Shown here: one piece after another, positions 1 through 64,000 of the stretch
How positions within the stretch are numbered: position 1 is the first letter of the stretch
Layout of the letters: the number at the start of each line of letters is the position of its first letter
NCBI GenBank assembly: GCA_016946835.1
Contig: JACVTC010000062.1
Span: forward strand, 877,501 to 941,500
Direction of reading: 5' to 3'
DNA: 64,000 nt
Origin: Neocallimastix lanati (nom. inval.)
Lineage: Eukaryota > Neocallimastigomycota > Neocallimastigomycetes > Neocallimastigales > Neocallimastigaceae
Notes under the pieces: generated by a model
What the model was told of the DNA's origin: nothing
The model's database searches: none
What the model saw: only the letters and a program-made list of their open reading frames with translations
Program-made: the position numbers and the translations under genes

Positions 1-1
1 T

Positions 2-601
2 ACACCTATTGAAGAAACCATGGGTGTATTAAATGAATTAGTTCAATCTGGTAAAGTTAGGGCGATTGGATGTAGTGCCATGTTTTCTTATCAACTTTAC
101 AAAGCGCAAGAATGTGCCAGACAACATGGATGGGCTACATTTGTTTCTATTCAAAATCATTATAATTTAGTTTATCGGGAGGAAGAACGTGAAATGATTC
201 AGTTATTAGAAGAAGAAGGTATGGTAATGACTCCATATTCACCATTAGCAGGAGGTAGACTAGCCAGATTATGGGAAGCAGACACTGAAAGATTTAAAAA
301 TGATCCCATTGGTAAAGGTAAATATGATGCTGACCGTGAAATTGATTTCCCAGTTATTAAGAGAATTAAAGAAATTGCAGATAAGTATCAAGTTAGCATG
401 GGACAAGTATCTTTGTCTTGGTTGCTTTCTAGACCATTAATGGCTTCTCCAATTGTTGGGGTTACAAAGATTAAACATATTGAAGATGCCTGTAAATCCG
501 TTAATCTTAAATTAACTGAAGAAGAAAACAAATATCTGGAAGAATTATACGTTCCCCATAGAGTAAGTGGTGCCCGTAAAAAGGATGCTGCTCAATATTA
601 A
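2..601 (+). CDS. Aldo/keto reductase, C-terminal part (5' end outside window)
   Basis: The reading frame is open from the first bases (codon at 2-4) through the ATG at 20 to a TAA at 599-601, giving 199 residues of an NAD(P)H-dependent oxidoreductase with a TIM-barrel fold. Seen: PIEETMGVLNELVQSGKVRA and AIGCSAM (the helix and strand that follow the catalytic His region), QNHYNLVYREEEREM, YSPLAGGRL, the cofactor-loop region SPIVGVTKIKHIEDA, and a terminal tail. This pattern is typical of the YqkF/PLR-type AKR group that reduces aldehydes or ketones. The catalytic Asp/Tyr/Lys/His segment lies upstream of the window. The ATG at 20 is internal, because the family's helix starts before it. No intron is visible in this part. 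The substrate cannot be inferred. Confidence 0.93.
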   Translation, partial: TPIEETMGVLNELVQSGKVRAIGCSAMFSYQLYKAQECARQHGWATFVSIQNHYNLVYREEEREMIQLLEEEGMVMTPYSPLAGGRLARLWEADTERFKNDPIGKGKYDADREIDFPVIKRIKEIADKYQVSMGQVSLSWLLSRPLMASPIVGVTKIKHIEDACKSVNLKLTEEENKYLEELYVPHRVSGARKKDAAQY

Positions 602-783
602 TTTATAATATTCAATTGTATTTGAAGAAAAAAAAAATTTTTTTTTTATTTTTTATTATTGTTTTAATAGTATATATCTAATCAATAATTAAATATATAT
701 ATATAAATAAAAAATATATATATAATATTTATATACAAATAAGGGTATTTATATTATGAATAAATAAATAAGTTAAGTAAATA

Positions 784-880
784 TAGCAAATAAATGACAA
801 ATATTATTTTTATGATTATCTTTTTTTTTTTTTTTTATTTAAATCTAGCAAATAAATGACAAATATTATTTATATGATTA

Positions 881-918
<38 letters not shown>

Positions 919-955
919 TAGCAAATAAATGACAAATATTATTTTTATGATTACC
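784..955. repeat. Three-copy minisatellite separated by poly-T
   Basis: A unit of about 35 bases beginning CAAATAAATGACAAATATTA and ending TATGATTA occurs at about 789, 849 and 922. Copies are separated by T runs of different length followed by AAATCTAG. The copies differ by only one or two bases, so the duplication is recent. Confidence 0.75.
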
Positions 956-1397
956 TTTTTATTTTATTTTTTTATTTTTTTTTATTTTATTCTATGTAAT
1001 TATTATAATTATTATCATCATTATTTGAGACATAAAATTGTAAAATATTGGAAAAAAAAATTTTTTTTTTTTTATATGTTGAAAAATGTTAACTTTCCAT
1101 TCTATTCTATTAAAATAAAAAAAAAAAAAATTTTTTAAAGATTAATATCCATATTTGGTAATGCTATTTTTATAATTTAAATAATTTAAAGTCAGATATA
1201 AATTAAAATTAGTTTTATTTAAATATTTGAATAGGATAAATTGTGAAAATCCTAAAAGAGATCATTATTCCTATTATTATTTAAATAAAAAGAAAATTAA
1301 ATAAATAAATTCTTCTTCGAATAATAAAGATGCTAATAGACTTTATTTAAAATAATAATAAATTAAATTCCTTAAATTCCATATTTCTTAATAATAA

Positions 1398-1551
<154 letters not shown>

Positions 1552-2214
1552 TAGTGATAATAATATAATTATTATATATAAACACAAATGACAAAATAAA
1601 TAAAAAAATTATCTATAAAAAAAAACGAAGTTAAATTTTCAATTTTAAACAATTATATTTTGATAATATATAAAATTTTTTTTTTTTTTTTTTGAACTTT
1701 GAAGATAATGTTTTTTATTTTTTTATTTTTTTTTTTTTTTAAAAAAAAAATTATTGAAAAAAAATATATATTAACTAATTATATAAAATATAATTAATAT
1801 TATATCTTGAAATCTATACATTTAATTCAATAGAAATATTTGAAAAAAATGTACAATAGAATAATTAAATTAAATTAAATTATTATATAAAATATAAGAA
1901 TTAATTGATGTTATACTAATATAAATATATATATATTTTTCTTTTTTGTTTTATTATATTTAAATATTAAATATGAATTAAAATATAAAAATAACTTTTA
2001 ATAAATGTAATATTTTTTAAAAAAAACCAACTCTAAAAAAAAAAAAAAGCATATAAAATTAAACATGCTATTAATAATTTTTTTTTTTTTTTTAATATTT
2101 TCTATAATAATAATTACTACTACTGTATTTTATTTTACTATTTTACTGCATTTATATTATATATATTTTTATGAGCTCTTTTTATCTATTTTTTTTTTTT
2201 TTTTATTTTACTAT

Positions 2215-3226
2215 TTATATTTTCTTTGCAAAATCTAATACCCTTTTCTTTAAAGAGTGACTTCTTTTGTAATCTATTTCTGCTTGTTGTTTTAAATACT
2301 CTATCTGACGATTTCTTTTTGCTTCATTTTTAAGTGCCCTCGATTCTTCATCCATAGGCATAGATTTCAATTCCTGTAGTACTTGTCTTGCTGCCGCTTC
2401 TCCATGTCTTGCTGCTTCTTTATAAAGTTTAAGAGAGCTATAGAATTTTGGATGAGTACCATCATTATGACCTTCTTCATAAAGTCTTGCTAAACAATAC
2501 ATAGATTCTGGATGTTCGTGTTCATTAACTAATTCTTCAAAAATTTCAACTGCTTTTTCCGTATTTTTTTCTAAAACATCATTTCCGCCAAAACCAGAGG
2601 TATAGAGTAATGCCAAACAATATTTACCTATAATGACATCATTTTCAGCAGCATATTTAACGGCATTAACTAAATATCTTTCACCTTTAAATATTTTAGC
2701 TTCAAAAGTATAACCTGCTTTTAACAATTCTGGTGGGATTTCCCATTGTTCTTTATTTTCAAAGAATGTTCTCTGAGGATTATTCATATAACAGTTGTGC
2801 CATTTTTCAGCATTATTAATATCAGGATAGCAACCTAATTTTCCTGCAGAATAACAAAATGCTAATTTTTTCTCTGCTGGATAATAATTAAGCCTTCCAG
2901 CTTCATGATACCAACGAATAGCCTCTGTTTCATCTATATCAACGCCAATTCCAAATTCATAACAATGCGCTACTTGATAAGTAGCATCACTATGTTGTCT
3001 AAAGGCAGCTTCTTTTAACCAATATAATGCTTTTCTATGATCTGGTGTACATTTGTAATAACCCAAGAAAAATAAGCCCATTATATACATTGCATCAACA
3101 TTCCCATGTTTTGCTGACCATCCTACTGCTTCTGATATATATGTTCTAGGTTGAACTTCATATTTATCTATTAACTATATTGAAAAATTATTAATAAAAT
3201 AATAAATTTTATAATATATATATACA

Positions 3227-3268
<42 letters not shown>

Positions 3269-3476
3269 AGATATTTGAATCGTATTTTTTAAAAAAAAAA
3301 TAATTAATTTCATTTTATGGAAAAAAAAAATAATAATAATAATTAATAATTAATATTATAATATATTTTATAATTTTATAATTAATTATTCAATAATATT
3401 TTAATTTTTTTTTTTTTTTTTTTTTTTTAATATCTACCTCACTTTCCTCTATTTGTTCAAACTGCTCTGTACTCAT
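2215..3476 (-). CDS. Sel1-repeat (TPR-like) protein, two exons
   Basis: Exon 1 (3476-3438) encodes MSTEQFEQIEESE. It is followed by a GTAGAT donor, a 263-nt intron (3437-3175) full of poly-T, and a TATAG acceptor. Exon 2 (3174-2215) continues in phase and gives 332 residues. The methionine at 3090 is internal, because in-frame Sel1 sequence (ISEAVGWSAKHGNVDA) precedes it. Sel1 repeats run from about residue 28 to 280: AMYIMGLFFLGYY, ALYWLKEAAFRQHSDATYQV, AHCYEFGIGVDIDETEAIRW, YCLALLYTSGFGG, SMYCLARLYEEG, LKLYKEAARHGEAAA. A basic, helical tail ends the protein. Fungal proteins of this kind include Skt5/Chs4-like chitin synthase activators and other scaffold proteins; which one this is cannot be said. 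No signal peptide or membrane segment. Confidence 0.85.
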
Positions 3477-6400
3477 TTTTTAACAAAAATTTAATTATTT
3501 TAATAAATTATGATATTTATGAATCCTTTAGGTTAATATATAATATTCAAAAAAAAGTAGAAAAAATTAAGTTTAATTAAACTATGAAATTTTAATTTAT
3601 TTCTAAATTATAAAAATTTAAATTGGTTCTTGAATAGGATTTAAAATATTGATTGTAACATTTAAAATAAGTATAATATCGATATAGCAATGAACAATTT
3701 CTAAAACAATTTTGGCTGTTTAAAGTAAATATTTTAACGAAGAGAATTTAAAAATTAAATAAAATATATATTATTTATTTTTATTTTCTTTTATAATAAT
3801 AAGATATGATATTGGTAATTATGAAACGTTATCTTAAATATATTTAATAATTGTGAATTGATTATTTTCTTTTAGAAAATGAAAGTAAAATAATATATTT
3901 TAATTTAAATAATTATTTTTATTTTTGAATTTATAAATATTATTATTTGAAAAAAGGTTATTATCTTCTTTTATATCAATTCTTAGTAATCAATTCTATT
4001 GAATTAATTTATATATATTTTTTTTAAAATATATATATTATAAAATTCATTTAATTTTTAATCTTCTTACTATATATACAAAATATATATATATATAGTT
4101 ATTATTTTTTTTTTTTATTTCTTTTTTTATCTTTTTAATTATTTATTTTTAAATGTTTTTATTAATTTTATCAAATTTTCAATTAAATTTATTAATATTT
4201 CATATAAAATATAATTACAATTTATAAATAAAACACTAATTATAAAAAAAAAAAAAATTAGAATAATAAAGTAAAAAATTAAAAGGAAAAAAAAATGGTA
4301 AAAGAAATATAACCCTTTTTCTATTTAATAAAATTTTAATATAGAAAAAAAAGAATTTTAATAAGTTAATAATTATAATTATTTATTAATAATATTTTAT
4401 AAATAATATAAATATAAATATAAATAATATTTTTATTATATTATTATTAGTTTTATTATTTTTATTATTATTTCACTGTCACTTTTTTTTTTGTTTTAAT
4501 TAATTAATTATTAATTACTAATTAATAATTTTTAATTAAATAATTTGTAACACTTTTTTTTTTTTTTTTTTTAATATTTAATATTTTTTTAAATTTTTAA
4601 ATAATAAATAATTTTAAAAAAAAAAAATTTTTTTAATTATAATAAAAATGGTTAAAAAAAAACTTTCCACTTTTTTTTTTTTATACCAATAACCAAAAAA
4701 AAAAAAAATTATATATAAAAATATATGTATAAAGGATGATAATCATCCTTTTCTAAATATAAAATATATTAAAGTTGTATTAAAAATGATTTATATTATT
4801 ACTTTATTACCATTGTTTTTGTTATTTAATTAAAACTGATTACTATTATTATTGTAATACTTTTCTTTAAAATAAAAATTTAATAATTAAATATACTACT
4901 ATTATTATTATAATAATTATAATTTATGATTTATAGAGTAGATAAGTTTTTTTTTAATTCTATACAGAATTAAATTCAAATCATTCAATAAGAGAGCTTA
5001 TTTTTATTTTTTATTTTTTTTTTAAAGAGTTATTTTGTAGATATATTATAAAATTCTTTACAATAGGAAAGTAAAAAAAAAAGGAATTGTTTACTCAATC
5101 CTATACAACTAAATACAACAAAAGTTTACTTATTTAAAAAGAAAAGCTTTTTTTTTTTTTTCTATTTTTTCATTTCTTCTTTTTTGATCATTGAACCTAT
5201 TAATAAAAAAAAATTTTTTTTTCTTTATTTTTTTGTAATTTTAATTAAAATTATTAACTAATATATTTTAATATATTAACATATAGGTCAAATTATATTG
5301 TTTTTACTAATCATATATATAATGTAATATATTAATAAATGTCCATTGTAATATATAATAATAGATTATCATATAATTTCTAAGAATGATTTTAATTATT
5401 AATATATTTATAGAGTTTTATTATTATCGAATTAAATTACTACATATATTAAATTATATTAAAATATACATTAGATTATATTAAAATATATTATAGATTA
5501 TATTAAAATTATGTTTAATTTTTTATTAAAAAAATATAAAAAATAATAATATTTAAAGTTTTTAAACTTTTTTATTTCAAAGTTATTTCGATTATCTTTT
5601 AATCATTCAATCGATTAATATTATATGTATAAGTAAATGAATAAATGTTATATATACAAATAAATAAGTAAATAAATAAATAAATGAATATTGAAATAAA
5701 TAAATAAAACAAGGTTTTAAGTAATTATACAGAAGAGAAAGAAAAAAAGAGTATACAAAAATAAAAATGAAAAATGAAATAAAATAATATACAAAATTAT
5801 GATAAATTATTTAATCTTATTTTTATTAAAATGTCAAAAAGTTTTCCCTCAAAATAAAATGATAATTAATAATAATAATAATAATAATAATTATATGATG
5901 CTTTTTAAAAATAGTAAATTAACAATAATAATATATAATATATTCAATTATCTTTATTATTATTTAAAATATTATTTTTATTATTATTTAACTAATTATT
6001 ATTTAAATTAGCGAAAACTATTATTTATATTCGTTTCAAAAAAATTCTTTTTGTTAATAAATATTATTTCATTGATATAAAAAAATAAAAAAAAAAAAAT
6101 TCAAATGATTTTTGTTTTTAGACTATATTATTAAAATATTATTGGAAATTTATTGGTTCATTATATTATATGAATAATAAAAGATAAAACCCATGGTACT
6201 ATTAGTTGCATAAAAAAAAATTTCAAACAAAAAAAAAAAAAAGGATGGAAGAAAGTTACGGAAAGAAAATTATAACAAATATTTTAAATACAATATGAAA
6301 TATAAAACAATACAATAATTAAGTAATAATTAATATAATATAAATATTTTATAACAAGAATATATATACTAATAATTAATTATAATTATTATATTTTACA

Positions 6401-6839
6401 TTTATATTATAAAGAGTTTCATAATTTTTATTAATAATATTTTATACAAATTCTTATAATTATATTCTTTGATTAGTTTGATTATTGAAAAATAAAAATA
6501 TATATTTAATATTCAATGTAGTACAAAATCATAAAAAAGAAAAAAAAAAAAACTTTAATATTTATGAAAATATAATTTTTAAGATACTTTAGATACTTCA
6601 TCTCTCATTATTTTACTATCTATAAAAAAAATTTTTTTATTTTATTATTATTTAATTATTTATTATTTAATGATTTATTATTTAATGATTTATTATTTAA
6701 TGATTTATTATTTAATGATTTATTATTTAATGATTTATTATTTATAATTAATTATTTATTATTTAATTATTTATTATTTAATTATTTATTTTTATTGCTT
6801 GTTTACTTGGCTTTTTTAATATATCAACCAAAAAGTAAA
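3477..6839. other. Long A+T-rich spacer without recognisable gene
   Basis: I see no supportable gene. Content is A/T homopolymers, short AT and AAT runs, and a near-perfect palindrome at 4731-4751 (10-bp arms AAAGGATGAT around one A). The small ORF near 5799-6011 is Asn/Tyr/Leu low complexity and is rejected. A tandem repeat lies at 6655-6800. Confidence 0.7.
6655..6800. repeat. Tandem 15-bp minisatellite
   Basis: The unit TTATTTAATGATTTA is repeated several times from about 6655, then decays into TTATTTAATTATTTA variants. It is related in character to the larger TTATTTA arrays near 30 kb. Confidence 0.7.
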
Positions 6840-7410
6840 TCAAAAGAACTATTAATGATTAATACAGTGTCAGTAAGGTAATTTTCAGGGCTAATTTTAT
6901 GAGAAATGTTAGACCTAGAACTCTTTAATAGAAGTTATTTTAAATATCTTTGTTTGCATTAAATTATAGCTCATCTAAAGCTAAAGTTCTACCAAGAAGG
7001 AACATATAAATATATTTATTAATTTCTTATTCATAATCTAGAATAGATGAATAGGAAGAAAATAAAAGCAATTACCTTATTTTACTTCTAAATTAAATAA
7101 AAAGAACTTTTGATGAAATTTAATGACTTCAAACCTATAATAGAAAAAATGGAACAATCAAATATTCAGTGAATAAATGTTTGATCATCTATACCAAAGC
7201 ATGGACAACATTTTAAAAAATTTTCTGTAACTCTACCACTTCCAATACTAATAGTAGTATCGTACTTATATCTTATCTTAGTGTAGAATTTAATTGGATT
7301 TTACATTTAAAATAAGTGTATTAGTAGTTAAAGAATTGAAATAAATTTTAGGAATGAACTTTAATTTATCATTAATTAGTTTCTTTTAATATCTAATACC
7401 TTGCTTTGTA
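6840..7410 (-). mobile_element. Heavily decayed LINE 3' fragment
   Basis: This stretch aligns by eye along its length with the 3' coding part of the LINE copies at 11403-12231 and 20400-21240. Shared landmarks are GAACTATTAATGAT, GCTCATCTAAAGCTAAAGT, CTACCAAGAAGGAAC, AATCAAATATTCAGTG, the zinc-motif region (AAAGCATGGACAACATTTT), TCTGTAACTCTACCACTTCC, and AATACCTTG near 7400. Many substitutions and indels destroy the frame, so it is much older than the neighbouring copies. Confidence 0.7.
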
Positions 7411-7531
7411 GTAATATCAGACGATTATATAACTGGATTTGGGGTTGTAAAGTTCAATTAATTAAATAAATTATATAGCTGTTAGCTGTAATGATGGAAC
7501 AATTTCATTGTATCAAAAAGTGTTTAATATA

Positions 7532-7642
7532 ATGCATGTTCTTTATCATGAACATTACACTTATCGTGATAATTATCGTGATAACATGATTGATGCTATT
7601 ATTCAACATCTTTCAACTAATAAGGGCGTTAGAATTCATTGA
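7532..7642 (+). other. Unidentified coding-like segment
   Basis: A 36-codon plus-strand ORF (starts MHVLYHEHYTYRDNYRDN, ends STNKGVRIH) with unusually complex, protein-like composition for this spacer, flanked by non-coding sequence. It could be a leftover exon of a host gene disrupted by the LINE cluster. There is a short internal repeat (TATCGTGATAA twice). No family recognised. Confidence 0.25.
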
Positions 7643-7692
7643 AGATTACATTAAGAAGTAGTAAAAAAAAAAAAAGAGGTTTAATGGGAATG

Positions 7693-10600
7693 ATTACTGG
7701 CTGCGCTAGCCCTGCTGGCCTGTCTTACTGTTTCTTCAGCATTGATGCTCTTGGTAGTAGTAGTACGATTCGATTTGAATCTATTAAACAAAAGACCATT
7801 GCTGGCCAATAGCAATAGGTATAATCGATTGGAGAAGTACCGCAGTAACCACTAAGAACGGAGTATCAGAATAAGCACCTGATTTCATCTGGCACTTAAA
7901 TAGATCCTCCCATTCCCTTGTACTGTTATTAATACTTCGACATCCAAGAAGGAAATTAAACACTTTTTCACACACACTAGAATCAATATACACATTATTT
8001 TCAATACTATTACTAACATTACTAAAAATACTATTACTAATATTACTATAACAATTATTACTATTACTATTATTACTATTACTATTATTACTATTACTAT
8101 TAACTATATCATTTGTTAGGTTGCCACGGTAAAAAGCATTATATAAAAATAAAATTTTTTCATTAACTTTACTACGAATATGATTGAAAAATGGACAATC
8201 AATTAACCAATGACTTATCCATTGTTTATTACTTTTACAACAGGGACAAAAATTAGGACACATTTGATCTACTATTTTTGCAGCTTTAGCAATTCTAGCA
8301 TCTAATCTATATCCGCTTCGTGCTCTCAATAGCCAATAGAAACCATATGAAAGATCAGGATATTCATAACAAAGTTTAATAAATTTTGATGTTTCTTCGA
8401 ACTTGTTTTTGTCATAAAACTCAGCTTTTATAGAATTGATTTTCAAATCTCTTTTCCAATAAAAATCCTTGATTTTATTATCGTTATTACCTCTTTTCTC
8501 TAGTTTACGTTTAAGAGTTCTACTTTCTTTTGTCCATGTATATTTTCTAGATTTTGGAATATTATTAACTAAATAGGAAATAATACAATTTGAATCTTTC
8601 CATTTATCAAAACATTTGACTTGAGACAAAGCACACTTAGCTGACAATGGAGGAATATGTAAATCTTTTGAAATAGAATATACATTAATAAATGATTTGG
8701 CTTTTTGTATACCTGCAATCCATCTTAATCCTTTATTAATTAATTTCTGAGTATTATTTGTTCTCGTTTTATTCGAACCAAGTAAAGGTGCAAAGTAAGA
8801 GACTTTACTAAGTACATAAGAGTTAATTATAATCTTTTTAAATGGAATAGGAATTTTGGAGTTTGAAAGAAATTTACTAACAGAAAAGAGAGCTTTAGTA
8901 ACTTTAGAGTTAAGTAATTTAATAATAGGGTTCAACGATAAGCTTTTATCAAATGGTATATCTAAATAGGTATAACATTTAGTTATTGGGATTGGTTGAC
9001 CAGCAAGATAAAAAGTAGGATCTCTTTTATTTTGAAAAAGAGGTGTGTCTGGTCGAATCACCATCGTTGCACACTTGTTAATTCCAAAATTCATCATATT
9101 AAATTTAGCCCATTCATTTACCTTCTTAAGCATTTTTTTTAACTTAGTTCTTGACGGTGCGCATAGAACAATATCATCTGCAAAGAGTCCACCACAACAT
9201 CTAGATTCGCCTAAAGGAATTCCAAGTTCTGAAACATCATTAAAAATGTCATTAATAAAAAGATTGAAAAGAATTGGTGATAGTGGACAACCTTGTCTAA
9301 CTCCTTTCATAATATTAAAAGATTCCGAATATTGATCATCAATTTTAACACTGACTTTGGAAGTCAAATATAGAATTTTTATAAATTGATAACATTTACC
9401 TCTAATACCTAAAGCATCTAATTTATATAAAATATTACCTATTGGAACAGAATCATATGCCTTTTTTAAATCTAGAAAAGCAAGGTAAGTTTCTTTATTA
9501 TCATTTTTATGCCTTTGACAAATTTCTCGAATTGAAATAAATAAACTAACACATTCTTCTTTAGTACGAAATCCAAATTGCTCTGGCCTAATAAAATTAT
9601 TTTTAAGTCCATATTCTGAAATTCTTTTGGAGACTATTTTCGAAATGAGTTTAATACCATTGTTAATCAGAGAGATACCTCGATAATTGTCACAATCAGA
9701 TAGATCATCTCCTTTTTTAGGAATAGATATAATACTTGCTTCATTCCATGAGCTAGGAAATTCTCCATTCCAAATTCTTGAGTATATCTTCTGTAAACAA
9801 TTTAAACCAGAAGAAGAATTATTTACCGAATTTTCGTCATCCGGAGGAATTAAAGCTTTATAAAATTCAATAGGAATTCCATCCGGGTCTGAAGCTTTAT
9901 AATTTGGAGTAGCTAAAATTGCTTCTCTAATTTCTTCTATACTGATGTCTTGATTTATATCCCATTCATTGTGTCTCGTATACCTAATTGTTCCATTGGA
10001 AAATTTATTAGACCATTCGATTAATGCACTATTGATATCAGAATGGCTTGAAGCAAGTTTTTTATAGTGATTGTGCCATACTTCTAACTGTTCTTTAGTA
10101 GAAGTAGCTAGTTTACCATTTTTGTCCTTTACTGGAGAATTTGACATATTTTTAAATTTATCTACTTTTGCTGTTGTTTTAAGCCATTTCCAAGCTTTCT
10201 TAGGGTTATGAGATTTCATATCCTGTATTGATCCAATGTTGGTATTCAGTTTTCCTATAAATATTGCACATATGATGAAAAATTTTGCACATTCTATTAT
10301 ATTTTTCAATTAATTCTTCAAATTCATCTAAATTATGATAAGAACCTCTTCTTTTAATGAATTTATATAATTTCATTTTGAGTTTTTGCAAATTAAATAT
10401 TTTCTGCGACATATGAAAAAAAGATTTTCGAACTTCTGAAATTGACGTGATATTAAGTTCCTTAGCAATATTGAATGAAGTTGAAATAAATTTCTTTGAA
10501 ATATCATCAATACTAATATTAGGATCTGGAATCACTTCCTCTAATACACTAAAATAGTTGTTGTCAAAAATTGATTCTTTTTCATTTATACATTTTAATC

Positions 10601-11233
10601 TATCCCATTTAACTGTCTTTTTAGGCAGAGAGAAAGAATTATCTAAATTAACTGATAAAAAACATTTACCTTTTATTAATAAAGGTTTATGATCCGAAAT
10701 GGGGGGAAAGTTAATAAAAGTACCATATGAAAGTAAATCTAACATATGATCATTGACAATCGCATGATCTATATCAGATTCTCTATTACCTCTACTCCAT
10801 GAAATTGGGGAGCCCCATAAGGGAAGAATTTTCCAATTACTAAATTTAGATAGCAAATTACCTAATTTCTCAGTAGGTAAATTAAAATCACTAACCAACA
10901 TTGAAGGATGAGAAGAGTGACTATTTAACCACGACAATATTTCAATTCTAGCAGCTCTAGCATGAAGGTTATGGCTACAATGAGGTACATACACATTACC
11001 AATAGAACATTTAGTGAAATTCCAAAAATTATAAGTATACAAGGAAATAATATACTCATAAGTGTTGTTTTCAAGAGAGGCTTGACAAGAATTATGAAAC
11101 CCAATATAAAGACCTCTTTTACCGGGAATTTCATTATTAGCTTTTTTGAAGAAATGTTTGTAGTTTTTTAATGATAATTCAGTCGAGCGATATTTTTTGT
11201 CACAATCAGAGAGTCCATCTCCTTTTTTAGGAA
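7693..11233 (-). pseudogene. LINE A endonuclease-reverse transcriptase ORF, frameshifted
   Basis: Read from high to low coordinates. The endonuclease (APE type) portion runs from about 11175 to 10206 and includes EIPGKRGLYIG, CSIGNVYVPH, VSDFNLP and the C-terminal SDHKPLLI. The frame changes between 10250 and 10206. The reverse-transcriptase frame then runs to a stop at 7784, with DPDGIPIEFYKAL, SIPKKGDDLSDCDNYRGISL, RPEQFGFR, LDLKKAYDSV, KGVRQGCPLSP and the catalytic GLFADDIVL all present. A zinc motif FCPCCKSNKQWISHWLIDC follows, then an Asn/Ser-rich stretch. One extra A near 7789, relative to the copy at 19013, causes the early stop. Length and domain order match a single-ORF LINE, but two frameshifts and a missing N-terminus make it dead. 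Confidence 0.88.
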
Positions 11234-11234
11234 A
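7693..11234 (-). mobile_element. LINE copy A (family 1), 5'-chimeric, lacks 3' tail
   Basis: A minus-strand non-LTR retrotransposon of the same family as the copy at 18780-20210, to which it is nearly identical from about 7700 to 8880. Similarity to that copy stops near 7695, so the 3' UTR and poly(A) tail are missing here. The 5' side is cut inside the endonuclease domain and joined at about 11198 to a 36-bp piece of reverse-transcriptase coding sequence; the poly(A) tail of copy B starts a few bases further on, at 11238. Confidence 0.88.
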
Positions 11235-11237
11235 AAA

Positions 11238-12231
11238 TTTTTTTTTTTTTTTAGACAGGGAAGAGAATACATTTCCAAAACTTTATTAATTTTATTTTAA
11301 AAAATACATGTAGGTGAAAAGTACATTTGAAATTAAAAATAAAAAATTAAAAAATAAAAAAATAAAAAAGCTCGAAAATACTATGTATTTCGGCAAGTTG
11401 TATTATGCGGGAATTTTTCCCTTCCTATCAAATAAAAAAGAAATAAAACCTAGAAGTAACATCTTTAAAATAGATAGTGTGGTGTCCACTAAACTCTCCC
11501 CGGATTCATCATTTATTGAACTACTAGGGCAAGATTCATCCTTCGTAGAAATAGATGACGATCCTGTATTATCATTATGCCTTATCAATACGACGTCGAC
11601 GCTCTTGGATAAGTTTGGTATTTTGCAATACCTATCGAATAATAGCTCAAACGAACTACTAATGATAGGTATTGCACTTGTTAAGAATTCCGCCAAGCCC
11701 ACAATTTTTGGAACAGGTGACTCAGATGAACCTTTGAAAAGTAGTTCATTTAATTGTCTCTGTTCCCCACTATCGAAATGTAGCTCATTTAAAACTAAAG
11801 TCCCACCAAGAAGGAACAAGTATATATAATGATTGATATAATCTTCAAAATTAGAAATAGAGTCATAGGAAGAAAGAAGATTAAACGCTCTAATCTTCCT
11901 AAGGAATAAAACATAGAGATCATCGATGAAATTTAAAGAATTCCATCTAAAAGATGCAAGAGCATCGCATTTAAAAATCCAATGTTCAAAAGATTGTTTA
12001 TCTTCGCCACAACAGGGGCAATACTTGGGACAATCTTCTGAAACTCTACCCATTCTAATAGCAATAATAGTATTGTATTTATAACCACAGCGTAAATGAA
12101 TAATCCACGAAAACCCTAAGTTGAATTGGGGATATTTTAAGCTAAGCATAATTATAGCTTTATTGTTTGAGAACTTATTACAATCGTAATTTTGACCTTT
12201 AATACCTTGAAATTTGGAAACTGATTTCCAG
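11238..12231 (-). mobile_element. LINE copy B (family 2), 5'-truncated
   Basis: The 3' end is marked by 15 T (11238-11252, the poly(A) tail on the minus strand) followed by the shared 3' UTR start AGACAGGGAAGAGAATACA. The body matches the 3' kilobase of the intact copy at 20242-24563. The 5' end stops at 12231 (CTGATTTCCAG), where the 28-T tail of copy C begins. Confidence 0.92.
11403..12231 (-). pseudogene. LINE B, C-terminal zinc-motif fragment of ORF
   Basis: The open frame covers only the C-terminal quarter of the LINE protein. It includes LSLKYPQFNLGFSW, the zinc motif YCPCCGEDKQSFEHWIFKC (C-x2-C-x8-H-x4-C), and the tail DRKGKIPA before the stop at 11403. Everything upstream of the 5' truncation, including endonuclease and reverse transcriptase, is absent. 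The plus-strand ORF opposite it is an antisense shadow. Confidence 0.85.
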
Positions 12232-12262
<31 letters not shown>

Positions 12263-15200
12263 CTAGGAATAAACTTTATTTAATAATATTTTTTTTAAAA
12301 AATACATGAAATTTAAATACATGAAATTTTTTTATATTAATATTAAAAAACTACGTTATGAGCTTCGAGGACGAAAAGGCCTCTAACTCTTCCCATTCAT
12401 CGAAGATAACCCCATGTGGATGAAAATTATCATTCGAATCTGTATCAGAATTTCTTCTTTGCCTTATCGTTAAGACGTCGACACTCTTGACAACGGTAGG
12501 TCTAACACTATACAAATCGATCATGGTGTAAAAATCACCAATCACAATAGGCATAACGTTAGTAAGGAATTCCGCAAGCCCCACAAAAAATGAAATCGGG
12601 AAAGAAGACTCGTTCGAAGGTGATTGAAAAATATTATTAATAAGTCGCCTTCTTTCCCCCGAGCCGATCTTTAAGATTTCAAATACTGCATTTCCGCCAA
12701 GAAGGATACACAGCACGTAAAAATTGATATTATCATCAAAATCTTCCTCTTTATCATCAGGAATGTTCAATGATTTCTCATGAACAATTAGAGAAAAATT
12801 AATAAAAATTTCATCAACAAAGGGAATGAAATGTTGCCTAAATTCTTCAAATTTAGGACATAAAAGTATCCAGTGTGTAAAACTAGGTATGCTGTTACTC
12901 TCACCACAACAAGGGCAGTATGTTGGGCAATTTTCTGATACTAAATTACTTTTAACATACGTTTTTACATCAAATTGGAATCCACATTTAATTCGTCCAA
13001 TCCAAAAAAATCCAAGAGAAAATTGTGAATATTTAAGTGATAGACGATGAATAAATTTTTTAAAACCAAATTTAAATTTCTTGTATTTTGTAGATCTGAT
13101 CGCAGGAGTGCTTGAATAATGAATATTTTCCCAGTAAAACTTCCTTATTTCTCCAGGAAGTTTATTACTGTGCTTGTGTACTGCTAAACTCCGTGCTTTT
13201 TTCGTCCATGAATAGTGAGAAAGTGTAGGTATATTTTTGACTAAATGAGAAATAATACAAGAAGAATCTTTCCACTTTTTAAAGCATCGAATCATCGCCT
13301 TAGCACAAAAACTAGCTATAGGAGGTATAGAAAGTTCCTTAGACATATTGTAAATTGAAGTATTGGAGGTTTTATTTTTAAACCCGAAACTCCAATACAA
13401 ACCTCGATTAAAAGCAGTTTGAGCTTTTTCAGTATTCTTTTTATTTGAACCAAGTAAGGGAGCATAATAAAGAACTGAACTAAGGACAAAAGAAACTAGT
13501 ATACGAGTTTTAAAGTAGAAAGGAACATTCCTATTGGTTAAAAATCTAAAGAAAGAGTTAACTGTATAATTAATTTTACTATTCATCTTAGCAATAATAG
13601 GTTTTAAATCCAACGATTCATTAAAAGGTATACCAAGATATGTATATTGATTAGTGCTTGGTATATAGTTCATACCAAGTCTAAAAGTAGGATTTTCATA
13701 ATGTCTTGAAGGTATAAAATTCTTTGGTTTAACAACTAGTGTAGCGCATTTATTGATTCCAAAGGTCATTTCATTTTTAATACCCCAATCATGAGCAATA
13801 TTCAAAAGGTTTTTAAGTGAAGATTTTGTAGGAGCTAATAATACAATATCATCAGCAAATAATCCACCACAACACTTTTTCTTTTCAGTAATCACACCAT
13901 AACTTTTACATTTATCAAAAATATCATTGATAAATATATTGAATAAAATAGGTGAGAGAGGACACCCTTGGCGAACACCACGGTGTATTGGAAACTCTTT
14001 TTGAAAGTTTACCATTAAAGTTTGCACGAGCTTTCGAGGTAAGGTATAGATTAGTAATGAATTGAAGGCATTTACCACGAATACCAAGATTATTTAGTTT
14101 AGTAAGTATATTGTAAATTGGAACTGAATCATAAGCTTTTTTAAGGTCAAGAAAGGCAAGAAAGGTAAATTTATCCTTAAATTTTCTTCTTTGACAAATT
14201 TCACGAATGGATACAAATAAACTAATACATTCTTCTTTATTTCTAAAACCAAACTGTTCTGGTCTAATTATTCCATTAGAAAAAGCATAGTCCGATATTC
14301 TTTTAGTGACAATTTTTGATAGAATTTTTAAACCTACATTGATGAGTGAAATACCACGATAATTATTACAATCTGAAAGATCCCCTTTTTTAGGAATAGA
14401 AACAATAGAAGCAGAGTTCCATTCATTAGGAAAGTCACCATCCCAAATTTTATTAAAAAGTAATAACAGACACTTTGCACAATCGGAATAAGTAACCTCT
14501 TGATTAGAGTCATCCTGAGAAGAATTTCTACTCTCAGAATTAAAAAATGCTTTAAAAAATTCTGTAGGTATACCATCAGGACCAGGTGCTTTGTTATTTT
14601 TCATTGAAAGAACAGTTGAATGAATTTCTGACATGGAAATAGGTTGATTAATATCCCATGATTCCTGAGGAGTAGAAGAATTATTAAGTATTCTTTTCCA
14701 ATAATTTTCATTAAGACTGTGACCAGTTATATCAGAAGCAAGTTCTTCATAGTGTTCTGCAAAACGATTGAGTTGATCTTCTTGGGATACTAGAACATTA
14801 CCTTCTTTATCTTTAATGTATACAGGTGATTGGGAAGGAGAGTAAGAAGGTTTAGAGATTTTCTTAAGTCCAGACCAACCACGCTGGCATCATTTTTTAA
14901 GAAACATTCGCCGATGGAATGAATCAAATTTTTAAATCTAATAATCCTAATATTTCTTTTAATACTAATGATATAATCAGAAAGAACTCTATATTCTTTT
15001 GAGAGATCACAAAATTCTTGAAGATTTGACAAATCATTACTAAGTTTAAAATTTTTAATCCTTTTATAAAATAAATGTTTTTCATGTGATAATTTCTTAA
15101 TATAAGCAGGACAATGGAACGCTGAACCCTGTAAATTTGTAGGAACTCTTGCTTGAATGTCATCGCCTATTTTATTTGCTGTGTCAAGAAGTTTTTTAAC

Positions 15201-16436
15201 CATTGTATTAGAGTCTAGATTATCATTATGTTCAAATTCATCCAGTAAACATGTGAATTTATTATGAGAGAAGATTGCTTCACGTTTATCCCTACAAATT
15301 CGATTAGACCACTTAATTTGTTTATCCCGAGGGGGAGTAACAAAACCATCAGGAGATATTTTTTTACAAGAAAGAATAAGTGGTAAATGGTCAGAGATGT
15401 CATTAAAAGAGTAGCATACAGAAGCAATATTCCGATAATTTCTTAATTTATCGTTCACTACTATAAAATCAATACAAGAATTCTTTCCACCATTAGACCA
15501 AGTAAATTGATGACCAACCATATCCATAACAAACCATTGAGGGAAAATTCTAAGAATAAGATCTTTGAGTTGTTGCTTAGTCATGTTGAAATCACCAACG
15601 ATAGCCGAAGGGTTATTCTGATGGTTCTTGAGCCAATTAGCAAAATCAGTTTCCGCTTTTTCTCTAGAGTCTTTGTGTTTTTTGCTAAGGATGTAAATGT
15701 TCCCTAAAGAACATCTGACACCCCAAAAAGAGAATATATTTACTGAGAGTATATATCTATATTCAAAATCATCATTAGTGAATTGGCAGGAGGAGTGCAC
15801 ACTTATATAAAGGCCCCTCATACCAGGGATTTTTTTGTCCGCACGTCTCAGTACTGTTTTATAATGATTAAGGAATGGATATGAGTTAGAAAAAGAGTTA
15901 AGGAATGAACTATTACCGACTTCTTGAAGACAAATACAAATAGGATTAAAGATTGAATTAAAATTGGTAAGTTCGTCACGTTTTTCAGAATTCCAACCAT
16001 TTATGTTCCAGCTAATACAGAGGTTGAAATATTTAGTATTCGAGAAAGGGTTATCATACAGGAGGCTTTCAGAGATGGGGATTGAGGGTTCAGAATAATA
16101 CCTGGTTCTATTATGATTAACATTGCTAAATGTGCGCATCCTTGAAGTAATCTTCCATTTTATTCTTTTAACAAGTAAGTGCTTAGTAATCAAATAAATA
16201 ACCTCCAAATAATCCGTATAATTATTATAGTTAACTCTTAGGATGAAGTAGATTTCCATATTAATATAGTGTTTTTTAACGATTCCATGAACAACTTCAT
16301 TACAATTTGATATCTTTTTGCTTAAAAATTCCCATAGTCTACTTTCAGTCCAAGATTCAAGATCATGAATGAAAATTAAAACAAATTTATCATGGTCAGG
16401 ACCATAATGTCGCAGACCTCTTCGTATAGTTGACAT
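12232..16436 (-). mobile_element. LINE copy C (family 3), nearly full length
   Basis: Tail of 28 T (12232-12259), then a 3' UTR beginning AGACTAGGAATAAACTTT, clearly different from family 2, then the whole coding region up to an ATG at 16436. It is the only family-3 copy in the window. The 5' UTR probably continues past 16436, but its end is uncertain. Confidence 0.9.
12351..16436 (-). pseudogene. LINE C endonuclease-reverse transcriptase ORF, two frameshifts
   Basis: Three frames read in series. 16436-14890: N-terminal region, then APE-type endonuclease (SWNINGWNSEKRDEL, CLQEVG, VGDFNMTKQQL, SDHLPLILSC). A shift near 14890 (around an AAAAAATGATG run) moves to the frame carrying SMKNNKAPGPDGIPTEFFKA, SIPKKGDLSDCNNYRGISL, RPEQFGFR and LDLKKAYDSVPI. 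A second shift at an A-run near 13998 leads to HRGVRQGCPLSP, the catalytic GLFADDIVL, and the zinc motif YCPCCGESNSIPSFTHWILLC, ending at the stop at 12351. All catalytic motifs are preserved, so inactivation is recent or the indels are sequencing errors in homopolymers. Confidence 0.88.
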
Positions 16437-17228
16437 AATAAAATAAAAAACTTATCTATATTAATAAAAAGTAAATGTAATATAAAAATAAAAAAATAAA
16501 ATTAGTAAAAAATTAAAAAATTAAAAAGAATAAAAATTTATTGCTGTTGTCTTCTCTTTCGTGTATATTGTTTGCTAAAACTTGTTTGTTTTTCTTTCTT
16601 TTTGTGTTGACTAGTTTTTAATTAATGATTTTCAATTATAAATTCCTGTTTTATGTAAAAATTTCTGTAAAATAATCATATATAATATAAAATTTAAATG
16701 TTAATGAAATAATAGTTGTGAAAAACTATAAAAAGATTCCCATCCGTTAAATAATGTCTCAAACACAAGCTTTGGAGTGAATCAATCTCCTACATTTCCG
16801 TTTTACAATAGCTACATGAGAGTATAAATAATACTATAGAAAAAAACATATACAAAAAAAAATGCTAGAGTAAAAATACAATAGATTCATTACAATGATA
16901 ATATGTAGAAACTACATGATATTATTAATTATACAACACCAATGTTACTACATATCCAGTTTAAGACATTATAGAACGTCGGGTTCACTTTCTACAGTCT
17001 TCCAGTATTCCAGATTTCCCTCTTCGTACGAGAAGCCACTTTAGAAAGGATAACCATTGATTATCATCAGAATCACAGAAAGCTGTAATTAGTACACCTG
17101 ATATAGGTTATTCCTTTTCCATCAACCCTCCATGGACCTGGAAAAACATTCCACTTCATTGGGGAGAAACCATACAGCTTAGGTTCCATCATTGGGGTTT
17201 AGGAAAAAATAGATACTAATTTTTAAAA
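16437..17228 (-). other. Upstream flank of LINE C with decayed coding segment
   Basis: 16437-16920 is probably 5' UTR or old host DNA with no recognised gene. 17202-16925, read on the minus strand, has protein-like composition broken by frame changes. It starts TPMMEPKLYGFSPMKWNV, shifts to a frame with AFCDSDDNQWLSFLKW, and ends in a third with YNVLNWICSNIGVV before a stop. The first 34 bases (17198-17165) recur exactly at 25168-25135. I cannot name the protein. It may be another LINE family's coding part or a host exon. It ends against the 15-T tail of copy D. Confidence 0.45.
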
Positions 17229-18223
17229 TTTTTTTTTTTTTTTAGACAGGGAAGAGAATACATTTCCAAAACTTTATTAATTTTATTTTAAAAAATACAT
17301 GTAGGTGAAAAGTACATTTGAAATTAAAAATAAAAAATTAAAAAATAAAAAAATAAAAAAGCTCGAAAATACTATGTATTTCGGCAAGTTGTATTATGCG
17401 GGAATTTTTCCCTTCCTATCAAATAAAAAAGAAATAAAACCTAGAAGTAACATCTTTAAAATAGATCGTGTGGTGTCCACTAAACTCTCCCCGGATTCAT
17501 CATTTATTGAACTACTAGGGCAAGATTCATCCTTCGTAGAAATAGATGACGATCCTGTATTATCATTATGCCTTATCAATACGACGTCGACGCTCTTGGA
17601 TAAGTTTGGTATTTTGCAATACCTATCGAATAATAGCTCAAACGAACTACTAATGATAGGTATTGCACTTGTTAAGAATTCCGCCAAGCCCACAATTTTT
17701 GGAACAGGTGACTCAGATGAACCTTTGAAAAGTAGTTCATTTAATTGTCTCTGTTCCCCACTATCGAAATGTAGCTCATTTAAAACTAAAGTCCCACCAA
17801 GAAGGAACAAGTATATATAATGATTGATATAATCTTCAAAATTAGAAATAGAGTCATAGGAAGAAAGAAGATTAAACGCTCTAATCTTCCTAAGGAATAA
17901 AACATAGAGATCATCGATGAAATTTAAAGAATTCCATCTAAAAGATGCAAGAGCATCGCATTTAAAAATCCAATGTTCAAAAGATTGTTTATCTTCGCCA
18001 CAACAGGGGCAAGACTTGGTACAATCTTCTGAAACTCTACCCATTCTAATAGCAATAGTAGTATTATATTTATAACCACAGCGTAAACGTATAATCCACG
18101 AAAACCCTAAGTTGAATTGGGGATATTTTAAGCTAAGCATAATTATAGCTTTATTGTTTGAGAACTTATTACAATCGTAATTTTGACCTTTAATACCTTG
18201 AAATTTGGAAACTGATTTCCAGT

Positions 18224-18225
<2 letters not shown>
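17229..18225 (-). mobile_element. LINE copy D (family 2), 5'-truncated twin of B
   Basis: 15-T tail (17229-17243), then the family-2 3' UTR. The sequence differs from copy B at only a handful of positions over about 1 kb. It is truncated at almost the same base (CTGATTTCCAGTAA, 18225). The 38-T tail of copy E1 follows directly. Confidence 0.92.
17394..18225 (-). pseudogene. LINE D, C-terminal zinc-motif fragment of ORF
   Basis: Same C-terminal piece as in copy B, with SCPCCGEDKQSFEHWIFKC and the terminal DRKGKIPA before the stop at 17394. In-frame sequence continues to the truncation point. The reverse transcriptase is missing. Confidence 0.85.
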
Positions 18226-18266
<41 letters not shown>

Positions 18267-18740
18267 CAGGGAAGAGAATACACTTCCAAAACTTTATTAA
18301 ATTTTATTTAAAAAAATACATGTAGGTGAAAAGTACATTTGAAATTAAAAATAAAAAATAAAAAAATAAAAAAAAAATAAAAAAGCTCGAAAATACTATG
18401 TATTTCGGCAAGTTGTACTATGCGGGAATTTTTCCCTTCCTATCAAATAAAAAAGAAATAAAACCTAGAAGTAACATCTTTAAAATAGATAGTGTGGTGT
18501 CCACTAAACTCTCCCCGGACTCATCATTTATTGAACTACTAGGGAGAGATTCATCCTTCGTAGAAATAGATGACGATCCTGTATTATCATTATGCCTTAT
18601 CAGTACGACGTCGACGCTCTTGGATAAGTTTGGTATTTTGCAATACCTATCAAATAATAGCTCAAACGAACTACTAATGATAGGTATTGCACTTGTTAAG
18701 AATTCCGCCAAGCCCACAATTTTTGGAACAGGTGACTCAG

Positions 18741-18744
<4 letters not shown>
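18226..18744 (-). mobile_element. LINE copy E1 (family 2), short 3' fragment
   Basis: 38-T tail (18226-18263), family-2 3' UTR, and the last coding part only: an open frame at 18418-18744 ending DRKGKIPA. Its 5' end, at GACTCAGATGA, runs straight into the 35-T tail of copy E2. Confidence 0.9.
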
Positions 18745-18782
<38 letters not shown>

Positions 18783-20206
18783 GGCAGCAAACTTGTTTCA
18801 TCTTTATTAATTAAATATTTGATAAAATACATGTAATAAAATAATAAAAAAAAAAGATAAAAAAATAAACAAAAAATAAAACACAAAATAAAAATAAAAT
18901 AATGGTATAATATATTCTAGTTTCATTTAATTAATATTTGTAAGACTTCACAAGGGCATTATTATACTGAAGTATAATAATTAACTTTGACTTCGCAATG
19001 TTAATCATAATTTTAAGATACAAAATTATGATCTTCATTGGTTGCGCTAGCCCTGCTGGCCTGTCTTACTGTTTCTTCAGCATTGACGCTCTTGGTAGTA
19101 GTAGTACGATTCGATTTGAACCTATTGAACAAAGACCATTGCTGGCCAATAGCAATAGGTATAATCGATTGGAGAAGTGCCGTAGTAACCACTAAGAACG
19201 GAGTATCAGAATAAGCACCTGATTTCATCTGGCACTTAAATAGATCCTTCCATTCCCTTGTACTGTTATTAATACTTCGACCTAAAAGAAGGAAATTAAA
19301 CACTTTTTCACACACACTAGAATCAATATACACATTATTTTCAATACTATTACTAACATTACTAAAAATACTATTACTAATATTATCATTACTATTATAA
19401 CTATTACTATTATTACTATTACTATTATCATTATTACTATTAACAATATCATTTGTTAGGTTGCCACGGTAAAAAGCATTATATAAAAATAAAATTTTAT
19501 CATTAACTTTACTACGAGTATGATTGAAAAAGGGACAATCAATTAACCAATGACTTATCCATTGTTTATTACTTTTACAACAGGGACAAAAATTAGGACA
19601 CATTTGGTCCACTATTTTTGCAGCTTTAGCAATTCTAGCATCTAATCTATATCCGCTTCGTGCTCTCAATAGCCAATAGAAACCATATGAAAGATCAGGA
19701 TAGTCATAACAAAGTTTTATAAATTTTGATGTTTCTTCGAATTTGTTTTTGTCATAAAACTCAGCTTTAATAGAATTGATTTTCATATCTCTTTTCCAAT
19801 AAAAATCCTTGATTTTATTATCGTTATTACCTCTTTTCTCTAGTTTACGTTTAAGAGTTCTACTTTCTTTTGTCCATGTATATTTTCTAGATTTTGGAAT
19901 ATTATTAACTAAATAGGAAATAATACAATTTGAATTTTTCCATTTATCAAAACATTTGACCTGAGACAAAGCACACTTAGCTGACAATGGAGGAATATGT
20001 AAATCTTTTGAAATAGAATATACATTAATAAATGATTTGGCTTTTTGTATACCTGCAACCCATCTTAATCCTTTATTAATTAATTTCTGAGTATTATTTG
20101 TTCTCGTTTTATTCGAACCAAGTAAAGGTGCAAAGTAAGAGACTTTACTAAGTACATAAGAGTTAATTATAATCTTCTTAAATGGAATAGGAATTTTGGA
20201 ATTTGA

Positions 20207-20210
<4 letters not shown>
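18745..20210 (-). mobile_element. LINE copy E2 (family 1), 5'-truncated
   Basis: 35-T tail (18745-18779), then a 3' UTR starting ACGGCAGCAAACTTG specific to family 1. The body is nearly identical to copy A. It is 5'-truncated at 20210 (GGAATTTGAAAG), where the 31-T tail of copy F starts. Confidence 0.92.
19013..20210 (-). pseudogene. LINE E2, post-RT and zinc-motif fragment of ORF
   Basis: The frame is open from the truncation to the stop at 19013 and shows the natural family-1 C-terminus (NRFKSNRTTTTKSVNAEET, ending DHNFVS) that copy A lost by frameshift. It contains KSRKYTWTKESRTLKRK, the zinc motif FCPCCKSNKQWISHWLIDC, and a polymorphic Asn/Ser repeat. The endonuclease and catalytic reverse-transcriptase motifs are absent. 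Confidence 0.85.
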
Positions 20211-20244
<34 letters not shown>

Positions 20245-23200
20245 CAGGGAAGAGAATACACTTCCAAAAACTTTATTAAATTTTATTTTAAAAAATACAT
20301 GTAGGTGAAAAGTACATTAGAAATTAAAAATAAAAAATTAAAAAATAAAAAATAAAAAATAAAAAAGCTCGAAAATACTATGTATTTCGGCAAGTTGTAC
20401 TATGCGGGAATTTTACCCTTCCTATCAAATAAAAAAGAAATAAAATTTAGAAGTAACATCCTTAAAATAGATAGTGTGGTGTCCACTAAACTCTCCCCGG
20501 ATTCATCATTTATTGAGCTACTAGGGCGAGAATCACCCTTCGTAGTAATAGATGATAATCCTGTATTTTCATTATGCCTTATCAGTACGACGTCGACGCT
20601 CTTGGTTAAGTTTGATATTTTGCAATACCTATCAAATAATAGCTCAAACGAACTACTTATGATAGGTATTGCATTTGTTAAGAATTCCGCCAAGCCCACA
20701 ATTTTTGGAACAGGTGACTCAGATGAACCTTTGAAAAGTAGTTCATTTAAATGTCTCTGTTCCCCACTATCGAAATGTAGTTCATTTAAAACTAAAGTCC
20801 CACCAAGAAGGAACAAGTATATATAATGATTGATATAATCTTCAAAATCAGAAATAGAGTCATAGGAAGAAAGAGGATTAAACGCTCTAATCTTCCTAAG
20901 GAATAAAACATAGAGATCATCGATGAAATTTAAAGAATTCCATCTAAAAGATGCAAGAGCATCGCATTTAAAAATCCAATGTTCAAAAGATTGATTACCT
21001 TCACCACAACATGGGCAGGACTTTGGACAATCTTCTGAAACTCTACCCATTCTAATAGCAATAGTAGTATTGTATTTATAACCACAGCGTAAACGTATAA
21101 TCCACGAAAATCCTAAGTTGAATTGGGGATATTTTAAGCTAAGCATTATTATAGCTTTATTGTTTGAGAACTTGTTACTATCGTAGTTTTGACCTTTAAT
21201 ACCTTGAAATCTGGAAACTGATTTCCAGTAACGTTCTATAATATCGTCATATTTTACACATTTATATTTTTTGATTTTTTTATATAGTGTTCTAGATTCT
21301 TTAGTCCAGGAATAATAAGGCATTTTGGGAATAGATTTAATAAGATCCTTTATGATACAGTTTGATTTACTCCATTTTGCAAATGATTTAATCTGTAAGG
21401 CTGCGCAGATACCAGCAATAGGAGGGATGCTTAGATCTCGAGATAAAGCATAAGTACTCATTGTTGAATTATGTCTAATATAGTCATTGTTTTCTGTATT
21501 TGTTTTACCATTTTTAGAGAAGGAACCGATACACCAAAATAGACCAGTATTAATTAATGTTTGAATTCTAGCCGTTCTAGATTTGTTTGAACCAAGTAAA
21601 GGAGAATAATAAATTACTTTACTAATAACAAAGGATTGAAGAACTTTTTTCTTGTATACAATAGGAATAAGTTTATTTGAAAAGAAACGTGTAAAAGAAA
21701 GAAGGGATTTTCTAACTTTAAAATGCATGTGAGATATAATGTGTTCTAGTAGGAGATCATCTGAAAAAGGAATACCAAGATAGACATAACTAGAAACTTT
21801 AGGAATATCATTCTTTCCTAAATAGAAGGTTGGATCACTATAGTTTGGAGGAGGTTGGAAGTTCATTGGTTTTATAACCATAGTTGCACACTTTTCAATA
21901 CCAAAAGTCATTTCATTTAAATTAGCCCATTTATGTACCTTTTTTAATAATTTTTCTAAATTTTTTGCACTTGGAGCAATGAGAACAACATCATCAGCAA
22001 AGAGTCCACCACAACACTTTTTTCTTCCAACATTAACACCATACTTTTCACAGTCATTTAGTATATCATTGATGAATAAATTGAATAAGATTGGAGATAA
22101 AGGACAACCTTGACGAACACCTCTTTTAATAGGAAATTCATTTGATAACATTGAAGCAAATCGAGCACGTGCTTTAGATGAAGTATATAAATTACAAAGA
22201 AAATCAAAACATTTACCGCGTACTCCATAGTGATATAATTTAGTAAGAATGTTAAAAATAGGAACTGAATCATAAGCTTTTTTAAGATCTAAAAAAGCTA
22301 AATATGTGAATTTTCCTTGGAATTTTCTTCTTTGACAAATTTCTCTAACGGAAATGAATAAACTAATGCATTCTTCGCGGTTGCGAAATCCAAATTGTTC
22401 AGGTCTAATGAAATTGTGTGAGAGTGCGTAAGTAGATATTCTATCTGTTATAATTTTTGAAATGATTTTAAGTCCAACGTTAATGAGAGAAATACCTCGA
22501 TAATTACTACAATCTGATAGGTCACCCTTCTTAGGAATTGATACAATAGAAGCTGAGTTCCATTTTTTAGGAAATGACCCATTCCATATTTTATTAAATA
22601 TCAATTTTAGACACTTTCCAGCAGCAGGATGTGATTCTAGTAATTCTTCGTTACAAAAAAGAGCTTTGTAGAATTCAATCGGAATACCATCGGGGCCGGG
22701 TGCTTTGTTATTTTTCATCGATGAAATAGTTTTTTTAATATCTTCAATCGTAATAGGACCATTTATATTCCAGGTAGTGGATCTAAGACTAATATTCCTT
22801 AAAGCATGATTCCAGTAATTACGATTAAGGCTGTGACCTGAGGGATCCGAAGCAAGATCTTTATAATATTCAGCCCATCTATCTAATTGCTTTGAAGGAG
22901 AGATAATATCTTGACCAAACTTAGATTTAATGCAAGTAAGGGAGGTAGATGAATATGATGGTTTAGCCATTTTCTTTAAACATCTCCAACCATTTTTGAA
23001 ATCTTTATTCAAAAAATAATTACCTATTTTTACTATATTAGCCTTAAATCTAGCAGAACGAAATTTACTCTTAGTTTTCTTGATTAATTTGCAAAGTTTT
23101 TCATATTTATTAAATTGTTCAAGGTAATTATCAACATTTTCACAATTAAAGTAAGGCTTAATATTCCGAAATGCAATATGTTTTTCATGAGATAGTTTTT

Positions 23201-24563
23201 TAATGTAATAAGGACAATGAAAAGCAGAGCCCTTTAAATTTGTTGGAATAAAAGCCTTAATATCTTTCCCGATATTATTTGCTGTATTGATAAATTTTTC
23301 TACCATTTCATCAGCCGTAAGCGAATTGTAATGAGAATCAAGGTCATTTTCTAGGATTGAAAAATAATTATGTGATAAAATATCTGAATTTTTTGTTTTA
23401 CAAATATGAGTTGACCATTTAGAAACTTTAGTAGGCCTTATAAAACCATCGGAGAGAACTTTGTTGCAAGAAAGTAAAATAGGTTTATGATCAGAAATAC
23501 CATAAAACGAAGTACAAACCGAGGTTTTATTAATATGGGATGCCAAAGCCTCATTATAGATGACATGATCAATGCAAGATGATCTAGTACCTTTAGCATA
23601 TGTAAATTGATTACCATATAAAGGAGCAATATACCAATTAGGAAAATTATTTGAAATGTATGTTTTGATCTTCTTTAATGACATGTTAAAGTCACCAACT
23701 AGGACAGCCGGAACATTTTTTCTATTGTGAAAACGTAACCATTGAGAGAGTTCATCAAAAGCAACTAGTCTTGCTTCCTTCCATTTGCTTTGAGGGAAGT
23801 AGATATTACCAATAGTACATTTTTGATTCCAAAAAGAAGTAATATTAACTGAAATGATATATTTGTATAAAAACGGTTCTTGGAAGAAAGAGCAAGAAGA
23901 ATGAACACCAATAAAGAGTCCTCTCATACCAGGGGTTTTAGGATTAGCTTTAAGGAAAACTGAGTTGTAATATGGAATTAAAGGTGATGAAACATCTTTT
24001 GGTAGATATTTACTTTTTCCAGTTTCTTGTAGACAGATACATATAGGTTTAAAAGTAGAGTTGAGATACAAAATACTATCTCGCTTTTCAGTATTCCAAC
24101 CGTTAATATTCCAACTAACACAGAGATTAAAGAAAGAAGAATTTGAATTTAGATGGCTAGAGAAAAAATCTTTTGCCATAGGATTAAGTTCAACATCAAT
24201 GTTTTTAGATTTCCTCGACTTGTTCATTTGATTCAGTTTATTACACAAGGACCAGGTAATTTTAGCTGTTTCAGGAATTTCATCTCTTAAGAAATTTAAA
24301 ACATAGAAAAAGATGAGATCATTTTTGTATTTATTAACCCTAATAATGAAGTATGAGCCATACCTTGGAGAAAAAAGTTTTTTAACACATGGAATAATTT
24401 CATTGTAGTAAGGGATCTTACTAATAACTTGTGCCATTAGTTTTCTAGGGGACCAAGAATTAAGGTCATGAATGAAAATAAGGCTATAATTATTCATATG
24501 ATTTCCGAAGCAGTAGAAACCACGATGGAAGGGAGTAGTGTTAACAGAACTAGAAGCATCCAT
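20211..24563 (-). mobile_element. LINE copy F (family 2), full-length coding region
   Basis: 31-T tail (20211-20241), family-2 3' UTR (20242-20399), and a single uninterrupted ORF. The 5' UTR continues above 24563 to an undefined point. It is the best candidate for an active source element of copies B, D and E1. Confidence 0.92.
20400..24563 (-). CDS. Intact LINE endonuclease-reverse transcriptase polyprotein
   Basis: 1387 residues from the ATG at 24563 to the stop at 20400, with no frameshift. The APE-type endonuclease spans about residues 145-365: SWNINGWNTEKRD (150-162), CLQETG with the metal-binding Glu about 180, VGDFNM (289-294), SDHKPILL (357-364). The reverse transcriptase spans about 615-930: APGPDGIPIEFYKA (621-634), SIPKKGDLSDCSNYRGISL (675-693), RPEQFGFR (720-727), LDLKKAYDSVP (758-768), RGVRQGCPLSP (814-824), and the catalytic FADD (855-858). 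The C-terminal zinc motif SCPCCGEGNQSFEHWIFKC (1182-1200) fits C-x2-C-x8-H-x4-C, like the zf-RVT found in plant L1 elements. No separate gag-like ORF1 is seen upstream. It catalyses target-primed reverse transcription of its own mRNA. Clade assignment (L1-like, Tad or other) needs a tree. Confidence 0.95.
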   Translation of the reverse strand: MDASSSVNTTPFHRGFYCFGNHMNNYSLIFIHDLNSWSPRKLMAQVISKIPYYNEIIPCVKKLFSPRYGSYFIIRVNKYKNDLIFFYVLNFLRDEIPETAKITWSLCNKLNQMNKSRKSKNIDVELNPMAKDFFSSHLNSNSSFFNLCVSWNINGWNTEKRDSILYLNSTFKPICICLQETGKSKYLPKDVSSPLIPYYNSVFLKANPKTPGMRGLFIGVHSSCSFFQEPFLYKYIISVNITSFWNQKCTIGNIYFPQSKWKEARLVAFDELSQWLRFHNRKNVPAVLVGDFNMSLKKIKTYISNNFPNWYIAPLYGNQFTYAKGTRSSCIDHVIYNEALASHINKTSVCTSFYGISDHKPILLSCNKVLSDGFIRPTKVSKWSTHICKTKNSDILSHNYFSILENDLDSHYNSLTADEMVEKFINTANNIGKDIKAFIPTNLKGSAFHCPYYIKKLSHEKHIAFRNIKPYFNCENVDNYLEQFNKYEKLCKLIKKTKSKFRSARFKANIVKIGNYFLNKDFKNGWRCLKKMAKPSYSSTSLTCIKSKFGQDIISPSKQLDRWAEYYKDLASDPSGHSLNRNYWNHALRNISLRSTTWNINGPITIEDIKKTISSMKNNKAPGPDGIPIEFYKALFCNEELLESHPAAGKCLKLIFNKIWNGSFPKKWNSASIVSIPKKGDLSDCSNYRGISLINVGLKIISKIITDRISTYALSHNFIRPEQFGFRNREECISLFISVREICQRRKFQGKFTYLAFLDLKKAYDSVPIFNILTKLYHYGVRGKCFDFLCNLYTSSKARARFASMLSNEFPIKRGVRQGCPLSPILFNLFINDILNDCEKYGVNVGRKKCCGGLFADDVVLIAPSAKNLEKLLKKVHKWANLNEMTFGIEKCATMVIKPMNFQPPPNYSDPTFYLGKNDIPKVSSYVYLGIPFSDDLLLEHIISHMHFKVRKSLLSFTRFFSNKLIPIVYKKKVLQSFVISKVIYYSPLLGSNKSRTARIQTLINTGLFWCIGSFSKNGKTNTENNDYIRHNSTMSTYALSRDLSIPPIAGICAALQIKSFAKWSKSNCIIKDLIKSIPKMPYYSWTKESRTLYKKIKKYKCVKYDDIIERYWKSVSRFQGIKGQNYDSNKFSNNKAIIMLSLKYPQFNLGFSWIIRLRCGYKYNTTIAIRMGRVSEDCPKSCPCCGEGNQSFEHWIFKCDALASFRWNSLNFIDDLYVLFLRKIRAFNPLSSYDSISDFEDYINHYIYLFLLGGTLVLNELHFDSGEQRHLNELLFKGSSESPVPKIVGLAEFLTNAIPIISSSFELLFDRYCKISNLTKSVDVVLIRHNENTGLSSITTKGDSRPSSSINDESGESLVDTTLSILRMLLLNFISFLFDRKGKIPA

Positions 24564-25134
24564 GTTTAGAGTTAGTTGAGAAAAGAACTGACTTAATTTC
24601 TATTTAAAATGAATTGATTATAAGGATTGAATACCAAAGAATTATATATAAAATATTTAACATTTAAGTTTACTGAATATAAGAGTTAATAGTTTCACAT
24701 GAATTGTATTTCCTAAGATATATTTAAAAAACAATGTTAGTGGAAAAATTATTTATTCAATAAAATAATGTAAAATAGTAAATTTAATTTATTTTTTTTT
24801 TTTTTTTTTTTATATGTTAAAATATTGTAAAAGGATATGAAAATTAAAAAAAACCTAAAGTAAAAAATTAATATAGAGATATAAAATAACATATATAACG
24901 ATAAAAAAGTATATATATATATATAAAAAGTATAGAAAAAATATAGAAAAAATTTAAAAAATATAAGAAAAAAAACAAAAACAATATTGTTAGTAGTATA
25001 GTGTAAAAAATTCTTTTGATTGAATAATTGATTTAAAAAGCTACAGTTATGTTTTATATAAAAAGATTGAAATTGCATATAAGATTGAAAAATAATTAAG
25101 ATTTTATTATTATACTAATTGCTGAATCCCCTCA
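24564..25134. other. LINE F 5' flank, A+T-rich
   Basis: Probable 5' UTR of copy F down to an internal poly-T at about 24790-24811, then A+T-rich sequence with no recognised gene. The minus-strand ORF at 24749-25078 is Phe/Leu/Tyr low complexity and is rejected. Confidence 0.5.
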
Positions 25135-25388
25135 GAAACCATACAGCTTAGGTTCCATCATTGGGGTTGGAATTTGAAAGAAATTTACTAACAGTCCACA
25201 TCATTGGGGTAGATGAATACGATGGTTTAGCCATTTTTTTAGTAGGAGAGATAATATCTTGACCAAATTTAGATTTTATGCAAGTAGGGGAGGTAGATGA
25301 ATACGATGGTTTAGCCATTCTAAAATATCGTCATATTTTTCACATTTATATTTTTTGATTTTTTTATACAGTACTAATTTTTAAAATA
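25135..25388. repeat. Mosaic of short LINE-derived pieces
   Basis: Five short segments lie end to end, each matching a different place in the LINE cluster. 25135-25168 matches 17165-17198 exactly. 25167-25194 matches about 8855-8884 in copy A. 25209-25240 matches about 22946-22974 in copy F. 25241-25320 matches about 22890-22971 in copy F. 25321-25373 matches about 21237-21290 in copy F. It ends with TACTAATTTTTAAAAT, also found at 17214-17229. All are in the same orientation but out of order, and part of copy F is present twice. Confidence 0.8.
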
Positions 25389-25529
25389 TTTACAAATGTA
25401 AAGAAGATTTCAATTGCCAAACATTTAAAATTTGCCCATATCTTTATAATTTTTTTTTTTGCCGCAATTATTACTAACTTAAACCTTTATTTATTTATTT
25501 TTTAAATTACATAAATATTATTAGTTTCA

Positions 25530-25566
<37 letters not shown>

Positions 25567-26023
25567 ACAAATTTAATAAAATAATTAAATATTATTTGTC
25601 CAATTTTATTTTTTTATTATTTAACTTTTTTTTATTTTTATTGTTTTTATTCATATTTTTATTTACAAGAATATTATTACTTGATTTTTTAATTTTTTTT
25701 TTTTTATTTTAAAAAAATTTTTTATTTGGTTTCTTAATGTTAAATTCTTTGTTATTTAAGGGAAATTAAATACTGATGTTCGCTAAAATATCGTTTTTAA
25801 TATATATATTTTTATCTCTAATTAAAAATTTTTTCTTCCATTTTAAAAAAGAAAAAATAATTATAAATAAATAAAATAACTTAATCTTTAAATTTTTTAA
25901 GATCATTATTGTTATATATATTTGTTCTTTAATAAAAAATCTTTTTTTTTTTTTTTTTTTTTAATGAATTAATTTTTAGATAGATATATTAAATAATTAA
26001 AAAATTAAATTAATTTAATAGAT
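25389..26023. other. A+T-rich spacer
   Basis: No gene seen. Contains a 35-A run near 25531-25565 and a T run near 25942-25962. The latter probably lies in the 3' flank of the minus-strand RRM gene. Confidence 0.7.
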
Positions 26024-27197
26024 TTAGTTTTGAGTGGCTGGAGTAGTGGCTGGAGTAGTGGCTGGAGTAGTGGCTGGAGTAGTAGTAGCTTCAGCAGCAG
26101 CAGCGGCACCTTCTGGAGCAGAAGTTTCAGCTTGAACAGTAGCAACAGTAGCAGCACCTTCTGGAGAAAGTTTAAGAGTCTTAGATTTCTTAATCTTTAA
26201 AGTTTCTTGAGTAACTTCATTAACCTTTTCCTTGACTTGATTGTAGGTTTCTTGAATCTTCTTAACGGTAGTACTGTGCTTAATATTTTCAATGGTTGGT
26301 TGAGCAGCATTCTTAGCAGCAACATATCTTGGTTGAGCAGCAGTCTTAGCAGCAGTAACCTTTTCATTATTTTTAATTTCATCAATTTTAGCATTAACAG
26401 CAGCAGTAGCCTTAGCAGTCTTCTCAGTAATACCATATTTAGCATCAACTGAATCTCTAAGTTTCTTAGATTCCTCAACAATATGTTGGAACTTTTCAGT
26501 AACACCATATTTAGAATCAATAGATTTACCGATTTGTTCAGCTTGAATCATCTTATCAGCAATGAAATTGGCTAACTTACTAGTACTAGATTGAGCAGTA
26601 GCTTGTGGGGCAGCAGCTTCTGGGGCAGCAGCAGCTTCCTTAATAGATTCATCATACTTCTTAACAATAATGTTACGGTCATCAATTCTAGAATTGTTTA
26701 ATAAAACAGCAGTATCAACAGCTTTAAATTATTAATAAAAATAAAAAATAAAAAAAAATTAATTTTCATTGTTTACATAAAATACTAAATATATAATTAC
26801 ATCATTTAATACTTACAGGAAGCTAGATCAATATTAATATATTAATTAATTTAATATATAAAATAATAATTTAAAAATGTGAAAATTTTTTTTAAAAAAA
26901 ATGATAAAATAATAATTAATTTAGATTTATATGTTTATAAACAAATAAAAAAAATATGTATATCAAAATTTTTATTTATTCTTTTAAGTAATATTTTTCT
27001 ATCTTACATTTATCGAATAATAATAAAGCTTCAAAACCATTTTCAACTTCAACAATTTCATATTCAATGATGTCACCACAATATTGGAAGAAATCAACTA
27101 CCTTCTTTTCAGTAGTAGATGGAGAAATGTTTGTGACATGAACAAGATTAGCAGTTTCAGCTAAGCTAGCAGGATCAATCTTCTTAAAAGCGACCAT
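26024..27197 (-). CDS. vip1-like RRM protein with a 6-nt microexon
   Basis: Exon 1 is 27197-27008, a microexon is 26822-26817 (CTTCCT), and exon 3 is 26721-26024. Introns are 27007-26823 (GTAAGA..TAG) and 26816-26722 (GTAAGT..AAG). Spliced, the frame reads FDK-SSS-VDTAVLLNNS without a break and yields 297 residues. The RRM spans about residues 15-95: NLVHVTNISPSTTEKKVVDF (RNP2 region), EALLLFDKSSSVDTAVLLNN (weak RNP1). The rest is an Ala/Lys/Glu-rich helical region with repeated KYGITEK-type motifs, then a Thr/Ala/Pro tail with (TTPA)n repeats. The order matches fungal vip1/Bbp-like RRM proteins of poorly defined function. Three Ser codons at the splice junction and identical reading of the flanks support the model. 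Without the microexon the RRM would be cut short. Confidence 0.85.
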
Positions 27198-27371
27198 TTT
27201 TATTTATTCTAATTTTTTAGAAATTGTTAATTTGTTTGTTTGTTTATATTTTTAATGACATATAAAAATAATATAATTTAGTTCAAATATTTTTATATAA
27301 AATTTTCTAAATCTTTATAATCAATTTTTATCTCATTTTATCTATTTATTTATTTATCTTCTATATTCTAT

Positions 27372-27405
<34 letters not shown>

Positions 27406-28637
27406 ATTTTAAATTATAATATTTTTCGTTTAAATTTCTTTAAATTAAATTATATTCTACTTTCTTAAATATATATATTTATTCTACTTTTTTTTTTATT
27501 ACTATTATTATTTTTTTTATTAATTTCTCTTTGTTTACGATACTACTTCTGAGTTTATTAATTATTACTGAATATTTTCTTTATATTCCTTTTTTTTTTT
27601 TTTTAAAAAAAAAAGCATTACAAATTTTGATTACAATAAAATATAAATAATATTAATCTTTTACCTTGTTATTTAATTCTAAATAATATAAATATTTATT
27701 ATGTTTAATTATTAATAATAATTATATATTTACGATTTTAAATAAAAAAAAACTTTGTCAAAAGAAAAATAAGTCTTTATATATAAAAAAATAATAATAA
27801 TCTTTTAATAAATAGAAAAATAAAAAAAAAAAAAAGAACAAATTTTAATAAATTTAATAGTATTTAAAATTTATTTATGTAAATATAATATTTATTATTC
27901 AATTCTGTATAATATATTGATACATATATTCAATATACAGAATTTATGGAGATTATTAATTTTTTTTTCATTTTTTTTCAACATAATGTATGTGTTAATA
28001 TATGGAACTTAACAGATAATTTATCTTCAATACAAATATATATGTAAATATATTATAATATATTTATATATTATATAGAATAACATAGTCATTCTATTAG
28101 TAACCATTATATTTTTTAATTTTTTCAGCTGAAAATTTTTCGAATTTTAATTCTTCCAATATATTACAATGTTATTATTTCATATATTTATTATATTTAT
28201 TATATTGTTATATATATTTAAAATATATTAATATATATTTAAATCTAATAAAAATATTTATTTATTATATAATTTTTATAGTTAATTAATCAAAAGTAAT
28301 ATATTAAAGTTAATATTTATAATATAAATTAATATATATAAGTTTTATCAATTATATAATTAACAAAAAATTAATTTTATATATATTATTATATGAAATT
28401 GATTTAATTTTTAATCAATATAATATATTGCAATTTAACAAGTTATATTAATATTGAATAAAGTTTAAAGTTGAAATTGGCAGTTTTAAAAGTAAAAATA
28501 AAAATAAAAAAAGTATATAAAATTATAATAAATAAAATTACTTAATAAAAAATAAAGAAAAATTAATAAAAATAAATATTCATAAAAAATAAAAGAATTA
28601 TTAATAAAAAAAATATTAGTTTTTTTTTTTTTTATTA
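27198..28637. other. A+T-rich spacer
   Basis: No supportable gene. Long A run at about 27374-27402, many AT-dinucleotide stretches, and an imperfect stem at 27901-27944 (arms AATTCTGTAT / ATACAGAATT). Confidence 0.65.
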
Positions 28638-28703
28638 TTATTTCTGGTGTGTACCGCCCTTAGTTTCAGGAGCAGTGGGATTATTGAGGTAGTCACACAC
28701 TTC
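28638..28703 (-). other. Possible terminal exon of an unrecognised gene
   Basis: A short G+C-richer island encodes, on the minus strand, EVCDYLNNPTAPETKGG and then THQK and a stop at 28638. It is directly preceded by an AAG that could be a splice acceptor. I found no convincing upstream exon in the low-complexity sequence above it, so it may be a gene remnant. The family is not recognised. Confidence 0.3.
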
Positions 28704-29689
28704 CTTTTATAAAGATAAATATTAGTAAAATATAAAGAAATATTAACAAAATATAAAGAATTATTAGTGAAATATAAGGAAATATTAATAAAAAATATGA
28801 AAATAGAATTAATAATATCAGGAATACAAAAAAAATCTAAGAATACACTTTCTTTTGATTGTTCCAAATTAATTAAAATATAGCAATAAATTTTATATTT
28901 TTAATTAATAATAAAAACAATCAATGAAAATAAAGAGTTGAACGAAGGCTAAAAAAAGTATGATAAATTTTTTATTTCATCTTTTAATAAGTATTATCTA
29001 TATTCAAAAGTATTATACAATAGAATAGTAAGACACACTTTTCAATGTGTTGATTTTTGATTATTATTTATTATTTTTGATCATTATTTATTATTTCTTC
29101 TAAAATTTTAAATATCCACAAAACATATCATATGACTTTAAACATATATATATGTTTAAGGATAAACTATTATGAATATGAATTATTATTTAGATCAATT
29201 TCTAAAAGAAATTTTTTTTTTATTTTGGTTTACCCTATAATTATTCAAATTTACTACATTTCAAATAGAAATATATGATTATTAAATTTTTTTTATGTAA
29301 GTTTAGTTACATTAACCATATTAATAATACATCCATTATTCATTTTATTCTTTTTTTTTTTTTTTATTATTTTTCTTTTATTATAATATTAATGATTAAT
29401 ATGAATAACAAAAAAAAAAAAATAGTAATAAAAAGATAAATAAATTAAGATTTATGTTTTTATTATCTGTATATATTAATTTGTAAAAAGTATAAAAACT
29501 AAAAAAAAAAAAAATTTCATATGTCAATCTACTAATCTACACAAAATATTTTAAGTTACATTATATTGATTTTAGTTGATTCAATTATATTAGCAATATA
29601 TAAGACAAAATATATAAAATTAATGGATAAATTATGAGTTAATTATTTTTCCAAATATTATGTAATATATTATTTATTATTTATAATTT
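28704..29689. other. A+T-rich spacer
   Basis: Nothing recognisable apart from simple sequence and short A/T homopolymers. Confidence 0.65.
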
Positions 29690-30014
29690 ACTATTTGTTA
29701 TTTATTTTTTATTATTTATTATGTACTATTTATTATTTCTTTATTATTTATTATTTAATCCTTATTACTTATTATTTATTATTTAATTATTTATTATTTA
29801 TTATTTATTATTTTATTATTTAATCCTTATTACTTATTATTTATTATTTATTATATATCTATTATTTATTATTTATTTATTATTTATTATTTATTATTTA
29901 TTATTTATTATTTATTATTTATTATTTATTATTTATTATTTATTATTTATTATTTATTATTTATTATTAATTATTTATTATTTATTATTTATTATTTATT
30001 ATTTATTATTTATT
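29690..30014. repeat. TTATTTA minisatellite array (plus orientation)
   Basis: A tandem 7-bp unit TTATTTA with occasional interruptions (TTATTTAATCCTTATTACTTA at two places) becomes perfect over about 29875-30010. It is the reverse complement of the unit in the next array. Confidence 0.9.
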
Positions 30015-30183
30015 AATACTATAAAAAATTTTTTTTTAATAACCACTCTTTTTTATTTAAATAAATTAATTTTAATTTTACAAAAACATGAATTTTCTAA
30101 AGATGTTTAAGGGTGTTACATGCAAAAAAAAAAAAAAAAAAAAAAAGAGGCTGATTAATTATATATTAAATTTTTTGAAAATA

Positions 30184-31474
30184 TATTTATTAATAAATAA
30201 TAAATAATAAATAATTAAATAATAAATAATAAATAATAAATAATAAATAATAAATAATAAATAATAAATAATGAATAATGAATAATAAATAATTAAATAA
30301 TAAATAATAAATAATAAATAAATAATAAATAATAAATAATTAATAATAAATAAATAGTTAATAATAAATAATAAATAATTGAATAATAAATAATAAATAA
30401 TAAATAATAAATAATTGAATAATAAATAATAAATAATAAATAATAAATAATAAATAATATATAATAAATAATAAATAATAATAAATAATAAATAATAAAT
30501 AATAAATAATAAATAATAAATAATAAATAATAAATAATAAATAATAAATAATAAATAATAAATAATAAATAATAAATAATAAATAATAAATTATAAATAA
30601 TAAATAATAAATAATAAATAATAAATAATAAATAATAAATAATAGATAAATAATAAATAATAAATAATAAATAATAAATAATAAATAATAAATAATAAAT
30701 AATAAATAATAGATAAATAATAAATAATAAATAATAGATAAATAATAAATAATAAATAATAAATAATAAATAATAAATAATAAATAATAAAATAAATAAT
30801 AAATAATAAATAATAAATAATAAATAATAAATAATAAATAATAAATAATAAATAATAAATAATAAATAATAAATAATAAATAATAAATAATAAATAATAA
30901 ATAATAAATAATAAATAATAAATAATAAATAATAAATAATAATAATAAATAATAAATAATAAATAATAATATAATAAATAATAAATAATAAATAATAAAT
31001 TATAAATAATAAATAATAAATAATAAATAATAAATAATAAATAATAAATAATAGATAAATAATAAATAATAAATAATAAATAATAAATAATAGATAAATA
31101 ATAAATAATAAATAATAAATAATAAATAATAAATAATAAATAATAAATAAATAATAAATAATAAATAATAAAAATAATAATATATAATAAATAATAAATA
31201 ATAAATAATAAATAATAAATAATAAATAATAAATAATAAATAATAAATAATAAATAATAAATAATAAATAATAAATAATAAATAATAATAATAATAATAA
31301 ATAATAAATAATAAATAATAGATAAATAATAAATAATAAATAATAAATAATAAATAATAAATAATAAATAATAAATAATAGATAAATAATAAATAATAAG
31401 TAATAAATAATTAATAATAAATAATAAATAATAAATAAATAATAAATAATAAATAATAAATAATATATAATATA
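30184..31474. repeat. TAAATAA minisatellite array, about 1.3 kb
   Basis: The unit TAAATAA (reverse complement of TTATTTA) is repeated on the order of 170-180 times with scattered variants (TAGATAA, short insertions). Because 7 is not a multiple of 3 and no frame of the minus strand yields a stop, it creates two long fake ORFs of IIYYLLF heptapeptides. About 170 bp of non-repeat sequence separates it from the inverted array upstream. Confidence 0.95.
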
Positions 31475-31476
31475 TA

Positions 31477-31757
31477 ATGAGTTTGTCAAGACATATTCTT
31501 TTAAAAGACTCAAATAAAGATAAAAGTACAGAAAATTTGGAATATGTTTCTTTTAATAAGAAAAATAAAATTCTTCTCATAAAGATAAAACTAGTGATTT
31601 AAATAGTGATAAAAAATAATAATGAATGCTTTTATGAATTTAAAAAAAAAAAATATCAAAAATAGTTTCTGATGAAAGTAGTGGGGAAAACAACGAGAAT
31701 CAAATTGATGCAAGCTCTAAAAGTAATTTATTTGATAAATTAAGATTTATCAAATAA
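31477..31757 (+). pseudogene. Decayed hydrophilic coding fragment
   Basis: It begins ATG at 31477 (MSLSRHILLKDSNKDKSTEN), shifts frame near 31575 (SHKDKTSDLNSDKK), then reads KIVSDESSGENNENQIDASS to a stop at 31757-31759, which falls inside the hairpin. The composition is typical of host Ser/Asn/Lys-rich proteins. Family unknown. Confidence 0.35.
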
Positions 31758-31762
31758 ATTAC
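31723..31762. repeat. Perfect hairpin at left edge of bacterial-type insert
   Basis: 18-bp arms GTAATTTATTTGATAAAT (31723-31740) and its exact reverse complement (31745-31762) around a 4-base loop TAAG. Confidence 0.9.
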
Positions 31763-32541
31763 AATGCTTCGTATTGTGATATTATTTGCTGACACTTTCC
31801 CCTCAAAGGGAAGGCTTTATTAAGATAAATAAAGGAAAAAGTACCAATAAACTCTTGGCATAAACCTTCTTTGCTATATTAGTTGATAAACAGATCGTTT
31901 TGCGGTATTATGCAAAGTAGATTTACAAAACGGAGATGATACTATGACTAAAGACAGATTCAATTTACTTCGAAATTGATGAAAGTAATAATCATTATAA
32001 TGATTGGATGTATGCTGTTTAGCTTAACAGGATGCAGGGAAACCTCTTCTAACAGAATGCGCAGTAAACGACGACTGAATATAGCAGTGAGAATAACATC
32101 GATGATCCAGGGGATAAGAATTCACTTGATGATGGAGCCATAGATGACGACTATTGGCATGACGAAGAGCCTGACTCTACTAAAAGGCGGGTTCAGCTGA
32201 GGGCACTGTACAGTCCAAAAGGAGCAGATTCAGTGTATGAATTGTATTGCAAGGTAATTAACTTTCTCAAAAATGGTTCCCATTGTAAAGATTTAGGTAA
32301 TGTATATGATCCTGCTCTTTCGCATGCTTTTTATGATAGTGGATGATGGCAGGTGAAAAACAGAAAGAAAAAATTCACGGATACTTCAAGATACTTGGAA
32401 TAAGAGCAGTAAAGGTTGGATTTGAGGATACCGTAGAAGGTACAGATGACTATATAAGTTATCGACATGGTCTGTTAGCTTCTCAGATAAGAGAATGTGA
32501 AAACTATGCAATACAGAGCTGAATACTGCATGAACACTTCC
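31763..32541 (+). other. Bacterial-type DNA insert
   Basis: Base composition changes abruptly to much higher G+C than the flanks. The segment carries prokaryote-style signals: CGGAG eight bases before an ATG at 31944, a 12-codon leader ORF whose TGA overlaps the next ATG (TGATG at 31977-31981), and a lipoprotein signal sequence. Hairpins bound it on both sides. Upstream part 31763-31930 has no clear ORF. Most likely a transfer from a gut bacterium. Confidence 0.7.
31979..32522 (+). pseudogene. Bacterial lipoprotein-like gene, frame-broken
   Basis: It starts with a typical lipoprotein signal, MKVIIIIMIGCMLFSLTGCR, with lipobox LTGC. The frame changes near 32080 into an acidic region (DDPGDKNSLDDGAIDDDYWH, DEEPDSTKRRVQLRALYSP, VYELYCKVINFLKNGSHCKD, YDPALSHAFYDSG) ending at a TGA that overlaps an ATG at 32345. 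The last part begins MAGEKQKEKIHGYFKILGIR, contains VGFEDTVEGTDDYISYRHG, and stops at 32522. It could be one protein with two breaks or two coupled ORFs. Without a bacterial promoter context and with breaks, it is probably non-functional. I do not recognise the family. Confidence 0.55.
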
Positions 32542-32613
32542 TTTACAGTATCAATAAACTTTAATAATTAATTAATTAATATTATAAATATTAAAGTTTA
32601 TTGATACTGTAAA
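32542..32613. repeat. Perfect inverted repeat at right edge of bacterial-type insert
   Basis: 25-bp arms: 32542-32566 (TTTACAGTATCAATAAACTT, then TAATA) and its exact reverse complement 32589-32613, separated by 22 bases of AT-rich sequence. Confidence 0.92.
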
Positions 32614-32628
32614 CAATTAATAGTTTTT

Positions 32629-32660
<32 letters not shown>

Positions 32661-33723
32661 AGTAATTATTAATATTATATAAATCACGATTTAAAATGAA
32701 ATTATTTAAATTTTACTTTGAGTAACGTGAATTTTTGATAATAAAACATTTAAATATTTAATAATGAATAAAGATTATTACAAATGACAAAAATATTTTA
32801 TATTTTTTTTTTAAAAAAAAAAAAGAAAAAGAATACTCAAAATAAATATAATATTTTATATTATTATTAATATTAATATTATTATTATTATTATTATTTA
32901 TATATCTATTATTATTGAATACCTCTTTTTTTTTTCATTACAAAAAAATATCACATTTTAATCATTTAAAAAAATTTTATTTTACTTTTATTATTAATTT
33001 CGATCCTTTTCCTATTACCTTTATAGAAGATAAAAAGGTAAATCATTAGTCATAAAATTATTTCTAATAGAAAATAAATCAAAATATAGATATTCAAGTT
33101 TTAAAACTCTAGTTGATAATTTCATTACTCTTATATGATTAAATTATTTTCCTATACCGATAAGATCAGATTTTTTTTATATATACAGACTATAGATTCT
33201 GTGTTCATATTTGATAGGATAATCATTTCCTAAAAATAATTTGTTTTAATTTAAAAACTATCTTACATTAGATCCTATTATTGAATATCTAAATTTAAAT
33301 AAAAAGGTTTACTTAGAAAAAATATCTCAAAAAAGTGTTGGTTTTTTTCAATTATAATTAGTTATGGTTTTTATTTTGTTAAGATTAAAGAAAGCTAACT
33401 CAAAATACTATTAATAATAGTTTTTTATTTTCAACATATCAATTTATTTATAATTCATTTATTTCACAATACATTATTTTTATTAATATAATAATACTAT
33501 TATAACAAAACACCAATATTATTAGTATTACCACAATATATTTTATTTATATTAATTTTTTTTTTCATATAATATAAAATATTATCAATATTCTAAAAAT
33601 TAGCTTTAAATACTTTTTTTTCTATACAATAAAATATATATAATTATTATTACTATAATTTTTAATTGTATATTATTTATTTTTAATTATATAATATCAT
33701 TTTCATCAGTTATATTATAAATA
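32614..33723. other. A+T-rich spacer, 3' flank of the giant gene
   Basis: No gene seen. A 31-A run near 32629-32659. The sequence toward 33723 is the 3' UTR/terminator side of the minus-strand giant ORF. Confidence 0.65.
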
Positions 33724-36700
33724 TTATATTTTTTTAATCTTATCAGAAATATCATTTTCATTGTAAACATAATCTATTCTTAAAGGGTAACCTTCGTTCA
33801 TAAAATAAGGGGATTGATTACCACTATTATCATTAAAAATAATTTTTATTTCATCAATTTCATCATAATAATATAGTAAAATTTCATCTTGAATTTCATA
33901 GCTGTAAAAATCATCTAGAGAATCTGTCATTTTATAACCAGGCCAGTCACTTATTTCTCGATCACCAGAATATAAATAAACATAAACATCCATTCCCCAA
34001 TAATGCGGTTTCTTGAAATAGATAAAGGAAGAAGATGATTCATTGTTATTCCTATTATTAGAAGATGAAGAAGATGATTCAAAGCTATTTCTATTATTAT
34101 TAGAAGAGGAAGAAGATAATGAGAAATATTTCTTAGCCTCATCAACGATATTATGAGAATTTTCTTCATTTGTTATATTATTCCTATTAGTTAAATCATT
34201 TTCATTAGTTGTATTATGAGCGTTAAATTTGTTAATCTTATCAGAAATACCATTTTCATTGTAAACGTAATCTATTTTTAAAGGATAACCTTCGTTCATA
34301 AAATATGGGGATTGATTACCACTATTATCATTAAAAATAATTTTTATTTCATCAATTTCATCATAATAATATAATACAATGTCATCTTGAATTTCATAGC
34401 TGTAAAAATCATCTAGAGAATCTGTCATTTTATAACCAGGCCATTCACTTATTTCTCGATCACCAGAATATAAATAAACATAAACATCCATTCCCCAATA
34501 ATGCGGTTTCTTGAAATAGATAAAGGAAGAAGATGATTCATTGTTATTCTTATTATTAGAAGATGAAGAAGATGATTCAAAGCTGTTTCTATTATTATTA
34601 AAAGAGGAAGAAGATAATGAAAAATATTTATTAGCCTCATCAACGATATTATGAGAATTTTCTTCATTTGTTATATTATTCCTATTAGTTAAATCATTTT
34701 CATTAGTTGTATTAAGAGTATTAAATTTGTTAATCTTATTAGAAATATCATTTCTATTGTAAATGTAATCTATTCCTTTAGTAGTATTGTTGGATTTGAT
34801 GATATTATTATCGTTAAAATGAGACTTAATGCTAATTATTTTTTTAATTAAAATATTATTTTTGAAATTTTTGTAGTGTGGATCATGAGATTGAATAAAT
34901 TCAAATTCTTTTAAGAAATATTCAATAAAACTGATAAATAATTCATTATCTGTTTTTTCTGAAAGAGAATGATTTCTTTCAGCAATTTTTTCTGAATAAT
35001 AATCAGCCCATAACTGGTCAATATGACTCATTAAAAACTTAGAGTATGGCTTCAATTCGGATTTTAGAGTTGATTTAATTTTTGAATCTTCAAAAAGCTG
35101 AAGAAGTTGTCTCTTGAAAGAGAAAAAGTGGGAGAGAACTTTATAACAAACTCTTTCTGTTTCGATAAATTTCATTCTTCTATTTGATTCACGAGTAATA
35201 TATTCATTTCTTATTTGATAGTAATATTTAGTTTTATCAATATAGGAATTTGGATTATTATTCCAAGAAGATGTTTTTACGATTTCTTGAACAAACCATT
35301 CATCTTTTGAAAACACAATTTTGGCTTTTCCTTTTTGACCTTGTCTTCCTGCACGACCAATTCCTTGGTATTCAATTCGAGAATTTTTAGGGAAAAATCC
35401 AAGAATAACATATAAACCTCCAACCTCTAATGCTTCTTGACTTAATAAGATGTCGGTTCCTCTACCAGCTGCATTAGTAGAAACTAATATACTTCCAATA
35501 TTTCCAGCTTTTTCCAAAATATATTCTTCTTTTTCTTTTTGGGCATCGTTTAATAACAATGGATCCATTCCTAAATCTTTTAACCTATTGAAAAAGTCAA
35601 TACTTTCTTGTATATTTTCTAAAAGAATTAGCATAGGTTGTTTTAAGTTATTATTCTGAATTAATTTAATAATTCTGTTGTATTTTTGTTCTTGATTGTC
35701 TAGAATTTCTGATTTTTCAATGATCAGTTTTTCGGTGAAATTGCGAGGTAAATGATATAATTCTACATTGTACATTTCGCTAATTTCATTTTTTTCTATT
35801 TCTTCTCCTATAGTACCTGTTAAACCAAAAATAGTTTGATAATTTTGGAAATAGGTTGGATGACAGATAGATGCAATAACGGATGACTCTTCTTCCGGTA
35901 TTAATCCTTCTTTTACTTCAACAAATTCGTGAACTCCGTTACTCCATCGAGAACCATGGAGAATTCTACCCGTATCACTAGAAATAATTTGTATTTCTTT
36001 TTTTTGTAACTTTTCATTAAACCCAATAATATAATCTTTGTTGATAGTGTGACTCAAGGCACTTTTAGCTGCATCCACCCATTTACGTAATTTTTCATTA
36101 CTGATTTGAAGTAATTCAGTTTGATGAATTCCATTTTCATAGTTATTCAAGAGATCTCTTATATCTTGAATGTTTGGAAATATTGGATGATCTTTTACAT
36201 ATTTAAAGATCGGAATATATACCCAATTATAATGATATTTAGAAGAATAGGCAATACGAGCACTACTTAAAGCCGTATCAAGGAAAAGATTGTCACATTC
36301 ATCAACAATAGAGACATGATATTCTCTGGTAATTAATTGGTTTTTATCTATAGGTTTAGTCATATTTTTATTTTGAATGAAAACGCCCTCTCTTAATAAA
36401 GTAAATTCAAAGTCAGTATTAGTACCGTATAAAATAATACCATCGTAGTCTTCTTTAGCGGGGTTATGATCAATTATATTACTAGAAGAAATACCAAAAA
36501 GAGAAAATAATTTTTTAAATTTAACTTGATCTCTTTCAGCTAAATAATGAGTAGAAGTAATAACATCTACAAAATATCCCATAAGAGCATTAGATAATGC
36601 TAACATGGCAATTATCATACTTTTTCCTTCCCCAGTCTTTATTTGAGCTATTCTACCACGAATATTTTTCTGTTTTTGATTTTGGTTTTTTGTATAGTGA

Positions 36701-39700
36701 ATTAAAAATGATCCTATAGCTAAAATTTGAATTAAATAAGGAGTAAATTTCATGACTTCTTCAAATCCTCTAGAAAGTATGGCTAATAATTTAGCCATGT
36801 TTTCCATCGTTGGTAATTGTCTAAATTCTTGTCCGAATTGTCTTCCAAGTTCACTGTAGTTTTTATTCGTACCAAATTTAACGTAATAAATATTAAAGTA
36901 TTGGGCCAATTTTTTTAATTGAGGGTTATCGTCCAAACCAATTCTTGAAAGTAACATATCTAATTTATTGGCAAAATCATCAAAATTAAATTCCGGTAAC
37001 TCATTTAATGTATTTAATTTTAATATAATATCGCTTAAACTCTTGGAATTATCAATTAATTTATCGATTTTTTTTAATTTTCCAGATTTGACAATATAAA
37101 TTTCAGCTGCTTTAATAAATGAAAATAATTCTTTGGTAATTACTGAAAAAGATTTCATTTTTAGAATCTTTAACATGTTTTCAATTAAACTAATTTTTTC
37201 AGTTATAATGAGATGTTTAGAATTTTTAAGATATTGATCACATTTTAAAGAAATATCTAATTCCTCCGGACTAATGTTTTTCATGGATGACAAAACGGTT
37301 TTAATAAATTTATCAATTGGTAAAACAGAATCAATGCACTCATGAATTATAGGATATTTTTGAATTAATTCATCGACTTCTTCACTCAGTAAAGGAGGAA
37401 TAAAGTTAGCATATTTAATTTGAATCAATGCCATGTGAGGTTTTAAATTACACATTCTTATAAGATTATTTATAAAGTCATAAGCTGAAATATTAAATTT
37501 AATTGATTTAAGATTTTCAAGAATTTGAATCGGTTGACTTTCTACTAATAATCTGAAATCTTTTATGGTAGGAATTAAATTATTACAAACATTTATTTTT
37601 GCATTAGATGACAAAGCGGAAATAATTACACTGTTAATAATTTTAACAAAATATTGAGTATTTTCATGACTATTACAAAATAAAACTAGTTCGTTCATTT
37701 CATTTAATACTGCTTCGGCATATTCAGAACTTATTTGAGATAAAATATAATTCAAAAATATTTCACAAATTTCTAATGAAGATTTATTTCCGTTGACTTT
37801 AGAGAGTATTGTTATAAACTTATTAATTAAATGGGCTTTATTAGATAAATACCATTTTTTAAAAACAAGTAAAGTATTTAAGTTTCCAATGATTGACTTA
37901 TATTTAATAAAAAATGTTTCATTAAAAATTTCCAATTGACAATATTTAGAAAGAATAGAATTAAAACCATTATAGGATTTGTAATCAATGATTTTTTGAT
38001 GAGATAATTCTTCTAATAATTCATTTTCATTTACATTATCATTACTACTAGTTTGGATCACCTCATCAATTGACTCTAATTTATTAACTGAAATTTGCGA
38101 AAGTTTATCTTTCACTTTTTCGTTTTTAGATTTATTATTATTATAATAGATAATAAATTGGTCAAGTTCAAAAGAAATATCTAGTAAATTCATATTTTTA
38201 ATATCTCTGAGAGTTAATTTATAAAATTCCATGAATAACAGTGTTATATCAAAATTATTAGATTTTATGGATTGTTGGATAAATGAAAGATTACTATTGT
38301 TTTTAATAAATGTCTTATTATTGCTATTCATATAAGATAAAAATAATGCAACTAAGGAAAAATGACCTTTATCGGAAGCTACATGTAATGGTGTTTCACC
38401 TTCTTTATTTTGAATGTTCAACAGTTTATGAATAAATTCTTCCTCTACTATCGATAAAATTTCACTAGCACAAGACATACTATTGGAATAACAACATAAA
38501 TGTAAAACATTATTACCATATTTATTTTGAGATAATATTTCTATATCAGTTTCAATGAAAAAATTGACCATACTAGGATTATTATTAATACAACTAATCA
38601 TCAATAAATTATTCATATTTTCATCTGAAATAGAATTAAACTGGAAAATAGAATTACACGTTATATACATATTAACATATTTTTCTGCATTCGGATTTTT
38701 AACTAAAGAAATGAGATGTGAATTATTAAAACTGTTATGGATCATAAATGGAGTATTAAACAAAAATTCCAGCATTTTTTTATCACCATTCTCAAGAGCA
38801 ATAGTTATAGCATCACAGTGATTAATATCTTCAATGAAAGGATTGGCACCATATTGTAATAATAATTTGAAAGTATCTAAGGAGGATGATTTTGCAGCAC
38901 AATGCAACGGAGTAGAGTAAGAATTAAAATGTGATAAAAATGAATGGTTTTCTTTGCAAATTACTTTTTGATTAATGTCATAATTTAAATATTCTACTAA
39001 ATACCTTACCGTATTTACTTTATTCATATAACAAGATTCATGTAAAGCGGTAGTATTTATAGAGTAGTTTTCAATTAATTTAGAAGGATAAAATAATGAC
39101 ATTAAAAATAAACCAGTATTATTTCCTATTTTAGAAGCTAATATGTATGGAGTTTCTCCTTTTCTATTTTGAAGTAATACATTTGAAGGTTTCCTTGATA
39201 TTATTGTTAATGTTGTTTCATAAAATAGTTTTAGGGATTCTTCATCATAATTCGTTGTTGATATGGGTTCCCTGAAAAGTAAATGTAAATAAGAATCTCC
39301 TTCCTTATTACAAGTTTCGAAATTAATATTATGGCCATTAATGATGTCTTTCACCATTTCAAAATTTCTGTTCTCAATGAGATTCATTAATATGGTATTT
39401 CCTTCAATATTCTGATGATTAAAATCAATATTTTGAGAATGAGATTTAAACAAATCTTTTATATCTAATCCGGGATATTTAGATAAGATATAAAATAAAT
39501 TTTCTTGATTATTATTATAATAATTAAAAATATAATTATATTTATTTAAAATATTCTTAAAATTTTCAATTTCAAGAAGATCCATCATTTTCAATTCATT
39601 TATGTTACTAATAATCTTATCAAGACTTAAAAGAATATAATTACTTTTCTTTTTTCTATCAATATTTAATGAATCAAAATAATCAAAAATAAATTCTATT

Positions 39701-42700
39701 GTATTTTTATATTCAACAGTATAATCAAATGGAGAGTATTGTTGTTCGTTTTCTATGAAAAAGAATTCTGCATAGTTATCTGGTAATGATTTCATAGCCC
39801 ATAAATTTCCATATTTCATAATAAGATGAGGTAATAATTCTTTATCCTTTGTCAATTCTGTTAGCCCAACATTAACTTCTTGTAAGAGATAACGCAATTC
39901 TAACTCTTTTTCATTTTCAATTAGTTTTTCTTTTTTAGTCAATAAAGTTTCAATTGATTCTAAGAGTAGAGGATTATATCTATATTTATTAAATCTTTCA
40001 GGGTAAAATTCAGCTAATATAGAGAGATTATCTTGTCTTGTTTTACCATTTTTTTCTAGTTTAATCAAATCATTTGAAGATATCATTTTCTTAAGTTTAA
40101 CCATTTCTCTAAATACACTAGGACGAGTATACTTAATTGCTGTAAATAAGTCAACTGTGGATAAATCAATCCATTTAAAATTTTCAATAAGAATCATAAA
40201 AGTAGTTGAAGTAACCTTTGGTGTATTACATAATGAATTAATGGAAATGCGAGATTTTTTAAATTTCGGTAATTCCAAAAGTACAGATATTATTCTTAAA
40301 AATGAAGTTTTATTCTGGATAGCTACTTTACAAATCATATTACTTAAAAGAGTATTAAATTTTTTATCAACAGTATCAATAAAATTGAATATGTGTTGTA
40401 ACATCAAAATATCATCTGATTCAATACAACAATCAAATATTGTTTCTGAGTGATAACTTTCATATAAATCACATCCGAAGCCAATAGCTTCTTTAATCCA
40501 ATCGATTAAACCATTTTTTCCAATGAACGTCATGAGGGGATACTTTTTAAGAGCAAATAATTGAGATAAATATTTAATAGAATCCTTTTTTCTTCCTTTA
40601 CAAGCAGCATCAATAAGTTCAATGCAATTATCATAATTTGTAATTGGAAGTTCATTTTTCATGGAGGAAATCACCTGTTCAATTTCTTTAATTTGTCCAT
40701 TTTTAAATAATTCCTTTAAATATTTTATTTTATCATGACTTTTCCTATGGTTATTATATGAATTGTAAGCATTCTTTATTGTTTCTTTAAATCGTTTATT
40801 ATATTCTGTTGTTTGAAATTGTTGATAACAATCCAATCTACCTGAATAGATTGCCGAATAATAACAATTATCTCCATAACAATCTTGAATGGATGGATTA
40901 GCGATATTATTTCTTATTAATAATTTAGTACATAAAATTGAATTTTTGGATGAGAAATGGAAAGGTGTTCTTTTATCTGGTCTTTGAATATTAAAATTAA
41001 TATTTTTATAATTATTGGTATGATCACTTTGAAAAATTTCAATAATACCTTTTAAAGTTTCAAAACTTGAATTTTGGCATACTAAATGTAAAGGACTATT
41101 ACCAAATTTTTTATCTTGAATGGTCATATTTCCATTTAAATTTATAATTCTTTTAGTAATATCCGGCATATTATATTCGCATACATAATGTAAATATGTT
41201 TTATTTAATTCATTAGTGTAATTAATATCTCCTATTTTATTTGGATGATCTAATAATAAATTAATCATCATTTCATCTTTATTGAAAATTGCCGTTAATA
41301 ACGAAGTGATTCCATTAGGAGAAGGTGATGAAAAGTTGGAATTATTTTTTTTCATTAATTCTGAAACCATTTTATAATTACCCATAGTTACTGCAATTAA
41401 TTCTGGGGTTACACCGGAATCTGATGTTGAATTTAAATCAGAAGGTTTTATAGATTTAAAATCACCTAAAAGAGCTTTATAATGTCCTTGAGAAAACCCA
41501 TAAAAGTCCTTAGAAGTTTTATTATTTTCATTTTTCATTACTGACTCTATTAACTGATTCATATTTCTATCATAATTAGTTTTAACTAATTTATTTAAAG
41601 AATCTCCATGTGCAGGAGCGTTAATTATTTCAGATTTAATACTGTAATATTCATCGGTATTTCCTTTAATTATATTATTGAAAAGACTTTCACCAATATT
41701 ACTTTCATTTAACCACAAATTTTTATTTATCTTTATAAGACATCCTCCACGAGTTTCTATTTTCGAAACAACATCAGATGATAAATCAAAACATAAAGAT
41801 TGCAAATTCAAATGATACTGAATTTTTAATGATTCTAAAATTTCATCATTTATTTCATTAAAATCAAAAGCGTAATTTCTTAAATCATTTTCCAATCTTG
41901 TTAAAGAATTTTTTAATTTTGTTTCATCATTTTCCATTGAGGTTAATAACTCAAGTTTTTCGTTTAAATGTTTATTAAATTCATTTATTTTTTCATTATA
42001 TATATTATCATAATATTTATTAATTTCCTTTTCATTTTCTGTTAAAATATTTTTAACTTCTACTGAATTCATAAATTCTTCAACTCTACCATATACATGA
42101 TATTTAAGACAATCTGCTTCAATTTTTTTTCTAAAATCATTTCTTGATATATTGATATTTTCTCTTCTTTTATTTTCCAGTTCATTTTTAAATTCTTGAA
42201 TATTATTATTGCTTTTTTCGATAATTATTTTTCTTGTTTTGTTTAATATTGATCTATGATCATTTATTAATTCATTTGCTATAATATTTAATTCTCTTAA
42301 AGTTTTACTCTCTATCAATTTTTCTAGGTCGAATGAATAAGTATCATTAATATTAAAACCTTTTTTTAAAGATTTAATGCTGTCATCTAATATGAAGCAT
42401 GATTTTATGACTTTATAACATACTAAATAATTTAAATATTCTGAAAATTTACCAATTACAACATTGATGCCAAGTTTTTCATCATTGGTAATATCAACCA
42501 AAAACGAATTATTGTCATCAAGTAATGGTTTCAATTTTTTTTCATTGACATATTTTGTGATTTCTTTTTCGATAGATTCATTATTTATTTTCATAGCCTT
42601 TATGTCATTTCGATTTTTTGATTCTAGAAATCTAAAACTAATTATTTTATTTAATATTATTTTTTGAACGTTTGAAAAAATAGGAATTAAATCTTTCATG

Positions 42701-44130
42701 GTAATTGAAACATCTAATTCTATAGTTTTTTTCACTGGTAATGGTGGAAATATATTTGGTATATTTGGCATGTATTTTTTATTTCCATTAATTAAAGAAT
42801 TAGAAAAATTTAAAAAAACACCACAAGCTTGAATATTAGGTAAATAATGTAAACAGAAAATTATTATATTAAGTAATTCAAAGTAAGGTTTAAAGTATGG
42901 AACTAATTTCATGTGAGTTTTAACATTAAATGCCATTAATTTATGATAAATTTCATTATCTTTGATTATCTTTTGTTTATTTTCATCACTGTATGCAGAT
43001 GCTTTAAATTCTGGTGAAATATCGATATCATATTCTACATCATAATAGCATTTCGGAAGAATTAAATTTTTGTAATAGGAGATTTTATTATCAATTTTAC
43101 CAATAATTCTAAATGCAGACAAAAATATTTGACTTTGGTTATTTTTTGAAGCTTTCATATCATTTAACGATTCATAAGCTATTTCATTTTTATCTCCAAT
43201 AATTGATAATAAATATTTTTTCATATTAATAAAATTATTTTCTAAATAAAATTTATCAGTATTTTTTGTTTTTTGCCATTCATATATAAATTCTTCTTTG
43301 AAAAAACCTCCATTGACATAACATTTAAGATAATAATCAAGCATTGTTATAATACATCCTACTAAAGTATGTTTATAATATTCGTCCATTATTGGATATA
43401 ATAATCCATCTTTATTAAAATTAAGTGAAATAAAAGGTAACTTTTTATCAACTAAATAACCAATGGATAATTCATTCAATATAGTTGAAAAAACTTCATT
43501 CATATTCTTAAATTTGGCACCGTTGATTAATAGTTTATTATTTAATAAATTTAAGATGTCCTGTTCTGTACTAGTAGAATACTTTTTAAAAGAGATAAAA
43601 AGATTATCACTAAAGCAAAAATTATCTTTAAAATTTGGTATTATTTTCGGGATGATAAATTCTACACCTCCTGTGTCTCCAGAACCTGTAATTTCTGCAG
43701 CTTTTATTGAATTGTTCGTAAACCTTTCAATAAAGTTATCATATATAAATCCTCCAATATATTTCCCAATATGTGAAAGTAATTTTCCACCGAAATAAAT
43801 TCCAACAGCAGCAAATATGGCACCACCAATAAAGGAGCCTAACAATGCACTACCCCCCAAAGCAAGAGCAACATCAAAACCTAATCCAGCCCCAAAAGAT
43901 CCTAATATTGCTCCACCATATTTTGAACCAAAAAATCCAAGACCAGCGCTAGTAGCCTCTTCAAATGCCCCTCTATAGTTTCCAGTATAAATATTTACAC
44001 CTGTCATTATAGCACTAGAACCAATACTAAGAATACTAGAATATCTAGAATATCTTAACCCAGTTTTCCTATTAAAAGTTTCATAAACCCCACCAGTAAC
44101 ACCAAAACCATCTATAATATTATCCCACAT
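33724..44130 (-). CDS. Giant ankyrin / SecA-like ATPase / CBM26-like protein
   Basis: One uninterrupted 3468-residue frame from the ATG at 44130. Domains in order: glycine-rich hydrophobic segment about 45-135 (GFFGSKYGGAILGSFGAGLG, LGSFIGGAIFAAVGIYFGGK), possibly membrane-inserting; helical, partly coiled-coil region about 600-780; ankyrin block about 900-1100 (KFGNSPLHLVCQNSS, RTPFHFSSKNS); ankyrin block about 1570-1950 (STPLHCAAKSSSLDTFKLLL, GETPLHVASDKGHFSLVALF); SecA-type motor about 2390-3010; Ser/Asn linkers and two CBM26-like modules. SecA signs: Walker A KTGEGKS (about 2497-2503), STHYLAERDQ, YGTNTDFEF, Walker B VDECD (about 2608), HGSRWSNGVHEFVEVKEG, GLTGTIGE, STNAAGRGTDILL (about 2881), and arginine-finger motif GRAGRQGQKG (about 2923). 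No N-terminal signal peptide. SecA is a bacterial/plastid protein-export ATPase, so its presence in a fungal nuclear gene is unexpected. Function is unknown; transfer from bacteria is inference. Confidence 0.9.
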   Translation of the reverse strand: MWDNIIDGFGVTGGVYETFNRKTGLRYSRYSSILSIGSSAIMTGVNIYTGNYRGAFEEATSAGLGFFGSKYGGAILGSFGAGLGFDVALALGGSALLGSFIGGAIFAAVGIYFGGKLLSHIGKYIGGFIYDNFIERFTNNSIKAAEITGSGDTGGVEFIIPKIIPNFKDNFCFSDNLFISFKKYSTSTEQDILNLLNNKLLINGAKFKNMNEVFSTILNELSIGYLVDKKLPFISLNFNKDGLLYPIMDEYYKHTLVGCIITMLDYYLKCYVNGGFFKEEFIYEWQKTKNTDKFYLENNFINMKKYLLSIIGDKNEIAYESLNDMKASKNNQSQIFLSAFRIIGKIDNKISYYKNLILPKCYYDVEYDIDISPEFKASAYSDENKQKIIKDNEIYHKLMAFNVKTHMKLVPYFKPYFELLNIIIFCLHYLPNIQACGVFLNFSNSLINGNKKYMPNIPNIFPPLPVKKTIELDVSITMKDLIPIFSNVQKIILNKIISFRFLESKNRNDIKAMKINNESIEKEITKYVNEKKLKPLLDDNNSFLVDITNDEKLGINVVIGKFSEYLNYLVCYKVIKSCFILDDSIKSLKKGFNINDTYSFDLEKLIESKTLRELNIIANELINDHRSILNKTRKIIIEKSNNNIQEFKNELENKRRENINISRNDFRKKIEADCLKYHVYGRVEEFMNSVEVKNILTENEKEINKYYDNIYNEKINEFNKHLNEKLELLTSMENDETKLKNSLTRLENDLRNYAFDFNEINDEILESLKIQYHLNLQSLCFDLSSDVVSKIETRGGCLIKINKNLWLNESNIGESLFNNIIKGNTDEYYSIKSEIINAPAHGDSLNKLVKTNYDRNMNQLIESVMKNENNKTSKDFYGFSQGHYKALLGDFKSIKPSDLNSTSDSGVTPELIAVTMGNYKMVSELMKKNNSNFSSPSPNGITSLLTAIFNKDEMMINLLLDHPNKIGDINYTNELNKTYLHYVCEYNMPDITKRIINLNGNMTIQDKKFGNSPLHLVCQNSSFETLKGIIEIFQSDHTNNYKNINFNIQRPDKRTPFHFSSKNSILCTKLLIRNNIANPSIQDCYGDNCYYSAIYSGRLDCYQQFQTTEYNKRFKETIKNAYNSYNNHRKSHDKIKYLKELFKNGQIKEIEQVISSMKNELPITNYDNCIELIDAACKGRKKDSIKYLSQLFALKKYPLMTFIGKNGLIDWIKEAIGFGCDLYESYHSETIFDCCIESDDILMLQHIFNFIDTVDKKFNTLLSNMICKVAIQNKTSFLRIISVLLELPKFKKSRISINSLCNTPKVTSTTFMILIENFKWIDLSTVDLFTAIKYTRPSVFREMVKLKKMISSNDLIKLEKNGKTRQDNLSILAEFYPERFNKYRYNPLLLESIETLLTKKEKLIENEKELELRYLLQEVNVGLTELTKDKELLPHLIMKYGNLWAMKSLPDNYAEFFFIENEQQYSPFDYTVEYKNTIEFIFDYFDSLNIDRKKKSNYILLSLDKIISNINELKMMDLLEIENFKNILNKYNYIFNYYNNNQENLFYILSKYPGLDIKDLFKSHSQNIDFNHQNIEGNTILMNLIENRNFEMVKDIINGHNINFETCNKEGDSYLHLLFREPISTTNYDEESLKLFYETTLTIISRKPSNVLLQNRKGETPYILASKIGNNTGLFLMSLFYPSKLIENYSINTTALHESCYMNKVNTVRYLVEYLNYDINQKVICKENHSFLSHFNSYSTPLHCAAKSSSLDTFKLLLQYGANPFIEDINHCDAITIALENGDKKMLEFLFNTPFMIHNSFNNSHLISLVKNPNAEKYVNMYITCNSIFQFNSISDENMNNLLMISCINNNPSMVNFFIETDIEILSQNKYGNNVLHLCCYSNSMSCASEILSIVEEEFIHKLLNIQNKEGETPLHVASDKGHFSLVALFLSYMNSNNKTFIKNNSNLSFIQQSIKSNNFDITLLFMEFYKLTLRDIKNMNLLDISFELDQFIIYYNNNKSKNEKVKDKLSQISVNKLESIDEVIQTSSNDNVNENELLEELSHQKIIDYKSYNGFNSILSKYCQLEIFNETFFIKYKSIIGNLNTLLVFKKWYLSNKAHLINKFITILSKVNGNKSSLEICEIFLNYILSQISSEYAEAVLNEMNELVLFCNSHENTQYFVKIINSVIISALSSNAKINVCNNLIPTIKDFRLLVESQPIQILENLKSIKFNISAYDFINNLIRMCNLKPHMALIQIKYANFIPPLLSEEVDELIQKYPIIHECIDSVLPIDKFIKTVLSSMKNISPEELDISLKCDQYLKNSKHLIITEKISLIENMLKILKMKSFSVITKELFSFIKAAEIYIVKSGKLKKIDKLIDNSKSLSDIILKLNTLNELPEFNFDDFANKLDMLLSRIGLDDNPQLKKLAQYFNIYYVKFGTNKNYSELGRQFGQEFRQLPTMENMAKLLAILSRGFEEVMKFTPYLIQILAIGSFLIHYTKNQNQKQKNIRGRIAQIKTGEGKSMIIAMLALSNALMGYFVDVITSTHYLAERDQVKFKKLFSLFGISSSNIIDHNPAKEDYDGIILYGTNTDFEFTLLREGVFIQNKNMTKPIDKNQLITREYHVSIVDECDNLFLDTALSSARIAYSSKYHYNWVYIPIFKYVKDHPIFPNIQDIRDLLNNYENGIHQTELLQISNEKLRKWVDAAKSALSHTINKDYIIGFNEKLQKKEIQIISSDTGRILHGSRWSNGVHEFVEVKEGLIPEEESSVIASICHPTYFQNYQTIFGLTGTIGEEIEKNEISEMYNVELYHLPRNFTEKLIIEKSEILDNQEQKYNRIIKLIQNNNLKQPMLILLENIQESIDFFNRLKDLGMDPLLLNDAQKEKEEYILEKAGNIGSILVSTNAAGRGTDILLSQEALEVGGLYVILGFFPKNSRIEYQGIGRAGRQGQKGKAKIVFSKDEWFVQEIVKTSSWNNNPNSYIDKTKYYYQIRNEYITRESNRRMKFIETERVCYKVLSHFFSFKRQLLQLFEDSKIKSTLKSELKPYSKFLMSHIDQLWADYYSEKIAERNHSLSEKTDNELFISFIEYFLKEFEFIQSHDPHYKNFKNNILIKKIISIKSHFNDNNIIKSNNTTKGIDYIYNRNDISNKINKFNTLNTTNENDLTNRNNITNEENSHNIVDEANKYFSLSSSSFNNNRNSFESSSSSSNNKNNNESSSSFIYFKKPHYWGMDVYVYLYSGDREISEWPGYKMTDSLDDFYSYEIQDDIVLYYYDEIDEIKIIFNDNSGNQSPYFMNEGYPLKIDYVYNENGISDKINKFNAHNTTNENDLTNRNNITNEENSHNIVDEAKKYFSLSSSSSNNNRNSFESSSSSSNNRNNNESSSSFIYFKKPHYWGMDVYVYLYSGDREISDWPGYKMTDSLDDFYSYEIQDEILLYYYDEIDEIKIIFNDNSGNQSPYFMNEGYPLRIDYVYNENDISDKIKKI
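33753..34748 (-). repeat. 498-bp tandem duplication encoding CBM26-like modules
   Basis: Units 33753-34250 and 34251-34748 (166 codons each) are almost identical, and the start of a third degenerate edge lies at 34749. Each unit encodes a Ser/Asn-rich linker and a module FIYFKKPHYWGMDVYVYLYS, WPGYKMTDSLDDFYSYEIQD, IDEIKIIFNDNSGNQSPYF. The aromatic pattern, WPG..M and IFN..G.Q are hallmarks of family 26 starch-binding modules. The two copies differ by a few substitutions only. Confidence 0.85.
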
Positions 44131-44144
44131 TATTTTTATCTTAC

Positions 44145-44176
<32 letters not shown>

Positions 44177-45607
44177 ATGTAAAAATTTATTTTATTAAAA
44201 AATTTTCTAAATTTATTAGTATTTTTTTATTTTTTTTATCTATTTATAAAATAAAATAAAATAAATATGTATATATAATATATAAATTATTGTTAAAAAT
44301 TTTATTTTATTTTATTCTTCTGTTTTTATTTATATTCAAAAATTTAATTTTTAATTATTAATCTTTTTTTTTCTCTTTTTTTCTCTTTTTTTAACTTTTT
44401 TTAAGTAAAATGAAATAAAGTAAAATAAAATAAAATAAAATAAAATAAAAAAAAAAAAAAATACTATTAATAATAAAAAAATTTTTTCATAAAATGGACA
44501 TTCCGTTAAAAATATATATATGTATTTTTTTTTTTATTTATTTATTTATTTATTTAATTATTAATAATTTTTATTCCAAAGGATTTTTTAAATATATATA
44601 TTATTATTAAACGAATTAAAATATATATATATATGTATATACATAAAAATGATAAAATCTAATATATACTCTTATCTTATTTGTTAACATTTTTTTATTA
44701 TTAAAAACATTTTTACATACTAGACATAATTAATTATAAATTATAATATATTTGTGATAGAAAATATATTATTAATATAAAATAAATAAATAACTTATAA
44801 TTTTTATTAATATTATTTATTGATTTACTTATTTATTTATTTACCATTATTTAAATATCATTTATAAAAATATTTAAAAATGGTAATTATGGGCAATCTT
44901 GGTAATGATTACAGGTTTAAAGTGGATTCATTGGAAAGTTTTTTATTCAATAAGGCATTAATCTTTTCTTTTTAATTAATAATTTAAAATAGTATTTCGA
45001 ATATTCACTATTTACAATATTTATTCTTTAATATTAATTAAAGTTTATAATTGTTACACGAAGTCATAAAATATTAATTCTTTAACTATTTTTAATTATG
45101 CGAATCAATTTATTTTTAATCTTAACCTCTTATTTTTTTTTTAATTTTAAATTTTATTAATATATATTTTTTCATATTATTATTAATATTTTTCATAATA
45201 TTAAATAAGGAATGTATATTGTCAATATTATTAATTATTAACAATAATAATAATAATAATAATAATAAATTCATTAAAATTATTATTAATTACGTCTTTT
45301 TTTTTTTTTTTTTTTTTAGCAAAACACAATATTAATACTAATAATATGTATTTCAATTTTAATTTTTAAATATTTAGATTTTTATTTTGGTTTTGATTTA
45401 AAAAAAGAAACGAAAATTGTTATATATCTAAATCAGTAGTAAAATATACTTTTTTTTTCTTGATATTTATAATAAGAAAATTTACCGAACTAATTCAAAT
45501 CCATTTGAAACAAAATCTATAAATAACCATTAAATAGGCAGAATTAATACAACTGATAATATAATGAATAGAAAATAATAAATAAATAACAATAGTAATA
45601 AATAATA
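44131..45607. other. A+T-rich spacer, 5' flank of the giant gene
   Basis: A poly-A run (44149-44175) lies just above the giant gene's ATG. No core promoter can be assigned in such A+T-rich DNA. A 31-codon plus-strand ORF at about 44883 (MVIMGNLGNDYRFKVDSLES) is slightly more complex than its surroundings but too short to call. Confidence 0.6.
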
Positions 45608-45915
45608 ATGCTAAATAAAACTAAAACTAAAACAAATAAAAACCAAGACGCTTTTAAAAGTAATACTAACAAGTTACATAAAAAAATTTATATTAATAAA
45701 AATATTAAAGGTAATAATCCTTCTCTTGAAGAAACTTCAAAATGTATTAAAAAAAAGTTAACGTTGTTTGTAATAAAGTTAGTACAGACTTAAATTGAGC
45801 TATTACTACATCTTCAGAATCTGGAAATAATAGTACTAAAGAAACTATGATAAATATTGATTCAAATCCAGCAGGAAATGAAAATAATACTCCAACTCAA
45901 TTTTATTCTTTATAA
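45608..45915 (+). pseudogene. Broken hydrophilic gene, 5' part
   Basis: Reads MLNKTKTKTNKNQDAFKSNT, SLEETSKC, then after a frame change near 45770 SSESGNNSTKETMINIDSNP and GNENNTPTQFYSL to a stop. The Lys/Asn/Ser-rich composition looks like a host protein. No family recognised. It may belong with 46512-46637. Confidence 0.4.
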
Positions 45916-46511
45916 TTAGAGAAAAAAAAGAAAAAAAAAAGTTTATTAATTTTATTTGTATGAATAGCAATGATTTGATAAAAGAAAGGAGGTCAGAATA
46001 TTTGGCTAGAATATTGGTAGTAGTAATCTAATGGTGAAATCCAGTTATGGAAAAGTCAATTGTAAATGAGTTTTTGCAGCCTCAACCTATATAGTCATGT
46101 GATAACAGTCTTATAGTATACACTTTTAGGAAAAGGACACTAATTCATATAGCTTATTTGCGTATACAATTTAAGACTATGTTCCACATGTTACCATATG
46201 TCATAATCTCCTCTTAATCTCCTCTTAATATACTTATAATGTATATTCAACCCTCTCAGGCTGACAATAATGTGTAAATTGATGAAAGTTGAATTAGAGA
46301 TATAAGGTGTATATAATGGGAATACTAATTAACCTGTTAAACCTAACCATCTAAAGCGAAAAATCTAGTGAGAAAAAAGTTATATAGACTTTAGAAAAAG
46401 TTGAACCAAGGATCACTAATTTATATATTATAAATATATATAATCATTTTTTTTAACAAAGTAATATCATTAGTATTAATTATTAATTATTATTAATAGA
46501 ATTATTATTTC
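45916..46511. other. Unassigned higher-complexity segment, possibly a solo LTR
   Basis: 46000-46420 is less simple than the surrounding DNA. It lacks ORFs and contains a direct repeat (TCTCCTCTTAA twice at about 46208-46228), interrupting what looks like a single broken gene. It could be a solo LTR or other insertion. I could not find paired terminal TG..CA ends. Confidence 0.3.
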
Positions 46512-46637
46512 AATATACCTCTTGGACTTTTTAATCCAGCTCCTGCTCCTCAATCATCAAATAATAGTGGTAGTCAATTTAAAAGTAATCCATCAAAGAA
46601 GACAACCACAAAAAAAAAAACACAAGTATATATATAG
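46512..46637 (+). pseudogene. Broken hydrophilic gene, 3' part
   Basis: An open stretch reading NIPLGLFNPAPAPQSSNNSG, SQFKSNPSKKTTTKKK to a stop at 46635-46637. Protein-like Pro/Ala/Ser composition in an otherwise non-coding area. Possibly the far side of the gene at 45608-45915. Confidence 0.35.
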
Positions 46638-48436
46638 GAATAAATAGGGGAAAAAAAACAAAAGGGATAAAGGACGAAGAACTTTTTTTTTTTTTTTTAA
46701 GTTTTTTGAAATTAAAAATTTTTAGTAGTGTACTTAATACACTACTATAAAATAAAGATAAATGAAAATGAAAATGAAAATGAAGAAAAAAAAAATAAAA
46801 ATAAAAATAAAAAAAATATATATATATATTTCGATAGTAAATAATAGATAGTAGATAATAATATATTATTTAAAAATAAAATAAAATGAAATGAAATTAA
46901 AAATAGATTCATATTTAAAGATTAAGTCATCAAAAATAATGAATAATTAAAATAAAAAGTTTATTTAAAAGTTTAAAACATATAAAAAAAAAAAAAAACT
47001 AAATTACAAAAATAAAAATTAATTTTCAGTTTTTTTTTTTTATGTATTTATTTTCTTTTTTTTTTTTTTTTTTTTTTTTATGTAATTATTTATTTTAATT
47101 ATAATTATTTGTAATTATAATTTAATCTGTTATATAAAAAAAATACACAATGCACAATACAAAATAATGAAAATAGAATTCGAAAATATAAAAAAAAATA
47201 AAATAAAATAATTAAAAAATAATAGATATAACTAAAACTATCCTTTTATAAAAATTATATATAAATTATACTAATAATAACCATAGTAAGTAATGTAACA
47301 AACAAACAAATAAATAAATAAACAATAATAAAGTTAACTTTTAGAAAAAAAAAAGTTTTTTAATTAATATTTTTTAAAAATTGTGTCAAATAATTGAATA
47401 ATAAGTAATAAATAATTATAGATATATTAAATATAAAATTATGAACAAATATTATAAATAAATAAAAAAAATGAAAATCTTCCATAAATAATATAATTTT
47501 GATGAATTTTTTTTTTTTTTTTTTTTTTGTTAATATTTTAAATATATTTAAATTATATGATTTTATGTATATAAATAAAATAATTTAATAATTTAGTAAT
47601 TTAACTTATCATACGAAAATCATATTAGAAAATTATAAGAACCAAAATTACCGAATAATTTTTGATATTTATTTAAATATGTAAAATAATGATTAATTTT
47701 AAAAAGTTCAAATTTAAAATTTTTCAAAAAAAAAAATAATTCTCTATTAGTTAATAAAACATATATTATTGTTAGAAATTATTTTTTATAATCCATATTG
47801 AAATCGTAACTATGATAATTATGAATAATTGCTGTAAATTTTCAAAAATGCCTGCTCACTATTTAGATAAAAAAAAAGAAGTCACCTAACCCATAATGGT
47901 AGTACAGATTATATTATCTTTCATAATGTAAAATAAGTAATCAGTGTATCAATGTAATTATTATTACATTAAATAATACCTATTAGTCATATTCAATCCT
48001 CTATCTAGAATGGAATATATCATTTTATTATATGCTCCTTATTGAATTGTGTAATATGTTAAATATTCATATAAACCATTTATTAAAGTTGATTTGAAAA
48101 AAATGTAAAATCATGAAATAAATAATATTTATAATTCTTTTTTAAATATATTCATATTTATTTAATTTGTTCTAAATTAAGGTTATATTATATTTATGAA
48201 ACAAATTTATAAATATTATTAAATATAGTTAATAACAACATTTTAAAGATCAAAAATTATCTGTATTTTAATTCATTTTTAGATTTAAATTTTTATAAAA
48301 AACAAACACATATTTAATTTTTATTAAAATAAATTTTCCAATTTGAAAAAAAAAAAAAAAAAAAAAAAATAAACATAATTAATTTCTATTAAAATAAACT
48401 TTTAAATATTAATTTACTTTATTTTAGTTTTAATAT
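46638..48436. other. A+T-rich spacer
   Basis: Nothing recognised beyond poly-A/T runs and (AAAATG)n-like simple repeat near 46763-46785. Confidence 0.65.
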
Positions 48437-48998
48437 GTGATCAGCAATAGCTTCCTTTATAGATTCATCAAACTTCTTAACAATAATACTACTGTCATCG
48501 ATTCTATAATTATTTAATAATGCATCAGTATCAACAACCATAAATTATAATTATTTATAAAAAAAACATCAATTAATAAGCAATATTTACATCTATATAA
48601 TAATTATATTATATAATACTTAAGGCAAACTAGATTTATATTAATATATCAATTTTAATACATAAAATAAACATCGTATAATTTTTTCATAAAAAAAATT
48701 AGAACGATAATATATTCAATTTATAAATAAAAATAAAAGGTATGATTATTAAAATATTAAAATATTATGTTTATAATTTTCAATTGTAAATATATTTTAA
48801 TCTTAATATCTGTCCTATAATAATGAAACTTCAAAACTGTTTTCGACTTCAACAGTTTCATATTAGGTGATGTCACTACAGTATTGGAATAAAAACAATC
48901 ATCTTCTTTTCAGTAGTAGTTGAGGAAATGTTGATCACTCTATCAAGGTCAACAGTTTCAGCCATGTTCACTGGATCAATCTTCTTAAAAGTGACCAT
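48437..48998 (-). pseudogene. Decayed intron-bearing copy of the vip1-like RRM gene
   Basis: 48998 downward reads MVTFKKIDPVNMAETVDLDR, then NISSTTTEKK, matching exon 1 of the gene at 26024-27197 before a frameshift gives an early stop. The intron, the microexon neighbourhood (about 48625-48650, with the GT donor changed to TT) and the exon-3 start (about 48540-48440: VDTDALLNNYRIDDS-type sequence, then KKFDESIKEAI) follow in the same order. Retained introns show a DNA-level duplication, not retroposition. The 3' half of the gene is missing. Confidence 0.85.
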
Positions 48999-49464
48999 TT
49001 TATTTATTCTAGTTTTTTAAATATTTTTTAATAGTTAGTTTGTTTATTTATTCGTTTATATTTGTTAATTTTTTTTAATAATATATAAAAGATATATAAA
49101 TTAGTTTAAATATTTTAATATACTGATATTCAAAAATTTTTAATCGATATTTTATATATATTATATTTTGATTTACAATCTTATTTGTTTATATTATTCT
49201 AAATTAACTTCTGTTCTACTTTATATATATATATATAAATATGTTTATAATTGTTTCTATTTTTTTTTAATTCTTTTTTATTTTTTAAATATTTGTAAAT
49301 ATTATTAAATAAAAAATACTCTATATATATATATTTATTTACAATTGTATTTGTTTAAATTACTCTTAATTATTTTCTATTCTACCTTTTATAAATATAT
49401 ATATTTATTGTATGTTTATTCTATTTTTCTTTATATTTTTATTAAATATTTGTAAATATCATTA

Positions 49465-49501
<37 letters not shown>

Positions 49502-49520
49502 ATGATACATCATACATCCA
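48999..49520. other. A+T-rich spacer
   Basis: Mirrors the 5' flank of the functional RRM gene at its start (TTTATTCTAGTTTTTTA-like), then TA repeats around 49468-49498. No gene. Confidence 0.55.
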
Positions 49521-49910
49521 ATGAATGATTCAATTTATGGATCAAAAGAAGGTTTTATGGAAGGTTCAATGAATGAACAAGAAGACTATCAACTAAATCT
49601 TTACCAAAAATGATAATAAAGGACCTTTTACTAAATTTTTACTGGAAAATCAACAATCATGTGATAATTTAAAGATAATGATTCAAGAATATCCATTTGT
49701 TAAATCTATTCCTTCAAATGATATTGAATGTTAAAACATTCCAAATACTCCATCTTCTAAAATTGTTCTAACAATTAATCATATTCAAACTACTACTTTT
49801 TTGCTATTCCAACTATTGAAGCTCTTCATATTTCCATTATTTCAGTAACTATTAACGGAGAGGAAACTACCAATGAATCAATTAATGAAATAATCAACCT
49901 AAGAAAATGA
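49521..49910 (+). pseudogene. Decayed gene fragment, copy 1
   Basis: Reads MNDSIYGSKEGFMEGSMNEQ then after frame breaks FTKFLLENQQSCDNLKIMIQ, EYPFVKSIPSNDIEC, TPSSKIVLTINHIQTTTF. Related by eye to 51210-51730. Protein family unknown. Confidence 0.4.
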
Positions 49911-50004
49911 AAAAAAAAAAAAATTTAAATACTTGTTTAGATAAAGAATTGTTCTGATTACATATGAAAATTAAACTAAAATTTAAATTTGGAATAAATA
50001 TCAC

Positions 50005-50176
<172 letters not shown>

Positions 50177-51012
50177 CACTGTTTGTTTATTAGTTGGCTT
50201 ACTTTTTTTATTTTTTTATTGATTTATTTGCTTGTTTGTTTTGTTTTATTTTTATAATGGGATAGTAAATGAAAAAATACATTTAGTTTATCAAAAAATA
50301 ATTTATATATTCAAACTAAATATCTTTCTTCAGCTACATTTCAATTATCACATACCTTAAATAATGGAGTTTTATCATTTATATATTCCTTTCATTTTCT
50401 ATCTTTTCTTACCATTTCTTTAGTAATGATAATATAATAAATAATAAAAATAATAAAAATAAAATAAAAATAAAAATAAAAAATAGAAATAAAAATAAAA
50501 ATTAAAATTAAAAATTAAAAATTAAAAATTAAATAATAAATATATTAATATAATAACAATTAAAAAATTTTTTTTAATTTTTATTAATATTAAATTTTAT
50601 GAAATTACAAAATCTAAGTATAATAAGTAAATGTTATGATATACTTTTAAAAAATGGCAAAAGAAAAACATCAATAATTGAAACTATATAAAAAGATGGA
50701 TAAGTTATAATGACTCCATTATATATAATCTCATAAAATACTCATTGCATCAAAAAATAATGAATTTTTTAAAGTGAACTTATTAGAATTTTACATTGAA
50801 ATATATTTGAAATTATCTATATATATTACAGTAATAATAAAACTTTAAAAATGATATTAATACCAAAAATTGTATATTTATCATATTATTATTATTAAAT
50901 TTAATAATATTAATCAAATTTATATATTTTACATTGTTATTATATGTCATGTTTAACAATATAAATTAAATAATATCAAATTTTTCATTTATATATTATA
51001 CTTTTTTGAAAA

Positions 51013-51052
<40 letters not shown>

Positions 51053-51209
51053 TTTCGATATTAATAATTTATATGATAATAATTTATGATTTTTTTAATT
51101 AAATATAAATTAATATCATAATTTTTTAAATTTAATTATATATTTAATTAATTTTTAATTAATAAAATTTTTTTTATGAAATATATTGTTCATTCAAATA
51201 TCAACAAAC
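50177..51209. other. A+T-rich spacer
   Basis: No gene seen. (AAAAT)n stretches near 50450-50530 and a poly-A/(TA)n tract near 51009-51052. Confidence 0.65.
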
Positions 51210-51730
51210 TTAGAATAAGAATATTATAAAATTTCCATTAATTGAAATTATTATAATTATTGAAAAAATTTTACAAGAATATTATAAATTTTTTTTCAAT
51301 AATATTAAATCTTTATTATAAAATTAATTATCATGTAACAATTGTGAAAATAATGATTAAAGAATATACATCTACTAAATTTATTCTTTCAAATAATAAT
51401 GAAAGTCGAAGTCAAATTATTCAGAGTAACTCCGTTTTTTAAAACTATTTTTACAGTTAATTCTACTAAAAGTATTATTCTTTCATTCCAGTTGTTTAAG
51501 TCCCAAGTATTCCTAGTATTCTAAATACTACATTTGATAATGAGAGTTCAAATGAATCATTTGATAAATAATCAACTAAAGATAATGAATAAGAACTTTC
51601 AAATTTTAATTAGGTGAAAATAATTCTGAAGAATTTTACTAATTTATGATGATATTTCAAATGATCAAATAGCATATATCATGCAGTTAAAGATTCAGAT
51701 ATAAATACTTCCGACTCTCAATATTAAATT
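51210..51730 (+). pseudogene. Decayed gene fragment, copy 2
   Basis: Contains YHVTIVKIMIKEYTSTKFIL and SNNNESRSQIIQSNS, which resemble the NLKIMIQEYPFVKSIPSND part of the fragment at 49521-49910, then further broken Ser/Asn-rich coding-like sequence. Two decayed relatives of one unidentified host gene. Confidence 0.4.
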
Positions 51731-54700
51731 ACTTGAAATGAAATAAAAATTTTTAAAAAAAAATATTTTATAATAATATCTAAAATAATATAAATATATT
51801 TTTTTAAAAAATATTTTATAAATTTAAAATATAGTATCAAAAGTGATAATTTTTAAGATATTAAATAATATATAAAGATTTCCATTTAGCTCAAATTTAA
51901 TATAAAATGAATAAATTTTTATATTAAAATATAATGAAAAAATTTCACTTTTATCATATTTTTATTTTTATGATATATTTTGTGATATATCTTATTTTTA
52001 TTATATATTCCATTCTATCACATCGTTTAATTATTTTAAAATAACTTCATTACATAATTAATTGTTGATTATCCATAATTATCAATGTCAGGACAAATTT
52101 TATTTCAAAAATTAAACTAACTATTAAAATTCATTCTAAAAAATTAAAATTTATTTTATATATTATATTATTTAATTTTATTTTTAAAAATTCAGATATA
52201 AATAAATCAATATTTATATTATTTATATTAATGATTTTTGTTTAATAAAATAAAAAGAAAAATAAATAAATAAATAAATAAATATTATGAATCGTGAATT
52301 TAGGGCTATAAAACTTTGTCAACTTTATATATATTATGATTAAGAGTTATTAGGATTTAATTATTCTATATTAAGTACTTTTATACTATTATATTGTGGT
52401 TTATACATTAATTATATTACAATATAATATGTTTTAATACATTTGAAGCTTCTTATTCATATATTTCTAACAATAAATAAATAATCAAATAAATTTAAAG
52501 TTATTTATTGAATAATAATAATATGATTGGGTTTAAATTATGAAACTTTTATTGAATAGATAAAAAAAAAAAAAACAATCCATAAATGGTTCAGGTTCAA
52601 TAAGTCTTAAAAAAAAAAAGATATATATTATCATAATAATATAATAATAACTAAATGAATTAATACATTATTTTCTGAAAATGTACGAAAGGCGTAATCA
52701 ATGTATATAAGAAAATGTTTCAATTATTAAAATAATAGAAAAATATGTAAGTTGATAATATAATTTATATTATTAAAAAACTTTAAAAAACTTAATATAT
52801 TAGAATAATCTGTAAATATCAAAAATATATTTTAGCATTTTAAATTAAACTTTACAATGTTCAAATATAAAATAAATATATATTAATAATAATGTTATAT
52901 ATATTATAATACAACCATATATATTAATAATAATGTCATATATATTATTTGCATCATAACTATTTCTATTAATCCATTTATATATAATATACAATAAATT
53001 GATTATTATTTAATAACCCAATAATAATAATATATTAATGAAATTAAAATTCATTATTTTCAAATTTTTTATATGATACTTAAAAACATATATTTTATGT
53101 TTTTTTTTTTAAAAAAATATTTTATTATTTTATTATTTTATTAATTATTCTATTATATATTTTATTAATTACATATTTTATTATTTTTATTTGTTATATT
53201 TTATTTAATATATTTTTATTTATTATATTTTTATTTATTATATTTTTATTTATTATATTTTTATTTATTATATTCTTATTTATTATATTTTTATTTATTA
53301 TTAATTTTTTCTTTATTATTTTATTCATTAATTCTTAATATAATTATTATTTTATTTATTAAGTCTTTAAATTTATTATAATATGAATTCTATATTATTA
53401 TTTTAATTATTACTATTATTGTGTATTTTTTCTAATTACTTTTATTATAATTGTATTTTTTAACTAATTACTTTTATTATTTATTTATTTCTTTTCTTTT
53501 ATTTATGGAAAAAAATTTTGAAATAATAATCCTAATTTAATTAATTTAATTATAAAGAACCAATATTTTTTTCTAATATCCCTTTTTATCATTACATGAA
53601 CTTAAAATTAATATGAAATATTACATGTATTATCATATTAAATCATAAAATAATCATGTAATTATCATATTTTGAAACTTTATTTATATTTGTTATATAA
53701 CATTTTTATGAACTTTATTTATAATTTTTTTAGGGTTTTATATCACATCATATTATATTATTTTTACATAAAAAATTAAATTTTTGTATCTTTCAATTTG
53801 ATAATTTTTTTTCCATATCTTTATGGCATTTATTAAAATTTAATTTTATGAAAAATTTCATATAATAAAGATATGATTTTTTATTATGATAATTTAAAAA
53901 TATATTAATTGATTTTTATATATAATAGTTAATTCATTAATATATTATATATAATATAAAATTTTTAGATACATAGATGAAAAAATGATGTTAATAAATT
54001 AAATATTAAAGATCTTCATTTTTAATTCATTTTGTAATTATTACATGAATATTTTATCATTAATATGGTTTGATATAGAACTCTATTTATATTATTATTT
54101 TACATATTAACATTTTTATTATTTATTAAAATTCTATAGTGTTTTATTTTTATAATAATTAAAATAATATTACTTACATCCTTTAGTATAATAGTTAAAC
54201 CAATTAATTTAAAAAATGAAATAGGATTATCAATTTGTAATACAACTTTAAATTATATTTTATTCAAAGTTTTATAACAAATATTAAAATATAAAAGTTT
54301 TAATTAAAATAATTTAATTAAACTTTCTTTTTAATTAATAAATATTTATATATATAAATATCTATTAAATATATATATAAAAATATTAAAAAAAAATAAT
54401 AATAAATAAAAAAAAAAAATAAATATAAATAGTATGCTTTTTTTCTTGATTAACATTCAGTTTATTTTACAAATACAAAATTTGTATAAATATTATAAAT
54501 CTTTTTGATAAAGATAATAGTAAATAATAAATTATTAAAAAGTTGATTTGAAAGTTAATAATTAAAACTTTTCTTTTTAATAATTAATTAGATAAAAAAA
54601 GTAATTAATAAAATAAAAATTTACAAGGATAAATTTTAAATATTACTAAAAAAAAAAAATTCATTTTTAAAAAAAAAGAAAAAAAATATTAAAATCAAAG

Positions 54701-54757
54701 AGAAGCTTATTAGTATTTGAATAAATAAAAAATTAAAAAATCAAAGCAAGATCAAAA
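51731..54757. other. Long A+T-rich spacer
   Basis: No supportable gene on either strand. A 15-bp tandem repeat occupies 53208-53305. The last few hundred bases are the promoter/5' UTR side of the secreted-repeat gene, but no motif can be singled out. Confidence 0.65.
53208..53305. repeat. Tandem 15-bp repeat TTATATTTTTATTTA
   Basis: About six copies in tandem with one substitution (TTATATTCTTATTTA). Confidence 0.8.
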
Positions 54758-56458
54758 ATGCGTTACTCTTTTATTTTAGGTATTGTTCTTTCATTATCTT
54801 TAGGTACATTTGGTTTACCAGTTCCAGAAGAAGAATCAACAGTAGGTGTTGAACCAATTGCTAGTCCACTGGCTGGTCCATTGGCTGGTCCAATTGATAC
54901 TCCAGCTGCTAAGACTTTACCAGTTAAAGCTATTCCAGCTACTAAGGCTTTACCAGAAGCTCCAGCTCCTAAGACTCTACCAGTTAAGGCTGTTCCAGAA
55001 GCCGAAGCTCCAGCTGCTAAGACTTTACCAGTTAAGGCTGTTCCTGAAGCCGAAGCTCCAGCCACTAAAGCTTTACCAGAAGCTCAAGCTCCAGCTGCTA
55101 AGACTTTACCAGCTAAGGCTATTGAAACCGAAGGTGCTGAACTTTTATTAGATGAAGCTGAAGTTCCAGCTGCTAAGACTTTACCTGTTAAGGCTGTTCC
55201 AGAAGCTGAAGCTCCAGCTGCTAAGACTTTACCAGTAAAGGCCGTTCCAGAAACTGAAGCTCCAGCCACCAAGGCTTTACCAGAAGCTCAAGCTCCAGCT
55301 GCTAAGACTTTACCAGTTAAGGCTGTTCCAGAAGCTCAAGCCCCAGCTACCAAGGCTTTACCAGAAGCTCAAGCTCCAGCTGCTAAGACTTTACCAGCTA
55401 AGGCTGTTGAAACTCAAGGTGCTAAACTTTTATTCAGTGATGTTGAAGCTCCAGCTACTAAGGCTTTACCAGAAGCTCAAGCTCCAGCTGCTAAGACTTT
55501 ACCAGTTAAGGCTGTTCCAGAAGCTCAAGCCCCAGCTACCAAGGCTTTACCAGAAGCTCAAGCCCCAGCTACCAAGGCTTTACCAGAAGCTCAAGCTCCA
55601 GCTGCTAAGACTTTACCAGCTAAAGCTGTTGAAACCGAAGGTGCTGAACTTTTATTAGATGAAGCTGAAGTTCCAGCTGCTAAGACTTTACCAGTTAAGG
55701 CTGTTCCAGAAGCCGAAGCTCCAGCTACTAAGGCTTTACCAGAAGCTCAAGCTCCAGCTGCTAAGACTTTACCAGTTAAGGCTGTTCCAGAAGCCGAAGC
55801 TCCAGCCACCAAGGCTTTACCAGAAGCTCAAGCTCCAGCTGCTAAGACTTTACCAGTTAAGGCTGTTCCAGAAACTCAAGCTCCAGCTACCAAGGCTTTA
55901 CCAGAAGCTCAAGCTCCAGCTGCTAAGACTTTACCAGCTAAGGCTGTTGAAACTCAAGGTGCTAAACTTTTATTCAGTGATGTTGAAGCTCCAGCTACTA
56001 AAGCTTTACCAGAAGCTCAAGCTCCAGTTGCTAAGACTTTACCAGTTAAGGCTGTTCCAGAAGCTGAAGCTCCAGCTACTAAGGCTTTACCAGAAGCTCA
56101 AGCTCCAGCTGCTAAGACTTTACCAGTTAAGGCTGTTCCAGAAGCCGAAGCTCCAGCTACTAAGGCTTTACCAGAGGCTCAAGCTCCAGCTGCTAAGACT
56201 TTACCAGTTAAGGCTGTTCCAGAAGCCGAAGCTCCAGCTACTAAGGCTTTACCAGAGGCTCAAGCTCCAGCTGCTAAGACTTTACCAGTTAAGGCTGTTC
56301 CAGAAGCCGAAGCTCCAGCTACCAAGGCTTTACCAGAAGCTCAAGCCCCAGCTGCTAAGACTTTACCAGTAAAGACTATTCCATCTGCTAAGACTTTACC
56401 AGCAAAAACCATTCCAGCTGCAAAGACTTTACCAGTTATTGCTAAAACTATTGCTTAA
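54758..56458 (+). CDS. Secreted Ala/Pro/Lys/Glu tandem-repeat protein
   Basis: 566 residues from the ATG at 54758. A clear signal peptide MRYSFILGIVLSLSLGTFG (about 1-19) precedes LPVPEEE. Nearly all the rest is tandem repeats of a 27-residue unit built from APAAKTLPVKAVPEAE and APATKALPEAQ. At intervals the pattern is broken by a distinct insert, KAVETEGAELLLDEAEVP or KAVETQGAKLLFSDVEAP. Ending is KTIPAAKTLPVIAKTIA. No Cys, no membrane segment after the signal, and no known catalytic domain, so an extended cell-surface or secreted structural protein is likely. Base composition is much richer in G+C than the spacers, as expected for expressed coding DNA. Shadow ORFs in other frames (QLLRLYQ-type) are artefacts. 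Similar start and style to the gene at 63422. Confidence 0.9.
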   Translation: MRYSFILGIVLSLSLGTFGLPVPEEESTVGVEPIASPLAGPLAGPIDTPAAKTLPVKAIPATKALPEAPAPKTLPVKAVPEAEAPAAKTLPVKAVPEAEAPATKALPEAQAPAAKTLPAKAIETEGAELLLDEAEVPAAKTLPVKAVPEAEAPAAKTLPVKAVPETEAPATKALPEAQAPAAKTLPVKAVPEAQAPATKALPEAQAPAAKTLPAKAVETQGAKLLFSDVEAPATKALPEAQAPAAKTLPVKAVPEAQAPATKALPEAQAPATKALPEAQAPAAKTLPAKAVETEGAELLLDEAEVPAAKTLPVKAVPEAEAPATKALPEAQAPAAKTLPVKAVPEAEAPATKALPEAQAPAAKTLPVKAVPETQAPATKALPEAQAPAAKTLPAKAVETQGAKLLFSDVEAPATKALPEAQAPVAKTLPVKAVPEAEAPATKALPEAQAPAAKTLPVKAVPEAEAPATKALPEAQAPAAKTLPVKAVPEAEAPATKALPEAQAPAAKTLPVKAVPEAEAPATKALPEAQAPAAKTLPVKTIPSAKTLPAKTIPAAKTLPVIAKTIA

Positions 56459-57815
56459 ATTATCAGTAGTGTATAGTAAAAATAAGTAATAAAAATAAGT
56501 ATTAATATATTTATTGTAAAAGTAATATTAAAAAAAAAATAAAAAATAAAAAATAATAAAATATTTTATTAAAAAAAAATATTTTAAATGAATGAAATTT
56601 TAATAAAATAAATTATTTATAATGTAATATAATTTATTGTACTATTTTAAAGTTAATAAGTATGTATTATATTATATGTATATATATATATTTAACTATT
56701 AAAAATTAAAAATTAAAGAGGATTTGTTAAATAAATAAATAAAAACAAAAAATTAAAAAAATAATAAACAATTATAATTAAAGTAAAAAATAACAATAAT
56801 AATAATATTTTATAATAATTTGAATTTTATTGAAAAGAAAAGGTTTTCAAGTAATTATTTAAATAAAGCATTTAAAAAGAACAATATTTTTAACAATTTA
56901 TTACTGTTATATTAATAAGATTAATTGAAAATTTTAATCTGAAAAAAAAAAAAAAAATTGAATATTTTAAAGTATTTTGTTAAATATATTATTGTGATGT
57001 ATGGTGTTAATTTAATAATAATTTTATTTTGAAAATTAAAGTAGAAATTTTTTTCAAAAATAAAAAAAAATATATATATATATTTTAAAAATATTTTTAT
57101 ACATTAAGCTATGATTATTAAAAATTACATAAAAATTGTGGTTTTCAAAATGGAAATAAAAAAAAAAAAAAAAAGCCATATAATTTAAAATTTTATTGAA
57201 TAATTATTAATAAAATATATTTTTTTAAAAATAAATATTTTTATAAATAAATATTAAATAACAACAACAATTAATAAATGAAAATTAAAATATTAAACCA
57301 TAGAAATATTTTTTATATAAATAAAAATAAAAAAGAATATTTAAAATAAATTATAATATATATATATATATTTAGAATACAATTTATAAAATGTGAATAA
57401 CTATTATTATTATTATTATTATTATTATATTTTTTTATATATTTTATATTTTTTATATTTATTTTGCTTTTTATATTTTATATATATTTTTATAATAATT
57501 TTATTTTTTTTTTTATGTTTTTATTTTTATAATAGTCAAAATTAAATTGAATAATAAAAAGTTAAAAGAAATTTATTAATATATAAACATATCATAAATT
57601 CTTAACAAATTCTTTTATTCCAAAATTTTTTAAACTTAATAAAAATTTCATAACTTTAAAGTTTATAAACATTATCAATGAATATATATATTTAAATAAA
57701 GGGTTAATAATAAAAGAAAATATGTGTTCAAAAATGATAATATATTAACTAACAATAAAAGATTTAAGTCATTCAATATAAAAGATATAATAGTGGTAGA
57801 ACTAAAAAAAAAAAA
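56459..57815. other. A+T-rich spacer
   Basis: Presumed 3' UTR of the repeat-protein gene followed by simple sequence. Short ATT repeat at about 57400-57427. No gene recognised. Confidence 0.65.
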
Positions 57816-59720
57816 TTAAAAGACTGAAAGCAAGAACGACGATAAGGCTCTGAAACCAAAGAAGGTTAAATCATTCAACATTAAAACTATACTTGCTGAG
57901 AACTATTCAACTGTATCAAACAAAGAAATACGCGAGCCATTTGATTATCAAGATATATTTAACAAAACTGATAAAAAAGAATGGTTAAACGTTTTAAATG
58001 ATGAATTAGACAATATGAAAAATTTTGAAGGTTTATAAAATAGTGAAAAAAAATACCAGAAGGAGTAAATATAATAACGTCTAGATGAGTAATTCAGGTA
58101 AAGGTATAATTCAGATAATACAATAAATAAGAGAAAAACAAGGTTGGTTGTATGCGGTTTCACTCAGAAACAAGGAATAGATCACAACGAAACCTATTCA
58201 CCAACATTAAAACAAAAATCTCTAATAATTGTTACTGCTTTTATTAGTATAATATGACTTTGAAACCTACCAAATTGATGTGAAAATAGCCTATCTACAC
58301 AGCCAAATTGGGCGAAACAGTTTATATGGAGATTCCCGAATGAGCTAAGAATTACAGGAAAGGTTATTGGAACCTTTTAAAGATTTTATATAGACTAAAG
58401 CAATCCGGTCACCTCTGGTATGAAAAACTTAATAGCAAATTAACATGGATTGGTTTTAAGAGTGAACTATGTATTTATATTATAAGAAAGATAAACATAT
58501 TAGAATTATTTATATAATGATGTTTACATTAATGACATATTAATTTCAGGAAAGATAGAAGAAATAAATAAAACAAAAATTTTATTTAAAACAAAATTTT
58601 AATATAACAAATATTGGTCTCGTAGATACTGTTATAGGTATAAAATATATTAAAGAACCTGATGGATATTTATCGTAACATATATTTTAGCTAATCTTAA
58701 TATTGATAAATATAAAACTGCTTCAAATATGATGACGGAGGAGAATTTTGGATTGAGAGAGAAGAAATTTAATGTAATTCAATATGAGCAAGCTATAAGA
58801 TGTTTACTATATCTAGGTATTTAAATTCTCTCAGATATTTTATTCGCTGTTAGCAAAACTTCACATAGTTTAAAAGACCCAACTTTCGAAGATTGGTTAA
58901 ATGTTCTTAAAATATATAGATATTTCAAAGGTAATAACAATTATGGTATAAAAAAATTCACTAAAGACATTATATTAAATATGAAATGTATTCGTAGATA
59001 CAGATTATAGAAGAGATAAGGAAACCAAAAAGTCTACCACTGTTTACATAGTTATGATGGGAAATGGTCCTTCTTCGTGGTACTCTAAACTATAACGTCG
59101 AATTGCTCTATCTACCACAGAGAGTGAATATTATGACATAGATGAATGTTCAAGATGCTACCAATGGTATGAAATTTTATTTTTATGAAATTGGATTCGA
59201 TTATAAATGTATTACGATAAATGTAGATAAAGCAGCTATCTACATTAGTGAAAATGAAATGATCAATCCAAAATCAAGATCAGGATATATCGATATAAGA
59301 TACTATCATACAAGTGAATTATTTAAATAAAAGGAAATCAAACTACAATATATAAAAACAAATGAAATTCTTGCTGATGGTTTAATAAAATATTTAAATA
59401 CAAACTTTTTAAATAAATTCAGAGAATTGATTAATGCATAAATTTTAAAAAAGATGTAGAATAATTAAATAATTGCTAATTATAAATTTATAATTTTGAT
59501 TTAAAATTTTAATAAGTGTAAAACTTTTTGGAGGAGTGTTTCGAATAAAATTTATTATATTAATTATATTATTATATTAAAATTAAATATATTATAAATT
59601 ATATATCAAATAATTAAATAAATAATTAAATCAATTATTTTATATCATAAATATAAAATTATTATTATATTAATGTAATCATTTTTATAAATAATTACAA
59701 TTAGAAATACATTTCAACTT
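57816..59720 (+). mobile_element. Decayed Ty1/Copia element (pol and probable 3' LTR start)
   Basis: Coding order is that of Copia integrase-RT-RNase H, broken by many stops. RT start: REPFDYQDIFNKTDKKEWLN, then IPEGVNIITS, TRLVVCGFTQKQGIDHNETY, SPT. Further on YQIDVKIAYLHSQI, VDTVIGIKY, then RNase H: DYRRDKETKKSTTVYIVMMG, RIALSTTESEYYDID, and near the end SENEMINPKSRSGYIDIRYY (inside 59142-59330). A polypurine tract GGAGGAG at 59530-59536 is followed by TGTTT, the expected first bases of the 3' LTR. The LTR end near 59720 is a guess. No 5' LTR, gag or protease recognised. Confidence 0.82.
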
Positions 59721-59761
59721 TATTTTAATGATTAATGGTTTAAATTCAAATATTTTATCAG

Positions 59762-59914
59762 TTCCTTGGATTGAATTCATTTCTTAGAGGGCATGCTGGA
59801 ATTGATATTAACAATTATGAAAGTTATTATAATGATAGTACTCTATGTACTAACTGTAACTGTAAATACAATGATGGAAAGTGTTCATCATCGAAGATAA
59901 TTCCTCACACTTAA
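59762..59914 (+). pseudogene. Unidentified coding remnant with Cys cluster
   Basis: An open, protein-like stretch: LNSFLRGHAGIDINNYESYY then NDSTLCTNCNCKYNDGKCSS and a stop at 59912-59914. Four Cys in a short span. The start is lost. Family not recognised. Confidence 0.35.
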
Positions 59915-60025
59915 ATTATTATCAGTAAACAAAATATCATGTATGAATGGAAATTACTCTAAAATTACTCCAAAATCACTTCAATTATCCAAATTATTAA
60001 GGACTAATACATATCTAAAAAAAAA

Positions 60026-60215
60026 TTACTTCAATAAGAAAATGATGAAGTGGAAGAGTCTATAAATCATTATCTTGAAGAAAATTTAAATAGTCCATAT
60101 ATTCTTTTTGAAACTACTACTAGATTTATACAATCAAAAATTACACCATATCCAAAATTTCTCATCAGAAAAAGAAAAGGTGAAGGTGAAGTACCTATTG
60201 TAAAAAAATTTTTTT
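60026..60215 (+). pseudogene. Unidentified coding remnant
   Basis: Reads DEVEESINHYLEENLNSPYI, LFETTTRFIQSKITPYPKFL, IRKRKGEGEVPIVKK, then runs into a T17 homopolymer. No ATG start (the nearest in-frame start would be GTG). Probably the same broken host gene as 59762-59914, separated by frame breaks. Confidence 0.35.
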
Positions 60216-60396
60216 TTTTTTTTTTTTGCTGAAACTGATCAAAAAATATGTCGCCATATGCAATTTCATTGTGATTTGTGATATAACAAATTTTAAAATT
60301 ATTAATACAATGAAATATACATGATTACCATTTATTATATTTATTTTTAAATAAATATGATGACAATCATGTGTGTTTCACAAAGTGTTTAATTAG

Positions 60397-60429
<33 letters not shown>

Positions 60430-60879
60430 AATAATCATAGTAATATTTAGAATTATAAATTATATATATATTCCTTATTAGATATTATTTAATTATTTAT
60501 ACTACTAGTTTTTACTTATACTAATAAAAAATATTATTAATTTATAAACAGAAAATTTTAAATATTGACTATAGTTATTAAGATTAAAACAATTTATAAT
60601 AAATGTAAAAATATCTAACTATATATATATATATATATTTTTTTTTCATCTTTTTTTTTTAGATATAATTTATTTATAATTTTAAATTATTATTAATAGC
60701 ATTCAAGGATAAATTTAAAATATCTTTTATTAAAATATGTTGTGGTATTCATGTTCGTCAAGAACTTTTAATCTTAACAACTTAATCCTATTGTTTTACC
60801 AATGTCTTTCAATAATTTATATCTATTGGAAGAGAAATTAAATCTTTATTGAGAGAAAAGATTAAGGTATTTCCTTCTA

Positions 60880-60934
60880 CTTTAATTATAATAATAATGG
60901 TGATTCATCATTTACTAAATCATCTCATATTTCC

Positions 60935-61004
<70 letters not shown>

Positions 61005-61250
61005 TAATAGAAGATGAAATAATATAATTTATTATGTACTAAATTAAATTCTAGAAAGGTAAAACTCCATCAATACCAATCCATTTTATCACCAGAAGAT
61101 TAGACTAAATATTTTGGAGATTCATTATGTAATAAATCACTAAAAATTCACTTCCAGAAGGTGAAATTCAATGTTAAGAGTGATTCATTATATAATTAAT
61201 CATTTCTAAAGTCATTTCAAGAAAGTAAAGTATCATATATAAATTCGAAT
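60880..61250 (+). pseudogene. Decayed copy of the secreted Ser/Pro/Lys repeat gene
   Basis: At least three degenerate repeat units match the gene at 63422 by eye: GATTCATCATTTACTAAATC near 60901, GATTCATTATGTAATAAATC near 61120 followed by CTTCCAGAAGGTGA, and GATTCATTATATAATTAATC near 61183. These correspond to GGCTCATCATGTACTAAATC plus CCAGAAGGTGA in the functional gene. Frame is lost and an A run is inserted at about 60968-61000. Confidence 0.6.
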
Positions 61251-61721
61251 CTTATCTTTAAAGATTTTACCAAAAAATTGACACTATGGTTGAGAAATTT
61301 ATTATCCTGAAATTAATACTTTTATTATTCCTATAAAAGTTTCTGATATATATGTAGATAATCAAGATGAATAACAAATTAATAAAAAATTAAGGTTTAA
61401 TATTATTAAAACAAAACAAACAAAAAAAATTATAAATAATTCATGTTTTTTTTTTTTTTTTTTTTTATTATTATTATTATTTATTTAGTTATTTCAAAAT
61501 TCTGTATAAAAAATAAAAATTAACATTTTTTAGTTTAATTTTTTTTTTTTTTTTTTTTTTTTTTTGATTGTCAAATTTTTATTATATAAAAAAATAATTT
61601 TATAATATTAATTATATTTAAGTAAAAATATATATATATGCTATTTTTTTTTATTTGTTCATTTGTGTAATTTCTATATTTATCAAATTCACTATTAAAA
61701 AAATTAAATCAATAATAAATA

Positions 61722-61766
<45 letters not shown>

Positions 61767-63421
61767 AATGGTAAAAAAAAATGCTTTAAATAATATCTTC
61801 CTTATTAAATTAGTAAAATTATATTTATAAACAGATAATAAAAAATTATTTAAAATCCGTAAAATATGATAAAAAAAAAAAAAAAAAAAATTATTATTTA
61901 AAATCTAAATACTAATAATTAATGTAAAGAAATACAAAATTAAAATTATATACAAATAATATACAAATAATATATATTAAAGTTCTTGCATTAGTGATTT
62001 GCAAATAACTATTATATATAAATAATTTAAATAATAATAAAAAAAAATTAATATAAATAATTTAAATATATAATAAAAAAAAATTAGCCATTAGCAGAAG
62101 TATATAAGTATTAATATAATTTTTAGATAAATCTAATTAATCTAGACAACTTCGAAGTTCAAAATAGGAAAAAAAATAAAAATAAAGATTGAAATGAACA
62201 GTTTGATAAAAATTTGTATAATACTTTATTATTATAATATTAAATTAAAAATGTAATTATTTCATTTTATTTTAATATTTATTATGATTTGTATAACAAT
62301 TAAGTTTTCCAAAATTTATATTAAATAATGAAAAAAATGTATATAAAAAATAAAAACAAATAATATATATATAAAACAAATAAATAAATAAAAAATAATA
62401 TATATAAAATAAATAAATATCCGAAATTTATATTAAATAATAAAAAAAATGTAAATAAAAAATAATATATATATAAAATAAATAAATAATAATATATATG
62501 ATAAATAAATAATAATATATATATAAAATAAATAAATAATATATATATATAATAAATATATAATAATAATATATATAAAATAAATAAATAAAAGATAAAA
62601 GTACAAAAATATACTATAAAAGAAAATTTAAAAGATATCAATTATAACTAATTTTATAAGATATTAAGTATAAATAATTATAATTATTATGAAAATCAAT
62701 AATATTCATAATTAATAAAGAATAATGTTAAAAGAGAAGTATATAAAATATTAATAATTAATGATAAAATAAAGCATTATAATATTAATATATCAAATTA
62801 TTAATTATAGATATATATTTTTTTTATAATTATTCTATATTTCTATATACAAATTATAAAAATTTGAATTACAAATCCTTATATTGAATTAATAAATATT
62901 TGTGATAAATAATAATTAAATTTAAATTAATATCTAATAATATCTAATAATTTAAGCGGTTTGTCAAAGTTATTTTTTTTTTTTTTTTTTTTGATATTAT
63001 TATGGTTTCTATGTCATATTACATTGTTATTAAATAATCTTATTTATTATAAAATTATGATCATGGAAAATATAAATAATTAAGTTATAAATTTGATGTA
63101 ACGAATAATATTTTAAAATAATATAATATTTAATATATATTTAATTATTAAAAAAAGTGATAATCTCAAATATTTAATTATTTAATAATTAAACTTTTTT
63201 TTTTTTGTGAAACCAATATCTTTAAAAATAAATAATATATATATATTTTTTTGTATATATAAAGAAGGTTTTTTGTTTTATTTTTTTTTTATTCTTCAAT
63301 AAATTATTATTTAAAAAATAGAAATTTAAAATTTGTAAATAATAATTATTATTTTTATAAAAATAAATAAAGTTATACAAATATATATATTTCATATTAA
63401 ACAAATATAAATATTCTCAGG
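61251..63421. other. A+T-rich spacer
   Basis: No gene seen. ATT microsatellite at about 61725-61764, several T/A runs, and a stretch of ATAAATAAATAATATATATA-like simple repeats at 62340-62600 that generates a fake Tyr/Ile/Phe ORF on the minus strand. Confidence 0.65.
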
Positions 63422-64000
63422 ATGCGTTGTAGCTATATTTTATCATTATTTTTAATTTTATCTTTAAACACCATTGCCATACCAATTCCTTGCGAAAATT
63501 CTGTATCAGTAGGAGGAGGAGCTAAAGCTTTACCAGGAGGAGGTGCTAAATCTTTGCCAGGAGGAGGTGCTAAAGCACTTCCTTCTTCTAAATCAATTCC
63601 AGGACCAAAATCTTTAAATGGGGATTGTAATGGTGGCTCATCATGTTCAAAATCTCTTCCATCACCAAAATCATTACCAGGAGAATCAGAATGTAGTGGT
63701 GGCTCCTCATGTACTAAATCTCTTCCATCACCAAAATCATTACCAGGAGAATCAGAATGTAGTGGTGGCTCCTCATGCACTAAATCACTTCCATCTCCAA
63801 AATCCTTACCAGAAGGTGATACCCCATCTACTAAATCACCACCATCTCCAAAATCTTTATCAGATGGTGAATCAGAATGTAGTGGTGGCTCATCATGTAC
63901 TAAATCACTTCCATCTCCAAAATCCTTACCAGAAGGTGATGCACCATCTACTAAATCACCACCATCTCCAAAATCTTTATCAGATAGTGAATCAGAATGT
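63422..64000 (+). CDS. Secreted Ser/Pro/Lys/Cys repeat protein, 5' part
   Basis: The frame is open from the ATG at 63422 to the last base (193 codons, no stop yet). Signal peptide MRCSYILSLFLILSLNTIA (about 1-19) is followed by IPIPCENSVS, a Gly-rich stretch with GGGAKALP/GGGAKSLP repeats, then repeats of ECSGGSSCTKSLPSPKSLP and EGDTPSTKSPPSPKSLSDGE. Cys pairs recur at the same place in each unit (C-SGGSS-C). The N-terminus resembles that of the 54758 protein (signal, then LPVP/IPIP), so the two probably belong to one secreted low-complexity family, likely cell surface. The minus-strand ORF in this place is an antisense shadow. The rest lies beyond the window. Confidence 0.85.
   Translation, partial: MRCSYILSLFLILSLNTIAIPIPCENSVSVGGGAKALPGGGAKSLPGGGAKALPSSKSIPGPKSLNGDCNGGSSCSKSLPSPKSLPGESECSGGSSCTKSLPSPKSLPGESECSGGSSCTKSLPSPKSLPEGDTPSTKSPPSPKSLSDGESECSGGSSCTKSLPSPKSLPEGDAPSTKSPPSPKSLSDSESEC

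What the first reader, a model, noticed from the sequence alone, without database searches (positions are those of the whole stretch)
33724..44130. Fungal giant protein joining ankyrin repeats, a SecA-type motor and starch-binding-like modules
Seen: one 10.4-kb intronless frame with Walker A, Walker B, VEVKEG, AAGRGTD and GRAGRQG motifs in SecA order, including the segment between the ATPase lobes that in SecA is the preprotein cross-linking region, behind two ankyrin blocks and in front of two CBM26-like modules. Known: SecA drives Sec-dependent export in bacteria and plastids, and fungi have neither. Inference: the gene derives from a bacterial SecA by transfer and was fused to eukaryotic-style repeats; it may translocate or remodel a substrate bound by ankyrin or glycan-binding parts, or act against microbes.
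Basis: partly seen in the sequence, partly recalled or inferred. Interest (0 to 1): 0.88.

Follow-up and report, generated by a model that had tools for sequence, protein, structure and literature searches.

The report
Giant gut-fungus protein with SecA motor
A gut fungus carries a huge one-piece protein in which a bacterial-type protein-pumping motor is joined to ankyrin repeats; related bacteria mostly keep the two parts as neighbouring genes, and some relatives carry other front ends, which hints at a molecular weapon or defence device rather than housekeeping.

Summary
In detail: one 3,468-residue frame carries two ankyrin blocks, a real SecA-type motor and two CBM26 modules. The motor matches SecA, not ordinary helicases, by sequence and predicted structure. 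But the fungus did not assemble it from a SecA. The chassis (an unnamed ~420-residue N-domain, ankyrins, motor) is shared with Piromyces, ~10-kb single-gene contigs (probably rumen ciliates), a choanoflagellate, and bacteria (Legionella, Coxiella sp., Chlamydiae and others). In 13 of 14 bacterial loci holding both halves, they are two neighbouring genes; a few bacteria have them fused. GG[VI] stands just before the N-domain in 53 of 62 proteins, and what precedes it varies: glycine-zipper-like here; peptidase, PARP or nucleoside-deoxyribosyltransferase in three relatives. The fungal motors lie inside the single-gene-contig clade. CBM26 looks like a late add-on. Best reading: an ATP-driven polypeptide-pulling chassis with a changeable N-terminal effector, used in conflict between organisms; pulling and conflict are inferred. 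Giant eukaryotic secA genes are in print since 2013: a new variant of a known kind.

The parts
33724..44130 (-). whole giant gene, 3,468 aa in one frame
   Evidence: collinear relatives
43675..44130 (-). variable N-terminal extension, residues 1-152, glycine-rich
   Evidence: 33-34% identity to P0004 and P0005 against 66-69% in the N-domain; residues 1-151 modelled with pLDDT under 50
43777..43884 (-). moderately hydrophobic glycine-rich stretch, residues 83-118
   Evidence: Kyte-Doolittle maxima 1.68-1.96; 9 GxxxG in the first 200 residues
43657..43674 (-). TGGVEF junction, residues 153-158
   Evidence: GG[VI] 10-50 residues upstream of the N-domain profile start in 53 of 62 proteins; control windows 2.8% (random) and 6.9% (within N-extensions)
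42406..43674 (-). conserved N-domain, residues 153-575
   Evidence: profile in 48 of 120 distinct proteins, partly by construction, and in 14 bacterial locus ORFs; modelled with block pLDDT 70-97
40741..41550 (-). ankyrin block 1, residues about 861-1130
   Evidence: limits approximate
38251..39450 (-). ankyrin block 2, residues about 1561-1960
   Evidence: limits approximate
34876..36933 (-). SecA-type motor, residues about 2400-3085
36619..36636 (-). Walker A TGEGKS, residues 2499-2504
   Evidence: invariant in 36 and in 16 aligned rows
36292..36303 (-). Walker B DECD, residues 2610-2613
   Evidence: D2610, E2611, D2613 invariant in 16 rows; D2610 invariant, the other two 90% or more in 36
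35917..36138 (-). preprotein cross-linking domain match, residues 2665-2738
   Evidence: PF01043 29.1 bits
35452..35469 (-). motif V AGRGTD, residues 2888-2893
   Evidence: invariant in 16 rows; invariant or 90% or more in 36
35338..35367 (-). motif VI QGIGRAGRQG, residues 2922-2931, with arginines 2926 and 2929
   Evidence: Q2922, G2925, R2926, R2929, G2931 invariant
34882..35235 (-). long helices after the second ATPase lobe, residues about 2966-3083, in the place of SecA's helical scaffold
   Evidence: model helices 587-702, within the range aligned to SecA; the naming is by position
34306..34521 (-). CBM26 module 1
   Evidence: 61.1 bits
33808..34023 (-). CBM26 module 2, tandem duplicate of module 1
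   Evidence: 61.4 bits; 498-base unit, 94% matches

Best explanation
It belongs to a widespread set of giant proteins built on one chassis: conserved N-domain, ankyrin repeats, SecA-like motor. Shown: the architecture, an intact set of SecA ATPase motifs in a SecA-like predicted fold, a variable piece in front of a conserved GG[VI] junction, and two-gene versions in bacteria. Inferred: ankyrins and N-domain hold a target or partner; ATP turnover by the SecA-like lobes and clamp pulls on a polypeptide, either the bound target or the protein's own N-terminal module, and thereby arms or delivers that module. In this protein the module is a glycine-rich stretch that could insert into a membrane. 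Different enzymatic N-terminal modules, patchy spread among gut fungi, protists and intracellular bacteria, and the size fit a role in conflict between organisms (effector, toxin or immune device) better than housekeeping. The CBM26 modules would tether it to starch or glycogen.
Against: No function is shown by experiment. 17 of 20 N-extensions examined have no Pfam match above cut-off, P0001's among them, and the peptidase match is marginal. The glycine-rich stretch of P0001 is only moderately hydrophobic and unmodelled. This genome has one intact copy and one decayed paralogue, not an expanded arsenal. No third gene recurs in more than 3 of 21 bacterial loci apart from a cluster in 6 whose members look like ankyrin pieces. 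PADLOC models match through ankyrins, or weakly. No signal peptide was seen by eye; delivery to other cells is unexplained. The bacterial/eukaryotic contrast is not clean: fused forms also occur in bacteria (L032; P0038 of Jidaibacter; P0056, whose motor is identical to that of the Legionellaceae locus L029).
Confidence: 0.45

Rival explanations
1. Intracellular remodeller: the motor unfolds or extracts proteins bound by the ankyrins, and the CBM26 modules place it on glycogen or starch granules. A housekeeping role kept in gut fungi.
For: Intact motor; CBM26 in a protein without a signal peptide visible to the eye, while 6 of 7 other CBM26 frames viewed begin with signal-like sequences, also judged by eye; relatives in four other fungal sequences.
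Against: CBM26 is absent from P0004, P0005 and P0006 while the rest of the chassis is shared with bacteria and other lineages; N-terminal modules differ; a paralogue has decayed.
Confidence: 0.2
2. Membrane translocase: the motor engages the fungal Sec61 channel or a hydrogenosomal channel and drives export as SecA does with SecY.
For: By query-normalised TM-score the listed SecA rows nearest to the model are SecY-engaged states (5eul, 6itc, 3din, 3dl8: 0.62-0.63; others 0.57 or less).
Against: No targeting piece was recognised by eye; the motor scores far under the export-SecA cut-offs (197.7 against 800 bits for TIGR00963); 5 of 5 bacterial genomes examined that hold this branch (G001-G005) also have an ordinary SecA.
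Confidence: 0.1
3. Intracellular immune sensor, NLR-like in logic: ankyrins sense, the SecA-like ATPase switches, the N-terminal module kills or modifies.
For: Variable N-terminal piece, ATPase and repeats in one chain.
Against: One intact copy in this genome; ankyrin blocks are not the fastest changing part (56-63% against 40-55% for linkers, 66-69% for the N-domain and 68-72% for the motor in P0004-P0006).
Confidence: 0.2
4. Transferred relic without a present role.
For: A decayed paralogue exists.
Against: A 10.4-kb frame is open in a window at about 22% GC; catalytic residues are intact; N-domain and motor are the best conserved parts against P0004-P0006.
Confidence: 0.05

Closest known systems
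Export SecA / SecA2 (Sec system motor ATPase)
   Same: Both ATPase lobes, cross-linking domain and following helices align by sequence and model
   Different: Internal part of a giant protein; far under the NCBIfam cut-offs; separate clade; no SEC-C tail among the 11 Pfam matches listed
Giant eukaryotic-type secA genes of insects, Daphnia and Wolbachia or its phage WO (PMC3639933, PMC5062602; passages read)
   Same: SecA domain in very long, patchily spread, transferred genes
   Different: On the tree here rotifer, Hydra and amphipod rows fall in another 36-row branch (support 88) and lack this N-domain; the Wolbachia and insect genes themselves were not placed; the passages read do not describe this chassis
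SecA-like domains in Amoebophilus effectors and giant actinobacterial toxins (PMC3482391, PMC8195603; passages read)
   Same: SecA-like ATPase combined with effector or toxin modules; in the second paper predicted to help secretion
   Different: Neither passage describes an N-domain/ankyrin/SecA chassis, the two-gene form or fungi
Legionella protein lfa2470, 'SecA DEAD-like', in a table of proteins held to be transferred from eukaryotes (PMC4256840; passages read)
   Same: SecA-like protein in an amoeba-infecting bacterium
   Different: No neighbouring ankyrin gene is mentioned in the passage; whether lfa2470 is of this branch was not tested

Membership tests
Export SecA | SecA DEAD motor, cross-linking domain and second P-loop | tested here: met
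   PF07517, PF01043, PF21090 above cut-off
Export SecA | NCBIfam score for preprotein translocase SecA or SecA2 | tested here: not met
   197.7 against 800 (TIGR00963), 248.9 against 862 (NF006630), 200 against 930 (TIGR03714)
Export SecA | Clusters with export SecA in a tree | tested here: not met
   125 of 139 rows, the window's among them, stand apart from the 10 export SecA rows, SH-aLRT 100, quick tree
Export SecA | Works with SecYEG | not testable with these tools
   -
DEAD-box helicase | Best match to helicases rather than SecA | tested here: not met
N-domain/ankyrin/SecA set described here | N-domain, ankyrins and SecA-like motor in one protein or neighbouring genes | tested here: met
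Polymorphic toxin system | Variable toxin module next to a constant junction | tested here: inconclusive
   Junction 53 of 62; named enzymatic module in 3 of 20 N-extensions; the variable end here is N-terminal, whereas the start of the abstract of PMC3482391 speaks of C-terminal toxin domains
Polymorphic toxin system | Neighbouring immunity gene | tested here: inconclusive
   21 bacterial loci, neighbours clustered by BLASTP only; one third gene in 3 Parachlamydiaceae loci
NLR-like immune receptor | STAND/NACHT/NB-ARC ATPase | tested here: not met
   The only ATPase models matched in Pfam are SecA and helicase ones

The most novel reading that the evidence does not exclude
A self-contained polypeptide-driving weapon: one chain carries a membrane-inserting N-terminal tip, a target-binding ankyrin arm and its own SecA motor, and the motor threads the tip or the target across a membrane. 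The tip is exchangeable at a GG[VI] junction. Gut fungi obtained it ready-made, probably from rumen ciliates, after a machine of separate bacterial genes had been fused into one.
Probability: 0.2. Interest if true: 0.9.

Novelty: new variant of a known kind. Interest (0 to 1): 0.68.

Why it matters
It would show that the SecA motor, known for export in bacteria and plastids, has a second life as the engine of giant conflict proteins that pass between bacteria, ciliates and fungi. The chassis gives defined partners for testing whether a SecA-like motor pulls on an ankyrin-held polypeptide, and the GG[VI] junction gives a handle for finding more N-terminal effectors.

Tried and rejected

Rows dropped before counts: P0002 (identical to P0001). 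The 139-row tree used a hand-picked part of the 121 proteins and of the loci, and needed enough motor coverage. Of 23 rows P0007-P0029 only the 17 predicted at 3,180 aa or more were used for contig slack. The N-domain profile was built from its own first-pass matches of over 250 residues, so its matches among the proteins are partly by construction.

Full report
What is there. The frame at 33724-44130 (-) codes for 3,468 residues without a stop. Pfam finds ankyrins, SecA_DEAD, SecA_PP_bind, P-loop_SecA and two CBM26. The assembly has 199 Mb and two SecA_DEAD places: this gene and a decayed paralogue on another contig. The paralogue is 48-58% identical in its longer pieces, and nothing of residues 1-752 or 1133-2592 was found there.

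The family. A search with the motor gave 265 proteins at E <= 0.001 among 2,501 scored, 120 listed. After the fungal sequences (one identical to the window, then 86%, 72%, Piromyces sp. E2 66%, P. finnis 63%; the two unnamed ones are taken as fungal by their place) comes a block of 23 at 47-54% (P0007-P0029), the longer ones on contigs of about 10 kb. Not only motor and ankyrins but also residues about 150-620 are shared. A profile of that region matches 48 of 120 distinct proteins, partly by construction, Monosiga (P0059) among them; the model is confident from 152 to 575 but no solved or viral fold matches at E <= 0.001. A search with the N-domain gave 26 proteins, of which 7 (P0122-P0128) list no SecA domain: one is the ankyrin protein of L. 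nautarum; P0122-P0124 lie on 9-11-kb contigs, and I cannot tell whether a motor lies in another frame there.

A variable front end. BLASTP at 1e-3 puts 44 N-extensions into 16 clusters; short or simple sequences may be split too finely, as P0001's own glycine-rich one. Above Pfam cut-offs are a PPPDE peptidase (P0007, 29.3 against 29.2, marginal), PARP (P0030) and nucleoside 2-deoxyribosyltransferase (P0048): 3 of 20 examined. Below cut-off are a glycine zipper (P0004, 16.5 against 25) and a Scabin-like ADP-ribosyltransferase (P0055, 18.4 against 27). GG[VI] stands 10-50 residues before the profile start in 53 of 62 proteins (48 proteins and 14 bacterial ORFs), against 351 of 12,400 random windows of like length and 196 of 2,850 windows inside the N-extensions. 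The sequences are related, so these are not independent cases.

Two genes in most bacteria. The scan of genome contigs confirmed 226 stretches and kept 80 loci. In 14 of them N-domain and motor were both seen (all within L018-L038; the other 7 of these 21 show the motor alone, several at contig ends). In 13 of 14 they are separate ORFs on one strand and in one (L032) fused. The N-domain gene comes first in 10 and the motor gene in 3; 11 of 13 lie within 70 bases or overlap by stop-to-stop frames, L027 and L031 are 1.8-2.1 kb apart. Hosts of the 13 by record title: Legionella and Legionellaceae, Coxiella sp., Parachlamydia-type Chlamydiae, a Neisseriaceae MAG and a Gammaproteobacteria MAG. Against a simple rule, fused bacterial forms exist too: L032, P0038 (Jidaibacter) and P0056, whose motor is identical to that of the Legionellaceae locus L029. 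On the tree the fused/split character needs at least 5 changes over 48 fused and 12 split rows, so fusion or splitting happened more than once; the direction is not shown.

A third gene in Parachlamydiaceae. In L027, L031 and L036 a related ORF lies near the motor gene, directly before it in L036. Each has a hydrophobic stretch (maximal 19-residue mean 2.07, 1.90, 2.12); two have many GxxxG (9, 10, and 0 in L036). That recalls the glycine-rich N-extension of the fungal protein, but no homology between them is shown.

Descent. In a quick tree of 139 motors, 125 rows stand apart from export SecA with support 100, and the 5 fungal rows are one group (100) inside 17 rows with single-gene contigs (100). 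A careful 35-row tree repeats this with 100/100. Holding the 23 contig rows together without the fungi is rejected (p-AU 8.5e-8; I had already seen the quick tree); fungi plus P0007/P0011 as a group is not rejected (p 0.39). Some outgroup rows have unlike letter make-up and long branches. In 16 of the 17 longest contig rows the contig exceeds the coding part by only 75-564 bases (P0025: 1,541); of 10 comparison rows one (P0041) is as tight, at 301. Gene-sized chromosomes are reported for Dasytricha and Ophryoscolecidae (PMC11316547, passages read). That the contigs are ciliate, and that the gene passed from ciliates to fungi, is inference; no DNA or sample data for them were available.

Late starch-binding modules. 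CBM26 occurs in the window protein and P0003 and in none of P0004-P0006. The genome has at least 13 CBM26 hits; those of three amylase-like proteins (so named by eye) are nearest to the window's, at 35-42% identity. P0003 has three motif copies, the window two, in a 498-base tandem repeat.

Reading. The architecture says motor plus adaptor plus changeable tip. That it pulls polypeptide follows from what is established for SecA and is not shown here. That it serves conflict is inference from differing modules, transfer and the company it keeps. In print are giant secA genes of eukaryotes and Wolbachia (PMC3639933), phage WO SecA genes (PMC5062602), SecA-like modules in Amoebophilus effectors (PMC3482391) and in giant actinobacterial toxins (PMC8195603); I read passages only. 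In the listings I saw no paper on this chassis, its two-gene form or SecA in gut fungi; one search listed 15 of 176 papers, one search listed 10 of 89, most listed papers were not opened, and the library holds open-licence papers only.

Noticed in passing
7784-24563 (-): Several ORFs that read like LINE-type retrotransposons (endonuclease and reverse transcriptase by eye), one of 1,387 aa; ORFs at 11403-12149 and 17394-18140 are nearly identical. Not searched.
   Followed up: no
54758-56458 (+) and 63401-64000 (+): Two repeat-rich proteins with signal-like N-termini and KALPE/KSLP-type repeats, by eye.
   Followed up: no
30191-31478: Long array of a 7-base unit (188.6 copies) that opens a false 406-aa frame.
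   Followed up: no
G000:C511:300878-301423 and L007: Decayed divergent paralogue of the giant gene.
   Followed up: partly
L098 and L099 (IMG/VR contigs): About 3,556-aa proteins with a SecA-like motor on contigs classed as viral; L098 belongs to the other branch.
   Followed up: partly
L027:7894-8673, L031:6301-7896, L036:8019-8831: Third related gene near the motor gene in Parachlamydiaceae, with a hydrophobic stretch; the L031 protein ends in what reads by eye like an OTU protease.
   Followed up: partly
L018, L020, L022, L023, L024, L026, L028, L034 and others: Bacterial N-extensions share a second motif around SYN, roughly 20-30 residues before the GG junction.
   Followed up: partly
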